Part shown: positions 1 to 64,000 of the stretch, one piece after another
Layout: each line of letters begins with the position of its first letter
How positions within the stretch are numbered: position 1 is the stretch's first letter
The notes under the pieces: model-generated
Databases searched by the model: none
Told to the model about the DNA's origin: nothing
What the model saw: only the letters and a program-made list of their open reading frames with translations
From: Idiomarinaceae bacterium HL-53
GTDB lineage: Bacteria; Pseudomonadota; Gammaproteobacteria; Enterobacterales; Alteromonadaceae
Assembly (NCBI GenBank): GCA_001458075.1
Contig: LN899469.1
Coordinates: 558,001-622,000 of the forward strand
Direction of reading: 5' to 3'
DNA: 64,000 bases
Program-made: the position numbers and the translations under genes

Positions 1-1
1 T

Positions 2-646
2 ACGCACATTCTGATGGTTCACGGTTGGTATAACGGACTCAACGACGCACTTGCCAACAGTCTAAAGAGCTGGGTACGCAACGGTGGCGTATTGATTGGC
101 CAGAAAGGTGGTGCCGAGTGGATGACAGAACAAGGGATTTTAAGTGCGGAGGTAGTTACTAACGAGACGTTCGACGCAGAGTTCCCAACCGAAGACTTGA
201 GCTATGGGCAACGTGATGATTACTACTCTCAACGTCGTATTGCAGGTGCAATCTTTAACGCTGAGCTCGACCTTTCTCACCCGCTCACAGTAGGTTACAC
301 GCGTGCAGAGTTGCCGGTGTTCAAGAATGGAACGATGGCTTTTGAAACAAATGAATCGCCATTTGTTGACGTTGCGACCTATGCTGAGAATCCAGTACTT
401 GCTGGCTTCACCTCAGAAGGTAACCGCAATGTACTAAAAGGAAAAACAGCAATTGTTGCCCATCGCTTCGGCAGTGGTCGAGCGATCGGCTTTGCGGACA
501 ACTTGAACTTCCGTGCATTCTTCTGGGGCACCTCAAAGCTACTGAGTAATGCGTTGTTCTGGTCACAGTATATTTACGGTTCAGCGGGCGCAGAAGAAGC
601 TTCGGCGGAACAAGCTGCGCTTGAGGAGGAAGAACACAGCCACTAA
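2..646 (+). CDS. C-terminal part of a large exported M14-type zinc carboxypeptidase (5' end outside window)
   Basis: The reading frame is open from the window edge, so this is the 3' end of a longer gene and the first ATG seen (14) is not the start. The segment (about 214 residues) begins with a glutamine-amidotransferase-like fold (THILMVHGWYNG, then a W..NGGVLIGQKGG stretch) and later has a GSGRAIGFADNLNFRAFFWG motif. This C-terminal module is known from large Alteromonadales/Idiomarina proteins annotated as M14 zinc carboxypeptidases; the zinc-binding domain itself would lie upstream and cannot be seen. The acidic, His-ending tail (EEEEHSH) is unusual but not diagnostic. It converges with the comF-like gene, overlapping it by 4 bp. 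Function is inferred from family memory of the C-terminal module only. Confidence 0.5.
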   Translation, partial: THILMVHGWYNGLNDALANSLKSWVRNGGVLIGQKGGAEWMTEQGILSAEVVTNETFDAEFPTEDLSYGQRDDYYSQRRIAGAIFNAELDLSHPLTVGYTRAELPVFKNGTMAFETNESPFVDVATYAENPVLAGFTSEGNRNVLKGKTAIVAHRFGSGRAIGFADNLNFRAFFWGTSKLLSNALFWSQYIYGSAGAEEASAEQAALEEEEHSH

Positions 647-1353
647 TCTTCTAAACGAAAGCTGGGTGGCGGCGTGAACGCCGCCGCCCAACCATCTACA
701 ATAATATGCTGCTCGGGAACCGCATTGCGAACCGCAAGCAAAGTTGCCCCCGTCGTCACGACATCATCTATAATCGCAATTCGCTTCGCGCTTGAACTCG
801 CAAAATAATTAAAGAATTCAAATTCGTGATTGATAAGCTCGCGCGTTGCAAAGGTCGATTTGTGTGACTCATTGCGCTGCGCAATTCGTCTCACCCAGTT
901 CTCGACAGGAATCCCCAATATATTCCCTAACGACTCACTCAGCACTGCTGCCTGATTATAGCCGCGCTTCACTTCTTTACGGGTAAGCATTGGAACGGGC
1001 ACTAACACTTCGGGTAACAGCAACTGCTCCTTGCCATAAAAATGCACTATTTGTGCGCTCATAGCAGGGGCTAAAACGCGGACATAATGGCGATAACCTC
1101 GAAACTTGAAATACGACATAAACCTCGGCATGGGCTGCGTATACCAGAACGGCGCTAACACGGCACGCAAAGCGCTAGGCCGTTTTGCTAGCCTACTTAT
1201 ATGCGCCCTGAGATTCACAGGCCCAATGCGCGCTAGATCTCCTTCACAAACTATACAAACTTCGCTAGGGCTCCACTCGTCACAGAAAATACAGTTGACG
1301 GGACGAGTTGAAATCCATTTCTGAATCCGGCCAGTCAGTCCTTTATGTGGCAT
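643..1353 (-). CDS. comF: ComF/GntX-family phosphoribosyltransferase-like protein
   Basis: A 236-residue protein with an N-terminal zinc-finger-like CxxC pair (CIFCDEW and CIVCEGD, about residues 21-38) and a C-terminal PRPP-binding motif AIIDDVVTTGATL (about residues 190-205), the standard ComF layout. The family is needed for DNA uptake/transformation in naturally competent bacteria and is called GntX/YhgH in E. coli; the chemical reaction is not established. I chose the ATG at 1353 because it has a GGAGA ribosome site just upstream; a longer frame to 1395 has none. It is divergent from bioH with only about 45 bp between starts, so the two share a promoter region, an arrangement common in gammaproteobacteria. 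Confidence 0.85.
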   Translation of the reverse strand: MPHKGLTGRIQKWISTRPVNCIFCDEWSPSEVCIVCEGDLARIGPVNLRAHISRLAKRPSALRAVLAPFWYTQPMPRFMSYFKFRGYRHYVRVLAPAMSAQIVHFYGKEQLLLPEVLVPVPMLTRKEVKRGYNQAAVLSESLGNILGIPVENWVRRIAQRNESHKSTFATRELINHEFEFFNYFASSSAKRIAIIDDVVTTGATLLAVRNAVPEQHIIVDGWAAAFTPPPSFRLED

Positions 1354-1398
1354 AATCTCTCCTTGATTTACTTTCAATTGTTCGACAGGAATCACTTT

Positions 1399-2184
1399 AT
1401 GGCAAATAAATTAGCGCATCTCGTACAAGGTTCAGGTCCCGTTTGGATCTGGATTCACGGCTGGGGTATGAATAAATTGGTATGGGAGCCCGTCGCTAAG
1501 CAAGTGTCAGATTTCGCAACTGTAGTCACACTCGATCTTCCAGGCTTTGGCGAGAGCGAGTGGCAAACGAATAATGATGATTTTCGAACAATGGTCGCGC
1601 GTGTCGACAACTTTCTAGGTACAATTGCCAAGAGCTACCCAGGCGCAAAACTAAACCTCATGGGCTGGTCGATGGGTGGACTAGTCGCCACAGCTCTCGT
1701 AGAAAAGAAGCCAGATCGCTATGCACAATTAGTATGGGTTGCGAGCAGTCCCTGCTTTCTGCGCCATGAGAATTGGAAAGGTATTGAGCCGAAAGTACTT
1801 GCTGCCTTTCAGCAACAACTCGCTCAAGATTTTCGTGCGACTACTGAGCGCTTCCTCGCAGTACAAGCTATGGGAAGTCCGAATGCCAGAAAAGACATTA
1901 TGGCGCTGAAAGAAATCTTACAGCAGTCGCGAGCACCCCATCCTGAGGCGCTCGCGGCGGGCCTACGCTGGCTAGCAAAAGTCGACCTGCGCCAGACGTT
2001 TTCACATCTTTCGCTACCGACCACTCGTATTTACGGAAAACGAGATAGCCTCGTACCTTGGGCGCAATCGGCACAAATTACCAAGCCTCACGACGACGTA
2101 GTACTTTTTGAAGATAGCGCACACACGCCTTTTCTAAATGAACAAGAAAAGTTTGTAGCGTTACTTAGGTCACTGACTCATTAA
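1399..2184 (+). CDS. bioH: Pimeloyl-[acyl-carrier protein] methyl ester carboxylesterase BioH
   Basis: A 261-residue alpha/beta hydrolase. It shows the oxyanion-hole segment [14 protein letters not shown], the [10 protein letters not shown] strand, and the nucleophile elbow GWSMGGLVA (Ser near residue 92); the catalytic Asp is probably in the YGKRDSLVP segment and the His in EDSAHTPFL. The region VASSPCFLR...[22 protein letters not shown] is characteristic of BioH rather than generic hydrolases. BioH removes the methyl ester from pimeloyl-ACP to finish the pimelate chain for biotin synthesis in the cytoplasm. The ATG at 1399 gives the normal BioH N-terminus; an ORF start at 1345 would add an atypical extension. 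Confidence 0.92.
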
Positions 2185-2990
2185 CGCTGACATTGATTAC
2201 AGAACACCGTGCTACGTTGCCCCAAGCGAATCTCCTTGAGCGGCTTTTCGCACAGCGGGCAGGGCTTGCCGCCTTGTCCATAGGCTTGCAATTCAATACG
2301 AAAGTAACCCGGCTGACCATCGGCTCGGCTGAAATCTCGTAAAGTGGTTCCTCCCTGCTCAATGGCTCTCGCTAGCACGGTTCGTATGGCTTGCTGTAAC
2401 TTCGCGTAACGCGCTTTGCTAATTTTGCCTGCCGGTTTTCGCGGGTCTATGCCACTCATAAAAAGCGATTCGTTCGCATAGATATTTCCCACACCCACTA
2501 CCACATGATTATCCATAATGAAGGTTTTAACTGGCGCAGACTTGCCGCGCGACATACGATAGAGATGGTCATTTGCGAATGCATCGGTGAGTGGTTCTGG
2601 ACCCAATTTTGCGAGCATTGGGTGAGTTTCGCCGGGCGCCTGCCACAATACCGCACCGAAACGTCGCGCATCATTGAGCCGTAAACTCTGCCCAGCCAGG
2701 GTTTGTATTTCCACATGATCATGTTTTGCCAGCGGCGTACCGATGGGCAATACACGCAACTTGCCAGACATTCCCAAGTGCAAAATAGCAGTACCAACTT
2801 CGGTTACAAGCAAAAGATACTTTGCCCGGCGCTCAATGCTGAGGATTTCTTGCCCTTCAATCCGCGCCACCTCAAGGGGAACCGGCCAGCGCAATTGACG
2901 CTGAAACACGTTCACCTTGCGAACTATTTGATGCTCCAGGTATGGGGTAATACCGAGACGACTCACCTCGACTTCAGGTAACTCTGGCAT
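2181..2990 (-). CDS. mutM: Formamidopyrimidine-DNA glycosylase (Fpg/MutM)
   Basis: A 269-residue bifunctional DNA glycosylase/AP lyase that excises 8-oxoguanine and formamidopyrimidines. The start at 2990 yields the obligatory [14 protein letters not shown]-terminus, where Pro2 is the catalytic nucleophile and Glu3 the acid; the upstream codon MF would spoil this. The H2TH region is visible around [19 protein letters not shown], and the C-terminal zinc finger is CPLCEKP...FCNQCQR, complete with the terminal CQR. Length fits the family. It converges with bioH by 4 bp and lies 10 bp downstream of the 3,001-3,501 gene on the same strand, suggesting co-transcription. Confidence 0.96.
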
Positions 2991-3000
2991 GAACAAACTC

Positions 3001-3501
3001 CTACTGCGCGGGCTGCAACTGTTCGGGTTCCGGTGCGATCACCTCATAAGTGACATCGGCACCAGGCAACGCGACCAGCACTTGCCCATTTTGATAAAAT
3101 ACACCAACTCTTAGAGGCTCTGGATGATCGGCAAGCACTATCGTTACGCTGTACTCTCGTCCCGATAATAGCGTCTGTGAAGCTCGAAGCTCTAAATTTT
3201 GCCAAGCATTCAGCCAACGGCGAAAGACCTCTGCATCCATGGGGTCGCCACCCATTTGCTGCCATTGTGCTCCCACTCTCATCCACTGAACTTCCGCGTC
3301 TTCGATTTGTACAATGGTACGCTCAGAAAATGGTGAAAGAGAAGATTGCTGAGCGATCTCGCCGCTTTCATGTCCTAAAAAATAGAACACGAACATGAAC
3401 CCGAGAACGGTATAAATGAGTACGTTATTCCAGCCACGCTTCGTTAGCGTGATGCCTAATATGGTACGTTGGTCTTCAGGAGCAATGCGATGTTTGCTCA
3501 T
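3001..3501 (-). CDS. Hypothetical protein with one N-terminal membrane segment
   Basis: A 166-residue protein that I do not recognise. Residues about 23-43 ([20 protein letters not shown]) form one clear transmembrane segment after a short positively charged N-terminus, so the rest (about 120 residues, rich in Glu and Gln) probably faces the periplasm. It sits directly upstream of mutM on the same strand. Proteins of this size next to mutM are found as unnamed genes in Alteromonadales. Start at 3501 was kept because it begins the conserved-looking [17 protein letters not shown] stretch; no other start changes the picture. Confidence 0.65.
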
Positions 3502-3610
3502 GTATTCAACTCCAGGCTTATTGGATACTTAACCCAATGAAATTAAAAATAATAATTAACTATTCAAGTACGCCAGAAGGCTCTATATTAGCGCCCTGTT
3601 TACATTCATC

Positions 3611-4285
3611 ATGGTACGCCAATACTTGCTAGAAGTGAACTCAACACCAACAAAGGAAACATTAGATACCTCTTTTGCCCAAATCGCCGACGCGCTCGTG
3701 GCAAGAGGCTACGTTGTAGTGCCCAATTTCATCGATGAACATTATGCCCAGCAGCTTTTTGATTATGCACAGGCATTACCCCAAGGCATTTGGCATTTAG
3801 CCGGCGTTGGCCGCGAACAACAACACTCGATCAACACCCATATTCGGAACGATGAAATACATTGGCTAAGCACGCAAAGCGCAACCGAGAGCATTTGGCT
3901 TTCACACATGACTGCACTTCAGCGAGCTCTAAACCGGCACTTGTTCCTCGGGTTGTTCGACTATGAATGCCACTTAGCACGTTTCCCCGCCGGTAGTTTT
4001 TATAAAAAACATCTTGATGCCTTTAAAGGGAGAAGTAATCGTGTTCTTACCACCGTTGCATATCTAAATTCGGACTGGAACGAAGCCGATGGTGGACAGT
4101 TGGTCATTTATGGTGAACGTGGAGAAGTCTTAGAGACGGTGCTTCCGCAGCAGGGTACATTCGTGGTATTCCTGAGCGATCAATTTGTACATGAAGTTAA
4201 GGTCTCAAATCGCACCAGATACAGTATGACCGGTTGGTTTCGGCATAACACGACAACTGCTTCCCGCGTCGACCCAGCGCGTTAA
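3611..4285 (+). CDS. 2-oxoglutarate/Fe(II)-dependent oxygenase of the prolyl-hydroxylase (PKHD) type
   Basis: A 224-residue protein with the double-stranded beta-helix signature of Fe(II)/2OG oxygenases. The iron ligands appear as HLD (in FYKKHLDAF, about residues 136-138) and the distal His in FVHEVKVSNRTRYSMTGWF, which also supplies the 2OG-binding Arg. The YLN.DWNEADGGQLVIY segment is typical of the P4H-like subgroup that includes bacterial SM-20/Tpa1-type proteins. Substrate unknown; relatives hydroxylate proline in ribosomal or other proteins. There is no obvious ribosome site before the ATG at 3611, so the start is the least certain part. Confidence 0.8.
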   Translation: MVRQYLLEVNSTPTKETLDTSFAQIADALVARGYVVVPNFIDEHYAQQLFDYAQALPQGIWHLAGVGREQQHSINTHIRNDEIHWLSTQSATESIWLSHMTALQRALNRHLFLGLFDYECHLARFPAGSFYKKHLDAFKGRSNRVLTTVAYLNSDWNEADGGQLVIYGERGEVLETVLPQQGTFVVFLSDQFVHEVKVSNRTRYSMTGWFRHNTTTASRVDPAR

Positions 4286-4291
4286 TACACA

Positions 4292-4669
4292 TTATTTTTT
4301 ATTCTTGAAGCGATAACGTAAATATAAAACCATGCCCCAAGAAAAATAATAGAGCAGCACACACAAAGCGAGAAGAGAAAGCGCGCCTAATGACACGCTC
4401 ATCGGCAACCGCACACCGATTGCATCAAGTACCAAGATTACAAGGTTTAACGCCATAGAGGCCGTTAAGAAGAGCGCTAGGCGCCCAGAGCGAACCCCTG
4501 CCCCTGTCGCAACGCCAGAAGCGAGCAAGACAAGTAGTAGATGATAACCATGCTGATAGATACCTTGCCCGGTTAGGAACATCCATATAAAAGGCGGTAT
4601 ATAAGAAAGCATCACCAAAGAGAAAAAGAGGCGGAGACGTTTGGCGCGGATAATGGAGCGAGGCAACAT
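4292..4669 (-). CDS. Small integral membrane protein, unknown function
   Basis: A 125-residue very hydrophobic protein with about four predicted membrane helices (LFFSLVMLSYIPPFIWMFL, HLLLVLLASGVATGA, ALFLTASMALNLVILVL, LGALSLLALCVLLYYF) and a basic C-terminus (RYRFKNKK), consistent with inner-membrane insertion with the tail in the cytoplasm. I do not recognise a named family. It converges with the oxygenase gene (7 bp apart) and lies just beyond the L28/L33 operon terminator. Confidence 0.6.
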   Translation of the reverse strand: MLPRSIIRAKRLRLFFSLVMLSYIPPFIWMFLTGQGIYQHGYHLLLVLLASGVATGAGVRSGRLALFLTASMALNLVILVLDAIGVRLPMSVSLGALSLLALCVLLYYFSWGMVLYLRYRFKNKK

Positions 4670-4682
4670 GGATAAGCAAAGA

Positions 4683-4707
4683 TAAAAAACCCGGCAAAAG
4701 CCGGGTT
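4683..4707 (-). terminator. Rho-independent terminator of the rpmB-rpmG operon
   Basis: On the minus strand an AACCCGGC stem, TTTT loop and GCCGGGTT stem are followed by a run of T residues, directly after the rpmG stop. It is a textbook intrinsic terminator for the ribosomal operon. Confidence 0.9.
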
Positions 4708-4711
4708 CTTA

Positions 4712-4867
4712 TTATTTGATTTTCGCTTCTTTAAACATCACGTGCTTGCGAACTACCGGATCAAATTTCTTGATCTCGAATTTCTCAGGCATGTTACGTT
4801 TGTTTTTATCTGTGGTGTAGAAGAATCCAGTACCAGCAGAAGAAACTAGACGAATTTTATCACGCAT
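4712..4867 (-). CDS. rpmG: 50S ribosomal protein L33
   Basis: A 51-residue protein, shorter than most automatic ORF cut-offs, beginning [19 protein letters not shown] and ending [11 protein letters not shown], which matches L33 along its whole length. This is the cysteine-free, zinc-independent form (no CxxC pairs are present). It lies 28 bp after rpmB in the usual rpmB-rpmG operon and is followed by a strong terminator. Confidence 0.97.
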
Positions 4868-4895
4868 CTTAATAATCCTTTCGTTCTAGCCGGTA

Positions 4896-5132
4896 TTAAA
4901 CCCGGACACCTTTAGCACGCAAATCTGCAAGAACTGAATCAATACCGTTCTTATCGATGATACGCATACCTTTTGTTGAAATACGCAGTTTCACCCAACG
5001 TTTCTCGCTTTCTACCCAGAAACGGTGAGACTGAAGGTTTGGCAGGAACCGACGGCGGGTCGCATTGTTCGCGTGTGAGCGGTTATTACCAACCACTGGC
5101 CGCTTTCCTGTTACTTGACATACTCGAGACAT
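4896..5132 (-). CDS. rpmB: 50S ribosomal protein L28
   Basis: A 78-residue protein starting [17 protein letters not shown] and carrying [21 protein letters not shown], the L28 signature. The start at 5132 is the conserved one; the frame is open further upstream but that extension does not look like L28. Binds 23S rRNA in the large subunit; first gene of the rpmB-rpmG operon. Confidence 0.97.
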
Positions 5133-5257
5133 TATCTTTACTCCGAAATTGCTTGCAGCTCGCCTGTAGCCCTGATGGCTTTGCCCATAAATTCGAGGGC
5201 GCAATTTATACAAAAATATCGCTGCAAAAGCAAGCGATTTCTTAAAAAAGGGCGAAA

Positions 5258-5851
5258 TTATGACCCCAGCAACTGCTTTTCAATGAGTTGCCACTGGGTG
5301 GCGAATTGTACCGTGGGCCGCAACTTAAAGCCAGAGCGAACGTACTGTAATAATTTACCTTCTGTAAACGCCATGACCACATTCGCCAATACAGCCTCGT
5401 CTGTTACAAATTCAACTCCTTCACGAAGCTTCCGCTCACGCAATATTTGCTTCAGTTGGCTCTCAAGTTTATCAAATAACCCAACCACTCGAGCGCGTAA
5501 ACGCTCATGCTCACCCATAAGGGCATCCCCTGTAAGAACGCGACTCATACCTGGAGACTGCTCTGCGAATTGCAGAATAATGTAAATCATGCCGCGTACG
5601 CGCTTCATCGTGTCCTTTTCCTGATCGAGCATTCTATTCATGCTGCCCAGCAAAATATCTTCAATTAAGTTAATTAAGTCGTCAAACATTTTAGCTTTCG
5701 AAGGAAAATGCCGATAAAGCGCCGCTTCGGACACCCCGACTGCATGCGCTAGCCGAGCGGTAGTAATCGGTTGGCCCAAGTTTGTCTCAAGCATATGCGC
5801 TAATGTGCCAAGGATCTCTTCCTTGCGGTTTTGATTGCGTGTTGCTGCCAT
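5258..5851 (-). CDS. slmA: Nucleoid occlusion factor SlmA
   Basis: A 197-residue TetR-fold DNA-binding protein. The N-terminal helix-turn-helix is visible as [32 protein letters not shown] (about residues 28-60), and the rest fits the SlmA dimerisation/FtsZ-binding domain. SlmA binds specific chromosomal sites and blocks FtsZ ring assembly over the nucleoid. It lies downstream of dut and coaBC on the same strand, the classical coaBC-dut-slmA order of gammaproteobacteria. Confidence 0.95.
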
Positions 5852-5868
5852 TTCTCTTAACGCTCCAA

Positions 5869-6327
5869 TCAGTGTCTGCCCGAAGAGCCAAAACCACCTT
5901 CACCGCGATCGGTCTGCGTGAAGTCGTTCACCAGATTTAACTCGGCTTGCACCACTGGCAAAATAACGAGCTGTGCAATACGCTCACCTGGCTCGATAGT
6001 AAAGGTTGTATGGCCGCGGTTCCACACCGACACCATGAGTTCGCCTTGATAATCAGAGTCAATGAGGCCCACAAGGTTACCAAGCACAATACCGTGCTTA
6101 TGACCCAAGCCTGAGCGCGGTAAGATAGTCGCCGCCAACGTCGGATCGCCAATGTGAATTGCCAAGCCTGTTCCTACCAGTTCTGTTTCGCCGGGCTTGA
6201 GCGTAATCGCATGGCTAATACATGCGCGCAAATCCATGCCGGCCGAACCGTTAGTTGCATAAGCTGGAAGGGGAAAATCTTTGCCGACACGCGGATCGAG
6301 AATCTTTACATCAATACTTTTCGCCAT
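5869..6327 (-). CDS. dut: Deoxyuridine 5'-triphosphate nucleotidohydrolase (dUTPase)
   Basis: A 152-residue trimeric dUTPase. All family motifs can be read: AGMDLRA (motif 1), [11 protein letters not shown] (motif 2), [11 protein letters not shown] (motif 3, with the catalytic Asp), RIAQLVI (motif 4) and the C-terminal Gly-rich [12 protein letters not shown] (motif 5). It hydrolyses dUTP to dUMP, keeping uracil out of DNA and supplying dTMP synthesis. It follows coaBC by 13 bp and precedes slmA by 17 bp, so the three are probably one transcript. Confidence 0.97.
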
Positions 6328-6340
6328 AGTTTAAGCCGTT

Positions 6341-7576
6341 CTATTTCTTCTGTTCGCTGATGAGTTGAATTAAATCTTTCGCTAACTGGAGCTTCGAGCG
6401 CGCGGCAAATGCTTGTTGGCCGAACGCTTCAGGTGAAGTAGGCCAGTAAACATGCGCAGCGTTCTGATCGCTATTAAAACCTAAGCCAGAAACACTTACG
6501 TCGTTCGCGACAATCATGTCGAGCTGCTTTTGCCGCATTTTCTTCACCGCATAAGCTTCTACTTGCTGCGTTTCAGCTGCAAACCCAACGGTAAAAGGCC
6601 GTGGCGATTGATGCGCAACCCAAGCCAAGATATCTGGATTCTTTACCAAGGTGAGCACCATTTCGTCCTCGCCTTGGGTTTTCTTCATCTTGTTTTCAGC
6701 AATATGCGCCGCTTTGAAATCCGCAACCGCAGCACAGCCGATAAAAATACTACTCTGCGGAACGGCAGCTTGCACTTCAGCAAGCATTTGCTCCGCACTT
6801 TCCACATCGATCCGCTCCACACCCTCAGGCGTGGGTAAGTTCACCGGCCCCGCGATCAAGGTAACCTTTGCTCCTGCCGCAGCTGCGGCTTGCGCCAGCG
6901 CAAAGCCCATCTTGCCACTGCTATGATTCGACAAGTATCGCACCGGGTCGAGCGCTTCTCGCGTGGGTCCAGCGGTAATCACAACAGATTGACCTTGCAA
7001 CTCACCCGAGGTTTCTAAATGACAAGTAGAGGTAAAGAAATTACGAATATTTGCCAGTATCTCTTGCGGTTCAAGCATGCGCCCTGCGCCTACTTCCCCG
7101 CAGGCTTGAGAGCCTTCTGCGGGTCCCCAAATAAGTTTACCGTCTTGCATTAAAAGTTCGACATTCCGTTGTACCGGTTGCGCCGCCCACATCAATCGAT
7201 TCATGGCTGGCACCACCGCTATCGGGGCGTCCGTGGCTAAACATAACGTTGTGAACAAATCGTCGGCGTGTCCGTGGGCAAGCTTCGCCAATGCGCTTGC
7301 GCTTGCCGGTGCGACAACCACCAAATCGGCCCAGCGAGCCAACTCAATATGCCCCATCGCCGCCTCTGCCTCAGGATCGAGCAAATCATCGTGAACCGGG
7401 TGCCCAGACACCGCTTGCAAAGTAAGCGGCGTGATAAAGCTCTTCGCGCCGTGAGTCATGACCACGCGCACGTTCACCTGCTCGTCACGTAAGCGACGAA
7501 CGAGCTCTGGAGTTTTGTAAGCGGCGATGCCACCGGTCACAATCAGCAATAGATTACAATTCTTTAGGCTCTGCAT
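6341..7576 (-). CDS. coaBC: Bifunctional phosphopantothenoylcysteine decarboxylase / phosphopantothenate-cysteine ligase
   Basis: A 411-residue two-domain enzyme of coenzyme A synthesis. The N-terminal flavin-dependent decarboxylase half (about 1-190) shows GGIAAYKTPELVRRLR, the His-containing AMGHIELARWADLVV and the PAMNRLMW motif; the C-terminal ligase half (about 190-400) begins at VVITAGPTREALDPVRYLSNHSSGKMG. Together they convert 4'-phosphopantothenate plus cysteine to 4'-phosphopantetheine. Length matches E. coli Dfp. It is divergent from radC with a shared intergenic region of 110 bp. Confidence 0.96.
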   Translation of the reverse strand: MQSLKNCNLLLIVTGGIAAYKTPELVRRLRDEQVNVRVVMTHGAKSFITPLTLQAVSGHPVHDDLLDPEAEAAMGHIELARWADLVVVAPASASALAKLAHGHADDLFTTLCLATDAPIAVVPAMNRLMWAAQPVQRNVELLMQDGKLIWGPAEGSQACGEVGAGRMLEPQEILANIRNFFTSTCHLETSGELQGQSVVITAGPTREALDPVRYLSNHSSGKMGFALAQAAAAAGAKVTLIAGPVNLPTPEGVERIDVESAEQMLAEVQAAVPQSSIFIGCAAVADFKAAHIAENKMKKTQGEDEMVLTLVKNPDILAWVAHQSPRPFTVGFAAETQQVEAYAVKKMRQKQLDMIVANDVSVSGLGFNSDQNAAHVYWPTSPEAFGQQAFAARSKLQLAKDLIQLISEQKK

Positions 7577-7686
7577 GGTTGTTTTAAGCGAAGTAAGTCC
7601 TTACGTTAGATTAACACGGCAAGTCTTGACTTGGCGATACTTGTAACGCGTCAAAGCTAAAAACAAAGAAGATTCATGGAGGAATC

Positions 7687-8361
7687 ATGCATATTAGAGA
7701 ATGGCCCGTAGAAGAAAAACCACGTGAAAAACTCGCCAAACATGGCTCGCAAGTACTTTCCGATGCGGAGCTACTTGCGATTCTATTCGGTACGGGAACC
7801 GCCGGAGAAGACGTGATGACGTGGAGTCGAGGTTTATTACAGCAAGCCGGCGGGTTGGGCGCATTGCTTGCACTTCCAGAACCCCAGAAACGCGCGCTAA
7901 AGGGCGTGGGCACAGCGCGTTGTATGCAGTTACAGGTTGTCTTGGAAATATCACGGCGCTATCTTGCGAGCACCTTAGAGAAAGGAGAGGGGTTTACGCG
8001 CCCGCAAATGGTACGAGACTACTTAGCGTCTCAGCTTCGGCATCAACCCAGAGAAGTGTTTGCCATTTTACTTTTAGACAGCCAGCACCGCTTGCTGCAT
8101 TACAAAGAGCTTTTCTACGGCACGATTAACGCAGCGCCTGTTTATCCGCGCGAAATTGTCAAAATTGTACTCGAATTCAATGCAGCAGCCATCATCCTTG
8201 CGCATAATCATCCAAGTGGGATTGCAGAGCCGAGTCATGCCGATCGACGTGTGACGGATCGCATTAAAGACGCGCTCGCCACCATTGATGTTTCGGTACT
8301 CGACCATTTTGTCATAGGTGCGGGAGAAACCGTCAGCTTTGCTGAACGCGGTTTTCTCTAA
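7687..8361 (+). CDS. radC: RadC-family JAB/MPN-domain protein
   Basis: A 224-residue protein with an N-terminal helix-hairpin-helix-like region and a C-terminal JAB metalloprotease-type domain bearing LAHNHPSGIAEPSHAD (HxH...S...D) preceded by a Glu-containing segment. The name is historical; a direct role in repair is not established. Start at 7687 is backed by GGAGGAATC upstream (7,679-7,686). It is in its usual place divergent from coaBC. Confidence 0.93.
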   Translation: MHIREWPVEEKPREKLAKHGSQVLSDAELLAILFGTGTAGEDVMTWSRGLLQQAGGLGALLALPEPQKRALKGVGTARCMQLQVVLEISRRYLASTLEKGEGFTRPQMVRDYLASQLRHQPREVFAILLLDSQHRLLHYKELFYGTINAAPVYPREIVKIVLEFNAAAIILAHNHPSGIAEPSHADRRVTDRIKDALATIDVSVLDHFVIGAGETVSFAERGFL

Positions 8362-8383
8362 AAACTGTCTAAATTGAGTATAT

Positions 8384-9055
8384 TCACTGGATGTTTAAGC
8401 ATTTACCATCACAAAGAGTAACACCGAACACACCGCAATCTCTATTACCGGCCTCACATCTGCCAGCAGATGAAGCGCACATGTTTGGACTGTAATTGCA
8501 TGCCGTTTGATGGCTCCGAGAGCAGTCGCATTGTGGTAACTCAGCCGAAGATGTATTTTCCTGTGTTATATCAATAGTTGTGGGCGTTCTTGGCCACAAA
8601 GCTCTTGCGCCATAAATATCGCCTGCAATCTTTAACCCAAGAACCTCTACTGTTTGCATGGAGAAATACAAATACTCATCTTCGTTTCCATGCCAATTCT
8701 CCTCGAAAGCTCTTCTCATAATATTCTTGGAGTTCTCAATGAAGTCAATTTGACTAACAGACAAATTTGCACTCTCGGCAGACCTCAAAAAAGAATCGAT
8801 TTTATTAAGATAGACCGATATCTTCTGTTGATTCGAAAGCTCGCCCCATAACTGACTAGCAAACTCATGGCGTTGCCCACCGAGCCTCCGAAGTGCATCG
8901 CCTAACTCTTCACCAGACGCTGAATCTCCCAAACTCACATAGTAGTCAATTTCAACTTGGATCTATGAAGGTATATCAGTTTTCCTACAATCCATTTCTT
9001 TAGAAAAACTTGAAAATGATAAAATCAACAGAACGCATAAACTCAATAGTCTCAT
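8384..9055 (-). pseudogene. Exported cysteine-rich protein (fulvocin C-related type) interrupted by an amber codon
   Basis: A strong ribosome site (AAGGAGGT) precedes an ATG at 9055 that opens a classic signal peptide, MRLLSLCVLLILSFSSFS, but codon 31 (8,963-8,965) is TAG. The same frame then continues, without further stops, through 193 codons to 8384. The C-terminal part holds about ten cysteines (CDCSRSH, ACNYSPNMC, GNRDCGVFG, LCDGKC), the pattern I associate with proteins annotated as bacteriocin fulvocin C-related; that family call is from memory and moderate. A GTG at 8938 could restart translation but would lack the signal peptide. Either the gene is dead by one nonsense mutation, or the TAG is suppressed or a sequencing error. 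Confidence 0.6.
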
Positions 9056-9116
9056 TTTAACCTCCTTCAATCTCAAAAGAGCTATGACTTTAAGTCTAGT
9101 AGAGAAGAAATGAGAT

Positions 9117-10136
9117 TCAAAGTGATTCGCTAGTTCGGGCTCTTCCTAGTAGAGCTTGCGCAGCTTCGAGTGGTGCTTTGCCCTCATAGAGCACCATAAA
9201 CAGTTGCTCGACGATGGGCATTTCAACGCCGTAGCGCTTCGCTAAGGCATTCACCTCACGAGTATTTCGATACCCTTCAACGGCTTGACCGATTTCTTTC
9301 ATTGCCTCGTCGACCGATTTACCTTGCCCGATGGCAAGACCAAATCGGCGATTGCGAGATTGGTTGTCGGTACAGGTGAGAATTAAATCACCTAAACCCG
9401 CCATACCTGTGAAGGTTTCAGGTTTACCACCTAACTCAATACCCAATCGCGTTAATTCAGCGAGCCCGCGCGTGATGAGTGCGGTTCGAGTATTCGCACC
9501 AAAGCCCAAACCGTCGGCCATACCGGCGCCAATCGCAATCACATTCTTAACCGCGCCACCAAGCTGCATCCCGATCAAATCGTCATTTGAATAAACTCGG
9601 AACGATTTGTCGCAATGAAGCGCTTCACTGAGCTCTGCTACAAACGTTGGCTCAGTGGCCGCAACCGCTATTGCCGTGGGCATGCCCTGCGCCATTTCTT
9701 TCGCAAAGGTAGGACCCGAGAGAATCGCTAGTGACACGGTGGGTCCGAGGATTTCTGTGGCTACATCAGAGAGCAAACGCCCAGTTTCAGGTTCAAGCCC
9801 TTTGGTTGCCCACGCAACACGTGCATCGGCACGCAAATGTGGTTTAATTTGCTTGAGCACTTCTGCAAAACCGTAGCTCGGCACCACCACTAGAATAATA
9901 GAAGAGGCGGCCACTGCTTTTGCAAGGTCTGTACAAGGTGTTAATGCTTCAGGCAATTGAATGTCGCCCAAGTAGCGGGCGTTCTGCCGCGTTTTTGCCA
10001 TGTCTCGCATGGCCTGCTCATCGCGCCCCCAAAGCAAGGTAGGAACGCCTTTTCGTGCAATACAGATAGCAAGGGCGGTGCCATAAGACCCCGCCCCCAG
10101 AACTGTCACACTTTTTTGGCGTTCAGTTGCGTTCAT
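9117..10136 (-). CDS. gpsA: Glycerol-3-phosphate dehydrogenase [NAD(P)+]
   Basis: A 339-residue cytosolic dehydrogenase that reduces dihydroxyacetone phosphate to sn-glycerol-3-phosphate for phospholipid synthesis. The N-terminal Rossmann motif [12 protein letters not shown], the substrate-region [19 protein letters not shown] (catalytic Lys), and [13 protein letters not shown] are all present. Its ATG overlaps the secB stop by one base, the normal secB-gpsA arrangement, so translation is probably coupled. Confidence 0.97.
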
Positions 10137-10645
10137 TACGCGTCCAGCTTTTGACCTTCAGCTGCTTGTTGCTGTTGCTGCTGAACGTGTTGTGCATAAA
10201 CTGCATCGAAGTTCACTGGCGCTAAGTTAAGCTGTGGGAACGTACCACGGTTTACTAAGCTTGCGATGCTTTCACGTGCATATGGGAACAAAATGTTGGG
10301 GCAGAATGCTGCCAATAACTGTGGAACTTGCGCTTCAGGAACTTGCGACCCGATAGAGAAAATACCCGCTTGTGCAACTTCACACAAGAACGCTGTTTCT
10401 TCGCCAATGGTGTTTTTCACTGTGAGTGTAAGCACAACTTCATAAAGATTTTCTTCGTCTAGTTTGTTGTTACTTACATTCATGTCAACACTGACACTCG
10501 GCTTCCACTCTTTGCGAAAAATTGCCGGAGAGTTAGGCGCTTCAAAAGAAATATCTTTAACGAAAATGCGCTGAATTGCGAATTGAGGTTGTGCTTGTTG
10601 CTCTCCACCTTGTGCGGCGGCATTGCTTTGCTGTTCGTCAGCCAT
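10136..10645 (-). CDS. secB: Protein-export chaperone SecB
   Basis: A 169-residue tetrameric chaperone. [19 protein letters not shown] and the [11 protein letters not shown] segment near the end are SecB signatures. It keeps preproteins unfolded and delivers them to SecA. The C-terminus here is lengthened by a Gln-rich stretch (about eight Gln in a row), slightly longer than E. coli SecB (155 residues). It lies between a rhodanese gene and gpsA, a conserved gammaproteobacterial cluster. Confidence 0.97.
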
Positions 10646-10688
10646 GTTACTTACCTTACTTGTTCATGAATGGAAGAGATTAAATTAA

Positions 10689-11117
10689 TTATTTCTTTTT
10701 GCTTAAAGGCATATTCGCATTACGCCAGCTTTGTAGCCCGCCTTGCAAAACAGATACTTTAGTAAAGCCCGCTTTTTCTAGGAGTGCTGCCGCAGTACGT
10801 GCACTGTTGCCATAATTGCATACAGTTACAATGGGGGCGTCTTTTAATTTATCAAGCACCTTTGTTTCACCTGCACGAATTTTCGCGAGAGGAACATGTT
10901 TAGAGCCATGAATATGGCCGCTTGCAAACTCTTCTTCGGTACGAATATCGACGAAGGAGCCTCCACGGTTCACTGCAATAGTTGCTTGCTGTGCGCTTAA
11001 TGTTGTCACTGCAGAAAATCGACGCTTCACGATATCAAGTACTAAAAACGTAAACACTGCGAGCCAGAGTGCGCTCAAGATATAATGTTCGGTAACAAAC
11101 TGGATAAATTGGTCCAT
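10689..11117 (-). CDS. Membrane-anchored rhodanese-like protein (YibN type)
   Basis: A 142-residue protein with an N-terminal membrane segment (about residues 11-30) and one rhodanese domain: FVDIRTEEEFASGHIHGSKHVPL, then the active-site loop TVCNYGNSARTAAALLEKAG. The catalytic Cys is in VCNYGNSA. Rhodanese domains carry persulfide sulfur. Position immediately before secB matches yibN of E. coli, with which it shares size and architecture. Confidence 0.88.
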   Translation of the reverse strand: MDQFIQFVTEHYILSALWLAVFTFLVLDIVKRRFSAVTTLSAQQATIAVNRGGSFVDIRTEEEFASGHIHGSKHVPLAKIRAGETKVLDKLKDAPIVTVCNYGNSARTAAALLEKAGFTKVSVLQGGLQSWRNANMPLSKKK

Positions 11118-11266
11118 GACCGCTCCTAACTTCTCATTGATGTGGCCAGTTCAGCGGCAAAGTATACCGACTCTCGCAATGAGATTCAGCAAAAAATACG
11201 CCCTACAGATGCGAGCTTAACCTAAATACAGTAAACTACAGACCAAATTATCAGTGAGGAGTTCTC

Positions 11267-12811
11267 ATGACATCGCATTCTGCTCGCAAGCAACCTCTCG
11301 TATTACTGATTCTCGATGGCTGGGGTGTGCGTGATGACGCACCCGATAACGCCATTAGTCATGCTCATACACCGGTACTAGATGCCCTTTATGAATCAGT
11401 TCCAAACACCCTCGTAGACGGTTCCGGTATGGCCGTCGGACTGCCTGAGGGGCAAATGGGAAATTCAGAAGTTGGGCACGTAAATTTAGGTGCCGGCAGA
11501 ATTGTGTATCAAGATTTCACCCGCATTACGAAAGCGATTGAAGACGAGAGCTTTGCTGCAAATGCAGTGCTTTTGGAAGGCTTAGAGGGTGCCATCAGTA
11601 AAGGTAAAACCATTCATGTCATGGGCCTCTTATCTCCTGGAGGCGTACACAGCCATGAAGACCACCTGCTCGCAATGGTGCAGCTTGCGCATAAAAAGGG
11701 CGCACAGTCTATTCAAGTTCATGCCTTCTTAGACGGGCGAGATACCCCGCCACGTTCAGCGTTAGCAAGTATTGAAAAGTTTGAAACGGCATTTGCCAAA
11801 ATTCCAGGTGCTCAGTTTGCAAGTCTATGTGGTCGGTACTTTGCGATGGATAGAGACAACCGCTGGGATCGTATCGAAAAAGCATGGAACTTACTCACTA
11901 AAGGTGAAGGCGAGTTCCACGCTGAAAATGCCTCTGAAGGCCTAAAGAGTGCTTACGCTCGAGACGAGTCCGATGAGTTTGTGAAACCTACTTGGCTGGA
12001 GAGTGCATCTCCGATTGCCGATGGCGATGCGGTATTTTTCATAAACTTTCGAGCCGATCGGGCGCGAGAAATTACGCGCGCATTTGTAGACACCGAATTT
12101 AAGCACTTTGAACGACATGCCCCCAAACTTTCTGCTTTTGTCATGCTTACAGAATATGCTGCCGACATTGATGCGCCTGTCGCTTTCCCGCCTGAGAGTT
12201 TAAATAACGTTTTTGGTGAGTGGCTTGCGAAGCACGACAAAACCCAGCTCCGCATTTCTGAAACGGAAAAATACGCACATGTCACCTTCTTTTTCAGTGG
12301 TGGCAGAGAAGACGAATTCCCCGGCGAAAAGCGTGTACTTATTCCCTCACCACAAGTAGCAACTTACGACTTACAACCAGAAATGAGCTCCGCAGCGTTA
12401 ACTGACGCGCTCGTTGACGCCATTGCGTCGGGTGAGTACGACGCCATTATTTGTAATTATCCAAATGGCGATATGGTAGGACATACTGGGAATTTTGATG
12501 CTGCAGTGAAGGCTTGTGAAGCCGTAGATGCTTGTATTGGCCGAGTTTTAGAAGCGTTAAAAGAACATGGCGGCGAATGTCTAATTACTGCTGATCATGG
12601 GAACGCAGAGCAAATGGCTGACCACATGACCGGCCAGTCTCATACCGCTCATACGAGCAATTTAGTGCCATTTATTTATGTGGGCCGAGATGCACAACCG
12701 GTCAGTGGAGGGCGCCTTTGTGACATCGCGCCCACAATGCTCCATCTTATGGGTATGGAGCAACCGAAAGAAATGACTGGCAAACCACTAATGCAACTCA
12801 AGAGCTCTTAG
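11267..12811 (+). CDS. gpmI: 2,3-bisphosphoglycerate-independent phosphoglycerate mutase
   Basis: A 514-residue Mn-dependent enzyme interconverting 3- and 2-phosphoglycerate in glycolysis/gluconeogenesis. The alkaline-phosphatase-superfamily motifs are readable: LILDGWG near the N-terminus, the phosphorylated serine in QMGNSEVGH (about residues 61-69), [12 protein letters not shown], and the metal-binding DHGNAEQM plus HTSNLVPF near the C-terminus. Length is normal. A GGAG site lies before the ATG, and envC follows 3 bp later, so they form an operon. Confidence 0.97.
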
Positions 12812-12814
12812 TTC

Positions 12815-13990
12815 ATGCAAAGAGGCATTTGCACATTGAAATTATTGGTGCTGCTATGCCTCTTTGGCTCTCTTGTGGGAGTTACACCACTCGCGATAGG
12901 TCAACAGAGTAACGACGAGCGCGCGCGCACAGAAGCGCAATTGAGAGCGCTTCAGGAAGAAATTGCAGCACGCCAAGCTTCTCTAACTGCCCACCGGGAC
13001 CGACTTAACGCGAGTCAACGCGCACTGCGAGATATTGAGCAACGCGTTAATAATACTTCGCAAGCATTAGCCGAAACAGAACGTGAACTTGCCTTAATCA
13101 ATCGTCAGATTGAGTCGTTGGCAACCGAAAAAAGTATTCTGCAAAGCGAGCTTCAACAACAAGCTGGTCTCTTGGAAGATCAAATCGACGCTGCTTACCG
13201 AGCTGGCAATTATCAGGTGCTAGAGCTCCTGCTAAACCAAGCGGATCCGAGTCGATTGGAACGACTCATGGAATATTACCGGTTTATGAATGCCGCACGG
13301 CTTGATGAGCTTGCCACCTTGCATGCGAAAGAGGCGGAGCTCGTAGCAGTTGAAAACCAACTTACGGAAGCAGAAACACGTTTACGCGAAGAACGAAACG
13401 AACAAGCGCGGCAACGTAATCAGCTCGCCGAAGAAATGCGCCAGCGTGAGCAACAGATCGCTCGCATCGCAGCGGAGTCTGCGTCGGAAGCAGAGCGATT
13501 GAATGCGCTCAGGCAGAATGAGCAAGAACTTACAGAGTTACTCGCTACACTCTCTGAGGTGTCTCGAAACGTGCCGGTTAACTTGACCGGACTTGCGAAC
13601 GCGCGAAATGGCCTTGCATGGCCAGTAGATGGCAGCATTCGACACCGTTTTGGAGAGGCCCGCAGCTCACAAGTAAGCTGGAGTGGCTTGGTTTTCGATG
13701 CGCCCGCAGAAGCATCAATAAAGGTTGTCGCCGACGGTCGTGTGCTATTTGCCGATTGGTTGCGCGGTTTCGGTTTGCTTATCGTTGTGGATCATGGCGA
13801 AGGGTACATGTCGTTATATGGCTATAACCAAGCACTTCTGTTTGATGTCGGCGAAAATGTTCGAGCCGGTGAAACCATCGCAATGGTGGGTCAGAGCGGT
13901 GGTCAGCAAGAGCCCGGGCTCTATTTCGAGCTCCGCCATCGAGGTCAAGCCATTAACCCACTGCGCTATCTCCGCGCCTCTCCTCGTTAA
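12815..13990 (+). CDS. envC: Murein hydrolase activator EnvC
   Basis: A 391-residue exported protein. A signal sequence (LLVLLCLFGSLVGVTPLAIG) is followed by a long coiled coil (about residues 30-250, rich in Glu/Gln/Arg heptads) and a C-terminal LytM/M23 domain (about 265-390). In the LytM domain the usual zinc ligands are degenerate: RHRFGEAR replaces the HxxxD motif and only DHG and LYFELRH partly remain, as expected for EnvC, which activates amidases AmiA/AmiB rather than cutting peptidoglycan itself. It cooperates with FtsEX, also encoded in this window (16,257-17,884). Confidence 0.93.
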   Translation: MQRGICTLKLLVLLCLFGSLVGVTPLAIGQQSNDERARTEAQLRALQEEIAARQASLTAHRDRLNASQRALRDIEQRVNNTSQALAETERELALINRQIESLATEKSILQSELQQQAGLLEDQIDAAYRAGNYQVLELLLNQADPSRLERLMEYYRFMNAARLDELATLHAKEAELVAVENQLTEAETRLREERNEQARQRNQLAEEMRQREQQIARIAAESASEAERLNALRQNEQELTELLATLSEVSRNVPVNLTGLANARNGLAWPVDGSIRHRFGEARSSQVSWSGLVFDAPAEASIKVVADGRVLFADWLRGFGLLIVVDHGEGYMSLYGYNQALLFDVGENVRAGETIAMVGQSGGQQEPGLYFELRHRGQAINPLRYLRASPR

Positions 13991-14802
13991 GATAACGAGG
14001 GAAAACTAAAACCGCTTTCATGCCCTTCCCTGCCTGACTGGTTAATTTAATTTCTCCGTGCAACACCTGGGTAAAGAAGTTATAAACGATATGTAAACCC
14101 AAACCTGAACCGCCAGTTCCCCGCTTCGTAGTGAAGAAAGGGTCGAAGGCTTTCGCGAGAACTTCGGGTGCCATTCCTTTACCATTATCTGAATACGTGA
14201 CTACCACATTGTCGCCACGAAGTTCAGCTTGCACTCGCATTTTCCCGCCCGGCTTATCAAAGGCATGCACCGTTGAATTGGAGACCAAATTGCTGAGTAC
14301 TTGGAACAAGGCACCTGGGTAGGTTTCTATCTCAATTTGCTCTTTGCACTCGGTGATCAGCTTGTGCTTTTGCTGCCGATAAATAGGATGCAAAGAGTGG
14401 CGCACTTCTTCAAAGAAATCACTCATCAAGAACCGCCGTGGCTGTTCACTTGACTGGTCTACGGCAACCTGTTTGAAACTCGAAATTAAAGTACGCGCAC
14501 GCTGAAGGCTACTCAAAATTAAATGTGTCGATTCGGTCACCCGCTCTCCGTATTGACTGAATTCTGAGCGCGTAAGCTCCCCTTTCTCCATTTTCCCAAT
14601 CGTTTTGCGGGTAAATTCGTCAAGCGTTGAGGCGGCGGTAACCGCAATGCCTACAGGCGTATTAATTTCATGGGAAACGCCTGCCACCAATGCTCCAAGG
14701 CTCGCCATTTTCTCGCGTTCAATTAGATCGTTCTAATGAGCAAACGCTCAGCAGTACAAAAGAGAGTGCCTGTAACGCACGCTTATTGGAGATTAAGCGC
14801 AT
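13953..14802 (-). pseudogene. Histidine kinase with deleted sensor region
   Basis: The 3' part encodes a complete kinase core: EKMASLGALVAGVSHEINTPVG (H-box), LVSNSTVHAF (N), YSDNGKGM (G1), FFTTKRGTGGSGLGLHIV (F/G2). Upstream, an ATG at 14802 opens a short membrane/signal-like N-terminus (MRLISNKRALQALSFVLL...) that runs into a TGA, and the kinase frame itself has a TAG only nine codons before the ATG at 14708. Kinases of the MASLGALVAGVSHEINTPVG type normally have several hundred residues of sensor domain first. The simplest reading is a large internal deletion joining the N-terminal leader to the kinase with a frame change. A 251-residue soluble kinase core starting at 14708 could still be made. 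Confidence 0.65.
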
Positions 14803-14882
14803 GACGTACCTTATTTTTTATATTAGTAATAAAAGAATAAGCCGGTACTCACCGCGGGTCAATTATCACTCACAGTTAATTG

Positions 14883-15137
14883 TTATAGTGATGTTTCAAT
14901 TTCTAGACGTTCAAGCAAAATTAGTGCTTCACTCCGACTTGTGCCGCAGATATCAGGTGCAGCCGAAAAGTCAGCACAGACTTGAGGACGTTCAGGATGA
15001 TGAAAAATATCGCAAAGATATTCTTCTGTGAGGTGGATGCAACGGGTATTTGCAGGTTTACCGTTCGGCATGCCCGGAATGGGGCTGGAAATCGAGGGCG
15101 CGATACAGCAAGCACCGCACCCTGCTCTACAATCCAT
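14883..15137 (-). CDS. YkgJ-family cysteine-cluster protein
   Basis: An 84-residue protein with the conserved pattern CRAGCGACC...[16 protein letters not shown]...C.IF..RP.VC.DF, typical of the YkgJ/UPF0153 zinc- or iron-binding family. Function is not known. It lies just downstream of rpoH on the same strand. Confidence 0.85.
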
Positions 15138-15153
15138 ACATAAATGCCATAAC

Positions 15154-16014
15154 TTACTGCATGGCCATGCGAAGCTTTTTCATCGCATTTTGTTCCAACT
15201 GACGAATACGCTCTGCCGATACGTCATAATATGCCGCCAAGTCATGCAATGTTGACTTATCTTCTTCAAGCCAGCGCGCGCGTACAATATGTTGACTGCG
15301 CTCGTCTAAGCTAGACAATGCATACATTAAGCGTTTCGTTGTGTGCGCTTCCCAGTTCTCAGCTTCTACACTTTCCGCTAAGTCTGATGAGGCGTCTTCT
15401 AAATACTGAGACGGGGAGAACGCGCTTCCCTCTTTGGCATCGTCGTCATCTGAACTCAACTCAAAAGCTTGGTCATGCGCGCTCATCCGCGACTCCATTT
15501 CCATCACTTCTTCCCGAGTCACACCTAAATCACGCGCGACTGCATCGACTTCTTCGCCAGAAAACCAGCCAAGGCGCTTTTTCGCTTTGCGCAAGTTAAA
15601 GAATAATTTACGTTGTGCTTTCGTAGTCGCAACCTTCACAATGCGCCAGTTGCGCAGAACATACTCGTGAATTTCAGCTTTAATCCAGTGCACTGCAAAA
15701 GAAACGAGGCGTACACCTACGGTTGGGTCGAAGCGTTTAACCGCTTTCATCAGGCCAACGTTTCCTTCTTGAATTAGATCGGCTTGCGGCAGGCCGTAAC
15801 CTGAATAACCACGTGCGACGTGCACCACAAAGCGCAAGTGCGACATGATTAGTTTTTTCGCAGCCTCAAGATCGCCGTTCTCTTGCAGGCGTTCAGCCAA
15901 CGACTTCTCTTCATCGGCAGTAAGCATTGGAATGCTATTTACCGAACTAATGTAAGCCTCAAGACTCCCCGTATGAGGAACCGTAAGTGCCATCGAATTT
16001 AATTGTGCAGTCAT
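15154..16014 (-). CDS. rpoH: RNA polymerase sigma-32 (heat-shock) factor
   Basis: A 286-residue group-3 sigma factor. Region 2 includes [39 protein letters not shown] and the RpoH-box-containing [12 protein letters not shown] segment that distinguishes sigma-32; region 4 ends in the helix-turn-helix [21 protein letters not shown]. It directs transcription of chaperone and protease genes. It follows ftsY-ftsE-ftsX in the conserved order, with 242 bp of non-coding sequence between that probably contains its own promoters. Confidence 0.97.
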
Positions 16015-16256
16015 CTACAAACCTCACTTTAAGCGAATGTATGACCTACATGCGTTCCATTCTGGCGTAAACAACTCAACTACAGCTTGCTTACGTGAAC
16101 TTCCTGTACATCATCTTGTGTACAACATTAGAGCCAACAAGCGGGAAAAAGTTCCCTCGAAATTTATCTCAATCCCTGATTCTATCAAAGATGTTCAGCC
16201 TTGCAAGAGCCTCACGCTAACATGCGCAAATGACATTGAAATGACAATAGAAATAG

Positions 16257-17195
16257 CTATTGTGGTTCAATTCTTGAGACGTGTCGCCGCACGGCCATGT
16301 AGCTACCTAATAGCCCTAGAACGATGGCGCTTGCCCAAAGGATGAGAGCTTCTTGCAAACTCAAGCCCACCAGCCGGAACGGGCTCTCGTAAAGCTCAGT
16401 TACTTGCACCATGGCTCGACTAATCCACCAAGTGAGTATTAAAGTTGCCAGCCAAGCCAAAATACCTCCGAGCAACCCGTACCAGAAACCAGTATATAAA
16501 AACGGACGCTGAATAAACGCGTTTGTTGCACCCACCAATTTCATCACTTCAATTTCATCTTTACGATTCAGAATCATCAAACGAATGGTGTTACCGACAA
16601 TAAGAACCACTGCAGAACACAACAGCAGCGCAATGGCCCCCAAAATATCTTGTACTAAGCGAATTAGCGCTTGCAAACGACTCAGCCAAGTAATATCCAG
16701 TGTCGCCGAATTTACCTCACGTTCGTTTTGTAACCTTTGCAACAATGTGCGGGCTCGTTCAGGTGCTCTATGCTCCTGAGTCGGCAGTACAAGCACGACG
16801 TCGGGCAAGGGGTTTCTTTGTAAATAGTCAATCGCGGAGCCAAAACCAGAAGCATTACGAAATTCTTCCAACGCTACATCCTTAAAAATAATGTCGGTGC
16901 TCGCAACCTCTTCCCATAAAGAGACTCGCTCTGCAAAGTTCTCGACCTGCTCTCTACTGAGTTCCTTTTGCAGATACAACGATATTTCCGATGCCTCATT
17001 CAAACCACTCGTCACCGACTGGCTGTTCTTTACCAAAATGTAGAGAGTACTCGGTAAGGTTAAACTCAAACCTAACACGGCGATCGTCATTATTGATGCT
17101 AAAGGATTTCTAAATAATTCTCCTAAGCTACCAATCCCTTGTTGGGCATGGTGCACCCAAAACATAACAAACCGACGAAAGACTGAGGTTTTCAC
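16257..17195 (-). CDS. ftsX: Cell-division permease-like protein FtsX
   Basis: A 312-residue inner-membrane protein with an N-terminal cytoplasmic tail, one membrane helix (SIMTIAVLGLSLTLPSTLYIL), a periplasmic domain (about 65-170) and three more helices in a FtsX/MacB permease fold. The conserved KLVGATNAFIQRPFLYTG loop is present. With FtsE it forms an ATP-driven complex that activates EnvC and thereby the septal amidases. Its ATG overlaps the ftsE stop by 4 bp. Confidence 0.96.
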   Translation of the reverse strand: MKTSVFRRFVMFWVHHAQQGIGSLGELFRNPLASIMTIAVLGLSLTLPSTLYILVKNSQSVTSGLNEASEISLYLQKELSREQVENFAERVSLWEEVASTDIIFKDVALEEFRNASGFGSAIDYLQRNPLPDVVLVLPTQEHRAPERARTLLQRLQNEREVNSATLDITWLSRLQALIRLVQDILGAIALLLCSAVVLIVGNTIRLMILNRKDEIEVMKLVGATNAFIQRPFLYTGFWYGLLGGILAWLATLILTWWISRAMVQVTELYESPFRLVGLSLQEALILWASAIVLGLLGSYMAVRRHVSRIEPQ

Positions 17196-17884
17196 GATTG
17201 CACCTCACCTTGCGAAGTGTGCTCGAGACCGTCGTTAATCATTTCACCCTGTTTCAAAGTGAGGGTGCGGTAACGCATACGAGCAATTAACCCAAGATCG
17301 TGTGTTGCAATGAGCACTGCCACACCGACATCATTAAAGCTCTCAAATAGGCGCATAATCTCCATTGAGAGTTTAGGATCGAGGTTGCCTGTGGGTTCGT
17401 CGGCAAGCAGAAGCGGAGGCTTATTCACGATAGCGCGCGCAATGCCCACCCGCTGCTGTTCACCACCAGAAAGCATGCGTGGATAATGCCGCTCTTTGCC
17501 GGCAAGCCCTACTTTTTCCAGGGCCGCTTGCACACGCTTGCGCGCTTCACCTTGCGTAAACCCTTCAATATAAAGCGGCAACGCAACATTATCGAAAACC
17601 GACTTATCGAAGAGCAGGCGATGATCTTGAAATATCATGCCGATGTCACGACGCAGATAAGGCACTTGTTTTGGCCCAACATTTCTCAGATCATGACCAT
17701 TGATCATAACTCGACCAATGGTCGCCCGTTCCATGAGCGCGATGAGCCGCAGTAGGGTACTCTTTCCTGCACCGCTGTGTCCTGTGAGAAACGCCATCTC
17801 GTCCTTCTCTAGTGCAAAACTTACTTGCTTCAGGGCGTGAAACCCACCCGGATAAGTTTTACTGACCTGCTCAAAGCGAATCAT
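17192..17884 (-). CDS. ftsE: Cell-division ATP-binding protein FtsE
   Basis: A 230-residue ABC ATPase with Walker [12 protein letters not shown], signature [15 protein letters not shown], Walker [13 protein letters not shown] and the switch His in ATHDLGL. Partner of FtsX. It begins 3 bp after the ftsY stop and overlaps ftsX, giving the standard ftsY-ftsE-ftsX operon. Confidence 0.97.
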
Positions 17885-17887
17885 GCG

Positions 17888-19084
17888 TTAAGGTTCCACC
17901 GATTTTGACGTGTCGGCAGCGTGAACTTCAGATGCCTTCACTTCAGTAAATAATGCAGCCACAAACTCATCTGCCGTGAATGGCCTCAAGTCATCTAGCT
18001 GCTCGCCAACTCCAATATAACGGATAGGAATACCGAATTGATCGGCAAGTGCAAACATCACCCCGCCCTTGGCTGTACCATCAAGCTTCGTCATCACTAA
18101 GCCGGAAACCTGCACCGCTTCATTGAATATCTTAGTTTGGCTAATTGCGTTCTGGCCCGTGCCCGCATCTAATGTAAGCATGACTTCATGCGGCATGTTG
18201 GGATCGAGCTTTTTCATCACTCGAACTATTTTCTTTAACTCTTCCATAAGATTGCTTTTGTTCTGTAAACGCCCTGCGGTGTCCGCGATTAACACGTCGA
18301 CACCTCGCGCTTTCGCCGCCTCAACGGCATCATAAATTACCGACGCACTGTCCGCACCGGTGTGCTGAGCAATCACAGGAATATCGTTACGTTCACCCCA
18401 AACCTGCAATTGTTCTACTGCGGCCGCCCGGAAAGTATCGCCGGCAGCGAGCATGACCGACTTACCCTCACCTTTAAATTGCTTCGCCAATTTTCCGATG
18501 GTGGTAGTTTTGCCGACGCCATTCACACCAACCATGAGAATAACAAAGGGGCCTTCGTGATTTTCCGGAATCTGCAACGGCTCGCTCACCGGATTAAGAA
18601 TATTAGTGAGCTCTTCTTTCAGTTTTCCTAACAAGCTCTCGGCATCTTTTAATTCCTTTCTCGACGCATGCTCAGTAAGGCTTTCGATAATTTTCGTCGT
18701 TGTATTCATACCCACATCGGCAACAAGCAACTGAGTTTCGAGTTCTTCGAATAATTCATCATCGATTTTCTTTCCAACAAATAAACTGCTGATACCGCTG
18801 CCTAAATTGCTAGAGGTTTTCTTCAAGCCGTCGCGCAGCCGTTGCAGCCAGCCTTTAGAGGACTTCGTGTGAGTTTCTGCATGCCTTGCCGGTGCTTCTT
18901 TCTCGGCAGCAAATGACTCTGCGGTCACTGTGGCGCAATCTTCCACCGCAGAAGGCGTGTCATTTGACACATATTGCTCTTTAGGCGCCTCTGCTGCCGG
19001 ACTTTCCGCCTGTTCTGCAGACTCATTGTCAGTGGGCGATTTACGCTTAAACCAAGAAGAAAAAATAGAACCTTTGTCGCTCAT
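17888..19084 (-). CDS. ftsY: Signal recognition particle receptor FtsY
   Basis: A 398-residue SRP GTPase. An acidic, low-complexity A domain (about 1-95) precedes the N domain (GLKKTSSNLGSGISSLF) and the G domain: GVNGVGKTTTIGKLA (P-loop), DTFRAAAVEQL, DTAGR, TKLDGTAKGG and the GVGEQLDDL end motif. It docks ribosome-SRP complexes at the membrane translocon. I take the ATG at 19084 rather than the GTG at 19093. It is divergent from rsmD, with about 140 bp between. Confidence 0.96.
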   Translation of the reverse strand: MSDKGSIFSSWFKRKSPTDNESAEQAESPAAEAPKEQYVSNDTPSAVEDCATVTAESFAAEKEAPARHAETHTKSSKGWLQRLRDGLKKTSSNLGSGISSLFVGKKIDDELFEELETQLLVADVGMNTTTKIIESLTEHASRKELKDAESLLGKLKEELTNILNPVSEPLQIPENHEGPFVILMVGVNGVGKTTTIGKLAKQFKGEGKSVMLAAGDTFRAAAVEQLQVWGERNDIPVIAQHTGADSASVIYDAVEAAKARGVDVLIADTAGRLQNKSNLMEELKKIVRVMKKLDPNMPHEVMLTLDAGTGQNAISQTKIFNEAVQVSGLVMTKLDGTAKGGVMFALADQFGIPIRYIGVGEQLDDLRPFTADEFVAALFTEVKASEVHAADTSKSVEP

Positions 19085-19223
19085 GCTGATCACTTTACCG
19101 ATAAAAAATAAATAGTATCACTTTCATGGGAATCGTTGAACGACTGCAGTGGATTGTCCAGAAAGAACTCTCTAAACTTGCGTCTAGAATTGATGGCTTG
19201 AACATAAAGTACGGAACGAGGAA

Positions 19224-19820
19224 ATGCAAAAGCGAATGAGCAAAAATTCTTCCAAGCCACTCGGCACCATTCGAGTTATTGGTGGTCGCTGGCGAGGTCG
19301 AAAATTACCTGTGTTAGATGCCGAAGGTTTGCGGCCGACCACGGATCGGCTCAAGGAAACCGTATTTAATTGGATTCAATTCGAGATTACTGGCGCACAG
19401 GTTCTAGATGCTTTTGCAGGAACCGGAAGCTTGGGCATTGAAGCGCTCTCTCGCGGTGCGGCAAGTGCAATATTCGTAGAGAACAATAGAGCGGCGGTAA
19501 ATCAACTGAAAACCAATCTAAACACTCTGAAAGCATTGCAGTGCGAAGTTCAAGAAATGGATACATTGAGATATTTGCAGACTCAATCGACGCGCCAATT
19601 CGACTTGGTTTTTATCGATCCGCCATTTCATCAGCAACTTGCGCAACCTACAATCAACGCGCTCGAAGCGAACCAGTGGTTAACCCGTGAGGCTTTGATT
19701 TATGTTGAAACAGAAATTAACGCGCCGGTAGCCGCACCTTCGAATTGGCAATTAACAAAAGAAAAGACGACTTCACAGGTACGTGCGCAGCTATTTCTGC
19801 GCACCGAGAGCGAGCTTTAG
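19224..19820 (+). CDS. rsmD: 16S rRNA (guanine966-N2)-methyltransferase
   Basis: A 198-residue Rossmann-fold methyltransferase. IRVIGGRWRGRKLPV near the N-terminus, RPTTDRLKETVFNW, the SAM motif VLDAFAGTGSLGIEALSRGA and the catalytic VFIDPPF (D/NPPF) identify RsmD, which methylates G966 in 16S rRNA. Its place divergent from ftsY is conserved across gammaproteobacteria. The GAGG site is close to the first ATG; a second ATG at 19236 is possible. Confidence 0.95.
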   Translation: MQKRMSKNSSKPLGTIRVIGGRWRGRKLPVLDAEGLRPTTDRLKETVFNWIQFEITGAQVLDAFAGTGSLGIEALSRGAASAIFVENNRAAVNQLKTNLNTLKALQCEVQEMDTLRYLQTQSTRQFDLVFIDPPFHQQLAQPTINALEANQWLTREALIYVETEINAPVAAPSNWQLTKEKTTSQVRAQLFLRTESEL

Positions 19821-20407
19821 GCTAAGCCTAGATTCGAGTGGCCTTCTTCCCGAGCAATGTAGCGCACTTCTCGGACCAACTCTTTTGAAACTTTGCTGTT
19901 TTCTTCTAAGAAAGACACCATGGCCTCTTGGGTAGCAAGTTCATAAGCCATAAGCTCGTGCTGTTCGATGGTTTGTTGCCGCTGTTCCGCATCGGCGATA
20001 TCAGCGCACTCTCCAAGCTCCAAAAAATGGGCCACACTGCCTTGCGATATTTTTGCCACATCGAGTAACGGTGCGGTTTCACGGTCGGCAATACCTTGCA
20101 CTAAACTACTGAGTGCAGTACAGGCCGCAATCGCTGGGTACACACCAAGCACATCGAAATCTTGCTCATTCGGCGTTACAGTTTCTAACTTCTCCTGCCA
20201 GCGCTCCCAATCACTGCCTTTGTTCACGCTTAACTTGTCCCAGACTGCATTCAGAAGCCCACGCAGAACCTTCGTTTCACCGAACTCGATGTGCCTTGTG
20301 AACAAGTCATAGTTTGGTAGTAAGCGCTCACATAAGTACGCAGCCATGACCGCTTGCAAAGACGCATCAAGCACTCGAATTCTCTGAAACAAGTTTTTCT
20401 TCGCCAC
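19817..20407 (-). CDS. DUF416 (YjaG-family) protein
   Basis: A 196-residue soluble, mostly helical protein. FQRIRVLDASLQAVMAAYLCERLLPNYDLF at the start and NLGLA at the end match the uncharacterised YjaG/DUF416 family, whose members have this length. No catalytic motif is apparent. It overlaps the stop of rsmD by 4 bp (convergent) and shares a one-base overlap with the marC-like gene upstream, suggesting co-transcription with it. Confidence 0.8.
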   Translation of the reverse strand: MAKKNLFQRIRVLDASLQAVMAAYLCERLLPNYDLFTRHIEFGETKVLRGLLNAVWDKLSVNKGSDWERWQEKLETVTPNEQDFDVLGVYPAIAACTALSSLVQGIADRETAPLLDVAKISQGSVAHFLELGECADIADAEQRQQTIEQHELMAYELATQEAMVSFLEENSKVSKELVREVRYIAREEGHSNLGLA

Positions 20408-21003
20408 TATCCTGCTCCTTGGCTAACATAAGTCATAATACCGTCAAGGAACATTTGCACCGCAATCATAATCAGAATCATACCCATTAAGCGCTCTATT
20501 GCGTTCAAGCCACGCTGCCCAAGAGCACGTAAGAACACACTACTAAACATAAGCACCGTGGCTGAAATAAACCACGCCACACTCGCAGCAATGGTCCAAT
20601 CAAGCATGCGCTCTGGAGACTGGTTCGCTAACAGTAGCAATGAAGCAAGAAGAGAAGGCCCTGAAATTAAGGGGACAGCAAGCGGCACAATAAACGGCTC
20701 GTCTCCTGCGGGTAAACCAAGCACACCACCCGGCTGTGGGAAGATCATACGCAAGGCGATAATAAAGAGAATGATACCGCCTGCAATACTCACACTCTCT
20801 TGGCGCAGCCCTAAGCTAGACAGCAAGCTTGTACCTGCCCAGAGGAAAATGAGCATGAAAATCAATGCGAAAATTAGCTCACGCGCCAAAACAACTTTGC
20901 GACGATTTGGCTCAATATGACGTAATACCGAGATGAAAATCGGTAAATTACCGAGCGGGTTCATGATGAGCAACAGCGTAATGGAAGCTGTCCATATATC
21001 CAT
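20407..21003 (-). CDS. MarC/YhgN-family inner-membrane protein
   Basis: A 198-residue protein with about six membrane helices. ITLLLIMNPLGNLPIFISVL at the start and FIVPLAVPLISGPSLLASLLLL later are the UPF0056/MarC hallmarks; the length matches E. coli YhgN. The function is unknown despite the old link to multiple resistance. The start at 21003 (MDIWTAS) removes a 54-residue upstream extension that is not membrane-like and overlaps the promoter region of the divergent gene. Confidence 0.88.
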   Translation of the reverse strand: MDIWTASITLLLIMNPLGNLPIFISVLRHIEPNRRKVVLARELIFALIFMLIFLWAGTSLLSSLGLRQESVSIAGGIILFIIALRMIFPQPGGVLGLPAGDEPFIVPLAVPLISGPSLLASLLLLANQSPERMLDWTIAASVAWFISATVLMFSSVFLRALGQRGLNAIERLMGMILIMIAVQMFLDGIMTYVSQGAG

Positions 21004-21112
21004 GATATGTCTCCAAATTGTGAGCCCTTGCGAGAGGGCGGGGCTAGCGTAGAGCAGTGCGCATAGTGTACTCTTTTGTCTATTAGTCCACCAGTAACAA
21101 GGGTAGGAAATA

Positions 21113-22102
21113 TTGACCGGATGGCAACATGCTGCAGGTGAAGATGCGCTGAACTTAGAAACCATCTACCGTGCGGAGCAGTTGATCACACCCTACATAC
21201 ATCAAACGCCCGTGCTCACTAGCAAAGCGTTAGATGCAAAGACGGGTGCCCGGCTCTATTTCAAATGTGAAAATTTACAGCACACCGGTGCGTTTAAATT
21301 CCGCGGCGCCTGTCACGCACTTCTGCAACTAACAAAGGCCGAACGTGCAGCAGGCGTTTATACCGTATCTTCCGGCAACCATGGGGCAGCCCTCGCCTGT
21401 GCAGGACACCTTTTAGGGGTTGCGGTCGAAGTTGCAGTTCCCAGCAACGCGCCGGATGTTAAAAAGAAACACATGGCTCGATTTGGGGCGAAAATAACCG
21501 AAATCGAACCCGGTATGGCCGCACGTGAAGCTTTTGTGGCGAATAAATGCACAAAAACCGATGCATTGTTTGTACCTCCTTATGATCATCCTGCGATTAT
21601 TGCTGGCCAAGCGACAGCGGCGTTAGAGCTCATTAAATCCACCCCCGATCTTAATTCACTCATTGCGCCTGTGGGCGGTGGTGGGCTCCTTTCAGGAACC
21701 GCTATGGTGGGTCACAGTCAAGAAATAAACGTTTATGGTGCGGAGCCAGAAAGCGTGAACGACGCATGGGAATCACTTCAACTCGGGAGCATTCAACCTG
21801 CTAAAGGAGTAAGAAGTATCTGTGATGGTTTGTTAACGAGCCTAGGCAAACATACCTTTCCCATTTTACAGCGGTACGTGAAAGAAATTCTCTGTATTTC
21901 AGAGCAAGAAATCGTAGATGCTATGCACCTCATTTGGCAGGAGCTCAAGGTTGTCGTCGAGCCTTCATCTGCTACCGTACTTGCTGCCGTCATAAAATAC
22001 CCCTCACAGTTTCATGGCCACCGAATCGGGCTCATTTTAAGTGGTGGTAATGTTGATGTAAGCAAGTTACCTTGGCCTGTTGAGTTGATGGAGCGCCCAT
22101 GA
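21113..22102 (+). CDS. Fold-type II PLP serine/threonine (or 3-hydroxyaspartate) dehydratase
   Basis: A 329-residue enzyme of the threonine/serine dehydratase-racemase family. The PLP lysine lies in HTGAFKFRGACHALL (about residue 58), the substrate loop is SSGNHGAALA, and the phosphate-binding Gly-loop is PVGGGGLLSG. Such enzymes deaminate L-serine, L-threonine or threo-3-hydroxyaspartate or racemise serine. The only in-frame start before the first conserved block is TTG at 21113, preceded by TAGGAAA; this is an unusual start codon. The next gene overlaps by 4 bp (ATGA), so they are translationally coupled. The exact substrate is not evident. Confidence 0.82.
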   Translation: MTGWQHAAGEDALNLETIYRAEQLITPYIHQTPVLTSKALDAKTGARLYFKCENLQHTGAFKFRGACHALLQLTKAERAAGVYTVSSGNHGAALACAGHLLGVAVEVAVPSNAPDVKKKHMARFGAKITEIEPGMAAREAFVANKCTKTDALFVPPYDHPAIIAGQATAALELIKSTPDLNSLIAPVGGGGLLSGTAMVGHSQEINVYGAEPESVNDAWESLQLGSIQPAKGVRSICDGLLTSLGKHTFPILQRYVKEILCISEQEIVDAMHLIWQELKVVVEPSSATVLAAVIKYPSQFHGHRIGLILSGGNVDVSKLPWPVELMERP

Positions 22103-23175
22103 AGATTAATTGGTCTACCCTCACGGTTCCTACAGTTCTAGTGAACAGAACCCGTGCTAAGCGAAATATTGCCAATATGAAAGCCCGCGCTGAGGGCGCT
22201 GAGGTGCAACTGCGGCCGCATTTTAAAACACATCAATCACACATTATTGGTAAATGGTTTGGCGAACCAGAAACCACGCCCATTGCGGTTTCATCACTCT
22301 CTATGGCGCTCTATTTTGCCGACCATAGATGGCAAGATATTCACTTGGCTATTCCTTTGAATCCGCGAGAGATTCCTGCACTTAGTAGCCTAGCAAGTCG
22401 CGCCCAACTCACGCTTACCATAGAGCATGAGGACGCGCTAACGGTGCTAGATAGCTTGGCACACAGCGTGGGCGTTCGAGTTGAAGTAGATACAGGCTAC
22501 GGACGAACGGGCATGCACTGGCAGCAACATGCTCGCATACGAAAACTGCTCGATGCATTACAGGCACACTCGAAAGTAACAGATATTGGCCTCATGGTTC
22601 ACAGTGGGCATAGTTATCAGGAGCGAGGCGAAGCGGGCATTCGTGTCGTGCATCAAGAAAGCTCACACCGCCTAAAAGAGCTCCTCGACATGATGAAATG
22701 GCAAGGTGAGCCGCTAGTGGTTTCGGTGGGAGATACACCTACATGCAGTCGTATGAATCACTTCCCCGGTGCGACTGAAATTCGCCCCGGAAACTACGTA
22801 TTTTATGACCTGCAACAAAAGCTCATCGGTAGCTGTGACTGGAACGATATTGCCTTAGCGGTGGCATGCCCTGTAATAGCTCGTTACCCAGAGCGCGAGG
22901 AGGTTGTGGTGCACGGCGGCGCTGTACATTTTTCCAAAGATGCCGCCAACCTAGATGGACAGCTTTCTTTTGGCCAAATCATGCAGTCAAACGCTGACGG
23001 CTGGGGAGGTCCGGTCGGCGGTGGTTACGTCAAAGGGCTCTCGCAAGAGCACGGGAAGATCCATCTACCCAAAACTATGATTCGAGATCTCAAACTCGGT
23101 GACTTACTGGTGATTGTGCCCGCCCACTCTTGCCTAACGATGGCCGCCATGGGCGATTTTGTGGTCTTTGATTAA
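22099..23175 (+). CDS. DSD1/D-threonine aldolase-family PLP enzyme
   Basis: A 358-residue protein of alanine-racemase fold (fold type III). The PLP lysine is in [11 protein letters not shown] (about residue 45), the barrel shows [11 protein letters not shown] and the C-terminal metal-binding segment is [13 protein letters not shown], typical of D-threonine aldolases and eukaryote-type D-serine dehydratases. It overlaps the dehydratase gene upstream by ATGA. Known pairs of this sort act in D-amino-acid or beta-hydroxyaspartate metabolism (BhcB/BhcC); which applies here is inference. Confidence 0.8.
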
Positions 23176-23594
23176 CTTGCAAAGAGCTGGTTCAAATCGG
23201 CAAACGACTTGAATTCTAATGCGTTGCCGCAGTAATCGTAAAAGAACATGGTGGCTTGCTCTCCGGTTTGCCCTTTGAAACGCACATAAGGCTCAATTAC
23301 GAACTCAATACCAGCAGCCTTCACACGCTCAGCCAATTGTTCCCAATCGTTCATCGGCAATACCACGCCAAAGTGTGGTACTGGCACAGCATGACCGTCG
23401 ACCGAATTGTGCGCCGCAGGCTGAACCCGTTCCGGTGCTACATGGGTTACCAGCTGATGCCCATAAAAATTCCAATCAATCCAATGATCCGACGAACGCC
23501 CCTGCTCACACTGCAGGATTTGCCCGTAGAATTTACGGGCATTATCGAGGTTCTTTACCGGAATGGCTAAATGAAAAGGACTTAATGTGCTCAT
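23172..23594 (-). CDS. VOC-family (glyoxalase/dioxygenase-like) protein
   Basis: A 140-residue protein of the vicinal oxygen chelate fold: [21 protein letters not shown] at the start (first metal His), a HFGVVLP segment in the middle and [13 protein letters not shown] near the end (metal Glu). Substrate unknown. It converges with the D-threonine-aldolase-type gene by 4 bp and follows the transsulfuration gene with a one-base overlap. Confidence 0.8.
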
Positions 23595-24766
23595 TAAAAG
23601 GCATCCAAAGCTTGTTCAAGATCGGCGATTAGGTCGGCAGTTTCTTCGATCCCCACCGAAATTCGGACAAAGTTGTCATGAATTCCGAGCTTTTCACGGT
23701 TTTCTTTAGGAATAGACGCATGCGTCATAATCGCAGGGTGCTCAATTAAGCTTTCCACGCCGCCTAAACTCTCCGCGAGCGCGAAAATCTCAACCGCTTC
23801 TAGGAACTTACGCGCGCTTTCAATATCACCTTCCAAGAAGATTGAAATCATGCCGCCAAAGCCTTGCATTTGACGCTTCGCCAGTTCATGTTGCGGGTGA
23901 CTCTCAAGCCCGGGATGTACTACTTTGCGAACCTTCGGGTGCGCTTCGAGCCACTTGGCAATTTCTAATGCAGCTTCATTGTGTTGACGCATTCTTAAAG
24001 CCAAAGTCTTCACGCCACGTAATGCCAAATAGCTGTCGAAAGGCCCAGCAATCGCGCCCACCGCGTTTTGCAAGAAAGTCATTTTCTCAACCAAATCATC
24101 ACGGTCGCCAACGACCGCAACACCACCCACCATATCTGAGTGGCCATTGAGGTACTTCGTTGCAGAGTGCATGATAATGTCTGCACCGAGTTCGAGCGGG
24201 CGCTGGTTGTATGGCGTCGCAAAAGTATTATCCACAACCACAATCATATCTTCTCGATGTGCACGAGCAATCTTCACGATCGCTTCAATGTCTACCAATT
24301 TCAACATCGGATTACTGGGTGTTTCAATCCAGATCATCTTCGTTTCAGCGCGTAATGATCCTTTTACCGCATCTAAATCTACTAAATCCACATAGGAGAA
24401 CTGCAAACCCGCAGAGCGTTCACGCACTTTATCGAATAGGCGGAAACTACCGCCGTATAAATCATCCATGGCAACCACATGGTCGCCGGTATCGAGAATT
24501 TCTAAAATAGTAGAAGTTGCAGCCATGCCGGAACCGAACGCATACCCGTTACGACCCCCCTCTAAATTGGCGATCGCTCGCTCCCATGCAAACCGCGTTG
24601 GGTTGTGTGAGCGCGAGTACTCAAAGCCGGCATGCACGCCAGGGCTCTGCTGAATATAAGTTGAACTCGTTACAATCGGTGGCATGACTGCACCCGTGAC
24701 TGGCTCAGGCTCCTGACCGCCATGAATGGTACGTGTTGCAAAGCCTAGTTTCGATGTATCACGCAT
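23594..24766 (-). CDS. Trans-sulfuration PLP enzyme, probably cystathionine gamma-lyase
   Basis: A 390-residue Cys/Met-metabolism enzyme. Visible: [41 protein letters not shown], the PLP-lysine motif [16 protein letters not shown] (about residue 200) and [18 protein letters not shown] near the end. The pair with an upstream cystathionine beta-synthase-type gene points to cystathionine gamma-lyase (cystathionine to cysteine, 2-oxobutyrate and ammonia), though cystathionine gamma-synthase cannot be excluded by sequence alone. 13 bp separates it from its partner. Confidence 0.85.
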
Positions 24767-24779
24767 AATTCACTCCGTA

Positions 24780-25748
24780 TTAGTCGCCGAAATCTTGAGC
24801 GGCCATCCACTCATCATTAAATAATTTTGATAGGTAACGCGCACCCGTATCACAGGCTAAGGTGACCACGCGCTTAGGTTCAGTTTGTTCGCGGCAATAT
24901 TGTAAAGCGGCCGCGATCAAGGTGCCGCTCGAAGACCCCACCATAATGCCTTCTTTCATCAATACTTCACGCGCCGTTTCAAAACTTTCACGATCGGAAA
25001 TTGCGTAAGCTTTGCCTGCCAACGCGATATCACAAATAATTGGAATGAAGTCTTCTCCGATACCCTCGACACGCCAGCTACCTGCTTCTACTTCTTTACC
25101 TTCGTTAATTAGCGGAGCAAGAATAGAGCCCTTCGGATCGGCAAGTACCAGATCGATATCTTCTTTTTGCTCGCGCAAGTATTTCCCAACGCCGCTGAGG
25201 GTTCCACCTGAACCCACACCACATACAAACGCGTCGAGCTTCGCGTCCATTTGCTGCCAAATTTCCGGGCCTGTAGTTTCATAATGCGCTTTTACGTTTG
25301 CAGGGTTCTCGAACTGGTTGACATAAAATGCGCCGCGCTCTTTGGCAATACGCTCCGCTAAATCTTGGTAATACTCTGGGTGACCTTTTTGCACGTCTGA
25401 GCGCGTTTCTATGACTTCCGCGCCCAATGCTTTCAAGTTATAAAGTTTTTCGCGGCTCATCTTGTCGGGCAGCACAATAATCAATTTATAACCGCGTTGC
25501 GCTGCAACAATGGCTAGGCCCAATCCTGTATTACCCGCTGTCCCTTCAATCAAGGTATCGCCTGGCTTAATTTTGCCTTGTTTCTCCGCTTCATCAATCA
25601 TGTATACCGCAATCCGATCTTTAATCGACATGCCCGGATTGAGCGTTTCTAACTTCAAATACAGCTCACATGGCCCCGTGTCGATATGGTTCACACGCAC
25701 CATGGGCGTGTTGCCAATCATCTCCAATGCATTTTGATATACGTTCAT
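24780..25748 (-). CDS. Cystathionine beta-synthase/cysteine synthase-type PLP enzyme
   Basis: A 322-residue fold-type II enzyme. The PLP lysine is in NPGMSIKDRIAVYMI (about residue 41), the substrate loop is IEGTAGNTGLGLAIVAAQRG and the phosphate loop is GVGSGGTLSGVGKYL. There are no C-terminal CBS regulatory domains. The Gly-rich loop beginning EGTAGNTG (Thr-Ala instead of the Thr-Ser of CysK) and pairing with a gamma-lyase suggest the reverse transsulfuration route (serine or O-acetylserine plus homocysteine to cystathionine), as in bacterial MccA/MccB pairs. The ATG at 25748 starts at the conserved MNVYQNALEMIGNTPMV. Confidence 0.85.
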   Translation of the reverse strand: MNVYQNALEMIGNTPMVRVNHIDTGPCELYLKLETLNPGMSIKDRIAVYMIDEAEKQGKIKPGDTLIEGTAGNTGLGLAIVAAQRGYKLIIVLPDKMSREKLYNLKALGAEVIETRSDVQKGHPEYYQDLAERIAKERGAFYVNQFENPANVKAHYETTGPEIWQQMDAKLDAFVCGVGSGGTLSGVGKYLREQKEDIDLVLADPKGSILAPLINEGKEVEAGSWRVEGIGEDFIPIICDIALAGKAYAISDRESFETAREVLMKEGIMVGSSSGTLIAAALQYCREQTEPKRVVTLACDTGARYLSKLFNDEWMAAQDFGD

Positions 25749-25945
25749 GCGGTTACCTTTAGTTCTCATTTAAGCGTTCAAAATTAGCGCGTATGATACA
25801 AGACCTAACCGATTCGCGCCATTCAACTCTGATCTATGTTAGATCGTTTTCGCCTCACGCCTTCAATTCCTTATTCTTGATTCCTGACTTTCGATCATTG
25901 CGCAAAGCCGATAAGATGAAGGCTTCATTGGAAAGAGGAAAGTTC

Positions 25946-26560
25946 ATGATTAATATTCGTGCATCATTAATGGCTATCACGTCTGTTACCCTCGTTGCAG
26001 GCTGCACGCCCGCCGAGCAAGACCCACAAGACGCATTCATCGCAAACCTTGCCGAACACTGTGGAAATGCCTATGAGGGACGCGTTATTAAAGGCGACGA
26101 GGAGGCAGATGCCACGTGGATGAATTCACGGATTGTTATTGAAGTTCGTGAATGTACTGAAGATCGCATTCGTATACCTTTGCACGTTGGGGATAATCAT
26201 TCTCGCACTTGGGTGTTTACAGACACGATAAACGGTTTGCAATTAAAACATGATCACCGCCTCGAAGACGGCAGCCACGATCCTGTGACTTGGTATGGCG
26301 GCACCTCTTATACCGCTGGCACTGCAACCGAACAGGCCTTTCCTGCCGACGACTTCAGCAAGCAAATGTTTTCAGAACAGGGGTTAAGCGTATCGATCGA
26401 CAACACTTGGATTGTTAGCTTTCCCACCGAAAACACAATGGTTTACCGTTTACTGCGTGAAAACCGTGACTTCCAAGTAGAAGTGGATTTAAGCAATCCG
26501 GTAGAAGCTCCACCAGCACCTTGGGGCTGGGAAGACAACTACCAGTACGATTTCGATTAA
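25946..26560 (+). CDS. Putative lipoprotein, unknown function
   Basis: A 204-residue protein with a lipobox: MINIRASLMAITSVTLVAGC, with the lipidated Cys at residue 20. The mature part has no recognisable domain but contains a further Cys pair and is rich in Asp/Glu, ending in WEDNYQYDFD. The ATG at 25946 has GAGGAAAG upstream; the frame is open earlier (25,793) but the extension destroys the signal sequence. Converges with the next gene by 4 bp. Confidence 0.7.
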   Translation: MINIRASLMAITSVTLVAGCTPAEQDPQDAFIANLAEHCGNAYEGRVIKGDEEADATWMNSRIVIEVRECTEDRIRIPLHVGDNHSRTWVFTDTINGLQLKHDHRLEDGSHDPVTWYGGTSYTAGTATEQAFPADDFSKQMFSEQGLSVSIDNTWIVSFPTENTMVYRLLRENRDFQVEVDLSNPVEAPPAPWGWEDNYQYDFD

Positions 26561-27186
26561 TTCAGTTTGAAGGGAGAAGGCCGCGGCGATTCTCCCGTCA
26601 TACATTGGCGATAAAGTTCGTCTAAATCGAAAACCGTTTCGTTCAAGACTCGACCTTCATTGGTGTATTGGATCGTTAATAAATTCTCATCATCGGGCTG
26701 CTCACTAAACTGAGCTCCATTACCACCCACAAACTCGTCCAAATAAATAACTCGTTGCGAAAGTAACTGTCGATCACAACTCATCACTGTCAAGAAGTGA
26801 AACGAGCCATCTGTACCGCTCGACTGAATAGTGCGAACCTCGAAGTGGTCGCGCTCAAAACTCGCCGTTTCGGTTTGTTCTGTTAAGCTAAATATCCAGA
26901 AGGTGTACCCAGAGAAAAGTATGACAAGCGTAATCCAGATTCCCAAACCAAACCTTAATGTTTTCCACTCGCGCCAATCTTTCGCGCCTTGCCGAAAAAG
27001 AAAGAATCCAGCAATTGCACTGAATACGAAGAGGATTGAAATTCCTTGCTCTGCAATGCCTCTTGATTCAGTCCATGTCCATATGGTTAAACGATCACCC
27101 GGGGCAATAAGCGGGTCGAGCCAAATAGGTAAAGTAAGTGAAAGCACTGCTGCAGCCAACCAGCCAATGCGTTGATGAATCGGCAT
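26557..27186 (-). CDS. Hypothetical membrane protein
   Basis: A 209-residue protein with about three membrane helices in the first half (IGWLAAAVLSLTLPIWL, QGISILFVFSAIAGFFLF, LGIWITLVILFSGYTFWIF) and a soluble C-terminal half of about 100 residues. I do not recognise it. The ATG at 27186 has GAGGAG at good spacing; an earlier GTG at 27195 does not. It lies between the lipoprotein gene and comM. Confidence 0.6.
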   Translation of the reverse strand: MPIHQRIGWLAAAVLSLTLPIWLDPLIAPGDRLTIWTWTESRGIAEQGISILFVFSAIAGFFLFRQGAKDWREWKTLRFGLGIWITLVILFSGYTFWIFSLTEQTETASFERDHFEVRTIQSSGTDGSFHFLTVMSCDRQLLSQRVIYLDEFVGGNGAQFSEQPDDENLLTIQYTNEGRVLNETVFDLDELYRQCMTGESPRPSPFKLN

Positions 27187-27254
27187 ATTGAACACTCCTC
27201 AAAACTTCAATAGCGGCAAGGTTAGCATAACTTTTATTCGAGCACAGTGGCAGG

Positions 27255-27943
27255 TTAAAGCTCCTTTAGACGATTAAACAAGGTATCGAGCGCCCGATAA
27301 CTGAGTGCCTCTGAAAGGTGCACTCGCTGAATTTCTGTTTTTTCTTCGAGATCAGCAATGGTGCGGGCGAGTCGGAGCGTTCGATGATATGCCCGATGTG
27401 AAAGTTGGAGCTTTTCCATCGCTGCGAGCAAGTATTCATGATCATCTTCAGTTACTGCACAATGAGTTTCGAGGTTTGCCACGCTAATTTCTGAGTTCAA
27501 ACATTGCTGCCTTAGGTTTTGCAGTTCTCGGGCTTGTTTAACTTTACCCGACCAATACTGGGTTGTTTCATCTTCTTTAATCTCTCGGTTTTGAGTTTGC
27601 CGCAAAGCCTCGGGTTGTCTCGGTACCTCCACCTGCAAATCAATCCGATCTAAAAAAGGGCCGGAGATACGGTTGAGGTACTTTAGAATTTGATCCGGTG
27701 TTGCTCTTGCAGAGCTCAAGTCACCATTGAAGTGCCCGCACGGAGAAGGGTTCAGCGCACCAATAAACTGAAATTGCGCAGGAAATTGCGTCTGCATTTT
27801 GGCTCGACTAATATGCACAGAGCCAGACTCTAAAGGCTCTCGCAAGGCATCGAGAATATGCCTTGGAATCTCAGTTAGTTCGTCTAAAAATAACGTACCG
27901 CGATGAGCTAACGTTATTTCTCCGGGTTTTGGGATCGAGCCCC
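27255..27943 (-). pseudogene. comM: comM, 3' part (disrupted by the Tn7-like element)
   Basis: This encodes the C-terminal 229 residues of the ComM/YifB AAA+ Mg-chelatase-like helicase: SIPKPGEITLAHRGTLFLDELTE (Walker B), then RALREPL-type sensor sequence and the C-terminal lid ending HLSEALSYRALD. The 5' part is at 62,437-63,277. Joining the two across the element and one GCCCC copy gives uninterrupted codons ...GTALVGGG|SIPKPGE... and 1,530 bp in total, i.e. 509 residues, close to E. coli YifB (506). ComM is a hexameric helicase that promotes branch migration during natural transformation, so this strain should be impaired in that step. The short open frame reading into the transposon end is an artefact of the junction. 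Confidence 0.95.
27939..27943. repeat. Target-site duplication (GCCCC), tnsA-side copy
   Basis: GCCCC immediately precedes the transposon end at 27944; the identical GCCCC follows the other end at 62432. Five-bp duplications are what Tn7-family transposition leaves. Confidence 0.93.
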
Positions 27944-28078
27944 TGTGATATACAGAATAATGTGATACCGTCAAAACGTAGGAACAGTCCTTTTAGAGCA
28001 TTTTTACAGAAATAAATGATACTGTTCTTACAAAAATACGTGATACCAAGCATTCTTTTCACAGAAATAGGTGATACT
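27944..28078. repeat. tnsA-proximal transposon end with four TnsB-type binding repeats
   Basis: Four imperfect direct copies of an 18-bp motif, roughly ACAGAAATAxxTGATACy, lie at 27952-27969, 28006-28023, 28030-28047 and 28061-28078, the last ending 5 bp before the tnsA start codon. Spacing is uneven (54, 24 and 31 bp). Multiple TnsB sites at each end are a Tn7-family feature, and their overlap with the tns promoter region suggests that transposase autoregulates its operon. Confidence 0.85.
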
Positions 28079-28083
28079 TTCTT

Positions 28084-28767
28084 ATGTATCAGCAAGTTCG
28101 AAAAATAAAACCCACTAGACGAAGCATTTCTGGTGTATATCCCTTTCGAGGAGAAGTCTCGATTCCTTTTGAATCGTCTTTGGAGCGTGACTTCATCATT
28201 CTTCAAGAAGCGAATCCCCGAGTAAGCCGGATTGTTGCACAACCCGTTGAGCTGAGTTATCGCAACAGCCAAAATCGTGCATACCGTTACACTCCGGACT
28301 TTCTTGTTTATAGAGACAATTGCTTCCCTCATGATAGCGACCATCAATGGAAACCGATGCTTGTGGAAGTAAAGCCTTTAGAAGAGCTGAGAAAAAGCTT
28401 TAGTAAACTCAAACCTAAGTTTCAGTCTGCATTTGCATTTGCCCGCTCTGAAGGATTTCTCTTTCATGTGTTCGATGAACGGCGCATTCGAACGACTAAG
28501 TTAGAGAACCTTAATTTTCTTAACCGATATAAACGATTTCCTTTTGACCAATACGACACCGAAGAGCTCGAGCTCCTGCTTTCGAGAGTTGAAGTCTTAG
28601 GTCAATGCACAATCGATAACCTAGTGACCTCACTTTATAAATCAGACAAAATGAAACTACAGACACTCGCTCAAGTCTGGCACCTGATTTCGGTGAGTAC
28701 GCTCGCTTGTGACCTCTCATTGCCACTCAACTGGCAAACTGAAGTATGGATTAACGAATATGAGTAA
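28084..28767 (+). CDS. tnsA: TnsA-type transposon endonuclease
   Basis: A 227-residue PD-(D/E)xK endonuclease that makes the 5'-strand cuts at transposon ends, so allowing cut-and-paste rather than replicative transposition. The catalytic residues can be read as Glu in FESSLERDF (about residue 32), Asp in YRYTPDFLVY (about 75) and LVEVKP (E-x-K, about 95). A TnsA C-terminal domain, which contacts TnsC in Tn7, would occupy the remaining 120 residues. The ATG lies 5 bp inside the last end repeat. Its stop overlaps the tnsB start by 8 bp. Confidence 0.9.
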   Translation: MYQQVRKIKPTRRSISGVYPFRGEVSIPFESSLERDFIILQEANPRVSRIVAQPVELSYRNSQNRAYRYTPDFLVYRDNCFPHDSDHQWKPMLVEVKPLEELRKSFSKLKPKFQSAFAFARSEGFLFHVFDERRIRTTKLENLNFLNRYKRFPFDQYDTEELELLLSRVEVLGQCTIDNLVTSLYKSDKMKLQTLAQVWHLISVSTLACDLSLPLNWQTEVWINEYE

Positions 28768-30712
28768 ATCAGATAAGCAGCCCACAGAGCCTTTCACTCC
28801 ATCTCGCGGAAAGCTAGAAATTCAAAGAGGCTTACAAGTAATTCACAATAACTCTGCCTATGTGGTTACTGAAGTTATTTCGATCACGCAAGTCATCGCA
28901 AAAAGCCTAGATACTGAGAAGGCCATTCCATTACATATCGATAATCTTGAAGTGGTGCAAAATGAGGATTTATCTTCACTTGCGGCCAGGGATATGTTTG
29001 CGCTTCACAGTGCAGAATACGAGCGCGCCAAAGAAAGGTTCGCGATTATTGAGCCACTTCTTGAGTTTGACCATATCAGCAAAAAGGATATCGAGAAGAG
29101 AGCCCAAGAGACGGACGCAAGTGTTCCGTCTATTTACCGATGGCTAAAGCGATTTAGAGCCACCGGCGTTATTTCCAGTCTCATGATGAAGCAGCGCGGT
29201 TGGTCAAGCAATAGATCTCGTTTGCCACCGCGAGTCGACGAGATAGTGAATGACGTAATTGAAAAAGTCTACCTCTCTAAGCGCCGAAAGAGCGTAATGA
29301 AAGTAATTCAAGAAATAGAAATTCAATGCGCCAAACTGAATCTGCCTGCTCCTCACCCTAATACAGTTCGAGGACGAATTAGTAATATCGACGAGCGAAT
29401 TAAGGTGCGCAGACGAGGAAATAGAGATCAAGCCAGAAATCTCTACGATCCTGCAGCAGGTACTTTCCCTAATGCAGACTATCCACTTGCGGTTATTCAA
29501 ATCGACCACACACCCATGGATATAATTATCGTCGATGACGAGAATAGGCAGCCATTAGGCAGACCATTTCTGACGCTTGCCATCGATGTGTTTTCACGGT
29601 GTGTTACAGGCTATTACATCGGTTTAGAAGCACCGAATGAAACATCCGTCGCTATGTGTATTTCTCACTCCATTCTCCCCAAAGAAGGTTGGTTAGAGTT
29701 ATTTGGTGTATCTGCAACCTGGGATGTCCGCGGATTCCCTGCAAAAATCCACGTGGACAATGGCGCTGACTTTAGAACTGAAACACTTCGAAGAGCATGT
29801 CGTGAATATCAAATCCAACTCGAGTATCGTCCCGTAAAGCAACCTCAGTACGGTGGCCACATTGAGCGCCTACTTGGTACCTTTATGCGAAAGCTCCATG
29901 ATATAGACGGTACGACCTTTGAGAGCGTGTACAAACGAAAAAATTACGATTCAGATAAGCACGCAAGTATGACGATGAATGAGTTAGAACTCTGGCTCTT
30001 AAAGTACATCACCCAGATTTATCACACCTCCAAACATACAGGGATTGGAGTTTCACCTAATAAAAAATGGGAGCTTGGCATCTGGGGAGATGGCGTCAAC
30101 AAAGGCACAGGACTTCCGGCAATACCGACTGACCCAATGACCGTTCAACTTGATTTCATGCCTCTTTTTCAACGCACAGTTCAAAAGGATGGCGTCAACA
30201 TTGAAGGTGTCCAGTATTACGAGGACGTACTTCGTGCGCACATAGGCGCGAGGGATGAGACAACGAATCGAGCTCGAAAATTCATCTTCAGAAGGGATCC
30301 TCGCAACATATCGGTCATTTGGTTTTTTGATGAATCACTCAACCAATACTTTGAAATCCCATTTGCAGACCGAACACTGCCTCGCATGAGTCTTTGGCAG
30401 TTAAGAGCAATTAAGAAGCACCTCGACTCACAAGGCAGAGACAAATCAAACCATCATGAGATTCGAAGTGCATACGAAGAGCTCGAGCAGATTGAGCAAG
30501 AAGCGCGGCGTAAAACGCGTGGCGCGAGACGTAAAGCGCAGCGCGAAAAGAATTTCCAAATTCGTCCAACACCCGCTGATGTGGTAACCAATAATGTGAC
30601 ACCAATGCAAGAGCAAGGATTGAACACCGGAGCCCCGCAAAAAGACTCTGGAATACCGGATGACGAGTATTTCGACCTTATAAAAGACATTCGTGCATTT
30701 GACGAAGACTAG
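28760..30712 (+). CDS. tnsB: TnsB-type DDE transposase
   Basis: A 650-residue transposase of the TnsB/TniA family. Two N-terminal helix-turn-helix regions (about 60-210, including DASVPSIYRWLKRFRATG) bind the end repeats. The rve-type DDE core follows: first Asp in AVIQIDHTPMDI (about 256), second in KIHVDNGADF (about 333), Glu in QYGGHIERLLGT (about 370). The C-terminus is a beta-barrel plus a highly basic tail (EARRKTRGARRKAQREK). I chose the ATG at 28760, overlapping the tnsA stop (ATGAGTAA), over an upstream frame start at 28709. Confidence 0.93.
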   Translation: MSKSDKQPTEPFTPSRGKLEIQRGLQVIHNNSAYVVTEVISITQVIAKSLDTEKAIPLHIDNLEVVQNEDLSSLAARDMFALHSAEYERAKERFAIIEPLLEFDHISKKDIEKRAQETDASVPSIYRWLKRFRATGVISSLMMKQRGWSSNRSRLPPRVDEIVNDVIEKVYLSKRRKSVMKVIQEIEIQCAKLNLPAPHPNTVRGRISNIDERIKVRRRGNRDQARNLYDPAAGTFPNADYPLAVIQIDHTPMDIIIVDDENRQPLGRPFLTLAIDVFSRCVTGYYIGLEAPNETSVAMCISHSILPKEGWLELFGVSATWDVRGFPAKIHVDNGADFRTETLRRACREYQIQLEYRPVKQPQYGGHIERLLGTFMRKLHDIDGTTFESVYKRKNYDSDKHASMTMNELELWLLKYITQIYHTSKHTGIGVSPNKKWELGIWGDGVNKGTGLPAIPTDPMTVQLDFMPLFQRTVQKDGVNIEGVQYYEDVLRAHIGARDETTNRARKFIFRRDPRNISVIWFFDESLNQYFEIPFADRTLPRMSLWQLRAIKKHLDSQGRDKSNHHEIRSAYEELEQIEQEARRKTRGARRKAQREKNFQIRPTPADVVTNNVTPMQEQGLNTGAPQKDSGIPDDEYFDLIKDIRAFDED

Positions 30713-30728
30713 AGCTAAAGAGCAGCCA

Positions 30729-31619
30729 ATGAAATTAGACCACATTAATGAAAAGTATAGAGAAATTGCTCGTTTGCCCGATGAAAATAGGATTCAGTTT
30801 CTTAACTCAGAGAGATGGATAAATTACCCTGCTGCAAAGAGAGTTTTAGAAGAGCTTGATGATCTTTTAATTGCGCCGCGAAGAACGCGCATGCGCTCGT
30901 TACTCATTGTCGGTAATCCAAGCAATGGAAAATCATCCATTCTCGAAACTTTCGTGAAAAAGCATAGCTCGGAGCTAGACGAAACTCTTGAAGACGAAGA
31001 AATCTCAGTTCCCATCATAAAAATTGAGACATCAAAGCCCGATATCAAGCAGCTCTATATTGAAATCCTCACGGCTTTTTGGACGCCCTTTCGCCCCTCT
31101 CAAACAGAGAACGTATTACGCCAACAAGCAATTCATGTGATGCGTGAGTGTAAATTAAAGATGTTGCTGATTGATGAGTTCCACTCTTTGCTGACGGGTA
31201 CCGCAAAGCAACAACGTGAAGTAATGAATGAGATAAAGTATCTAAGCAACGTACTGAAAATATCCATCATAGGCGCTGGAACCAAAGAGGCCGTGAACGT
31301 TCTCCATACCGATCCTCAATATGCGAGTCGTTTCGACCTTATTCAATTACCTATTTGGCAATTTGACAGGCCATGGCTTCAGTTACTCTTCAGTTTTGAG
31401 CAAGGCTTACCGCTTAGAAAGCCATCTAACTTAATTGACAAAGAAAAATCTCAGTTAATACTCAGTATTTCACAGGGGATCCTCGGAAACGTCGATTCGC
31501 TCATAAGGCTGTGTGCGATCAAAGCAATTGAATCCGGTAGTGAGGAAATCTCTCTTGCACTCCTTAAGGAATTCAAATGGCACACGCCGACTCGAGGAAA
31601 CCGACAACTGAAGTTGTAG
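30729..31619 (+). CDS. tnsC: TnsC/TniB-type AAA+ transposition regulator
   Basis: A 296-residue AAA+ ATPase with Walker A LLIVGNPSNGKSS (about residue 65) and Walker B KMLLIDEFHSLLTG (about 150), plus sensor-like IIGAGTKEAVN. It is shorter than Tn7 TnsC (555 residues) and close to TniB in size. It links the target selector to TnsAB and carries target immunity. Start at 30729 follows the tnsB stop by 17 bp; the upstream in-frame GTG at 30693 overlaps tnsB. The tniQ frame begins 43 bp before its stop. Confidence 0.92.
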   Translation: MKLDHINEKYREIARLPDENRIQFLNSERWINYPAAKRVLEELDDLLIAPRRTRMRSLLIVGNPSNGKSSILETFVKKHSSELDETLEDEEISVPIIKIETSKPDIKQLYIEILTAFWTPFRPSQTENVLRQQAIHVMRECKLKMLLIDEFHSLLTGTAKQQREVMNEIKYLSNVLKISIIGAGTKEAVNVLHTDPQYASRFDLIQLPIWQFDRPWLQLLFSFEQGLPLRKPSNLIDKEKSQLILSISQGILGNVDSLIRLCAIKAIESGSEEISLALLKEFKWHTPTRGNRQLKL

Positions 31620-32701
31620 TAGCAACCAAGTGGTCATTTAAGCCTAAGTCTCTTCCCAACGAGACTCTCTCTTCGTTTGTCGTTCGAGCAGCGTTAGCTC
31701 ACCATCTAGATCCTATGTCCGCTGCCAACATCATTTGGGGTGCTTGGCGCGCTTGGACGTTCGATATCGATCGCCGACTCCCTGCAGAGCAGCTGCAGCA
31801 GCTCGCTCAAAGCCTTGGGGCCGACAAAGATGCGTTAAAGTCGCTGACCATCCACCCTCATATTCATGCCATCTCCAATGATACCTACTCAAACCGGAAC
31901 CGGTGGTTTTGGGTTACATCACTTGCACACCGTAATGGAGTGCGACGCGAAAGCTATAGCTTTTGTCCACAATGCCTTGGCTCAGATAAGCTTCCTTATT
32001 ATCGAAGAGAGTGGCGTTACTCTTGGTATGTCTGCTGCCCAATACATAGGTCTTGGTTACTTAGCAGATGCCCACACTGCAGCTATCCGGTGCATCTACA
32101 TCAGTACCGTCCCGATAATCCAAGTTTACTGTATTGCTCATCATGCAAAAAGCGACTTGATAGTTGGCTCGACAACACTCCTGTTCCCGATTACCTGATT
32201 CATGGCCATATAAGAACACTTGAGCACTTAGAAAATCGTGACGAGGATTGGACACGTTGGTTTTACAGTCTTAAATTTCTTGTGAGCCTCTCCCGAAAAA
32301 TTCTCAATGGTAAGCAAAGGTGCTCCCAATTAATTCTCGCCACACTTAGTGAACACTTTCCCGAGCTCGTACCAATGCACTTAGGTAGCACGAACTTTCC
32401 TGATTTAGAGCTCGAATCACGAAGAGCTATCGTGGCCATCGCATTTTATCTGAAGAGCCTTCACTTCAATGACTTTCTGAGCTTACTGGTAGAGCATGCT
32501 GTGACTTACTCCTTTTTCACTGAAGGCTCACTCGAGCTCCCTACTGAATATGCTGACATTGCCCCTGAATTGAAAAGGATAACTCACTTAAAATCTAGAA
32601 GAGTTCGACGCCTCAATGTATGGCCAGAGCCTCGCAGCGAGGAGTACGTACAACGAAAATTACAAATCGCACTCAAAGAGATAAGAAGTCGTGAAAGATA
32701 A
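31577..32701 (+). CDS. tniQ: TniQ/TnsD-type target-site selector
   Basis: A 374-residue TniQ-domain protein. The N-terminal KPKSLPNETLSSFVVRAALAHH and the zinc-finger set SFCPQCLGSD...WYVCCPIHRSWLLSRCPHCSY...LYCSSCKKRL (about residues 130-190) are the family signature (CPxC...W...C..H...L...C..C). In Tn7 TnsD this protein recognises the attachment site; here it presumably recognises the conserved ATPase-encoding part of comM. AAGGA lies 8 bp before the ATG, within the end of tnsC, so translation is coupled. Confidence 0.88.
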   Translation: MAHADSRKPTTEVVVATKWSFKPKSLPNETLSSFVVRAALAHHLDPMSAANIIWGAWRAWTFDIDRRLPAEQLQQLAQSLGADKDALKSLTIHPHIHAISNDTYSNRNRWFWVTSLAHRNGVRRESYSFCPQCLGSDKLPYYRREWRYSWYVCCPIHRSWLLSRCPHCSYPVHLHQYRPDNPSLLYCSSCKKRLDSWLDNTPVPDYLIHGHIRTLEHLENRDEDWTRWFYSLKFLVSLSRKILNGKQRCSQLILATLSEHFPELVPMHLGSTNFPDLELESRRAIVAIAFYLKSLHFNDFLSLLVEHAVTYSFFTEGSLELPTEYADIAPELKRITHLKSRRVRRLNVWPEPRSEEYVQRKLQIALKEIRSRER

Positions 32702-34121
32702 TCGAACTGGAAAGCTCTATTGTGATGAGTGCGGCAAAAATGTAACCGAATTTAAACGCCGTATTGGTGAGCATAGATTTTGCGACGCGTGCTATGTTCG
32801 AATTTTTGAAAAGCGAACTTGCCAGAATTGCAATTCTCAATTCAGAGAGCATCCTACATCAAACGCTAGCTACTGCCGACGATGCCGACCTAAATTCTCA
32901 CCTTGTGTTCGATGCGGTCGGCTTGATTATAAAGTAAATAAGCTCACTCCCTATGGCGCAGTATGCCATTCTTGTTATCAGTACTTCGTCACACACACAC
33001 CATGCACAGAGTGCGGTAATTCACTCAAGCGCACATCGCGTTACCTCAGCTTGAAAGCATTCGAACCCTTGTGTGACCTTTGTGCAGAAAAGCGTTTTGA
33101 TACATGCTCTAACTGCGGCCGAAGAAGACATCCTTTAACGCAAATCTTAGAAGAAAAGTTATGTCGAAAATGCTTCACTTCAAAAACAACAATCTGCAGG
33201 ATTTGCTCGACTCCATATCCTTCTGGTCATGGCTCACAATGCCGAAATTGCACTTTCACGTTAAGCGTTGAGAGGAAATTACCAATAGATATCGCACTGT
33301 TCGAGCACCCCTATACGCAAGAGTATTACAAAAAATTCGCCTACTGGCTCATTAAAGAAACATCAGCGTCCAATGCGGCCACAAAGCTTCACAGTTATAT
33401 AAGTATGTTCAAAGCCATCGACTCAAACCCTACCGCATGGAACGTTGATGTAAAAACACTCTCTTTAATCGATAAAGCGCAGCTGCGTAAAGACAGTCTC
33501 GTCCTTAGATATTTTAACTACCGCTGTATTTCAATTCCGACAGAGCTTTTACGGGACGTCTCAATGCAGAGAGTTATTTCAAAGTGTGTAAACCACTTTC
33601 AAAATCCTAACATCCCAAATTCAGTTATCTTTAAAGGCTATGCATCTGAAGTTCTTCAAAAGTGTGAGCAAGGTGAAATTAAAATATCTTCAACCAAGCA
33701 ATCGTTGAGCACGGCCAACTCGTTGCTCCAATATTTGATAAAGACAAAATCATTTATCTCTAACGCAAGCATTCGAAAATTTTTGGCTCAGCATCCTGGG
33801 CAAAGAGCATCAATAACTGGCTTTGTGAACTATTGCCATGAGCACTACGATCTAGAAGAGCTCGAGCTACCACAAAAACCGAAATTAAATGCAAAGGCAG
33901 TCGTGAAGCTTTATTTAAAGAATCACCTGTTTACAAAAGCACCATCAATTCAAGAGATACGAGCCTTCATGGTCTTTTGTCACAATGCCCCAGTCGACAT
34001 GGTGGAGCAATTAACAATGAAGCATGTACTTGTAGCAAGTTCATCTTTTTTGAGCGTGCAGATTGATGGGAAGCTATACCAAGTTGATCTGAGCCAACTC
34101 AAAAACGTATCCTTGATGTAG
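32691..34121 (+). CDS. Multi-zinc-ribbon protein, fifth gene of the tns operon (TniE position)
   Basis: A 476-residue protein starting at a GTG that overlaps the tniQ stop by 11 bp. The first 195 residues hold at least six CxxC pairs in tandem (CDECGK, CDACY, CQNCN, CRRCR, CVRCGR, CHSCY, CTECGN, CDLCAE, CSNCGR, CRKCF, CRICS, CRNCT), i.e. about six zinc ribbons in a row. The rest is helical and resembles the core-binding part of tyrosine recombinases (YYKKFAYWLIKETSASNAATKLHSY), but I see no R..HxxR..Y catalytic set. In comM elements of the Tn6022 type a fifth transposition gene of unknown role (tniE) has this position; equivalence is inferred from order. Confidence 0.65.
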   Translation: MKDNRTGKLYCDECGKNVTEFKRRIGEHRFCDACYVRIFEKRTCQNCNSQFREHPTSNASYCRRCRPKFSPCVRCGRLDYKVNKLTPYGAVCHSCYQYFVTHTPCTECGNSLKRTSRYLSLKAFEPLCDLCAEKRFDTCSNCGRRRHPLTQILEEKLCRKCFTSKTTICRICSTPYPSGHGSQCRNCTFTLSVERKLPIDIALFEHPYTQEYYKKFAYWLIKETSASNAATKLHSYISMFKAIDSNPTAWNVDVKTLSLIDKAQLRKDSLVLRYFNYRCISIPTELLRDVSMQRVISKCVNHFQNPNIPNSVIFKGYASEVLQKCEQGEIKISSTKQSLSTANSLLQYLIKTKSFISNASIRKFLAQHPGQRASITGFVNYCHEHYDLEELELPQKPKLNAKAVVKLYLKNHLFTKAPSIQEIRAFMVFCHNAPVDMVEQLTMKHVLVASSSFLSVQIDGKLYQVDLSQLKNVSLM

Positions 34122-34159
34122 ACGCAAACACTCGACCCTAATACCGCGAGCCCTTAAGC

Positions 34160-34444
34160 TTAAGCTGCGATGACTTCGAATTCGATTTGAAGCACCGAGA
34201 AATTCTGTCCACGCAACTTTGCCGTGTATTTGTGATTATTTGCCTCAAACGACAAAAGGCGATAAGGATTTCGTCCAATAAATACGAGTGGACCTTCTAC
34301 TAAAAACGTCTTGGTCTTCTCCTTTAGCAAAGCATTTAAGTCTTCAACTCTCATCGTCGCATCGGTACCAGGGGGATAGACAGATTTACCTGACGGGTTG
34401 TTTGTAGCCCTTAATTTCAAAGTCATGCTTTTATTTTTCGTCAT
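34160..34444 (-). CDS. Small protein of unknown function, downstream of and overlapping the TnsE-like gene
   Basis: A 94-residue basic protein (MTKNKSMTLKLRATNNPSGK...) with a beta-rich pattern (TFLVEGPLVFIGRNPYRLLSFEANNHKYTAKLRG). Its start overlaps the stop of the 34,441-36,111 gene by 4 bp, so they are coupled and probably work together. I do not recognise a family. Confidence 0.55.
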   Translation of the reverse strand: MTKNKSMTLKLRATNNPSGKSVYPPGTDATMRVEDLNALLKEKTKTFLVEGPLVFIGRNPYRLLSFEANNHKYTAKLRGQNFSVLQIEFEVIAA

Positions 34445-36111
34445 TTTGGCTCCTTGAGTGCCTTTACTAACCCACCTTGATTTGAAGTATGGCTATAGGC
34501 TCTGTATTCCCCCAAAAACCCGGCTGGAATCCGTGCCCATACTCCTTTGCTAAGAGCTAGGTGTTTAAATATCTCGTAAAAACTTATCGCTGAAAATGTG
34601 CCTTTGACAACACAACCTTGATGCCGTGATGTTTTACCGTTTCTATTGATACGAGGCTCTATCTCGAACAGTGTAACGACTTGCTCTTTAGTTTGAATTT
34701 CCAATATGACAATAAAGCGAGGCTTACTTTTATCGCCGGCATGATATGTCCAATCTCCTTGTCTAGGTAGCTCACAGAAATGGAATTTTTCTCCCAGAAG
34801 TGCCTTTTCACCGTTTCGAATTGACACTGATTGTATTTCAATAATCTCGCCACTTGCCTTGAGATGATTCAATCGCTCCCATACTTCGATGAGCATGTCG
34901 TGTTTTCGAAATGCTGTATGCGCAAACAAACCGCCCTTATCACTATCCGCATTATCGTCGGGGTCTGCTTGACTATGAGATTCTGCTTCTTTTAAATCGC
35001 GGTTTGCGCCAGGACTGGTTTTTCGCTCCCTTCTTACCGCCGAAGTCATTTTCATTTGATTTCCTAAAACAATGAAAGGAGGCGTTGAGGCGCTTTTTGA
35101 TTGCCTATCGTTACTCGGAGGCTTCGTTGAATCCATGCTGGTTTCATCAGGAGACTCATTATTATTCTCTGGTTGCTTCCCCCCAGGCCACCCAGTAGCT
35201 TCCTTCTCTGGCCGCTCTGCATTTTCCGACACTGAATTTGTATTTTCTCTATCACGAAAAAAAGGAGGTGTTTGGGGTAAGGAGGCCCCCTTTATGTCAA
35301 ATACGAGAAATGCTTGGTATTCTGAGGTAGATATGTCCATACCCGACACAAGCATTGCTTGGTCTCCCCCTTGGCACAATGGGAAAGAAATGAATCCGCC
35401 ATACTTTCGGGATCGGTTGAGCTGATGTCTTACTTTATTATGCACAGATTGAAAATATGGGCTGTTCTCTAACAAGTACACCCATGGACAATCAGCGTCC
35501 AACATTTCCATCGTAAGGCCAACGACATAATCGCCTTCCTTGGGCTGATTCTCTAACTTAGTCAAATCAACGTCATAGCGCATCGCTTTCAAAGCATGTG
35601 TTGAATCAGACGACAGAAATGCCTTTTTAAACGTTCGGGACGCGCCATATAGCCTGAGAAAAATAACTGAGGAAGGAATAAATACTTTGGAGCCATCTTG
35701 TAGGCTGCACATCAAAAACTTCGAACTCCCAAACTCTTTGGGTAATTTGTATTGATAAGGTGGAATGAAATACCGCTTTGGCTCAGATTGACGAAGGCCA
35801 AATGCTGAAACAAATGATACTTCAGAAGGTTTAATGACAATGTTCTTCAAAGAGATTCCCTGATGAGACCATAGCGGTGCATCCACCTCCTCTTGGCGTT
35901 GCCAACAACTTCCGATTGGAGCAAATACCATATCGAAGAAGCCGACTTTTATAATCTTAAATTCATGCGATTCTCCCAACTTCTCCAAGCAACACTCAAT
36001 TAATGGCGAATCAGGTGCATCATAATTCCATAAAATCTTCCCTAGAGAATGTACTCTCCAAATATTGTCGTCCTCAGGAAGTGTCTCCATTTTCACGAAT
36101 CGTAACTCCAT
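34441..36111 (-). CDS. TnsE-like transposition protein (divergent)
   Basis: A 556-residue protein transcribed toward the tns operon. The middle (about 285-400) is a low-complexity hydrophilic linker, splitting an N-terminal domain containing YFIPPYQYKLPKEF...SKFLMC from a C-terminal domain with HDMLIEVWERLNHLKASGEI, EKFHFCELP and PRFIVILEIQTKEQVVTLFEIE. The layout and these blocks parallel Tn7 TnsE (YHIPQLELARSLFL... linker ...LHLC...SPRVIKAVGV...FVLLEVD), which sends Tn7 into replicating conjugal plasmids. The match is by eye and weak in places; the canonical SLNWP region is not obvious. Alternative: an unrelated cargo gene with similar layout. Confidence 0.5.
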   Translation of the reverse strand: MELRFVKMETLPEDDNIWRVHSLGKILWNYDAPDSPLIECCLEKLGESHEFKIIKVGFFDMVFAPIGSCWQRQEEVDAPLWSHQGISLKNIVIKPSEVSFVSAFGLRQSEPKRYFIPPYQYKLPKEFGSSKFLMCSLQDGSKVFIPSSVIFLRLYGASRTFKKAFLSSDSTHALKAMRYDVDLTKLENQPKEGDYVVGLTMEMLDADCPWVYLLENSPYFQSVHNKVRHQLNRSRKYGGFISFPLCQGGDQAMLVSGMDISTSEYQAFLVFDIKGASLPQTPPFFRDRENTNSVSENAERPEKEATGWPGGKQPENNNESPDETSMDSTKPPSNDRQSKSASTPPFIVLGNQMKMTSAVRRERKTSPGANRDLKEAESHSQADPDDNADSDKGGLFAHTAFRKHDMLIEVWERLNHLKASGEIIEIQSVSIRNGEKALLGEKFHFCELPRQGDWTYHAGDKSKPRFIVILEIQTKEQVVTLFEIEPRINRNGKTSRHQGCVVKGTFSAISFYEIFKHLALSKGVWARIPAGFLGEYRAYSHTSNQGGLVKALKEPK

Positions 36112-36485
36112 ACCAAATCATTTGACCTTTCTCTCGGAAATACAAACATAATACTGATAGTATTTCTATTTGATTGGCAGACCTGTGTTGATTGAACGAG
36201 TCTCAGAATAGGACCAGTCTTGCAATGACAAGCTGCAACTCAATTCCTTTGTAATTCACCTTTCTAATAGCGACTCTATAAGAGTATCCATTGCCAATTT
36301 CCTGACATACCGAAAGAGTACCCTGAAGTGGTGCAATAAACCCGATCACCATTCATCGATCAATTTTTTATAACAAAAATCGTATTAATGATGCACATTA
36401 ATGTTGATAAGATGTGGCCGACTCGTATAATTTGTTAATACTGAGTTACTTATACTGGAACTAATAAAAATCAAAGGAAATTAGG
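36112..36485. promoter_or_regulatory. Divergent intergenic region between the TnsE-like gene and the exported-protein pair
   Basis: 374 bp, AT-rich, without a gene on either strand. It must hold the promoters of both flanking genes. The last about 20 bp, including the AAAGGAAATTAGG ribosome site, are shared with the second copy of the downstream gene (near 50,062-50,080), while the rest is not, so the duplicated unit begins at the ribosome site. Confidence 0.5.
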
Positions 36486-37331
36486 ATGAACTTCAAAAGG
36501 ACAGCCTTATCAGTAATCGTGGGTACAATTGCTTTTGGCGTGAATTATACGCCTGTTGAGGACTTGGACAATAACCCCGCATCGTTCTTATCAGGAATAT
36601 CTTGGGGAAAAACGGCTAACGCAAGTGAGCAATGCTACACGGAATTGGGCGGTGAATGCGAAAACATAACCATTATCTACGAGCCACCTCCGGAGTTTTG
36701 GTATCCAGATCCCAATTATGGCTATCCAGACTGCTACCCAAACTGCAGTGGTGGCGGCGGAGGAGGCGGTCCGAGCTCATCCACCGGCTCCAATGATCCG
36801 TTGACGGCATCAGAAATTGCCGAAATGTCTGAATACTACGGTCACATGCTAGCGATACTAAACGAAAGTTTAGAGCGTGGTACGTTTAAAGTTGAAGAGA
36901 GAAATAAGATTTTAAATATGATCTCTGAATTGAGTCAGCTAGTCGACACACTCTCACTCGTTGATGAGCTATCAGGCGAAGATTTAGTGAGTCTTTTATC
37001 TCATATGAGTGCGCATACGGTCTCTATTATTTTAGGTGTTGCAATCACGACAGTAAGCGCCGCAGCGATTGCGGCAGCTATAGGCACAAGTACAGCTGCG
37101 CTACCCGCTGTTATAGCTGGGTTTGCGATTGCTGAAATGTCACTGATTGTCATGGATTATTATGGTTGGAACGATAGTATCGCGGCGTATTTTGAAAACT
37201 TATACAGTGATCTTTATGGTTGGTACGTTGACTTGACACCACCAGAATTTATAGACCCCAAAGATGAAGACCCGTACTGCGATTTAGCTGGTTGGATTGG
37301 AGTTCCACAGCCGGGCTGTATAATCAAGTAA
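36486..37331 (+). CDS. Exported cysteine-containing protein with Gly-rich linker, copy 1 (variable C-terminal half)
   Basis: A 281-residue protein with a hydrophobic N-terminal leader (TALSVIVGTIAFGV) and a possible signal-peptidase site at TANA-SEQC. Four early Cys lie in CYTELGGEC and DCYPNC, followed by a Gly7/Ser linker, a helical part (MSEYYGHMLAILNESLERG), a hydrophobic stretch of about 45 residues (ILGVAITTVSAAAIAAAIG and onward), and a conserved end with DPYC and GCIIK. A second copy (49,219-50,061, inverted) is almost identical up to about residue 138 and then only similar. The hydrophobic hairpin flanked by amphipathic helices recalls membrane-active bacteriocins, but this is inference; I know no family. 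Confidence 0.7.
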   Translation: MNFKRTALSVIVGTIAFGVNYTPVEDLDNNPASFLSGISWGKTANASEQCYTELGGECENITIIYEPPPEFWYPDPNYGYPDCYPNCSGGGGGGGPSSSTGSNDPLTASEIAEMSEYYGHMLAILNESLERGTFKVEERNKILNMISELSQLVDTLSLVDELSGEDLVSLLSHMSAHTVSIILGVAITTVSAAAIAAAIGTSTAALPAVIAGFAIAEMSLIVMDYYGWNDSIAAYFENLYSDLYGWYVDLTPPEFIDPKDEDPYCDLAGWIGVPQPGCIIK

Positions 37332-37358
37332 TGAAAACTAATTAAAAAGGATTAAAGA

Positions 37359-37916
37359 ATGTTATTAAGTGCAATATTTTCCTTATCCACGCTGTATGTA
37401 GTGGACATGAATGCAAATAGCGAATTGAGTGCTTCTCTCTTTGCGCCTACGGAGTCAATTGAATTGGTGAGTCGTACAACAGGAGAGACTGAAGTGCTTC
37501 GTACGCCTGATTTACCGATTCTATATTTGACGGGGATGGCTGGCGAATGTTTGGTCGAGTCTGAGATGGCGTCACTTCCGAGAGTCTTTTCACGCCCGAT
37601 GTCTAGCTTAGATGCTTTGAAAGTCCTTGATGGAAATAGTTTCGAAAGCAGAAATGGTCAGATTAGCGAGGAAGATCCGGCTTACAGTCAGTTACGTTTT
37701 GCGCAGCCTGGCAATACCTTTGACTGCGAGACGAATGAGCTTATCTCCACACAGGACTACAGAGTTAGCATTGACCTCAGCCAAGCTGAAGAGCTTGATG
37801 CAAACTATGGTGGGGTTAGAGTCGACTTCAAGGCGCCAGTTGAGTTTATATCGCTCGACACCCAAGAGAGTCGCACTGGCTGGTTGTATGGCATTAGAGC
37901 GAAAATGATAGAATAA
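37359..37916 (+). CDS. Exported protein of unknown function, copy 1, partner of the preceding gene
   Basis: A 185-residue protein with a short hydrophobic leader (MLLSAIFSLSTLYVVDMNANS). The mature part has two Cys (GECLVES and FDCETNE) and a beta-rich pattern, without a recognised domain. It lies 27 bp after copy 1 of the variable gene with an AAAAAGGATTAAAGA ribosome site. Copy 2 (48,634-49,191) differs at only about seven residues, so this partner is conserved while the first gene varies. Confidence 0.7.
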   Translation: MLLSAIFSLSTLYVVDMNANSELSASLFAPTESIELVSRTTGETEVLRTPDLPILYLTGMAGECLVESEMASLPRVFSRPMSSLDALKVLDGNSFESRNGQISEEDPAYSQLRFAQPGNTFDCETNELISTQDYRVSIDLSQAEELDANYGGVRVDFKAPVEFISLDTQESRTGWLYGIRAKMIE

Positions 37917-37925
37917 GGACTGTTT

Positions 37926-38408
37926 ATGAAAATATCAGGCGAAAAGTCAGTAAGACGGCTTGTAAACGTCGCAGTTATACTTGGCTTCATTACGATTTTA
38001 GGTGCAGTAGGCCTCTGGATGGTCGTTACTGTAAAAGTCTGGGACTTTCCAATACCTAGACTAATGGTTGCAATCACCAGTGTAATCGCACCTTTGTCGC
38101 TAGTGCATTTCCTTTACAAGAGTATCCAGGATTATAAAGTTTCTGAGGATAGAGTAACGCTAGAGCTAGATGGAGATTCATTGTATATCAATGGTAAAAA
38201 ATTGATAGGAGAAGGAAGCACCACCCCTATAACTCTAGTTGGTTTTACTGGAGGTGCACATCGCTATGCAATTCTTTTTCACGAGTCTAGCCACTCAACA
38301 AGTTTTACGCCGTTAAAGGATTATGTTTTTTCTGCTTCAATTGACGAGTTAATCAGTGCTGTGCCAAAGGGTATGAACATAAAAAAGCAAACTTTTTTGG
38401 GACTTTAA
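37926..38408 (+). CDS. Membrane protein, possible immunity or accessory factor, present only beside copy 1
   Basis: A 160-residue protein with two membrane helices near the N-terminus (VNVAVILGFITILGAVGLWMVV and LMVAITSVIAPLSLVHFLY) and a C-terminal soluble domain of about 85 residues with a PH-like beta pattern (VTLELDGDSLYINGKKLI). It starts 9 bp after the 37,359-37,916 gene, so it is in the same operon. No equivalent follows copy 2. Small membrane proteins coded next to exported toxins are often immunity proteins; that is a hypothesis here. Confidence 0.6.
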   Translation: MKISGEKSVRRLVNVAVILGFITILGAVGLWMVVTVKVWDFPIPRLMVAITSVIAPLSLVHFLYKSIQDYKVSEDRVTLELDGDSLYINGKKLIGEGSTTPITLVGFTGGAHRYAILFHESSHSTSFTPLKDYVFSASIDELISAVPKGMNIKKQTFLGL

Positions 38409-38413
38409 AATAT

Positions 38414-38438
38414 CGGCTTGAGGGTACCCCTTAAGCCG
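38414..38438 (+). terminator. Hairpin after the three-gene exported-protein operon
   Basis: CGGCTT...AAGCCG with an inner GAGGG/CCCTT continuation and a TAC loop forms a strong stem 6 bp after the stop of the membrane-protein gene. There is no long T run, so termination is likely but not certain. Confidence 0.5.
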
Positions 38439-38479
38439 TAATTCCCCTTCCTGCAGGGTTTTAGAGCCTTTATTGTTAT

Positions 38480-39560
38480 AAAAATTTCCGATGTAATCGG
38501 AGACATCGCTTCTAACATCGCCCTGAGTTGAGTAGACTTTTCTTTTCATTCGTTCGCGTTTCAGCAATTCGAAGAAGCTTTTCGCAACGGCGCTGTTATG
38601 GCACTTACCGCGCCGACTCATGCTGTTTTCAAGTCCATTCACTTTTAGGAAATGCTGCCAATCATGACTTGTGTATTGGCTCCCTTACTCTGAATGTATG
38701 GTTACCAATTTCTTAGGGTTACTTCACCAAACTGCCATTAATAGTGCGTCTAATACAATTTCCTTTGTGATTCTTGATTGCATTGACCAACCAATGACTT
38801 TACGTGAGAACAGATGTACTGCCACCGCGAATTAAGGTCAGCCCTGATGAGTTCGGATGTCGGTAATATCAGTTACCCATAATTCATCCGGCGATTAAGG
38901 ATTAAATTGACGTTGCAGTTTATTTGGCACGACAATATGACTATCACCGCTGCGATGACTAGGCTTTCTATATCCAACTTTAGCCTTTAGTCCTTCATCT
39001 ACCATTAGCCGATAAGCTTGATTAACTCCACACTTTTCACCCACATCACGTAAATCAGAATGAACTTTTCGATAACCAAAAAAACCACCTGATTCCAACC
39101 AGAACTGTTTAATCAAACTTGTAAGACGTTGATTGATTTTAGTTCGCTTGGAATGAGGACTTTTACTTCATGCGTAATATTCACTCGGATGAACATCAAG
39201 CATTTTGCACAACTAACGAAAGGGCCAATTGTCTGAGCTTTCTTAGATAAAGGCATACCTCAGTCGGACTGCGTTGTGAAGTATGCCGCGGCTTCTTTCA
39301 GCAGATTACGCTCTTCTGTTGTTCGCTTTAACTCTTTTTGGAATCGCCTAATTTCGGCCTGAGCATCACTCAATTCATTGTGCTGTTTAGACTAAGGACC
39401 ATATTTTTTGACCCACGCATATAGGCTATGAGCAGTGACATCTAATCGTTTAGCAACGTCAGATATTGAATGCCCTCGATCCACCACTTGTTTAACAGCT
39501 TCAATTTTGAATTCATCTGGGTAGCGTTTTCCGCTCATAAACATGTGGTGCAGGAATAAA
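38480..39560 (-). mobile_element. Decayed IS3-family insertion sequence
   Basis: On the minus strand an OrfA begins at 39538 (MSGKRYPDEFKIEAVKQVVD...DVAKRLDVTAHSLYAWVKKYG) but stops at a TAG; OrfB pieces follow in several frames: IKQFWLESGGFFGYRKVHSD, PSHRSGDSHIVVPNKLQRQFNP, a stop, then DELWVTDITDIRTH, and finally MSRRGKCHNSAVAKSFFELLKRER...DYIGNFYN. These are standard IS3-family OrfB segments (first DDE Asp and the Glu-containing end). Many stops and frameshifts show it is dead. The C-terminal end of OrfB is replaced by unrelated sequence near 38,480, and no clean terminal repeats or duplication were found, so the boundaries are approximate. Confidence 0.85.
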
Positions 39561-39753
39561 GCATCATACTAAGGATGAGGTAAGCTATTGATTCTGAAAC
39601 GATAACGACTCGAAATGACAAAATGTAGTATCATATTAGGATGAAAACAGGCCTGCGACAGGCCTTTATCCCGAGTATTAAAGTTTCATACTGCGAGAGT
39701 TCAGAGGCTGTTAGCCTATGAACCTATCGAACATAAAATATGTATGTTACTTT

Positions 39754-40482
39754 TCAACAATCCCAGAATACCGTGCACGCCATATACTCTCCCATAACAA
39801 TCTTAATTTGGACACCTTCTCTCGACTGCAACGCATGGTACCTGTAAACATCGTCCTGAACTTCCACCCAATCATTAACAAGTAACGGCACTATCTTGTC
39901 TCCTCCAATAGGTGAGTGCTGACTGACTTCAATCACATACATTCTTTGAATGTTCCGACAGCCAACTTCTCCAAGTTGATCAGTTATGCTAACGCTATCG
40001 TAATCTTCCCATTCACTTTTAGACATGGCAGAAGTAAGACAAAAATTGAGATGGGATGGCTCATCTCTAAAAACTAAGCTCAATTCAAATGCTGCATGGC
40101 CAATAGCCAGTTTGCGGATAATGTTAATAAACCTATCTGTACTAAACGTAAATGTATCACCCCCTGCTGCGGCTAGCTCTTTTGATATCATGTTGTGAAG
40201 AGCTGGCTTTCTTTTAAGTGCTTTTATAACTTTGATATTATCAAGAGAGTCTAACTTTGTTGTTCCCGCCTTCATACAAGCTAATACACAAGCAACATAC
40301 TCCTCATCCAAGGAATACATACTATTACAGCTCTCACAAGCGGGCATCACTGGCAAATTATTTGGATATGGCTTGCTTAATAAGATTCGGGAGGGGACAT
40401 GTTCCCGCGTTTTGGGTAAGCCTCCGCAATATAAACAGCCTTGCACTAGCCGATTATCTGCATAGGTTCTAAGCTGATCCAT
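39754..40482 (-). CDS. HNH-type nuclease-like protein
   Basis: A 242-residue protein. The N-terminus has GCLYCGGLPKTREHVPSRILL...MPACESCNS: CxxC, EHVxP and CxxC in HNH-endonuclease order (about residues 16-60). The remainder is helical and unassigned. The start at 40482 has a GGAG at 8-bp spacing; the upstream ATG at 40488 is too close to it. It is last in a minus-strand set after DUF262 and HEPN genes (gap 93 bp), so it probably belongs to the same defence-like unit. Confidence 0.65.
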   Translation of the reverse strand: MDQLRTYADNRLVQGCLYCGGLPKTREHVPSRILLSKPYPNNLPVMPACESCNSMYSLDEEYVACVLACMKAGTTKLDSLDNIKVIKALKRKPALHNMISKELAAAGGDTFTFSTDRFINIIRKLAIGHAAFELSLVFRDEPSHLNFCLTSAMSKSEWEDYDSVSITDQLGEVGCRNIQRMYVIEVSQHSPIGGDKIVPLLVNDWVEVQDDVYRYHALQSREGVQIKIVMGEYMACTVFWDC

Positions 40483-40575
40483 AAACATTGCTCCGTTAGC
40501 ACAGAGGATATGATCCCACTTATGAGGTCGACGCCGATATGTGTCACATACTCAGCAATTCCGGAGAACCAGACA

Positions 40576-41286
40576 CTAATATTTCAGATATAGCCTTTCA
40601 TTTAAATAATGCTCTATAGCATCCAAAATTCCATCAACAAAAATTATAGCCTGATCGTACATATCGTATAATTCGTCAATGGATATTTCTTGCCCACACT
40701 CTTCAAAGGAAATCTTTCCATGAGCTAGTTCATTACGTTTTCTCTTTATCATTAGCAAACTACGCCCACCCCGACTTCCTTGAATGGCCTCTTCTGATAT
40801 CACAAATCCGTATTTTTCTGCCATATCTCTAACTTTTTTTGCGTCTATGTTACCACTGAAAATCTTTTCGCCATCATATCCTAGCCATACTATCGCATGT
40901 TCAATTGACTCTTGAGATAAGATGTGACTTTCTTTAGTTAAGGCATTACGGAAATTCTTCAATGCAATCCGTTGCATTTTCTGAGTCAAATCATGGAAAC
41001 TAGTTTTTTCTTTCCTAATATGCTCATGAATAGAGTCAATAGCGTTTGTCATTGAGCACTCAATGAGATTATATAAGAGCAAATAGGTAGACGCCGATAA
41101 CGTTTTTATTAAGCCTCTGTCGAACGAAATCAAACTACTTGAATTAACATTGCTACCTTCTTCTGTGAAAGTGAGAAGCGTTGACTTTGTCTCAATAGCT
41201 TTCTTGATGAAACTCAGCTGACGCTCAATCTCAATTTTCCTTTCTTTTACAACGTCCCTAGTTTCCGCCAGAAAATTATGTCTCAC
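40576..41286 (-). CDS. HEPN-domain protein (MAE_28990/MAE_18760 type)
   Basis: A 236-residue helical protein. The N-terminus (NFLAETRDVVKERKIEIERQLSFIKKAIE) and C-terminal KRKRNELAHGKISFEECG...DELYDMYDQAIIFVDGILDAIEHYL carry the HEPN RNase motif R-x4-6-H (RNELAH). Proteins of this kind are classed as HEPN nucleases in defence islands. Its GTG start lies 15 bp after the DUF262 stop, which makes co-translation likely. Predicted role: RNA cleavage on activation; inferred from motif and context. Confidence 0.75.
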   Translation of the reverse strand: MRHNFLAETRDVVKERKIEIERQLSFIKKAIETKSTLLTFTEEGSNVNSSSLISFDRGLIKTLSASTYLLLYNLIECSMTNAIDSIHEHIRKEKTSFHDLTQKMQRIALKNFRNALTKESHILSQESIEHAIVWLGYDGEKIFSGNIDAKKVRDMAEKYGFVISEEAIQGSRGGRSLLMIKRKRNELAHGKISFEECGQEISIDELYDMYDQAIIFVDGILDAIEHYLNERLYLKY

Positions 41287-41301
41287 GAGTTGACAGCCCT
41301 G

Positions 41302-42465
41302 TTAATCGAAGAATGAATGTTGAGGAGCATCTAGATCTCGTGAGTCGGAAAATATTTTATCTGGATCACCCTCCAGCTCCACATCTCTTTCTAAAAGGTT
41401 GTCTCTCACAAAATGAATTCTGTTCCTAACCTTAACTCTGGAGTTGCTCGCGTCAGAGCGAGTGAGATGTCCAAATTCTTTTGAATAGAGCCATTCCACA
41501 TTGGTTGGACATAAGTCAGGACTTTCCTTGAGAGCCAGAGCAGCACCAACAGCCATACATTCAAACCTAATCCGAGGAACTGACTTGTTTGATGCGTTTT
41601 TTCGGAAGCCGTATTGAAATGTCTTTTTGATGAATCGCAACATCTCATGAAATGTATTCTTATAATATTGCTCGTCAAAACCGCTTTCGTTCCGATTTTT
41701 TAGGTATTCTTCCAGAAACTCGTCTACTCGATGATCAAAGGCCATATAATTCTCAAAGTAAGCAAAGAAGCGGAGGACGAATTCTTCCCTTTCTCGACGA
41801 ATCTTCTTAGCACTACTAATTGGGCAAAGCTCAATAAATACAGGAGTTTGAGCCAATTCCTTTATAAGGTTTACAAACTCTCCGTCATTCGTTCCCATCA
41901 TCTGCTCCATGGGCTTGAGGACCATGCCACCGGTATTTAGTCGGTCAAACATTTCTCTTCGTGCTTCCTCATCCATGTTGTGCGTAAGCTCGATCAGCCG
42001 GATTGTTTTACGTTTTACTCGCCTCTGCCGTCCTTGCGAAAGATTGGAAAATCTAAAACCATTCATTTTAGTAAGCTGCTTCAAGTCCACTAGCTGTAGT
42101 TGGTCTAACATGAATCGTTGTAAGGTCCTCATCCGCTGAGCGCCGTCCACGATTTCTGCACGTCCGTCATTCTCACCACCTTTAACCTCAGCTATAAAAA
42201 TGTACGGTATAGGTAGGTTCATAAGGACTGATTCGATGAATCTTGACTGCCGCTTTTCATCCCAAACGAGTTCTCGTTGATAGTCTGGTATGAAGAAGTC
42301 AGCTTCGTCATTACCTGCACTGTCCGTGAATTTATCTACAAGAACTTCAACAGGGTACTCCCTGATATCGTAGTCAGCAATTTTTTGACGTTCTTCTAAC
42401 TGAGCTTCCGCGTCTCGTTGAAGTTGTTCATCACCAAAGTTCAGAGTGTTGCTTGATTTCGCCAT
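41302..42465 (-). CDS. DUF262 (ParB/GmrS-like) protein
   Basis: A 387-residue protein. The DUF262 core is clear: FFIPDYQRELVWDEKRQSRFIESVLMNLPIPYIFI followed by AEIVDGAQRMRTLQRF (DGxQR nucleotide-handling motif, about residues 45-120). DUF262 proteins such as GmrS/SspE-type N-domains use NTPs and act in restriction of modified DNA. No DUF1524 (HNH) domain follows; the nuclease functions may be supplied by the HEPN and HNH genes downstream. Start at 42465 (MAKSSNTLN) is supported by GGAAAGG. It is divergent from the methyltransferase gene with a 185-bp shared promoter region. Confidence 0.85.
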   Translation of the reverse strand: MAKSSNTLNFGDEQLQRDAEAQLEERQKIADYDIREYPVEVLVDKFTDSAGNDEADFFIPDYQRELVWDEKRQSRFIESVLMNLPIPYIFIAEVKGGENDGRAEIVDGAQRMRTLQRFMLDQLQLVDLKQLTKMNGFRFSNLSQGRQRRVKRKTIRLIELTHNMDEEARREMFDRLNTGGMVLKPMEQMMGTNDGEFVNLIKELAQTPVFIELCPISSAKKIRREREEFVLRFFAYFENYMAFDHRVDEFLEEYLKNRNESGFDEQYYKNTFHEMLRFIKKTFQYGFRKNASNKSVPRIRFECMAVGAALALKESPDLCPTNVEWLYSKEFGHLTRSDASNSRVKVRNRIHFVRDNLLERDVELEGDPDKIFSDSRDLDAPQHSFFD

Positions 42466-42650
42466 AGATACCTTTCCAAGAACTAATTCAATTACATACA
42501 TCCAGATGGTATAGAATTGGAATAGCCTTGGCTATTCAAAAACCCTAAATAGGTTATCTCGGACGGAAAAATGTCACGTCGGTACTCGATTTATTTTTTA
42601 GTTTGAATTAACATTACAACATAGGCTTTGATTAGGATGGCGCTAGTTAC

Positions 42651-43691
42651 ATGACAAAAATTGTTGGCGTAGACCTCTTTTGCGGTGCAGGGGGATTGAC
42701 TAGGGGTCTATTAGATTCGGGAATCCTCGTATCAGCAGGTCTGGACATTGAGCCCAATTGCAAGTATGCATACGAGTCGAACAATGGCTCAAAGTTTCAT
42801 AGCAGGGATATTACTACAGTTACGAGTGAAGAGCTTAACTCTATGTACACGGATGGCGACGTAAGACTTCTCGCTGGCTGTGCCCCTTGCCAACCTTTTT
42901 CAACCTACTCTCAAGGTCGAGACGTCCAAAAGGACAAAAAGTGGCCCTTGTTGTATGCTTTCGCAAGATTGATCGGCGAAACCGAACCTCATTTGGTTAC
43001 GATGGAAAATGTTCCAGATGTATCTAAACATAAGGTCTATCACGATTTCGTCGAAACTCTAAAAAGTCAAGGATACCATGTGTGGGCCGACTCGGTTTAT
43101 TGCCCAGATTACGGGATTCCACAGACTCGTCGACGCCATGTTTTGTTGGCATCTAAACTTGGACCCATAAGCTTAATCCCAAAAACTCACGCGCCAGAGA
43201 ATTACATCACTGTCAAACAAGTGTTATCCCCAAAAAAGCTTCCAAAACTAAAAGCAGGCAGCGAGGCCAAAAGTGATCGTCTCCACAAAGCCGCAGGCCT
43301 CTCTATGCTCAACATGAAAAGAATGAAAGCTTCTAAACCTGGTGGCTCATGGAGAGACTGGCCTGAGAACCTTATAGCCGAATGCCACAAAAAGCCAAGT
43401 GGGAAAACATACTCTGGCGTTTATTCAAGAATGCGCTGGGACGCACCCGCTCCAACGATCACAACTCAGTTTTTTGGATTCGGAAATGGCCGCTTTGGGC
43501 ACCCCGAAGAAAACAGAGCCATATCGTTAAGGGAAGGTGCAATTTTACAGACGTTCCCAGAGTCGTATGAATTTGTAGAAAAAGCTAGTCCGATACAAAT
43601 TAGTACCGTAGGAAAGATGATTGGTAACGCAGTTCCCCCCAAATTAGGGAGCATTATTGGCCAATCTTTTATTACTCATATTCTTAAATAG
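42651..43691 (+). CDS. DNA (cytosine-5)-methyltransferase
   Basis: A 346-residue C5-methyltransferase with motif I VDLFCGAGGLTRGL, motif IV GCAPCQPFSTYSQ (catalytic Cys), motif VI TMENVPDV, motif VIII QTRRRHVLLA and motif X IGNAVPPKLG, so it appears intact and active. Target recognition sequence cannot be predicted. It is divergent from the DUF262-HEPN-HNH genes and converges on the GHKL-TIR gene (27 bp), with no ordinary type II restriction enzyme alongside. Confidence 0.94.
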   Translation: MTKIVGVDLFCGAGGLTRGLLDSGILVSAGLDIEPNCKYAYESNNGSKFHSRDITTVTSEELNSMYTDGDVRLLAGCAPCQPFSTYSQGRDVQKDKKWPLLYAFARLIGETEPHLVTMENVPDVSKHKVYHDFVETLKSQGYHVWADSVYCPDYGIPQTRRRHVLLASKLGPISLIPKTHAPENYITVKQVLSPKKLPKLKAGSEAKSDRLHKAAGLSMLNMKRMKASKPGGSWRDWPENLIAECHKKPSGKTYSGVYSRMRWDAPAPTITTQFFGFGNGRFGHPEENRAISLREGAILQTFPESYEFVEKASPIQISTVGKMIGNAVPPKLGSIIGQSFITHILK

Positions 43692-44212
43692 TTAGGACTA
43701 ATTATTGCTTGTATTCTATCAGGCTATTAGAACCCGTCTTCTAATTTCTCTTAGCACATCGTCTTTTGGTTGCGAATTAAATGAAAGTTGTGTGCAAGCA
43801 TAAATTAACTTATCAGCTATAATATCCAACTCCATCTGGTTTAATCTGATATTACCTTCTTCAAAAGCCATGTTCGCCCATGGCGAATCAACATCTAATG
43901 GTTTGCGAGGATTAAAATTATTAATATTGAAAATATCATGCTGATTTTGTGTTATCCACCCAGCGCCCACTTCTGAAACAGCAGGCCAACTTCCTCCCAT
44001 CTCCTCACTGGTAACGTAGATAACATAAATCTTCTCATCAGAATAGCTATTAACAAAAAATTCACGCAGATAATCAAAAATATCTTGTTTTTGCGGAATC
44101 CGGGAATCCCCACTGTTGGAGGAAGTATAAATAATAGCATCTCCCGGCACGCCGGTATATACAAGCATGTCGTAAATGAAATCACAAACTGCCTTGTTAC
44201 CATAGCTGTGAC

Positions 44213-44216
44213 TAAT
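44213..44216. repeat. TAAT target duplication of the inserted IS (left copy)
   Basis: TAAT precedes the left end at 44217 and is repeated at 45415-45418 after the right end. Four-bp duplications fit the IS407 subgroup. Confidence 0.9.
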
Positions 44217-44290
44217 TGACCTTTCCCCCAAGAATAGAACCATGACATCGATGAGATTTCCATTAAAATGGGTCAAGTGGAGATCTCAAA

Positions 44291-44554
44291 ATGAAAAAAC
44301 GTTACAGCGAAGAACAAATCATTAAGGCCATCAAAGAGCATGAGGCCGGTGCCAAGGTTGAGGACATTTGTCGGCGCCTTGGCGTATCGAATGGCACTTT
44401 CTACAACTGGCGCAGTAAATATGCGGGTATGGAAGTTAATGAAGCGAAGCGTTTGCGCGAGCTTGAAGCCGAAAACACCAAGCTGAAGAAACTCCTTGCA
44501 GAGAAGATGCTTGAGACGGAAGCCTTAAAGGACGTCGTCTCAAAAAAGTGGTAA
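44291..44554 (+). CDS. IS3-family OrfA (IS407 type)
   Basis: An 87-residue helix-turn-helix and leucine-zipper protein: RYSEEQIIKAIKEHEAGAKV...VSNGTFYNWRSKYAGM and RELEAENTKLKKLLAEKMLE. It ends SKKW-stop, and an A6G heptamer at 44542-44548, positioned as A AAA AAG in this frame, allows a -1 shift into OrfB. Confidence 0.93.
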   Translation: MKKRYSEEQIIKAIKEHEAGAKVEDICRRLGVSNGTFYNWRSKYAGMEVNEAKRLRELEAENTKLKKLLAEKMLETEALKDVVSKKW

Positions 44555-45366
44555 AGCCCGCCAGCAAGAAGCATGTGGTCACGCATTTAGTGACCACGTT
44601 TAAGCTTAGTGAGCGCCTTGCGTGCAAGTTGGTCGGGCTGAGTCGAACCGCTTATCGATATCAGCCTAAAAAGCGCCAGGATGAGCCTGTCACGGCTCGT
44701 TTGAAGGAGCTGGCCGTCGAGTACCCGCGGTACGGGTACTTGATGCTACACGGCCTTCTGAAGCGCGAAGGATTAGTTAAAAACAAGAAGCGGACTTATC
44801 GTTTGTACACGGAGCAAGGGCTCCAAGTTCGCACGAAGAAACGGAAAAAGCTGACACGCCCACGCGTCGTCATGGATGCTCCAACAGCGGTGAATCAACG
44901 TTGGTCCATGGATTTCGTTTCCGACCAACTAGCCAATGGACGCCGCTTTCGAGTGTTAAACATTGTTGATGACTTTAGCCGCGAAGTCGTTGGCCAACTG
45001 GTTTCAGTGTCAATCTCAGGCCAGCAAGTCGCACGGTTTTTATCTCAGATAATAGAGACTCGCGACAGACCAGACTCGATTGTTTGCGACAACGGCACCG
45101 AGTTTACCAGCAAGGCGATGTTTTTCTGGAGTAAGACCAAAGGCGTTCGCCTGAGCTTTATTCAGCCAGGAAAGCCGACACAGAATGCGTTTGTGGAAAG
45201 CCTAAACGGCAAATTCAGGAACGAGTGTTTGAATCAGCACTGGTTCCGCACTTTGGACGAAGCACGTTACGACATTAAGCAGTGGCAGCGCCATTACAAT
45301 GAGGAAAGACCTCACAGTTCACTGAATTATTTACCGCCAGCTGAATATGCAAAACAGGTGGCATAA
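44548..45366 (+). CDS. IS3-family OrfB transposase (IS407 type)
   Basis: A 272-residue frame with the DDE integrase core: WSMDFVSDQLANGRRFRVLNIVDD (Asp), IVCDNGTEFTS (Asp) and NAFVESLNGKFRNECL (Glu), followed by HYNEERPHSSLNYLPPAEYA. It begins at GTG exactly at the slippery site, so it is normally made as an OrfAB fusion by -1 frameshifting. All catalytic residues are present, so the element should be able to move. Confidence 0.94.
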   Translation: MVKPASKKHVVTHLVTTFKLSERLACKLVGLSRTAYRYQPKKRQDEPVTARLKELAVEYPRYGYLMLHGLLKREGLVKNKKRTYRLYTEQGLQVRTKKRKKLTRPRVVMDAPTAVNQRWSMDFVSDQLANGRRFRVLNIVDDFSREVVGQLVSVSISGQQVARFLSQIIETRDRPDSIVCDNGTEFTSKAMFFWSKTKGVRLSFIQPGKPTQNAFVESLNGKFRNECLNQHWFRTLDEARYDIKQWQRHYNEERPHSSLNYLPPAEYAKQVA

Positions 45367-47009
45367 AAACTGAAATCTCATTGAAAATGTGGTGTTATTT
45401 CAGGGGAAAGGTCATAATCAGTAGTTTCTTTTTATTATTATCAATCGACCTCTTTATTCCCAAGTTCGGTAACGTTTTATTAATTACAGATTTGACTATA
45501 CTTTGAAGATCCTCAGAATCCCTGCTAACCGATTGCAGTATTTCTTTCGCAGCATCAGCTGAAGCATCGCTTTTGAACTTTTCAATTTGCTCCTTAAATT
45601 TCTTCTCTCTTTCTTTATTCTTTTTATGATTCTCTTCATCTTTCTTGCTTTTCTTATAAGCTGAATACTTAGCCCTCAAAGAAATAACGAGAGGAAGAAG
45701 CTCTTCTCTAATGTACTTAGTTGCAACTTCATACCTTTTGTCATCACTCTTATACCCTTGGCGATTGCTTAAAGCCATATCTGGAAGCATCGTCTCTTCA
45801 AACAAATCTATATGCAGCTGGCCTACAACGTAAACCTCATTGAGGGCGTTTTTACCAACTAGGGGAAGAATGTTAAACTCTCCCATTTTATTGTTTGCCA
45901 AAATAGATATAAAATTATCAGGGAAGTCCGTTTGATCTAGTTTTTTTCCTCGTGATGATCTATAAGCCCCTATCCAGCCCTTTATTTCTAGCTCAAAAGT
46001 CCTTTTCTCTCCATCTCTATCAACTAACTTTAGCTTCTCTAAAAACGGCTGCTTCCTCAAGTGCAATTTATCTTCATCATCAGCTGGCAATTTAAGTTGG
46101 CTATCGAAGTTGTCATGTAAAAATGAGAATTTCTCACCAAGGGTTACTAGACCTCCTAGCCCTTGAATTATTTCTCTTTCAAATGAGTCAATAACTTCTG
46201 TTTTATTACCGATTTGTAGATGAATACGGAAATCTTCATTTACTAGAGGAAATATTTTTAAAAGATTGTTCTTTGCAGCCTTCAAAGTTTTGTGAAGTTT
46301 GTATTGAGGAGCCTTCATTACAATAGAGGTTCCTTGTTCTCTCACGCGCAAAAAATTAATATTATCTTCATCTATGGCTTTCAGCTTATGGTCATCATTG
46401 ACCCTTCTTGACAGAATAAATCCGGATCTATCCCCATCTTTTATTGTTTTTACTTCAACATTTTCCGATACGGACAAGGCAGCTAATTTACCTACCCCTT
46501 TTCGTCCCATTTTCCTCCGTTTCCTATCGCTACCAGAAACGAAAGATTCTTCATCATTAGTTCGGCTTTCTTGAGCAATATTGAGGAATTTTTTAACTCC
46601 AACTTCATATGACATGCCGTGGCCATCATCTTCTACGGTAATGGAGTTATTGTCCGAAATTATGTAGACGTTCTTTGCATTAGCATCGTATGCGTTAGCC
46701 ACTAGTTCAGCTAAAACGTAGTAGATATTCGTATAAAGATTAGGACCAAGCAGTTCAAGAATTCTTGGGTCAATGTTAATTTCATATTCTTTGTGAGCCA
46801 TTCTAGCTTCTCGCAGTCTAGTTTACTCTGTAAAATAAACGATTTAACCAACAAATAAAACCTACTTTCAATGTCAGTTGCTTAAGCTATGCGCCGCATG
46901 GCAAAATTCAGACAAAAAACTAGCTAAACCTCTGTTTCACACAGTGTAAAACCTACGTCATGCTCGCTTCACAAGATTTCGATGAGAGTTCACAGTCCAT
47001 CGCTTAATA

Positions 47010-47300
47010 TCATCCATCGCGATTTCCCCTGCTTTCTTCGTCTAGGGGTGAACTGTAAAAAAAGTGGTTAGCCGCGCCACAGACTTCATCTAGGTATGCC
47101 TTTGGCCAATTTAACGAGTTCTTCAGCAGACGTGCTTCAAACTCACCTCTCTGCTCAATGAGCGTTTCGCCAGAAAGTCCTTTTATCACCTTAATAGATA
47201 GCGGCTTTGCTGCATCTGACATGTCTACCTCTAACAAGTAGAAGCTTGCTCTGTCAAAACTGACTTTCACGGCGGTCCAAACTCTAGGGGTAATATCAAT
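47010..47300 (-). pseudogene. C-terminal remnant of a second TnsE
   Basis: On the minus strand the open frame beginning near 47300 reads ITPRVWTAVKVSFDRASFYLLEVDMSD and continues through IKVIKGLSGETLI to LKNSLNWPKAYLDEVCG. This follows the C-terminal domain of Tn7 TnsE as I remember it (SPRVIKAVGVQ..GSEFVLLEVDASD, then VVKSSLNWPNSLFDQLYG). Upstream the frame is closed by a stop (near 47,307) and no N-terminal part exists; the tail after residue 75 is short. It differs from the TnsE-like protein at 34,441-36,111, so it comes from another Tn7-like element. Confidence 0.65.
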
Positions 47301-47525
47301 TGAAATTTACAGTCGTGTAGATTTATTTTAGGTTTATCCTTGTTGTCTCTAATTATTGCTAACGTATTGAGTTCTGGTAGACTCTGTCCTTTTATTGATT
47401 TACGAACTCCTTTCAACAGTATTGACTTTCTTCCATTCAGATAGATTAAGTATAAAGATATGTGGATGAATATTCCGTATTACTCTAAATGAAATTTGGT
47501 TTTCAAATGATTCACTTGAGAAATT

Positions 47526-48398
47526 ATGATCGATAAAGTATTTAAATATTTTGCATTACGTATGCTGTGCGGTTCAGAGAGTTTGACTATTGCCCGAGTT
47601 ATACCATGGGAAGTTTATTTCTCGGCAAGAAATGGGAGTCATCGAAACGGGCTCCTAACAAAACAGTTTGCATTGGAAGATAGATTTAGCGCCACTGTCA
47701 ACTTTTTAGGTGAATCCTCCAACTTAAGCATACCAGTGCTTGAGAGAGCCATGTCAATATTAACGGGCGAGAATACCCAGATACGTGATAGTGAAGTATT
47801 AGTAAATTATTTTGGACAGAAAGTGAAGAAGCCTGAACCGAGTTCTTTAAAAGGTCTTTTGGCTTACGTAGGAGAGTTGGACAAAAGTGCAAGTAGTCTT
47901 ATAGGTTATCTCAAAGTATACCGAGCATTGAACCTTGCACATGCCTTTAAAGACAAAAATGGTACGCTAGCAAGAGCCTATTTTCTATCACGTGCAGGCT
48001 ATATTAACACTTTTGTTTTGCTGTATAGATCAGGCAGAAATAAGGACTATGCAGACTCTAACTATCTAAATATTGAGCCCCAAACTACAGATAAGTTTTT
48101 CGATAAATATTGGAACCGCGCGATTGAATACAGCAACGAAATTCAAGAACTTTGTGAACGTCAGATAAAATTAATCAATAAGGAATTATCCAGCAGTGGG
48201 GTAATGTTCCAGCTTGATAAGAGTCAAGCAACTATATTGAATGCGCCGTTCGACTGTCCAAGTATCCCTCTTGGAAATACGTCTCTCAATCTCAATAGTA
48301 ACCTTTTTAAGGTTTCTCAATCGGGGGACTTCGAATATATCCTGTCTCTTCGGCCTGCTATAAGACTATATATCAAGTTAACCGAAACTCTAAGTTAA
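47526..48398 (+). CDS. Protein of unknown function in the defence-like region
   Basis: A 290-residue, probably soluble protein, with no motif that I recognise. It is rich in aromatic and charged residues, mostly helical in appearance (FFDKYWNRAIEYSNEIQELCERQIKLINKEL), and has no signal peptide. It stands alone, between the TnsE remnant and the second exported-protein pair, with its own terminator. AT-content is like the rest of the cargo and higher than the chromosome. Confidence 0.5.
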   Translation: MIDKVFKYFALRMLCGSESLTIARVIPWEVYFSARNGSHRNGLLTKQFALEDRFSATVNFLGESSNLSIPVLERAMSILTGENTQIRDSEVLVNYFGQKVKKPEPSSLKGLLAYVGELDKSASSLIGYLKVYRALNLAHAFKDKNGTLARAYFLSRAGYINTFVLLYRSGRNKDYADSNYLNIEPQTTDKFFDKYWNRAIEYSNEIQELCERQIKLINKELSSSGVMFQLDKSQATILNAPFDCPSIPLGNTSLNLNSNLFKVSQSGDFEYILSLRPAIRLYIKLTETLS

Positions 48399-48417
48399 GC
48401 CTATAGCTCTCTCAACA

Positions 48418-48452
48418 AAAAGGCTTAAGGGCATAAACGCCCGAAAGCCTTT
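48418..48452 (+). terminator. Terminator after the 47,526-48,398 gene
   Basis: AAAGGCTT and GGGC pair with GCCC and AAAGCCTT across a six-base loop, with two mismatched bases between the stem parts; A and T runs on both sides suggest it works in both directions. Confidence 0.75.
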
Positions 48453-48633
48453 ATACTAGATGTAAAGAGCGACCTCTTTGCACCTATATTTTTAGATTAT
48501 ACATGACCTTCTAATACCTAAAAATGAACCACACAAAACACACCGAAACCACGCGAAGATATGAGTAGACTAAAATACTGTCAACCTTTATTAGGCGTAG
48601 TAGTGATTTGTAGTGAATCCATTTTAGATAACC

Positions 48634-49191
48634 TTAGTTCACTACTTTTGCTCTAATGCCATACAGCCAGCCAGTGCGACTCTCTTGGGTGTCGAGCGAT
48701 ATAAACTCAATTGGCGCCTTGAAGTCGACTCTAACCCCACCATAGTTTGCACTAAGCTCTTCAGCTTGGCTGAGGTCAATGCTAACTCTGTAGTCCTGTG
48801 TGGAGATAAGCTCATTCGTCTCGCAGTCAAAGGTATTGCCAGGCTGCGCAAAACGTAACTGACTGTAAGCCGGGTCTTCCTCGTTAATCTGGCCATTTCT
48901 ACTTTCGAAACTATTTCCATCAAGGACTTTCAAAGCATCTAAGCTAGACATCGGGCGTGAAAAGACTCTCGGAAGTGACGCCATCTCAGACTCGACCAAA
49001 CATTCGCCAGCCATCCCCGTCAAATATAGAATCGGTAAATCAGGCGTACGAAGCACTTCAGTCCCTCCTGTTGTACGACTCACCAATTCAATTGACTCCG
49101 TAGGCGCAAAGAGAGAAGCACTCAATTCGCTATTTGCATTCATGTCCACTACATACAGCGTGGATAAGGAAAATATTGCACTTAATAACAT
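48634..49191 (-). CDS. Exported protein of unknown function, copy 2
   Basis: A 185-residue near-identical copy of the 37,359-37,916 protein; differences include G44 for E, N for S in the GQISEEDP stretch, S for D in LDANYGG, and the final residues AKVVN against AKMIE. Same leader and Cys pair. It lies 27 bp after copy 2 of the variable gene; no membrane-protein gene follows, unlike copy 1. Confidence 0.7.
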   Translation of the reverse strand: MLLSAIFSLSTLYVVDMNANSELSASLFAPTESIELVSRTTGGTEVLRTPDLPILYLTGMAGECLVESEMASLPRVFSRPMSSLDALKVLDGNSFESRNGQINEEDPAYSQLRFAQPGNTFDCETNELISTQDYRVSIDLSQAEELSANYGGVRVDFKAPIEFISLDTQESRTGWLYGIRAKVVN

Positions 49192-49218
49192 TCTTTAATC
49201 CTTCTTAACTAGTTTTCA

Positions 49219-50061
49219 TTATTTTATTATGCAAGTAGGTTGTGAGGCTCCAATCCAACCACCTAATTCGCAGTAAGGATCTTCTCGAGGAGGAGGCTCT
49301 TGTGTCGGTGTTAAGTCAATATTCCAACCATAAAGATCACTGTATAAGCTTTCAAAATACGCTACGACATCGCCATTCCAACTTGAGTAATTCGAGACAA
49401 CTGCTGACATTTCATCTGATATGAAGTCCGCTAAAACATTTGGCAGCTCGGTCGTAGTAGTTCCTACAACTGCCGCTATAGCAACAGCACTTACTGAGGT
49501 GACTGAAGTGCCCAATATGAGCGAAACGGTATTCGCACTCATATGCGACAGAAGACTCACTAAATCTTCGCCTGTCAACTCATCAACGAGTGATAAAGTA
49601 TCTACAAACTGCGTTAGCTCAGAGATTATGTTTACGAGCGAGTCTCTTTCATGAGTTAAAAAAGAACCACGCTCTAAACTTTCGTTTAGTATCGCTAGCA
49701 TGTGACCGTAGTATTCAGACATTTCGGCAATTTCTGATGCCGTCAACGGATCATTGGAGCCGGTGGATGAGCTCGGACCGCCTCCTCCGCCGCCACCACT
49801 GCAGTTTGGGTAGCAGTCTGGATAGCCATAATTGGGATCTGGATACCAAAACTCCGGAGGTGGCTCGTAGATAATGGTTATGTTTTCGCATTCACCGCCC
49901 AATTCCGTGTAGCATTGCTCGCTTGCGTTAGCCGTTTTTCCCCAAGATATTCCTGATAAGAACGATGCGGGATTATTGTCCAAGTCCTCAACAGGCGTAT
50001 AATTCACGCCAAGAGCAATTGTACCCACGATTACTGATAAGGCTGTCCTTTTGAAGTTCAT
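49219..50061 (-). CDS. Exported cysteine-containing protein with Gly-rich linker, copy 2 (variable C-terminal half)
   Basis: A 280-residue homologue of the 36,486-37,331 protein. Residues 1-138 differ at about one position (L for F in the leader), then the sequence changes: SFLTHERDSLVNIISELTQF against TFKVEERNKILNMISELSQL, and a different hydrophobic section (LILGTSVTSVSAVAIAAVVG). The VDTLSLVDEL, EDLVSLLSHMSA, YSDLYGW and DPYC...GWIGxxQPxCIIK blocks stay conserved. This is the pattern of a toxin- or antigen-like variable region held between fixed ends, but the function is unknown. Confidence 0.7.
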   Translation of the reverse strand: MNFKRTALSVIVGTIALGVNYTPVEDLDNNPASFLSGISWGKTANASEQCYTELGGECENITIIYEPPPEFWYPDPNYGYPDCYPNCSGGGGGGGPSSSTGSNDPLTASEIAEMSEYYGHMLAILNESLERGSFLTHERDSLVNIISELTQFVDTLSLVDELTGEDLVSLLSHMSANTVSLILGTSVTSVSAVAIAAVVGTTTTELPNVLADFISDEMSAVVSNYSSWNGDVVAYFESLYSDLYGWNIDLTPTQEPPPREDPYCELGGWIGASQPTCIIK

Positions 50062-50293
50062 CCTAATTTCCTTTGATTATTGATTAAATTACATATACAA
50101 AAATCCAGTGATAGAAGACGCTGGAGAATTACATCTTAGCAACAGATGCAGGCGATATTAATATGATTTTTGTTATTTATTCTTAGGTTTTAGAACAAGT
50201 AGTTTACTATTGGACGTTAGGAGGGTTGATTAATAGACTAGCGCTTGCTGCTTAAGGCAGTGACCACCACACAGATTTTAGAAGGAACATCTA

Positions 50294-50548
50294 ATGATGC
50301 TGCATGACCGTTGCTATCAGTGTCAGCAGCCCGGTACGTTCCATCGAGTTGAATTAAGAAAAGCTAACCTGCTTCAGGCCGGCAATATGAACCACTGCTG
50401 GAATTGCAACGCTTTGCTTAGCGAAGCGCAGAAATTACCTATCATTAAGTTGCACAAACTGCCATTCACCCAATGGGAAACTTTACTCAAAGTTGTTGAC
50501 CGGCAGTTTAAGGATAGCGGTCCGTTTAATCTGCCCCCTCACCAATAA
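50294..50548 (+). CDS. Small zinc-ribbon protein
   Basis: An 84-residue protein with two CxxC pairs (CYQCQQ near residue 8 and CWNCNA near residue 35), i.e. one zinc ribbon, followed by a helical tail. AAGGAA lies 8 bp before the ATG. Role unknown; DNA, RNA or protein binding are possible. Confidence 0.6.
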   Translation: MMLHDRCYQCQQPGTFHRVELRKANLLQAGNMNHCWNCNALLSEAQKLPIIKLHKLPFTQWETLLKVVDRQFKDSGPFNLPPHQ

Positions 50549-51026
50549 GAGAACCACAAGCTTTCCTGCCCCTCATTCAGAGCGCTTATTTGGGGAATTG
50601 ACAAATGCAGTGAAAGCATGCTCGTTATCACTTTAAGTCTAAAAAACAAAAGATTCTCTTCTACACATTCGTATTAACACTTAACTCGCAATTACAAACA
50701 AATTGTTGCTTACCTCAAAAGAACAGCTGTGTATTAAGTACAAAAAGCCAGCATAATGCCGACTTAATCAGCGTTTATCAAATATCATCTAACTGGGAGA
50801 CGAATCTTAGCGTGGCCCCTGCATTCTTTCTTAGCTTTTTCTGTAGCTATATGAAGCATGTGCAACCCGAAGACTTTCCTCTCAGAAGCTCTACAATTCT
50901 GGTTTGAGTACATAAAAATCTCCCGAGTCACTTTTGTCGGGGGCTTCCTAACCTCTACGCCTATCTTAAAAACTATATTTATAATTATCAAGCACTTGCA
51001 GTCTTAATCAGACTGCGATATACGTC
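50549..51026. other. No supported gene (478 bp)
   Basis: Low-coding, AT-rich sequence. A 68-codon minus-strand frame (50,785-50,991) exists but has no ribosome site or recognisable motif. I see nothing else here. Confidence 0.5.
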
Positions 51027-52286
51027 CTAATATAGCCGAGAGTACAAAATCGCCGCTGCGACAGCTACTACCACACTTGACACAGCTCTATTAATATATT
51101 TCCTGCCGTCATAAAGAGCTTCGGATTTCGCAGGGTCATCAACAACTTTGTAATACTCAATATTGGCTCTATAAATTGCTGCACAAGTTACAATAATCAA
51201 TATAGGTAAACTATAACCAAAGCTCTTACCAATTTCGAATTTATGCTCATCAGGAAATGTCATCAATAGCCTCGGAACTCCGAAAATGAAAGCAAGAATC
51301 AGACCTATCCAGATTTTAGATTTGGACTTTGCTTGGTTGATTAATTCCTGACGCTTCCTAATTTCGGAGGACTGAGAGTTAAAAGATTCTTTTATATTAT
51401 CTAACAGAAATACCTGGGTTTCGAATTCCTTTTCCGTTAAATAATCACTGTTTCTCAGAGCAATCAAGAGTGATTTAGAGTAAGCCAATATTCCGCTAGT
51501 ATTATTTGTGGGATGTTCTTTCTTATCTACTTTCTGTATACGTCCAAGATTCGTCAATTCCCTCTTTAGCTGGCAAACCAATTTTAGAGCAATTTCTTTC
51601 TTAGCTGCGTTTTCAAGATTAACGATAGTCGTGAGAGAGTCTTGAGTATCTTCATGATGGCGGTGATTATGCACACTGTATTTTAAATAATAGAAAGCTT
51701 GTCTCGCAAAAACAAATTTCGTTCTAGCATCTATTGGCGAGCAGCTTTCTAGTAATTTCAGAAAAGTTAAGCCATTTGGCTCCATTTTAAACTTAAGGCT
51801 GCAAGTTAAATTTTTCTTCTCAAGACCATCTATTTTAGAGGGCGCACTCACCAGTTCATGCAGCCGAACAAAGCTATTTTTGGATTTTTCCTTCTGAATC
51901 TGGTGCGAAAACTCGTGGATGGGCATGCTTCTGACTGCTTCAATATCGCTAGGCTCATTCTCAAGTGGGTATATTAATATACTCCCACTTAGAAATCTCT
52001 CATCCATATCATCAGAGTTATTAACTGTGGCTGTTACAAATACGCGGAAGAAGCCGTCAATTTTTTCGTATTCTAAACTGTCTCTCCAATCAACTTTAGA
52101 TTGGAGAACAATCAAACGGGCATGGTGATCAACTAATTCACAGCTAGAAAAGTTTTCTTCAATTGTTTTTAGATCGGGTAATGTATTTCCACCATTAAAT
52201 GTCCCCTTGATCCCAACACGAGTCAAACCGAAGTCAAGATGTCCATTTAGGCAGGGCGTCCAGCCAATATATTCAAATTTTTCCAT
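51027..52286 (-). CDS. Membrane-anchored protein of unknown function
   Basis: A 419-residue protein: about 320 soluble, charged residues followed by three C-terminal membrane helices (IWIGLILAFIFGVPRLLM, FGYSLPILIIVTCAAIYRANI, SSVVVAVAAAILYSRL). A helical, Lys/Glu-rich section precedes the first helix. I do not recognise it. The ATG at 52286 has no clear ribosome site, and a terminator-like hairpin sits only 10 bp upstream, so its expression may be unusual or the start may lie further in. Confidence 0.5.
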   Translation of the reverse strand: MEKFEYIGWTPCLNGHLDFGLTRVGIKGTFNGGNTLPDLKTIEENFSSCELVDHHARLIVLQSKVDWRDSLEYEKIDGFFRVFVTATVNNSDDMDERFLSGSILIYPLENEPSDIEAVRSMPIHEFSHQIQKEKSKNSFVRLHELVSAPSKIDGLEKKNLTCSLKFKMEPNGLTFLKLLESCSPIDARTKFVFARQAFYYLKYSVHNHRHHEDTQDSLTTIVNLENAAKKEIALKLVCQLKRELTNLGRIQKVDKKEHPTNNTSGILAYSKSLLIALRNSDYLTEKEFETQVFLLDNIKESFNSQSSEIRKRQELINQAKSKSKIWIGLILAFIFGVPRLLMTFPDEHKFEIGKSFGYSLPILIIVTCAAIYRANIEYYKVVDDPAKSEALYDGRKYINRAVSSVVVAVAAAILYSRLY

Positions 52287-52295
52287 AGAAATAAA

Positions 52296-52316
52296 AATCC
52301 CGCTTTTAGCGGGATT
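52296..52316 (-). terminator. Hairpin between two membrane-protein genes
   Basis: A perfect AATCCCGCT/AGCGGGATT stem with a short T/A loop, followed on the minus strand by TTTAT. It would end the transcript of the 52,348-52,581 gene; it also lies immediately before the start of the next gene. Confidence 0.7.
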
Positions 52317-52347
52317 CTATATTAGTTAACAGCTAAAATAAACAACT

Positions 52348-52581
52348 CTAGACGAGTCTCGCATACCAAGCCTGACTTTTCTTGCTATCAGGTATCACCT
52401 TATTAACATCTTGTCTATCGATAACCATGCCATGACACAAACCTGAACCGTAGGCAGTAACGCCATTTCTTTGCAACTCTGTTTCTCTTTTTCTCATACT
52501 TCGGCCTTTCGCAATCAAGGCTACATTAAGAACGAAAAAAATCGCAATCAAAATCATTGTTGCGACAAATAATAGACCCAT
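52348..52581 (-). CDS. Small single-pass membrane protein
   Basis: A 77-residue protein with an N-terminal membrane segment (LLFVATMILIAIFFVLNVALIA) and a basic soluble tail containing GVTAYGSGLCHGMVIDRQDVNKV. Unknown function. A GGGGAG site precedes the ATG at reasonable distance, supporting it as a real gene. Confidence 0.5.
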   Translation of the reverse strand: MGLLFVATMILIAIFFVLNVALIAKGRSMRKRETELQRNGVTAYGSGLCHGMVIDRQDVNKVIPDSKKSQAWYARLV

Positions 52582-53088
52582 AATATTCTCCCCACAGATA
52601 GAATTGTCTGTATAAACACACTCTACTGCTTTGTTTGGCCAATTCCCTACTAGCCTAGCGCCGAGATCTTAGTTCAAAGCGATCTAAATCGCAAGCACCT
52701 CTTAACTGTTGTATACTGAGCGCTTAATGTCAAGTGGTTTTAAGAACTCAAATACATACGGGAAATCTTTGCGGTTTGTGAGAGAATAATCAGGTAAATG
52801 CCAAGACGGTCAAAGGGGCGGGAATGGTTAAACTCATACTTAATGAAAGCCACGACACATGGGAGGTGCAGCGAGTTTTAATGTGTCTTAGAACTATTGT
52901 GGATGCTTATGCCTTGCTTAGAATACCTCGGTATCTGATATTATTCTTAAAATATTCTTCATATAGGCTTGATGCAGCACGTTCTTGCACAATTATCTTA
53001 AGCCCGCGGGTAAACACCATTACTTTTTAGTTATCTGTGCATTGAAGGCTAGGGATTTAGATTGGGCGAAACGATCTCTAGGCATTAC
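52582..53088. other. No supported gene (507 bp)
   Basis: A plus-strand frame of 68 codons (52,824-53,030) is present but lacks protein-like character or a convincing partner. Otherwise I see nothing here beyond promoter-length AT-rich sequence. Confidence 0.4.
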
Positions 53089-53423
53089 CTACGTGTAGTT
53101 ACGAAACTGGCGTTTATCGGGCGAGCGTTTGTGCTGATTTCGGACGCTTTTAATTTCCTCAAGCAAAGAGTCTTCACCGGCAAACTCTCGCTTCTCTTCA
53201 TAGGGAGCCCATTCGGTTACAAATAGCGCTCGAATACCAAGGGAAGATGGTTTACAAATACAATTGCATCCTCTAATTTGAGTCGCCTTCTAAAAGATTC
53301 TAGAACCCCTACAACCATATTCCAAGCCATATTTGTGGTTTGTAGATCTGCCGCATCTCTTGCATCAATCATGAAATTTTCGAATTGCTCAGTCGCATGA
53401 TAGTAATTTCTCGGTACCGGCAC
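53089..53423 (-). pseudogene. DUF2267-like protein with a frameshift
   Basis: The first frame reads EQFENFMIDARDAADLQTTNMAWNMVVGVLESFRRRLKLEDAIVFVNHLP and then closes at a TAA near 53,217. A neighbouring frame continues at the same point as GIRALFVTEWAPYEEKREFAGEDSLLEEI and ends at the TAG at 53,089. Together these match the DUF2267 pattern (A..AL..VL..LRDRL...A..L..QLP...R..y.egW.P), so one frameshift near 53,240 has broken the gene. DUF2267 proteins are of unknown function. Confidence 0.65.
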
Positions 53424-53630
53424 TTACGTCACCACTTCACTGAAGCTGCTACTGTTAAAACCAATCTCTGAACTGCAAGTTCTTGTTAATGATAATAGAT
53501 TATTCACCCAAGACTAACTGGGGTAAGGCTGCTAGAAAAAGCCTTAATGATAGCGACGTTATAGCACTGTTGTTGCCGTTCCAGCATAATAGTTCTAAGG
53601 TATCAGTGTGTTTTCTTGGGGAATAGACGA

Positions 53631-54044
53631 ATGAGTTACGCTATGAGTATAAATCCGATAGTGTTCAATGAGCGCAACAACGCTTACACATTGAACGATG
53701 ACCAAGTGGCAATTTCCCAGTTTAAACACATTCTTGAGGAGTGGAACGTTGAGTCTGAGCTTTGGGCAAACATCCTAGAAGGCATTTCAATTCAAACGAT
53801 AGAAGCTCCAGAGCAAGAGCTCGACCAACGGTTAACGCCAGACCAACGAGAGCGTCTCTTTCTAGTTGCAAGTTACGATGACGCATTAAAAGCTCTTTTT
53901 CTCCAAGAGCAGCACCGCAGAGAATGGATACATAACAAGCACAAATCACTTGATGGTTATTCGCCTTTAGACATTTTGACGTGCGGCTCGCTACTTGCGA
54001 TGTATGAACTCAATGACTATCTACAAGGACTTGTTCGTTCTTGA
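53631..54044 (+). CDS. ParS/MbcA/Xre-type antitoxin-like protein (DUF2384 end)
   Basis: A 137-residue helical protein. The C-terminal segment REWIHNKHKSLDGYSPLDILTCGSLLAMYELNDYLQGLV resembles the toxin-binding domain of ParS/MbcA antitoxins (N..LGGxTPLELL...G...V...L). Those antitoxins pair with RES toxins; a RES gene is present at 55,463-56,917 but not adjacent. The ATG at 53631 has GGGGAA upstream; an in-frame TTG at 53616 does not. Confidence 0.5.
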   Translation: MSYAMSINPIVFNERNNAYTLNDDQVAISQFKHILEEWNVESELWANILEGISIQTIEAPEQELDQRLTPDQRERLFLVASYDDALKALFLQEQHRREWIHNKHKSLDGYSPLDILTCGSLLAMYELNDYLQGLVRS

Positions 54045-54072
54045 TTTGCCCAATTCAACCTAAGGCATTTGT

Positions 54073-54321
54073 ATGAAGAAGGAAATGAACCAGGCAACAA
54101 CCGTTGTAGAAGATATTATTTGCGATATCTGCGGCGAAAGCGTCATACCTAGTGAAATAAAGAAGCATATTAAGAACGCCAACAACTTTTCTGACTATGC
54201 CAAGCTCACGGCATCGTTTGGCTACGGCTCAAAACGTGACGGTGGGATCTTCAATTTCGATTTCTGTGAGCCATGTTTCGAAGTGATTGAGACGAAAGTG
54301 AGAGAGTCACAAGGTAAATGA
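54073..54321 (+). CDS. Small CxxC zinc-binding protein
   Basis: An 82-residue protein with CDICGESV and FDFCEPCFEVIE, i.e. two CxxC pairs framing a conserved-looking YGSKRDGGIFNFDF. It follows the ParS-like gene by 28 bp on the same strand. The pattern is familiar from many unnamed small bacterial proteins; function unknown. Confidence 0.6.
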   Translation: MKKEMNQATTVVEDIICDICGESVIPSEIKKHIKNANNFSDYAKLTASFGYGSKRDGGIFNFDFCEPCFEVIETKVRESQGK

Positions 54322-54487
54322 ATGGGGATACAAAAGCTAAGCAAAAAAGAAAGAGGTATAAATCAGCGATAGCTTACACGTTATCCTGTTGAGCGACGTC
54401 TGCATTTGCAATAGGCTTTAATAGCCACCGATGCCGCGCACGTTAATTCGCTGGCAGACGAACCCAAATTTAAGCAATGGAGGCTGT

Positions 54488-54670
54488 ATGTTAATTCTAA
54501 CAAGACGAATCGGCGAAACATTAATCGTGGGTGATGACATCACCGTCACTATTCTGGGTATTAAAGGAAATCAAGTGCGCGTAGGCATTAATGCACCAAA
54601 CGATGTGTCTGTGCATCGTGAAGAGATATACACCCAAATTAGCAACGAAGAGTCTGAAAAGGCAGGTTAG
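54488..54670 (+). CDS. csrA: CsrA/RsmA-type translational regulator
   Basis: A 60-residue protein, [34 protein letters not shown] and onward, with [14 protein letters not shown]; Leu4 and Arg44, the RNA-binding residues, are present. CsrA binds GGA motifs in mRNA leaders and controls metabolism, motility and mobile-element functions. The true start is the ATG at 54488, after a GGAGG site; the frame is open to 54431. It is cargo of the transposon and distinct from the host's chromosomal copy, which is outside this window. Confidence 0.94.
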
Positions 54671-54832
54671 ATTGTATTGAGCTTCAAATCAAAAAACCCG
54701 TTGAAACTTATTTAATAGAAAATCCCTTTCTAATCGAAGACTTAGAAGTTGCATATTGGGGCGGATTTTAGTCAGAGAAGTTGGCTAGAGCCTGCTAGTA
54801 ATCGCTTTATCCGTGTTGATGTGGTTTCGTGG

Positions 54833-55096
54833 TTATATCTGACTTTGACTAACGACAAATTTCTTGAGTAAGTGGCGCACTAAAGCTTGATGCGAAACCT
54901 GATTACAATCAGCAATAAATCTCAGTTCTGATAGCAATTCATCTTCGAGGCGAAGAGAAACAGTTGTGAGCCGACAAGCTTCATTCAGCGCATCTTCAAT
55001 CTCGTCTGATGCTTCAACCACCCCGACATATTCTTCGGACGCCCCAAGCTCTCGATTATCCCACTTAATGCTCGAGCTACCTGATTTTCTTTTCAT
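54833..55096 (-). CDS. Ribbon-helix-helix (CopG-type) antitoxin-like protein
   Basis: An 87-residue protein. TTVSLRLEDELLSELRFIADCNQVSHQALVRHLLKKFV is a ribbon-helix-helix DNA-binding domain, following an acidic arm with WDNRELGASEEYV. The layout matches CopG-family antitoxins, but no toxin gene is directly beside it. The start at 55096 (MKRKSG) has a GGAG at good spacing. Confidence 0.65.
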   Translation of the reverse strand: MKRKSGSSSIKWDNRELGASEEYVGVVEASDEIEDALNEACRLTTVSLRLEDELLSELRFIADCNQVSHQALVRHLLKKFVVSQSQI

Positions 55097-55462
55097 CACG
55101 CAATCTCCACAAAAAAGCCTTCTCAATTAGCCTTATTCAGAAAGTATAGCTCTCCACTAGTTAAGCATGAAGATTTTTGTTGTCGCGTTCCAGCTAGTTC
55201 TTATTCCTTTTATTGGGCATGGCGAACCTGATCATGATTAGTTGATACACTACCGGTCATCGAACCGAAATAAATATTCAACGTAAACATAACGGCCACT
55301 AACATTTTATTTAGTTCTAATCTTTCACAATAATTGAGGCATTAGTAATGTTTTAGTTTTTAGTTCCATCATTCAGCTCGGGAAAAAACAGAAAGAATGA
55401 TTGATTTTCGGAGTCAAGAGTCGCGATCGTATGCGGCGGTATGTCTCTGACCAATCCACACA
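55097..55462. other. No supported gene (366 bp)
   Basis: AT-rich sequence between the ribbon-helix-helix gene and the RES gene. A 24-codon frame with a signal-like start (near 55,168) exists but is too short to support. Nothing else is seen. Confidence 0.4.
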
Positions 55463-56917
55463 TCATTTCTTGACCACTGCACTCGCGCGATCAGTTTTAG
55501 AAAGCGGAAAATTAAAGGACACATCATGCAATTCCAATTGATGCTGAACACTCTCAATAATTGCAACTTGCAACGAATCAATATCTAGCTCCAAAATACC
55601 TTGCTCTACCTCTGTGTTTAGGCCTAATGAAGAAACAATATTTGAAGGTATTGAAGTTTCATCTTGTTCAGGATCTCGGTCAACCTTAGAGTCTCTGAAA
55701 ACAGAATAATCCTGCTCCCAATCGTCATGTACTTGATAAACTGAAGCCCATAAAGAATAGTCTTGAAGCGCTCTAAGTTTTTTTACCACTGAAACCTTGT
55801 GAAATAATACGACATTTACTCCTTTGTGAGAAGATTGTGCAGAAGGAAACATAATGCCATCAATAAAGGGCTCGAACTGTTCAGCTAGATAATCTCCTAT
55901 AACTTGTGTTGGAATGTAATCGATTTCTTCGTCATCAGGCATTATAGGTCTAGTCAAACGCCCAGCAAGGGTTTTAAGAAACTCAGCGCGCTCTAACCTA
56001 TTTGCGAAATCCGAGTCAAATACGCTACCGGTCTCGTGGATAGTCTCAAGAGCAGTCAAATCAAGTAACTTAAGATTTCGCGAAATGGTAAATTTACCGA
56101 CTAACACTTGAGCTCTGACGGGAGGACGAACTTCATCAATTGCCACATTCAGGTTGGTCGCACCATAAAATACGGTTATTCCTCTCGCATTCATCCTTCC
56201 AGCTCTCGCTATAGGGGAAGGTGGGGGGCCGAGGTGAATGTCTGGACGACACATCGCTTCCTTTAATGCTTCCTCAGATTGGAACACTCTGGCTCTGAAT
56301 AGTGATTCACAATTAGTTTCAGGACCGACATCAATAATAAGCGATCTACCTTTAAGCGTATCTAGGCGATGAATATCCTTGAACGTATCTTTTAAAAGAT
56401 TCTCAGCACTTTTATTAAAAAATCTAGACTTAGTTTTTAATAAAGATTCGAACTTTTCCCAATCATGTTTCCAATGTGCCCCAGTAATCTTTTTCTCGAT
56501 GTACCGCGAATCCTCACTGAACTCAAGCTCTTCACCGATTTGAGCTTGTGAATGGTCGTAATTCCTTTCCTCTAGTATCTGTTGAAGAGTCAATGCGGCC
56601 TCCGGAGGCATCATCGCATATTCTTCTATTAACTCCTCAACAGACTGTCCCTCTCTCTCCCATTCATAGGCACTATCTCGATCCGCCATAAGCGCAGCTT
56701 CATATGCATCTGGTTGATCCGGCGTGCGGATGAAATGCCTCTCAAACGCGGCCTGGATGATGGCACTAAGATAGTATAAATCAATACATCGTTGCTTAGC
56801 TCCACAAAAGGAACACTCTCCATCGACTCCGCCTGATTGGATTACCGAACTCAAGTAATTTTCCTCTACACAAGCTAAACATATTTTTTTGTCTTGAATC
56901 TCTTCGGGGTCAAGCAT
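55463..56917 (-). CDS. RES-domain protein with N-terminal zinc/HEPN-like region
   Basis: A 484-residue protein. The N-terminus has CLACVEEN and CSFCGAKQRC (zinc ribbon) and then an acidic helical domain (about 45-180) like the HEPN-type N-domains found on large RES proteins. The RES domain (about 200-390) has LFRARVF, LGPPPSPIARAGRMNARGITVFYGATN and AIDEVRPPVRAQVLVG: the conserved Arg, Tyr and Glu of NAD-cleaving RES toxins. RES enzymes break NAD by phosphorolysis or hydrolysis. The zinc-HEPN-RES type is larger than the 150-residue RES of simple toxin-antitoxin pairs, and may be a self-contained defence effector. Confidence 0.8.
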   Translation of the reverse strand: MLDPEEIQDKKICLACVEENYLSSVIQSGGVDGECSFCGAKQRCIDLYYLSAIIQAAFERHFIRTPDQPDAYEAALMADRDSAYEWEREGQSVEELIEEYAMMPPEAALTLQQILEERNYDHSQAQIGEELEFSEDSRYIEKKITGAHWKHDWEKFESLLKTKSRFFNKSAENLLKDTFKDIHRLDTLKGRSLIIDVGPETNCESLFRARVFQSEEALKEAMCRPDIHLGPPPSPIARAGRMNARGITVFYGATNLNVAIDEVRPPVRAQVLVGKFTISRNLKLLDLTALETIHETGSVFDSDFANRLERAEFLKTLAGRLTRPIMPDDEEIDYIPTQVIGDYLAEQFEPFIDGIMFPSAQSSHKGVNVVLFHKVSVVKKLRALQDYSLWASVYQVHDDWEQDYSVFRDSKVDRDPEQDETSIPSNIVSSLGLNTEVEQGILELDIDSLQVAIIESVQHQLELHDVSFNFPLSKTDRASAVVKK

Positions 56918-57255
56918 CGCATTTCCTTTAAATTGAACATGAAGCCTGCAAACAACTGCGTTGTCTACTGTAAAAAAGTCTACGTTTCAAATTGGAACTC
57001 TACCACAATGAAACTCCACGCTTGTGCTAACTATATAACGGGCACTAGCTCTGAAATGTTCGAAATGCAGTTGATATTCGTTGGCATTTAACGTGTAAAG
57101 TTTAAACGGCTTGCATACTTGGTCGTTCAGAATGATTTGTTACATCTTATTGTGGGAACTGACACCTTAAGTTCGACAAACGTTAATGTACACTTCCCCT
57201 AAACTGAGACAGATTTAATTAGCGCTTTCTGCGATAGAAACAGCAGGAGTCTACT
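56918..57255. other. No gene; possible insertion-sequence end
   Basis: 338 bp without a supported gene. Near 57,149-57,168 the sequence ATTGTGGGAACTGACACCTT looks like the end of the insertion sequence whose OrfA remnant follows. Confidence 0.35.
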
Positions 57256-57378
57256 ATGAAAAAATCACGATTTGCTGAAACACAGATAATCTCGAACTTT
57301 AAAGAATCTGATGCTGGCATTAAGGTTGAACAAATCAATTCAGGATTAGAAATTCCGAGCGTAACTTGCACGCCGTAA
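57256..57378 (+). pseudogene. OrfA remnant of an IS3-family insertion sequence
   Basis: Forty codons beginning MKKSRFAETQIISNFKESDAG and continuing IKVEQINSGLEIPSVT, matching the N-terminus of IS3-family OrfA (RF.E.QI...L.E...G..V..I....GIS..T). It then ends abruptly and the graspetide precursor follows, so almost the whole element has been lost. Confidence 0.75.
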
Positions 57379-57424
57379 TTAAAAAGTTTACGTTTAGTGC
57401 TATCGAGATAATGGAGCAAAGATT

Positions 57425-57784
57425 ATGTTGCCTTACTTAATTTCTAAAGCCACACCGTTGAAACAGGTAGCCAAGTTCCCAACGAGCGCTCGTTATGATT
57501 CTCAAAAGCAGCTTTGGATTGATTTGAAGTCTGGTCGAGCGTTAGTTGATGTAGTACTCGAAAACCGAACAAAACAGATTTCCGCATCAGATTTTGGAGA
57601 AACAGTTTGTACTAAGTCAGGTGAAGGTACAGATCAATCGGAGGTGATACAAGCATCTGATTTCGGTGAAACATTAATCACTGAAACGGGAGAGGGTACA
57701 GATCAATCAGAGATCTTATGTTCTTCAGACTTTGGCGAGACTATACAAACCAATACAGGCGAAGGTTCAGATGTCCTCTCATAA
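57425..57784 (+). CDS. Graspetide (omega-ester RiPP) precursor with three core repeats
   Basis: A 119-residue precursor. The leader (1-53) includes TSARYDSQKQLWIDLKSGRALVD, close to the ATP-grasp recognition segment of graspetide leaders (RYD...QLW.D..GR). Three core units follow at about 54-76, 77-99 and 100-119, each with SDFGET, Thr/Ser residues and a GEG(T/S)D end, 23 residues per unit. Thr/Ser hydroxyls and Glu/Asp carboxyls of such cores are joined into side-chain ester rings by ATP-grasp ligases. The ATP-grasp gene follows 12 bp later. GGAG precedes the ATG. The core motif does not match the microviridin TxKYPSD pattern, so the ring topology is probably different. Confidence 0.85.
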   Translation: MLPYLISKATPLKQVAKFPTSARYDSQKQLWIDLKSGRALVDVVLENRTKQISASDFGETVCTKSGEGTDQSEVIQASDFGETLITETGEGTDQSEILCSSDFGETIQTNTGEGSDVLS

Positions 57785-57796
57785 GTTGACGCATGC

Positions 57797-58735
57797 ATGC
57801 TACTGATAATAACAAATTCAGATGACGTTTCAGTCGATTACTTGATACGACATCTAGATGAGAGAAATTTACCATTTTTTCGCTTTAACTCGGATTTTGC
57901 TAGCGATTATCAGATAAACGTGAGTATTGCCGGAAACGAATTTGGAGGTACGATTAGGAATAACTCTCATGAGGTAGATTTTTTGAGTGTCACCTCGGTT
58001 CTATACCGTCGGGCTATTAGGCCAGTGTTTAATGGTCCTTATAGAAATTTTCGAGCCAGAGAGTTTCGACACGCTTTCGAAGGCCTTTTATTAGCTTTGG
58101 GAGAGCGAGTTAGGTGGGTTAATCCGCTCCACGAGACCGAGTTAGCTGAAAGAAAGGTGTTGCAGCTGAGAGCTGCTCAGAAAGAAGGGTTCAATGTACT
58201 GCCTTCTGTGATATCTAATAACTTTCAAGCAGTAGAATCCTTTCTCTCCAGGTTAGGTGAAGAAGCTGTAGCTAAGCCAGTTTCGCATGGTTTAGTATTA
58301 GAGAATCAACGGGCTCATTCAGTTTATGCAACGTTGGTGGATAGTCACAAAGGCTTAGAGAGAGAGGCGGTGGAGTTATCACCAGTGATCTACCAGAAAG
58401 CTGTAGTCGATAAGAAAGACGTTCGCTTGACTGTAATAGGTTCTTCTATTTTTACGGTAAGTATAGAACAGGAAGCTGAAGCTCAGCTTGATTGGAGGAA
58501 AGAGTCTTGCCATTGTAAGTATCTGTCGATACAAGCACCTGTAGGAATTGAAAAAAAATGTCTTAGGTTAATGAAGCGTCTTGGACTGAATTACGGCGCA
58601 TTTGATTTTGTAATTGATACTAAGGGCGTTTGGTATTTTTTGGAGGTAAATCCGGCTGGAGAATGGGCTTGGTTAGACGTCGCACTAGGTTTGTCGATGC
58701 GGGACGCTTTTGAGCAGGTTCTATATGAACATTAG
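57797..58735 (+). CDS. ATP-grasp macrocyclase (MvdC/MvdD-like) of the graspetide cassette
   Basis: A 312-residue ATP-grasp ligase. The N-domain (LLIITNSDDVSVDYLIRHLDERNLPFFRFN) and the C-terminal FLEVNPAGEWAWLDVALGLSM are typical of graspetide ligases, whose end motif is usually NPxGQWxW; middle segments carry VAKPVSHG (ATP Lys) and DKKDVRLTVIG. It activates Glu/Asp side chains of the precursor as acyl phosphates for ester formation. Only one ligase is present, as expected for ester-only graspetides. Its end overlaps the next gene by 11 bp. Confidence 0.88.
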   Translation: MLLIITNSDDVSVDYLIRHLDERNLPFFRFNSDFASDYQINVSIAGNEFGGTIRNNSHEVDFLSVTSVLYRRAIRPVFNGPYRNFRAREFRHAFEGLLLALGERVRWVNPLHETELAERKVLQLRAAQKEGFNVLPSVISNNFQAVESFLSRLGEEAVAKPVSHGLVLENQRAHSVYATLVDSHKGLEREAVELSPVIYQKAVVDKKDVRLTVIGSSIFTVSIEQEAEAQLDWRKESCHCKYLSIQAPVGIEKKCLRLMKRLGLNYGAFDFVIDTKGVWYFLEVNPAGEWAWLDVALGLSMRDAFEQVLYEH

Positions 58736-59462
58736 TAGATATTTGTCGCCCAAACCCTCACGAATCCAATTTAGAGCCTTCTTATGTGGCTTCTATTCAC
58801 TTTTAAAACGAGCGTTAAAAGTATTATGGTTCCTTTTTTGCCATACCTTTAGTATTTATGATTTTAAAAATAAAGCGGAGAGTGGCATTAGCTCCAAGAA
58901 TCCGAAGGGGAAGTTTGGTAAGAAACACTTGGAGTTTGCTCAATGGACTTATCAAGACTCTCTAGAGAGAATGGAGCGGGTAGAAAGGAAAGCTTCATTG
59001 ATGCTCGCTACTTTAGGCGTTTTCAGTCCATTGCTTATTTTAATGTGGACGCAGCCATTAGAAAAAGTATCTGTAAACGGCGTTTATGAGGGGCTGTTCC
59101 AAGTACTTTTTACAGCTATTGCCTTTTTAATCGCGTTTGCGTTTATAGCATGCTTTCGTGCTCTCAGCTTTCATTCTTATAAAAAGATTGGACCAAATTT
59201 TTTGATTGATGAAGACTCAGAGAAAGTAATTCATAGAGATTTGGACTCGTTAGTTCGCATTAGACTTTATGAGGCGCTTGAGAAAAATGCAGTTGTTGAT
59301 CATATTGCAGATTTTGTTCGAGCAGCTCAATTATATCTAGTGTTGAGCGCCTTATGTCTACTTGTACTGTCTGTAATAGGTGTTTTTGGTATGTTCTCAG
59401 GCGAAGTTCATGAGGATGTCTCTAGTCCAACAGTTATAATAGTCCCCGTGACGAAAATTTAA
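58725..59462 (+). CDS. Membrane protein coupled to the graspetide genes
   Basis: A 245-residue protein starting at an ATG inside the end of the ATP-grasp gene. After a basic N-terminus and a coiled-coil-like stretch (QDSLERMERVERKAS) come membrane helices ASLMLATLGVFSPLLILMW, LFQVLFTAIAFLIAFAFIACF and LYLVLSALCLLVLSVIGVFGMF. The helix-start KASLMLATLG recalls the membrane effectors of Pycsar/CBASS-like systems, but the call is uncertain; it could instead be a transporter part or an immunity protein for the peptide. Tight coupling shows it belongs with the cassette. Confidence 0.6.
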   Translation: MNISRYLSPKPSRIQFRAFLCGFYSLLKRALKVLWFLFCHTFSIYDFKNKAESGISSKNPKGKFGKKHLEFAQWTYQDSLERMERVERKASLMLATLGVFSPLLILMWTQPLEKVSVNGVYEGLFQVLFTAIAFLIAFAFIACFRALSFHSYKKIGPNFLIDEDSEKVIHRDLDSLVRIRLYEALEKNAVVDHIADFVRAAQLYLVLSALCLLVLSVIGVFGMFSGEVHEDVSSPTVIIVPVTKI

Positions 59463-59731
59463 GTTCAGCGCCTTCCCGCCGAAGTTTTTTTAAATATCTA
59501 ACTTTTCATACATAAGCACTCAATAACATAATTTTCCGTTTTCATATTCTTAAAACACTCATCTATATATCGCCTTGCAGGATTGTTCATTCAAAATAAT
59601 TCATTAGCATCTATTGTGGGAATTTTGCATTTATTATAGAAATTGACACCTTTGGTAAACATCCTCTAGAAAGCTTGCGGTTATGCGAGAGCGTGTTATA
59701 GATATATTTTATAGCACAAGATGAGAAAAAT

Positions 59732-60151
59732 ATGTTTGAACTAGACTCTCATGCAAATGCGCTAGCTGCAAAAATCCAATTTAGAGTTTTAATGGGTGTT
59801 GTAGTTTTATTTGTTGCTGCATACGGAATTGATTTTTTCATTCATCCAATACCAGCTGCAATCGCTTCTTTAGCACTTTTAGCTCTTGCTCTAATGAATT
59901 TTAACGCCAAGTTTTTAATGGGAAGATTCTTTGATAAAGCTTGGAGAAGCGCCATTCCTAAACGCATATTTATTCTGATTGTAACGGCTGCTTGCGTTAT
60001 ATGTGTCGAGGTGCTGTTACTTTATCCAGTGTTGGCGGAACTACAATCATATGAAGACTTGCTCTTTCCTGCCGCGATATCGACTGCGTTTTATTTGTAC
60101 ATTGACGCTTGTAGCCGCACATACGAACAATACAAGACTAACAATGAGTAA
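59732..60151 (+). CDS. Small multi-pass membrane protein
   Basis: A 139-residue protein with about four membrane helices (VLMGVVVLFVAAYGIDFF, AIASLALLALALMNFN, IFILIVTAACVICVEVLLLYPVL, FPAAISTAFYLYIDAC). Unknown function. It lies 269 bp after the graspetide operon, so it may or may not be related. Confidence 0.5.
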   Translation: MFELDSHANALAAKIQFRVLMGVVVLFVAAYGIDFFIHPIPAAIASLALLALALMNFNAKFLMGRFFDKAWRSAIPKRIFILIVTAACVICVEVLLLYPVLAELQSYEDLLFPAAISTAFYLYIDACSRTYEQYKTNNE

Positions 60152-60755
60152 CGTCACATCTACAGACAATTCCGTTATGTCCATCTTTGGAAACCTTCTG
60201 CTGACACTAACAACGCCTTATAACATCATAGATGTAGTTTACGAGTTTTAGTCTTACATCCTTTTTGAGAGCTAGGTCATGTATTACCCGATACTATTGG
60301 AGAAAAATATTCAGAATATTTTTCTTAAGAAATCAAGACTACGTATAAACAGCGGATTGCTCACCCTTATCAGTTTGCGAAATTATTGGTTCCACTAATT
60401 CTTTCGCAATAAGCACTTCGCTCAGCAAGCATCTCGATTATCCTATCCATACAATTCGTTAAAGTCTGTTTTCAAACTACTATGGACTTTAAAGTATATA
60501 ATCTACTACATAATCAAACCTCCCAACATTAGATGCAACATACCCTGCCACCAAGACGATGTCTAACTCACCTTTACTTCTTGAATCGTATGAGTGTAAA
60601 AAACAACCAAATAGGTTGCAATCATTATTCGAGTAGTGGTATATTCCACATTGTCGAATCGCCAGTCCAAATCAGGGCTGGTTTTTGGTCTCTAATAAAG
60701 AGATTAAGGCACTGGGAATCGATTCGCTCCCTAAGCTAGAAAATGGAGAGGAACC
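60152..60755. other. No supported gene (604 bp); one long hairpin
   Basis: The stretch contains a near-perfect inverted repeat AGAAAAATATT-CAG-AATATTTTTCT at 60,301-60,325, possibly a terminator for the upstream gene. Just before the HTH gene a short frame ends ...KLENGEEP with a TGA overlapping the HTH start codon (ATGA); it may be the tail of a lost toxin gene, but it is too short to call. Confidence 0.45.
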
Positions 60756-61091
60756 ATGAAAGATGCCAACAATGTAGCAAGTCTTGATATTGCGCGAGCT
60801 AAGCACATTAGTACCGCTACTCGTATTACAGAACTGAACATTGATCATCTTGAATACTATAAAGCGGACCTAAAAAGCCGATTAATGATTTTCATTCATG
60901 ATAAAATAAAACATCTAAAGCAAGAAGAAGCAGCCAAACTTCTTGACATAACGCAAGCGCGCGTCAGCCTGATTAAAAATCAACGACTAAGCCAATTTAG
61001 TGTTGACCGCTTAATCGAGCTTACATATAAAGTTGGCTATGTGTTGGATGTAACACCGATTGCTTTACCGCATCTCAAAGCACTGAAATGA
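60756..61091 (+). CDS. HTH (Xre-type) regulator or antitoxin
   Basis: A 111-residue protein with the helix-turn-helix HLKQEEAAKLLDITQARVSLIKNQRLSQFSVDRLIELTYKVG (about residues 53-94), the arrangement of HigA-2/Xre antitoxins, followed by a short C-terminal tail. GAGAGGA precedes the ATG. No intact toxin is beside it, so it may be an orphan antitoxin or a transposon regulator. Confidence 0.75.
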   Translation: MKDANNVASLDIARAKHISTATRITELNIDHLEYYKADLKSRLMIFIHDKIKHLKQEEAAKLLDITQARVSLIKNQRLSQFSVDRLIELTYKVGYVLDVTPIALPHLKALK

Positions 61092-61139
61092 TAAAAAGGC
61101 CGCTACGCCCCACAACGTAACGGCTTTATCCAGGGCTAA

Positions 61140-61652
61140 TTACCCTTTTAGTGCGTGATACCTTGATTCAATGATACTAAGTGCAGCGCAAGGCTTTCTG
61201 TTACAAGCCTTGCCTGCATCATCACTTTCATTGAAAGGCCAAGTGTAGAGAATAACAACCTCACCACTCATCTTGACCGTTACCGCAACATGAACACGAT
61301 TTGATTTTTCATGTAAAATAAACAAATCATTCGAACGAGAAACTAGTTCACATTCATTGCCATATTCGTTGTCGTATTTTGCTCCGTACTGAGTTATGGC
61401 ATCCAGCACGTCGATATCAAAATCACTCAACTTACTAGGATCATGCATTAAAGCTAAAAGCACCCCCATGACATCAAGTTGAGCTTTCAGTGATAAATTA
61501 TTTTCCCATTGCTGCTTGACATAGGGATCGTCTACCACTAAAATCCGCCGCACTCCGCATAAACAAGGAAAATTGAGTTGCTCCCCTGATAAAAGCGACT
61601 TCAATTCATTTTGTGAAGTATTTTGGTTGTCATTACAATCGTTTCCTGACAT
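61140..61652 (-). CDS. Protein of unknown function, last gene before the distal transposon end
   Basis: A 170-residue soluble protein with two Cys near the start of the domain (FPCLCGVRR) and two near the end (ACNRKPC). I do not recognise it. AGGAG sits at good spacing before the ATG, and hairpin-forming sequence (61,094-61,130) separates it from the convergent HTH gene. Confidence 0.5.
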   Translation of the reverse strand: MSGNDCNDNQNTSQNELKSLLSGEQLNFPCLCGVRRILVVDDPYVKQQWENNLSLKAQLDVMGVLLALMHDPSKLSDFDIDVLDAITQYGAKYDNEYGNECELVSRSNDLFILHEKSNRVHVAVTVKMSGEVVILYTWPFNESDDAGKACNRKPCAALSIIESRYHALKG

Positions 61653-62385
61653 ATTGATATTCTCCTGCTTGGTTATGGTTAAATTGAGGACTTTCGTATT
61701 TCATAACGTTATTCCTTGTTTCTATTGTAATTAATATAGAATCAGTAGATTCCATACACTAGTGTAATTCGGCACTTGCCGAACCTGCATAATGTCTCAT
61801 AAATTAGCTATTTTGTCAATCTAAATATTCGTTATTTCGAATGATTTTATTCGATTAATCCTATCTCACAACTGGTCTTTCGACCGTCGATTGAAATTTT
61901 GGCATCAACCAGCCTTCCGAAGAGTAGAGCTAATTTAGCTCCAAAAATTTATGTGAATTCGCAGTCAAGAGTTATTATTCAACCCAAAGCTTTTAACAGT
62001 AGACCTAGCCACCTAAATAAATTTGGCGCATGTCACTTAGATGACTGGATCGGAATCTAAAATCGCATCTACGGAATTGGTTCAATTTTACATCTACTCC
62101 ATTCACACAAAGGTGCAGTGATGTGTTGAGTTTTGCATATCCAGTTGAGAACTTTGCATACATGTTTACATTTGTATTTACCTAGGGAATGCTCGGAGCA
62201 CCACTCTAAGGCCAGCAATGCGGCTAAGGAGTCTTTCCCGTCTTAGCCCCTCCTAGAGGAGCACCAATAGCTAAATGCGGGTATTCAAGAAGAGTTTCGT
62301 ACCAAAATTCGCGGGAGCAGTGTAATGCTCACGCAATCCTTATGGAGAGAGAAATTGTACTGGTCGTAAGTATACCTTCTGTTTC
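61653..62385. other. Non-coding distal end region (733 bp)
   Basis: I see no gene. The region is AT-rich and leads to the distal transposon end. A degenerate TnsB-like site AGTATACCTTCTGT is at 62,369-62,382. Confidence 0.5.
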
Positions 62386-62431
62386 AGTATCATTTTATTC
62401 TATAAATTATCATTTATTTCTGTATCTCACA
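62386..62431. repeat. Distal transposon end with inverted TnsB-type repeats
   Basis: Reverse copies of the 18-bp motif lie at 62,386-62,403 (AGTATCATTTTATTCTAT) and 62,406-62,423 (ATTATCATTTATTTCTGT), followed by the terminal CTCACA. This end has fewer clear sites than the tnsA end (two plus one degenerate against four), the asymmetry known for Tn7 ends. Confidence 0.85.
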
Positions 62432-62436
62432 GCCCC
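62432..62436. repeat. Target-site duplication (GCCCC), distal copy
   Basis: Identical to 27,939-27,943, directly after the last base of the transposon end. Confidence 0.93.
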
Positions 62437-63277
62437 CTCCCACCAAAGCGGTTCCCGAACAACTATGATGAGGCGCACGAAAGGGGCGTTGCCGCCAGTT
62501 TGCTTCCTCGAAAGGAATGCCACTTAGCGACTGGATTGAAGCCACCTCAAGCGCTTCCTGCTCGGAAAGAAGCGGTAACAGCCCAGAAAGCCGTTTGGCC
62601 AGCATAGTTTTTCCGGTGCCCGGTGGCCCCACAAACAGCACATGATGCCCACCTGCGGCTGCAATCACCAACGCCCGCTTTGCCAAGCTTTGCCCCTGCA
62701 CGTCAGCGAGCTCGGCTTGCTTATTGGGCTTATGCACCAGTGCTTGTGGCTTTAAAATAGCAACTTGGTGCTCCCCGCTCATATGGTGAATAGCTTCACT
62801 TAAATGGGAGACTGGGTGTACAAATTCATCCCGTAACAACGAGGCATCCGCTATATTCTGCGCCGACACCAAAGCACGCCGATTTGCTTGCTGACAACGC
62901 ACCAATGCAGGCAACAAACCAACAACAGCCCGAATAGAGCCATCGAGCGCCAACTCACCATAACATTCGATGGGTGTTTGCGGGGGCGTCCGCGCTTCTT
63001 CTGCAGCCAATATACCCAACGCAATCGCTAAATCGAACCTCGCCCCCTGTTTGGGAAGCTCCGCTGGCGACAAATTCACTGTAATTTTCGCCACCGGAAA
63101 TTTAATGCCGCTATTTTGAATGGCGGTACGCACACGGTCTTTTGCTTCCCGCACGGTTGTTTCCGGCATACCGATAATCTGAAAACTCGGCAAACCATTC
63201 CCGGTATTCACCTCCACTCGCACTTCAGGCGCCTCCATGCCCTGCTGCGCCCGACACAGCATCATTGCAAATCCCAT
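62432..63277 (-). pseudogene. comM: comM, 5' part (disrupted by the Tn7-like element)
   Basis: Encodes about the first 280 residues of ComM: EAPEVRVEVNTGNGLPSFQIIGMPETTVREAKDRVRTAI, the domain with KFPVAKITVNLSPAELPK.GARFDLAIALGIL, and the Walker A FVGPPGTGKTMLAKRLSGLLP, ending RAPHHSCSGTALVGGG at the insertion. The first five bases here (62,432-62,436) are the second GCCCC duplication copy. The ATG at 63277 has AGGGAG upstream. See the 3' part at 27,255-27,943. Confidence 0.95.
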
Positions 63278-63392
63278 AAACACTCCCTGTAATTGGAATT
63301 TTGAGTGTAGTTAAATCATCGGCTGGTTTCAGATAAAAAGGAGTGGGTAATCGCGGAAGTTATCGTTCAAAGTCAGGCCGCGCTTTCTCAGG

Positions 63393-63541
63393 CTAAAAAA
63401 ATACTGCTGGGTTCACGCCGAAACGCTGCGCCAACTTGGTAATGTGTTCTCAGGTAAGATTCTTTTTGCCAATCTCGTTTTCAAAGTCAGTGGTGTTCAG
63501 GCCATAATATGACGCCAAGTTTTGCCTGCTAGAGGTTTCAA
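63393..63541 (-). pseudogene. HigA-type antitoxin remnant
   Basis: On the minus strand: ETSSRQNLASYYGLNTTDFENEIGKKNLT, a TGA, then EHITKLAQRFGVNPAVFF and a TAG. This is the C-terminal part of HigA-type antitoxins (GKRKLTLEHI..L...F.V.P..F), broken by a stop and lacking a proper N-terminus. It lies 115 bp upstream of comM, in the chromosome rather than the transposon. Confidence 0.65.
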
Positions 63542-63637
63542 TACACGCCTCTATTTAACCAAGACTTGGCAGCCAAATATTCTAGTTTGCGCATGGGCAT
63601 TATCAGCTTGCTAGAAATTACCGGCAAACAGCTAATG

Positions 63638-63766
63638 CTACAAATCCCATTTAATCAGCCATAGATTTGCGCATATCAGGAATCCCCAAAACGCAATATT
63701 CAGGTTCATTTTTCTCTGTCCTGCCACCAATTTTTCTAAAAGTTCTTTTTCATTTGAATGATTCAT
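63638..63766 (-). CDS. Possible 42-residue single-pass membrane peptide
   Basis: A short frame MNHSNEKELLEKLVAGQRKM followed by a hydrophobic segment LNIAFWGFLICANLWLIKW. A weak GAGAG precedes the ATG. It may be a real small membrane protein or chance; no neighbour supports it. Confidence 0.3.
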   Translation of the reverse strand: MNHSNEKELLEKLVAGQRKMNLNIAFWGFLICANLWLIKWDL

Positions 63767-63871
63767 TCGACACTCTCACTAATCTACTGTTCTTCATAAA
63801 TACTCCCTTTCATCAAGATTTTCAGTGTATTGCACGGGTTTGGCGCGCCACTCTGCCATTGCAGAGGACTG

Positions 63872-64000
63872 TTAACGCCTTTTCCCGAAACTACTAAGAA
63901 AATATGCCGATGGCTTAACAAACTCGATAACGCCATATTTGTTTGCTAATGTCTTGATAGACTTATTCGACTTATACATTTGCTGAAGCATTAAAAGTCG
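63872..64000 (-). CDS. C-terminal end of an unknown gene running off the window
   Basis: An open frame enters from the window edge (RLLMLQQMYKSNKSIKTLANKYGVIEFVKPSAYFLSS) and ends at the TAA at 63,872. Forty-two residues are visible; the LLMLQQMYKSNKSIKTLANKYGV part could be helix-turn-helix-like. Too short to identify. Confidence 0.3.
   Translation of the reverse strand, partial: RLLMLQQMYKSNKSIKTLANKYGVIEFVKPSAYFLSSFGKRR

Follow-up and report, generated by a model that had tools for sequence, protein, structure and literature searches.

In the window, the 64,000-nt stretch of Idiomarinaceae bacterium HL-53 DNA analysed here, a 484-aa RES protein is encoded at 55463..56917 on the minus strand and a ParS/Xre-like protein of 137 aa at 53631..54044 on the plus strand. 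The two genes are convergent, with 1,418 nt and three genes between their 3′ ends. The question is whether they are the separated halves of a toxin-antitoxin pair or whether the large RES protein works by itself. The earlier note gave the coordinates, the strands, the 1.4 kb spacing and the CopG-type gene in between correctly but missed a Cys-rich gene and a CsrA paralogue.

The RES gene starts with ATG, and AAAGGA lies directly upstream of the ORF start. Its product consists of a zinc ribbon (residues ~11-40), a helical NTD1 (~31-185), a RES/ART domain (~190-458) and a variable tail. The order zinc ribbon, helical domain and C-terminal RES was borne out by the AF2 model (mean pLDDT 88.6) and by cysteine conservation. 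The RES domain matched PF08808 with 68.9 bits against a cut-off of 23.2 (E = 6.4e-19). The cysteines of the zinc ribbon, C13, C16, C35 and C38, were kept in all 84 aligned rows, a count made after removal of 6 ORFs without the motif; in a 77-row alignment with one dropped ORF (L080) restored, C13, C35 and C38 were invariant and C16 was kept in at least 90% of the rows.

This protein had been described as zinc-HEPN-RES, which held for the zinc ribbon and the RES domain but not for HEPN. For the N-terminal part, HEPN_RES_NTD1 (PF18870; 27.3 bits, cut-off 27.4) was the sole Pfam match at E ≤ 1, with no HEPN family among the matches. In the genomes of relatives, PF18870 was matched at E ≤ 0.001 in 38 of 45 and above the cut-off in 26 of 45. 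The HEPN ribonuclease motif is R-x4-6-H, and the conserved H61 and R165 of the RES protein lie outside any motif of this type. The HEPN reading was rejected: the label is wrong because a passage of PMC3710099 describes the NTD1 domain as fused alternatively to HEPN or RES effectors, that is, as a fusion partner of HEPN and not a HEPN itself.

The RES fold and catalytic-type residues are intact in the 484-aa protein. R208, R210, R241, Y251, E262 and N368 were invariant and S359 was kept in at least 90% of the rows in both the 77- and the 71-row alignments. By motif mapping, conserved RES residues pair with R23, R82, Y93, S184 and N193, which are named as active-site residues of NatT in a section of PMC11535050. 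NatT was also the top structural match of the model (Z 9.7, 170 residues, 3.6 Å), followed by diphtheria toxin (Z up to 8.9), ParT (8.7), VPA0770 (8.2) and RES-Pp (8.0); as the Z gap is under 1, NatT and diphtheria toxin tie, and a Z near 8 can occur without kinship. Foldseek returned nothing at E ≤ 0.001 with the full RES model or with the N-terminal model. VIA-align of the N-terminal model gave many winged-helix proteins over residues ~46-139, but at Z 3.2-5.2 these matches carry too little weight for an assignment. No RES relative turned up when PDB sequences were searched by phmmer and by profile from the RES protein, which also had no match in PADLOC at E ≤ 0.1 or in PHROGs at 1e-5.

We favour, with a probability of roughly 50%, the reading that this is a single-gene, abortive-infection-like effector, in which the RES domain would consume NAD+ upon sensing of infection. 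The zinc ribbon and NTD1 would form a sensor and restraint module, and the RES domain, an enzyme of the ADP-ribosyltransferase fold, would be the effector. When an infection signal meets the N-terminal part, the RES domain would cleave NAD+, most likely by phosphorolysis as in NatT and MbcT; the NAD pool of the cell would then drop and growth would be arrested before the phage spreads. Restraint would be built into the protein, and ParS, CopG or another antitoxin would be unnecessary. We infer NAD cleavage, autoinhibition, infection sensing and defence alike; a stand-alone NAD-depleting defence role is plausible and would be in line with the genomic context and with a RES domain whose fold and residues are intact. 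Among the literature matches listed, in a coverage that takes in few subscription journals, none dealt experimentally with a Zn-NTD1-RES protein.

The chemistry of RES proteins is variable between homologues, according to a passage of PMC12457610, and therefore NAD depletion by the large RES is not certain. The RES domain might modify one particular macromolecule, much as Prs is ADP-ribosylated by ParT, or make a nucleotide signal, and still be an effector of defence or stress. We regard this as unlikely, with arguments on both sides. The structural neighbours include ParT and also diphtheria toxin, whose score ties with that of NatT. Q361, invariant in the 77- and 71-row alignments, is by motif the apparent counterpart of NatT R186, which a section of PMC11535050 places at the phosphate within the active site. 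On the other hand, the highest structural match is NatT, described there as an NAD(P)+ phosphorylase.

The self-contained effector favoured here agrees with the survey of RES relatives. A scan of genome contigs with the single RES protein as query found no relatives; a search with alignment A1 confirmed 135 RES relatives, of which 80 were kept. The long-RES relatives were spread over many phyla, and phylum labels on their tree were more clustered than shuffled labels. The length classes (long, ≥460 aa; short, ≤285 aa) were chosen after the list had been inspected, and the comparison between them drew on 45 of the 80 loci. A ParS domain was found within 500 nt of 0 of 44 long RES genes versus 35 of 48 short RES genes in the same 45 genomes (Fisher 1e-14, for loci that are related and hence not independent), and within 5 kb of 1 of the 44 long ones. 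Three of the 11 RES genes of middle length, outside both classes, had a ParS domain within 500 nt; this class includes the broken long RES copy of G179 (309-aa frame).

Because a ParS that has diverged as far as the one in the window might escape PF09722, a ParS-family profile was added, built from the 7 of 13 sequences on the plus strand. It recovered all eight control RES-Xre loci, six of which came from genomes of the training-set search and the other two of which scored E = 1.5e-4 and 0.03. In 86 long-RES loci it matched a single 68-aa fragment.

No conserved partner was seen around 87 long-RES loci: RES was present in 87/87 and the next commonest clusters in 6 each. Small ORFs numbered 79, near 47 of the 70 loci examined, and 23 of the 70 loci were without such an ORF. 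No more than two of the 79 matched any one Pfam family, and up to five were of toxin-antitoxin type (PIN 2, Rv0623-like 1, ParE 1, ParE-like 1). A co-directional neighbour within 100 nt was found at 23 of 60 long-RES loci, the set being those of 71 loci with both neighbours readable; L096 was later excluded from it, the coordinates and lengths of its neighbours being identical to those of L094. The suggestion of the earlier note that the large RES type may do without an antitoxin is thus well supported. Since its relatives have no partner antitoxin alongside, the RES protein is probably a self-contained anti-virus protein and not half of a toxin-antitoxin system.

An antitoxin for the large RES protein may be encoded elsewhere in the genome. 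It is quite unlikely, in our judgement, that RES serves mobile elements as a toxin for addiction or stability, with an antitoxin, protein or RNA, that is unrecognised or distant. Matches on plasmids are common (783 records) and ICE-type genes lie nearby, but the ORFs surveyed at the 87 loci and the Pfam content of the small ORFs gave no linked conserved gene for such a role.

The surroundings of long-RES genes were compared with control proteins from the same genomes. The 118 proteins flanking 59 long-RES loci matched 187 PADLOC models and 113 controls (the sole sampled ORF of control region L138 being excluded) matched 7, these being counts of models and not of proteins. As the 187 models overlap heavily (many are GajB), a per-protein enrichment of defence functions is not established. 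The maximum for any one model was 3 of 118 flanking proteins; mad3 alone matched 4 of 113 controls, and at most 11 of 113 controls had any match. The neighbours include ICE or plasmid genes (ArdC-type, 6 of 118), and cargo of mobile elements alone could therefore account for the context.

In the window, the RES gene lies in a Tn7-like (Tn6022-type) transposon of 34,488 bp (27944..62431), delimited by its ends, its insertion in comM and a GCCCC target-site duplication (left copy, 27939..27943; right copy, 62432..62436). The comM reading frame was unbroken after joining the flanks, and the comM site is empty in congeners. The transposition genes (28084..34121, plus strand) were assigned by Pfam matches: TnsA at 28084, TnsB-like at 28709, TniB/TnsC at 30693 and TniQ at 31577. 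A 476-aa gene at 32691, in the TnsF position, overlaps the end of tniQ and has a zinc finger as its sole Pfam match at E ≤ 0.001. TnsA, TnsB, TnsC/TniB, TniQ, the comM insertion and the 5-bp duplication agree with the Tn6022-like comM-targeting Tn7-like transposons treated in sections of PMC10293859; the cargo is different, and the fifth gene here is a putative TnsF from its position only. The other cargo includes GmrSD, a C5 methylase, a HEPN protein and a graspetide pair.

Hosts tolerate the intact long ORF, and the RES protein might be an NAD enzyme of metabolism or regulation, without toxicity, that travels as neutral cargo. This is improbable: a conflict gene accounts better for the conserved catalytic residues, for an N-terminal domain otherwise found on HEPN effectors (PMC3710099), for the patchy distribution (a large RES in 0 of 16 congeners) and for the defence-type genes that the transposon carries.

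As for the ParS-like gene, the picture of a ParS/RES pair parted by unrelated genes found no support: the RES and ParS-like genes behave as independent cargo of the comM transposon. The ParS-like protein (ATG at 53631) scored below the curated cut-offs of PF20432 (20.4/25.8), PF09722 (15.7/24.5), NF049845 (34.5/90) and TIGR02293 (24.9/57); a close relative, in L029, clears the PF20432 cut-off (27.0 vs 25.8). Downstream lie the Cys-rich gene (54073..54321, plus strand; 82 aa), possibly zinc-binding, and the CsrA paralogue (54488..54670, plus strand; 60 aa; NF002469, 108.8 bits, cut-off 73). In both L029 and L030, a counterpart with 82-85% identity to the Cys-rich protein adjoins the ParS-like orthologue. 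In L031 the identity is 55%, at ~6.5 kb from a distant ParS homologue, and the Cys-rich gene is commoner across the genus than the ParS-like gene. The csrA paralogue (87% in L029) was not found in L030. ParS-like orthologues occur in G016 (87%) and G013 (65%) and a distant homologue in G011. None of these three genomes has a RES match, and the ParS-Cys-CsrA block of G016 is kept inside a comM element without a RES gene.

The ParS-like protein was rejected as the RES partner because it recurs with the Cys-rich gene in two RES-free congeneric genomes, and it is most probably an orphan protein of antitoxin type that belongs to a cargo block of its own, independent of the RES gene. That it serves the large RES as cognate antitoxin, split from it by insertions and still working in trans, is highly improbable: each protein is the sole match of its kind in the genome, 1.4 kb apart, and an ordinary RES gene is found ~0.2 kb from every one of nine distant ParS-like homologues in the family, but those partners, with 225-238 aa at the six loci that were read, are unlike the 484-aa type, ParS-like relatives and their block persist in RES-free settings, and long RES genes elsewhere have no linked ParS. 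The CopG-type gene between the two (54833..55096, minus strand; PF12441, 21.9 bits, cut-off 28) was likewise rejected as a partner: no gene other than RES was conserved around the 87 loci, and there was no CopG match among the 79 small ORFs (47 of 70 loci examined).

The self-contained RES effector can be set beside known systems. The Zn ribbon-NTD1-RES proteins of Anantharaman et al. 2013 (PMC3710099; PF18870) have the same domain order, and that paper, in the parts available, treats them under abortive-infection proteins with exchangeable N-terminal domains. The treatment there amounts to one table entry plus a single sentence, and the predicted activity of RES is that of an RNase; here the absence of antitoxins, the distribution and the transposon context were tested. 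NatR-NatT of Pseudomonas aeruginosa, a RES-Xre system, is alike in RES fold and, by motif, in active-site pattern; NatT is paired with NatR and flap-controlled, by the account in a section of PMC11535050, whereas the window protein has a fused zinc ribbon and NTD1 and no linked Xre gene. The RES effector domain is common to the RES-Xre, MbcTA and ParST type II modules, but the window protein, with its active-site residues, lacks the adjacent Xre/ParS gene, which in such modules mostly shares an operon with RES, and is about two to three times longer. In stand-alone NADases (DSR2-type SIR2 and SpbK-type TIR), as far as the sources go, one protein is proposed for both sensing and NAD attack, as here; their catalytic folds are unrelated to RES/ART, and the NAD role of the window protein is a predicted one.

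RES toxins are usually classed as toxin-antitoxin parts, on Tn7-like transposons too, where a table in PMC8649781 files 95 under that heading; according to a passage of PMC11535050, immunity has not been linked to any RES toxin-antitoxin system. A large, multi-phylum class without linked antitoxins breaks this rule, with a clean split between RES proteins that are long and alone and those that are short and paired. Tentatively, and at somewhat less than even odds, Zn-ribbon/NTD1/RES proteins may make up a widespread family of single-gene immune systems. RES would in that case be a third NAD-attacking fold beside TIR and SIR2, checked by its own N-terminal sensor. RES enzymes would then have two control regimes, partner-controlled when short and self-controlled when long. 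The large RES class offers a direct test of RES enzymes in phage defence.

The long RES gene (55463-56917, minus strand; 484 amino acids) and the ParS-like gene (53631-54044, plus strand; 137 amino acids) were confirmed on the window sequence at the positions reported earlier. The CopG-type gene said to lie between them is present, as one of three small genes rather than the only one; the others encode a cysteine-rich protein of 82 amino acids and a CsrA paralogue. In profile searches, all Xre/ParS matches of the ParS-like protein were below threshold. Its 87% orthologue passed the PF20432 cut-off, and the protein aligned end to end with its relatives. The apparent start of a DUF2267 gene at 53217-53423 (minus strand) ends early; the equivalent place in L029, a locus of the congener G016, holds a longer DUF2267-like version (141 amino acids, PF10025, 45 bits). 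Upstream of the RES gene, 57258-57379 holds a short fragment that resembles the beginning of a transposase gene of IS3 type.

Both genes lie within a Tn7-like transposon of 34,488 bp (27944-62431). Its termini match each other (TGTGANATACAGAA), GCCCC is duplicated on both sides, and TnsB-site-like repeats are found at both ends. Its G+C content is 41.4%, against 48.3% for the rest of the window. Joining the flanks restores an uninterrupted comM frame of 511 amino acids. The joined empty site spans the junction in 6 of 16 congeners (G001, G003, G004, G007, G014 and G015); in a seventh, G008, a match of 54 nt represents it. In G016 the two halves of the site are apart, G006 has the left half only, and 7 of the 16 gave no match to the joined site. 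Pfam searches identified TnsA, TnsB-like, TniB/TnsC and TniQ genes; a fifth gene, of 476 amino acids, is by its position a candidate for TnsF. Targeting of comM by Tn6022-like elements uses TnsF, according to the relevant passages of PMC10293859.

The transposon cargo includes GmrSD, C5 methylase, HATPase_c_3 ATPase, MAE_28990-like HEPN and a graspetide-type pair. Defence-type genes at 40576-46801 encode the MAE_28990-like HEPN protein, a GmrSD N-terminal domain, the C5 DNA methylase, the HATPase_c_3 ATPase and a transposase (rve, HTH_21); a C5 methylase cluster is also near long RES genes in three other loci (L057, L088 and L089). The graspetide-like pair (57425-58735, plus strand), divergent from the RES gene, consists of a precursor in which the repeat SDFGET...GEG(T/S)D occurs three times, together with an ATP-grasp enzyme that is MvdD-like (TIGR04187, 238 bits, cut-off 350; PF21068, 48 bits, cut-off 27). 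Weak PADLOC PycTM matches were seen at 58710-59462 (plus strand; E 2e-3) and 51027-52286 (minus strand; E 4e-3). An HTH_37 protein at 60756-61091 (plus strand; 50.8 bits) is presumably HigA-like.

The earlier note treated the ParS-like and RES genes as a pair separated by unrelated genes. This was not supported; the two are separate cargo. The ParS-like protein had matches in 13 of 145 genomes: its own, three of the same genus and nine of the same family. A RES match (open frames of 225-340 amino acids) lay 196-244 nt from each of the nine family homologues (22-30% identity). The three congeners had no RES match anywhere. Matches to the RES protein were found in none of the 16 congeners and in seven other relatives, none of them above 34% identity. 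In G016, a block of ParS, cysteine-rich and CsrA genes with 86% DNA identity to the window sits in another insertion (about 24.8 kb) at the same comM place, where the remaining cargo differs (by our reading of open reading frames, it includes type III restriction-like and KAP-like genes) and no RES gene was found. G013 retained the ParS and cysteine-rich genes near a comM fragment. This block (53116-54764 in the window) thus recurs in comM elements of the genus, whole in G016 and in part in G013. With an orphan antitoxin kept without a RES toxin, it is possibly an anti-addiction or regulatory module.

For the long RES class, a wider scan with a profile of its members (alignment A1) confirmed 135 relatives. 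The 80 kept span Pseudomonadota, Bacteroidota, Nitrospirota, Myxococcota, Planctomycetota and further groups, with one from a methanogen bin. For 45 of these loci, we placed RES (PF08808, 103 matches) and the ParS C-terminal domain (PF09722, 59 matches) on the source genomes, with RES genes classed by open frame as long (at least 460 amino acids), short (at most 285) or middle-length. ParS lay within 500 nt of 0 of 44 long RES genes, compared with 35 of 48 short ones (Fisher test, 1.1e-14); the figure for middle-length genes was 3 of 11. Within 5 kb, one of the 44 had a ParS match, a short C-terminal fragment (L062). A second profile, built from seven proteins of the family to which the window's ParS-like protein belongs, recovered the window gene and 8 of 8 control RES-Xre loci. 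Two of these controls scored weakly (E 1.5e-4 and 0.03), and the other six came from genomes of the search that supplied its training set. Over 86 long-RES loci it found nothing besides the L062 fragment. When neighbours up to 5 kb around these loci and the window's transposon were clustered, RES was present in 87 of 87 and the next three clusters in six each. A co-directional neighbour within 100 nt was absent from 37 and present in 23 of 60 loci (those of 71 with both neighbours readable). The 79 small open reading frames within 900 nt of long RES genes (47 of 70 loci) included 11 Pfam families, with Xre/ParS and CopG not among them; those of toxin-antitoxin type were one VapB-like (Rv0623-like), two PIN and up to two ParE-type. 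The suggestion that the large RES type may not need an antitoxin is thus well supported by the ParS counts, and long RES genes stand alone.

The long RES protein matched Pfam RES at 6.4e-19 and HEPN_RES_NTD1 at a borderline 27.3 bits (cut-off 27.4). Where Anantharaman et al. 2013 (PMC3710099) treat this domain, it is mostly helical, about 100 amino acids long and fused to HEPN (MAE_28990 group) or RES, some RES fusions having a further N-terminal zinc ribbon. True HEPN models in Pfam gave no match at E ≤ 1. We therefore rejected the HEPN label of the earlier note; the architecture is zinc ribbon, NTD1 and RES, published there as a prediction since 2013. The AF2 model (71-row alignment) had a mean pLDDT of 88.6 and a pTM of 0.83. 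A Foldseek search with it returned nothing at E ≤ 0.001. In a VIA-align re-alignment of 765 chains, the highest match was NatT (8qnq; Z 9.7, 170 residues, 3.6 Å), tied by diphtheria toxin (Z 8.9, a difference below 1) and followed by ParT (8.7), VPA0770 (8.2) and RES-Pp (8.0). R208, R210, R241, Y251, E262 and N368 are invariant among relatives and S359 nearly so. We paired conserved residues by motif, rather than by computed superposition, with the NatT active-site residues named in a section of PMC11535050 (R23, R82, Y93, S184 and N193). The RES domain appears to be intact.

Proteins flanking 59 long-RES loci (118) matched 187 PADLOC models at E ≤ 1e-10 (models counted, not proteins), with Gabija, Septu, DRT-associated and Old among the 25 listed; the controls, 113 proteins drawn from 19 random regions of these genomes, matched seven. 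The models overlap, each matching at most 3 of the 118, and mad3 matched 4 of the 113 controls (at most 11 controls matched in all), so that the contrast is a hint of a defence context and not a measured enrichment.

Long RES genes are mobile. A match to the RES protein was found in 783 plasmid records, and in 220 of them it spanned at least 80% of the query; among the matches listed, many Klebsiella plasmids carried a broken copy, with the homologue split in two. Viral contigs held 16 long-RES loci, one (L162) with a tail-fibre-like gene on the same piece. On a tree of 71 proteins, Pseudomonadota needed 11 changes, at least five forced by well-supported branches; phyla clustered more strongly than labels that had been shuffled, and a need for more than one change does not prove transfer. 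The closest sequence to that of the methanogen on the tree, its sister (100/99), is from Pseudacidovorax, and the methanogen bin contig is 3.9 kb long, so this sequence may be a binning error.

The passages of PMC11535050 on NAD-targeting immunity name TIR and SIR2, and RES has no shown immune role there. Among the literature matches listed, we found no later test of RES in immunity. The long RES protein is most likely a self-contained sensor-effector. Our results show its domain order, predicted fold, conserved residues, autonomy and mobility. NTD1 and the zinc ribbon would restrain the RES domain by autoinhibition and then trigger it, the RES domain would cleave and consume NAD+, and the outcome would be protection against infection. 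The best inference is that it is an NAD-depleting defence protein.
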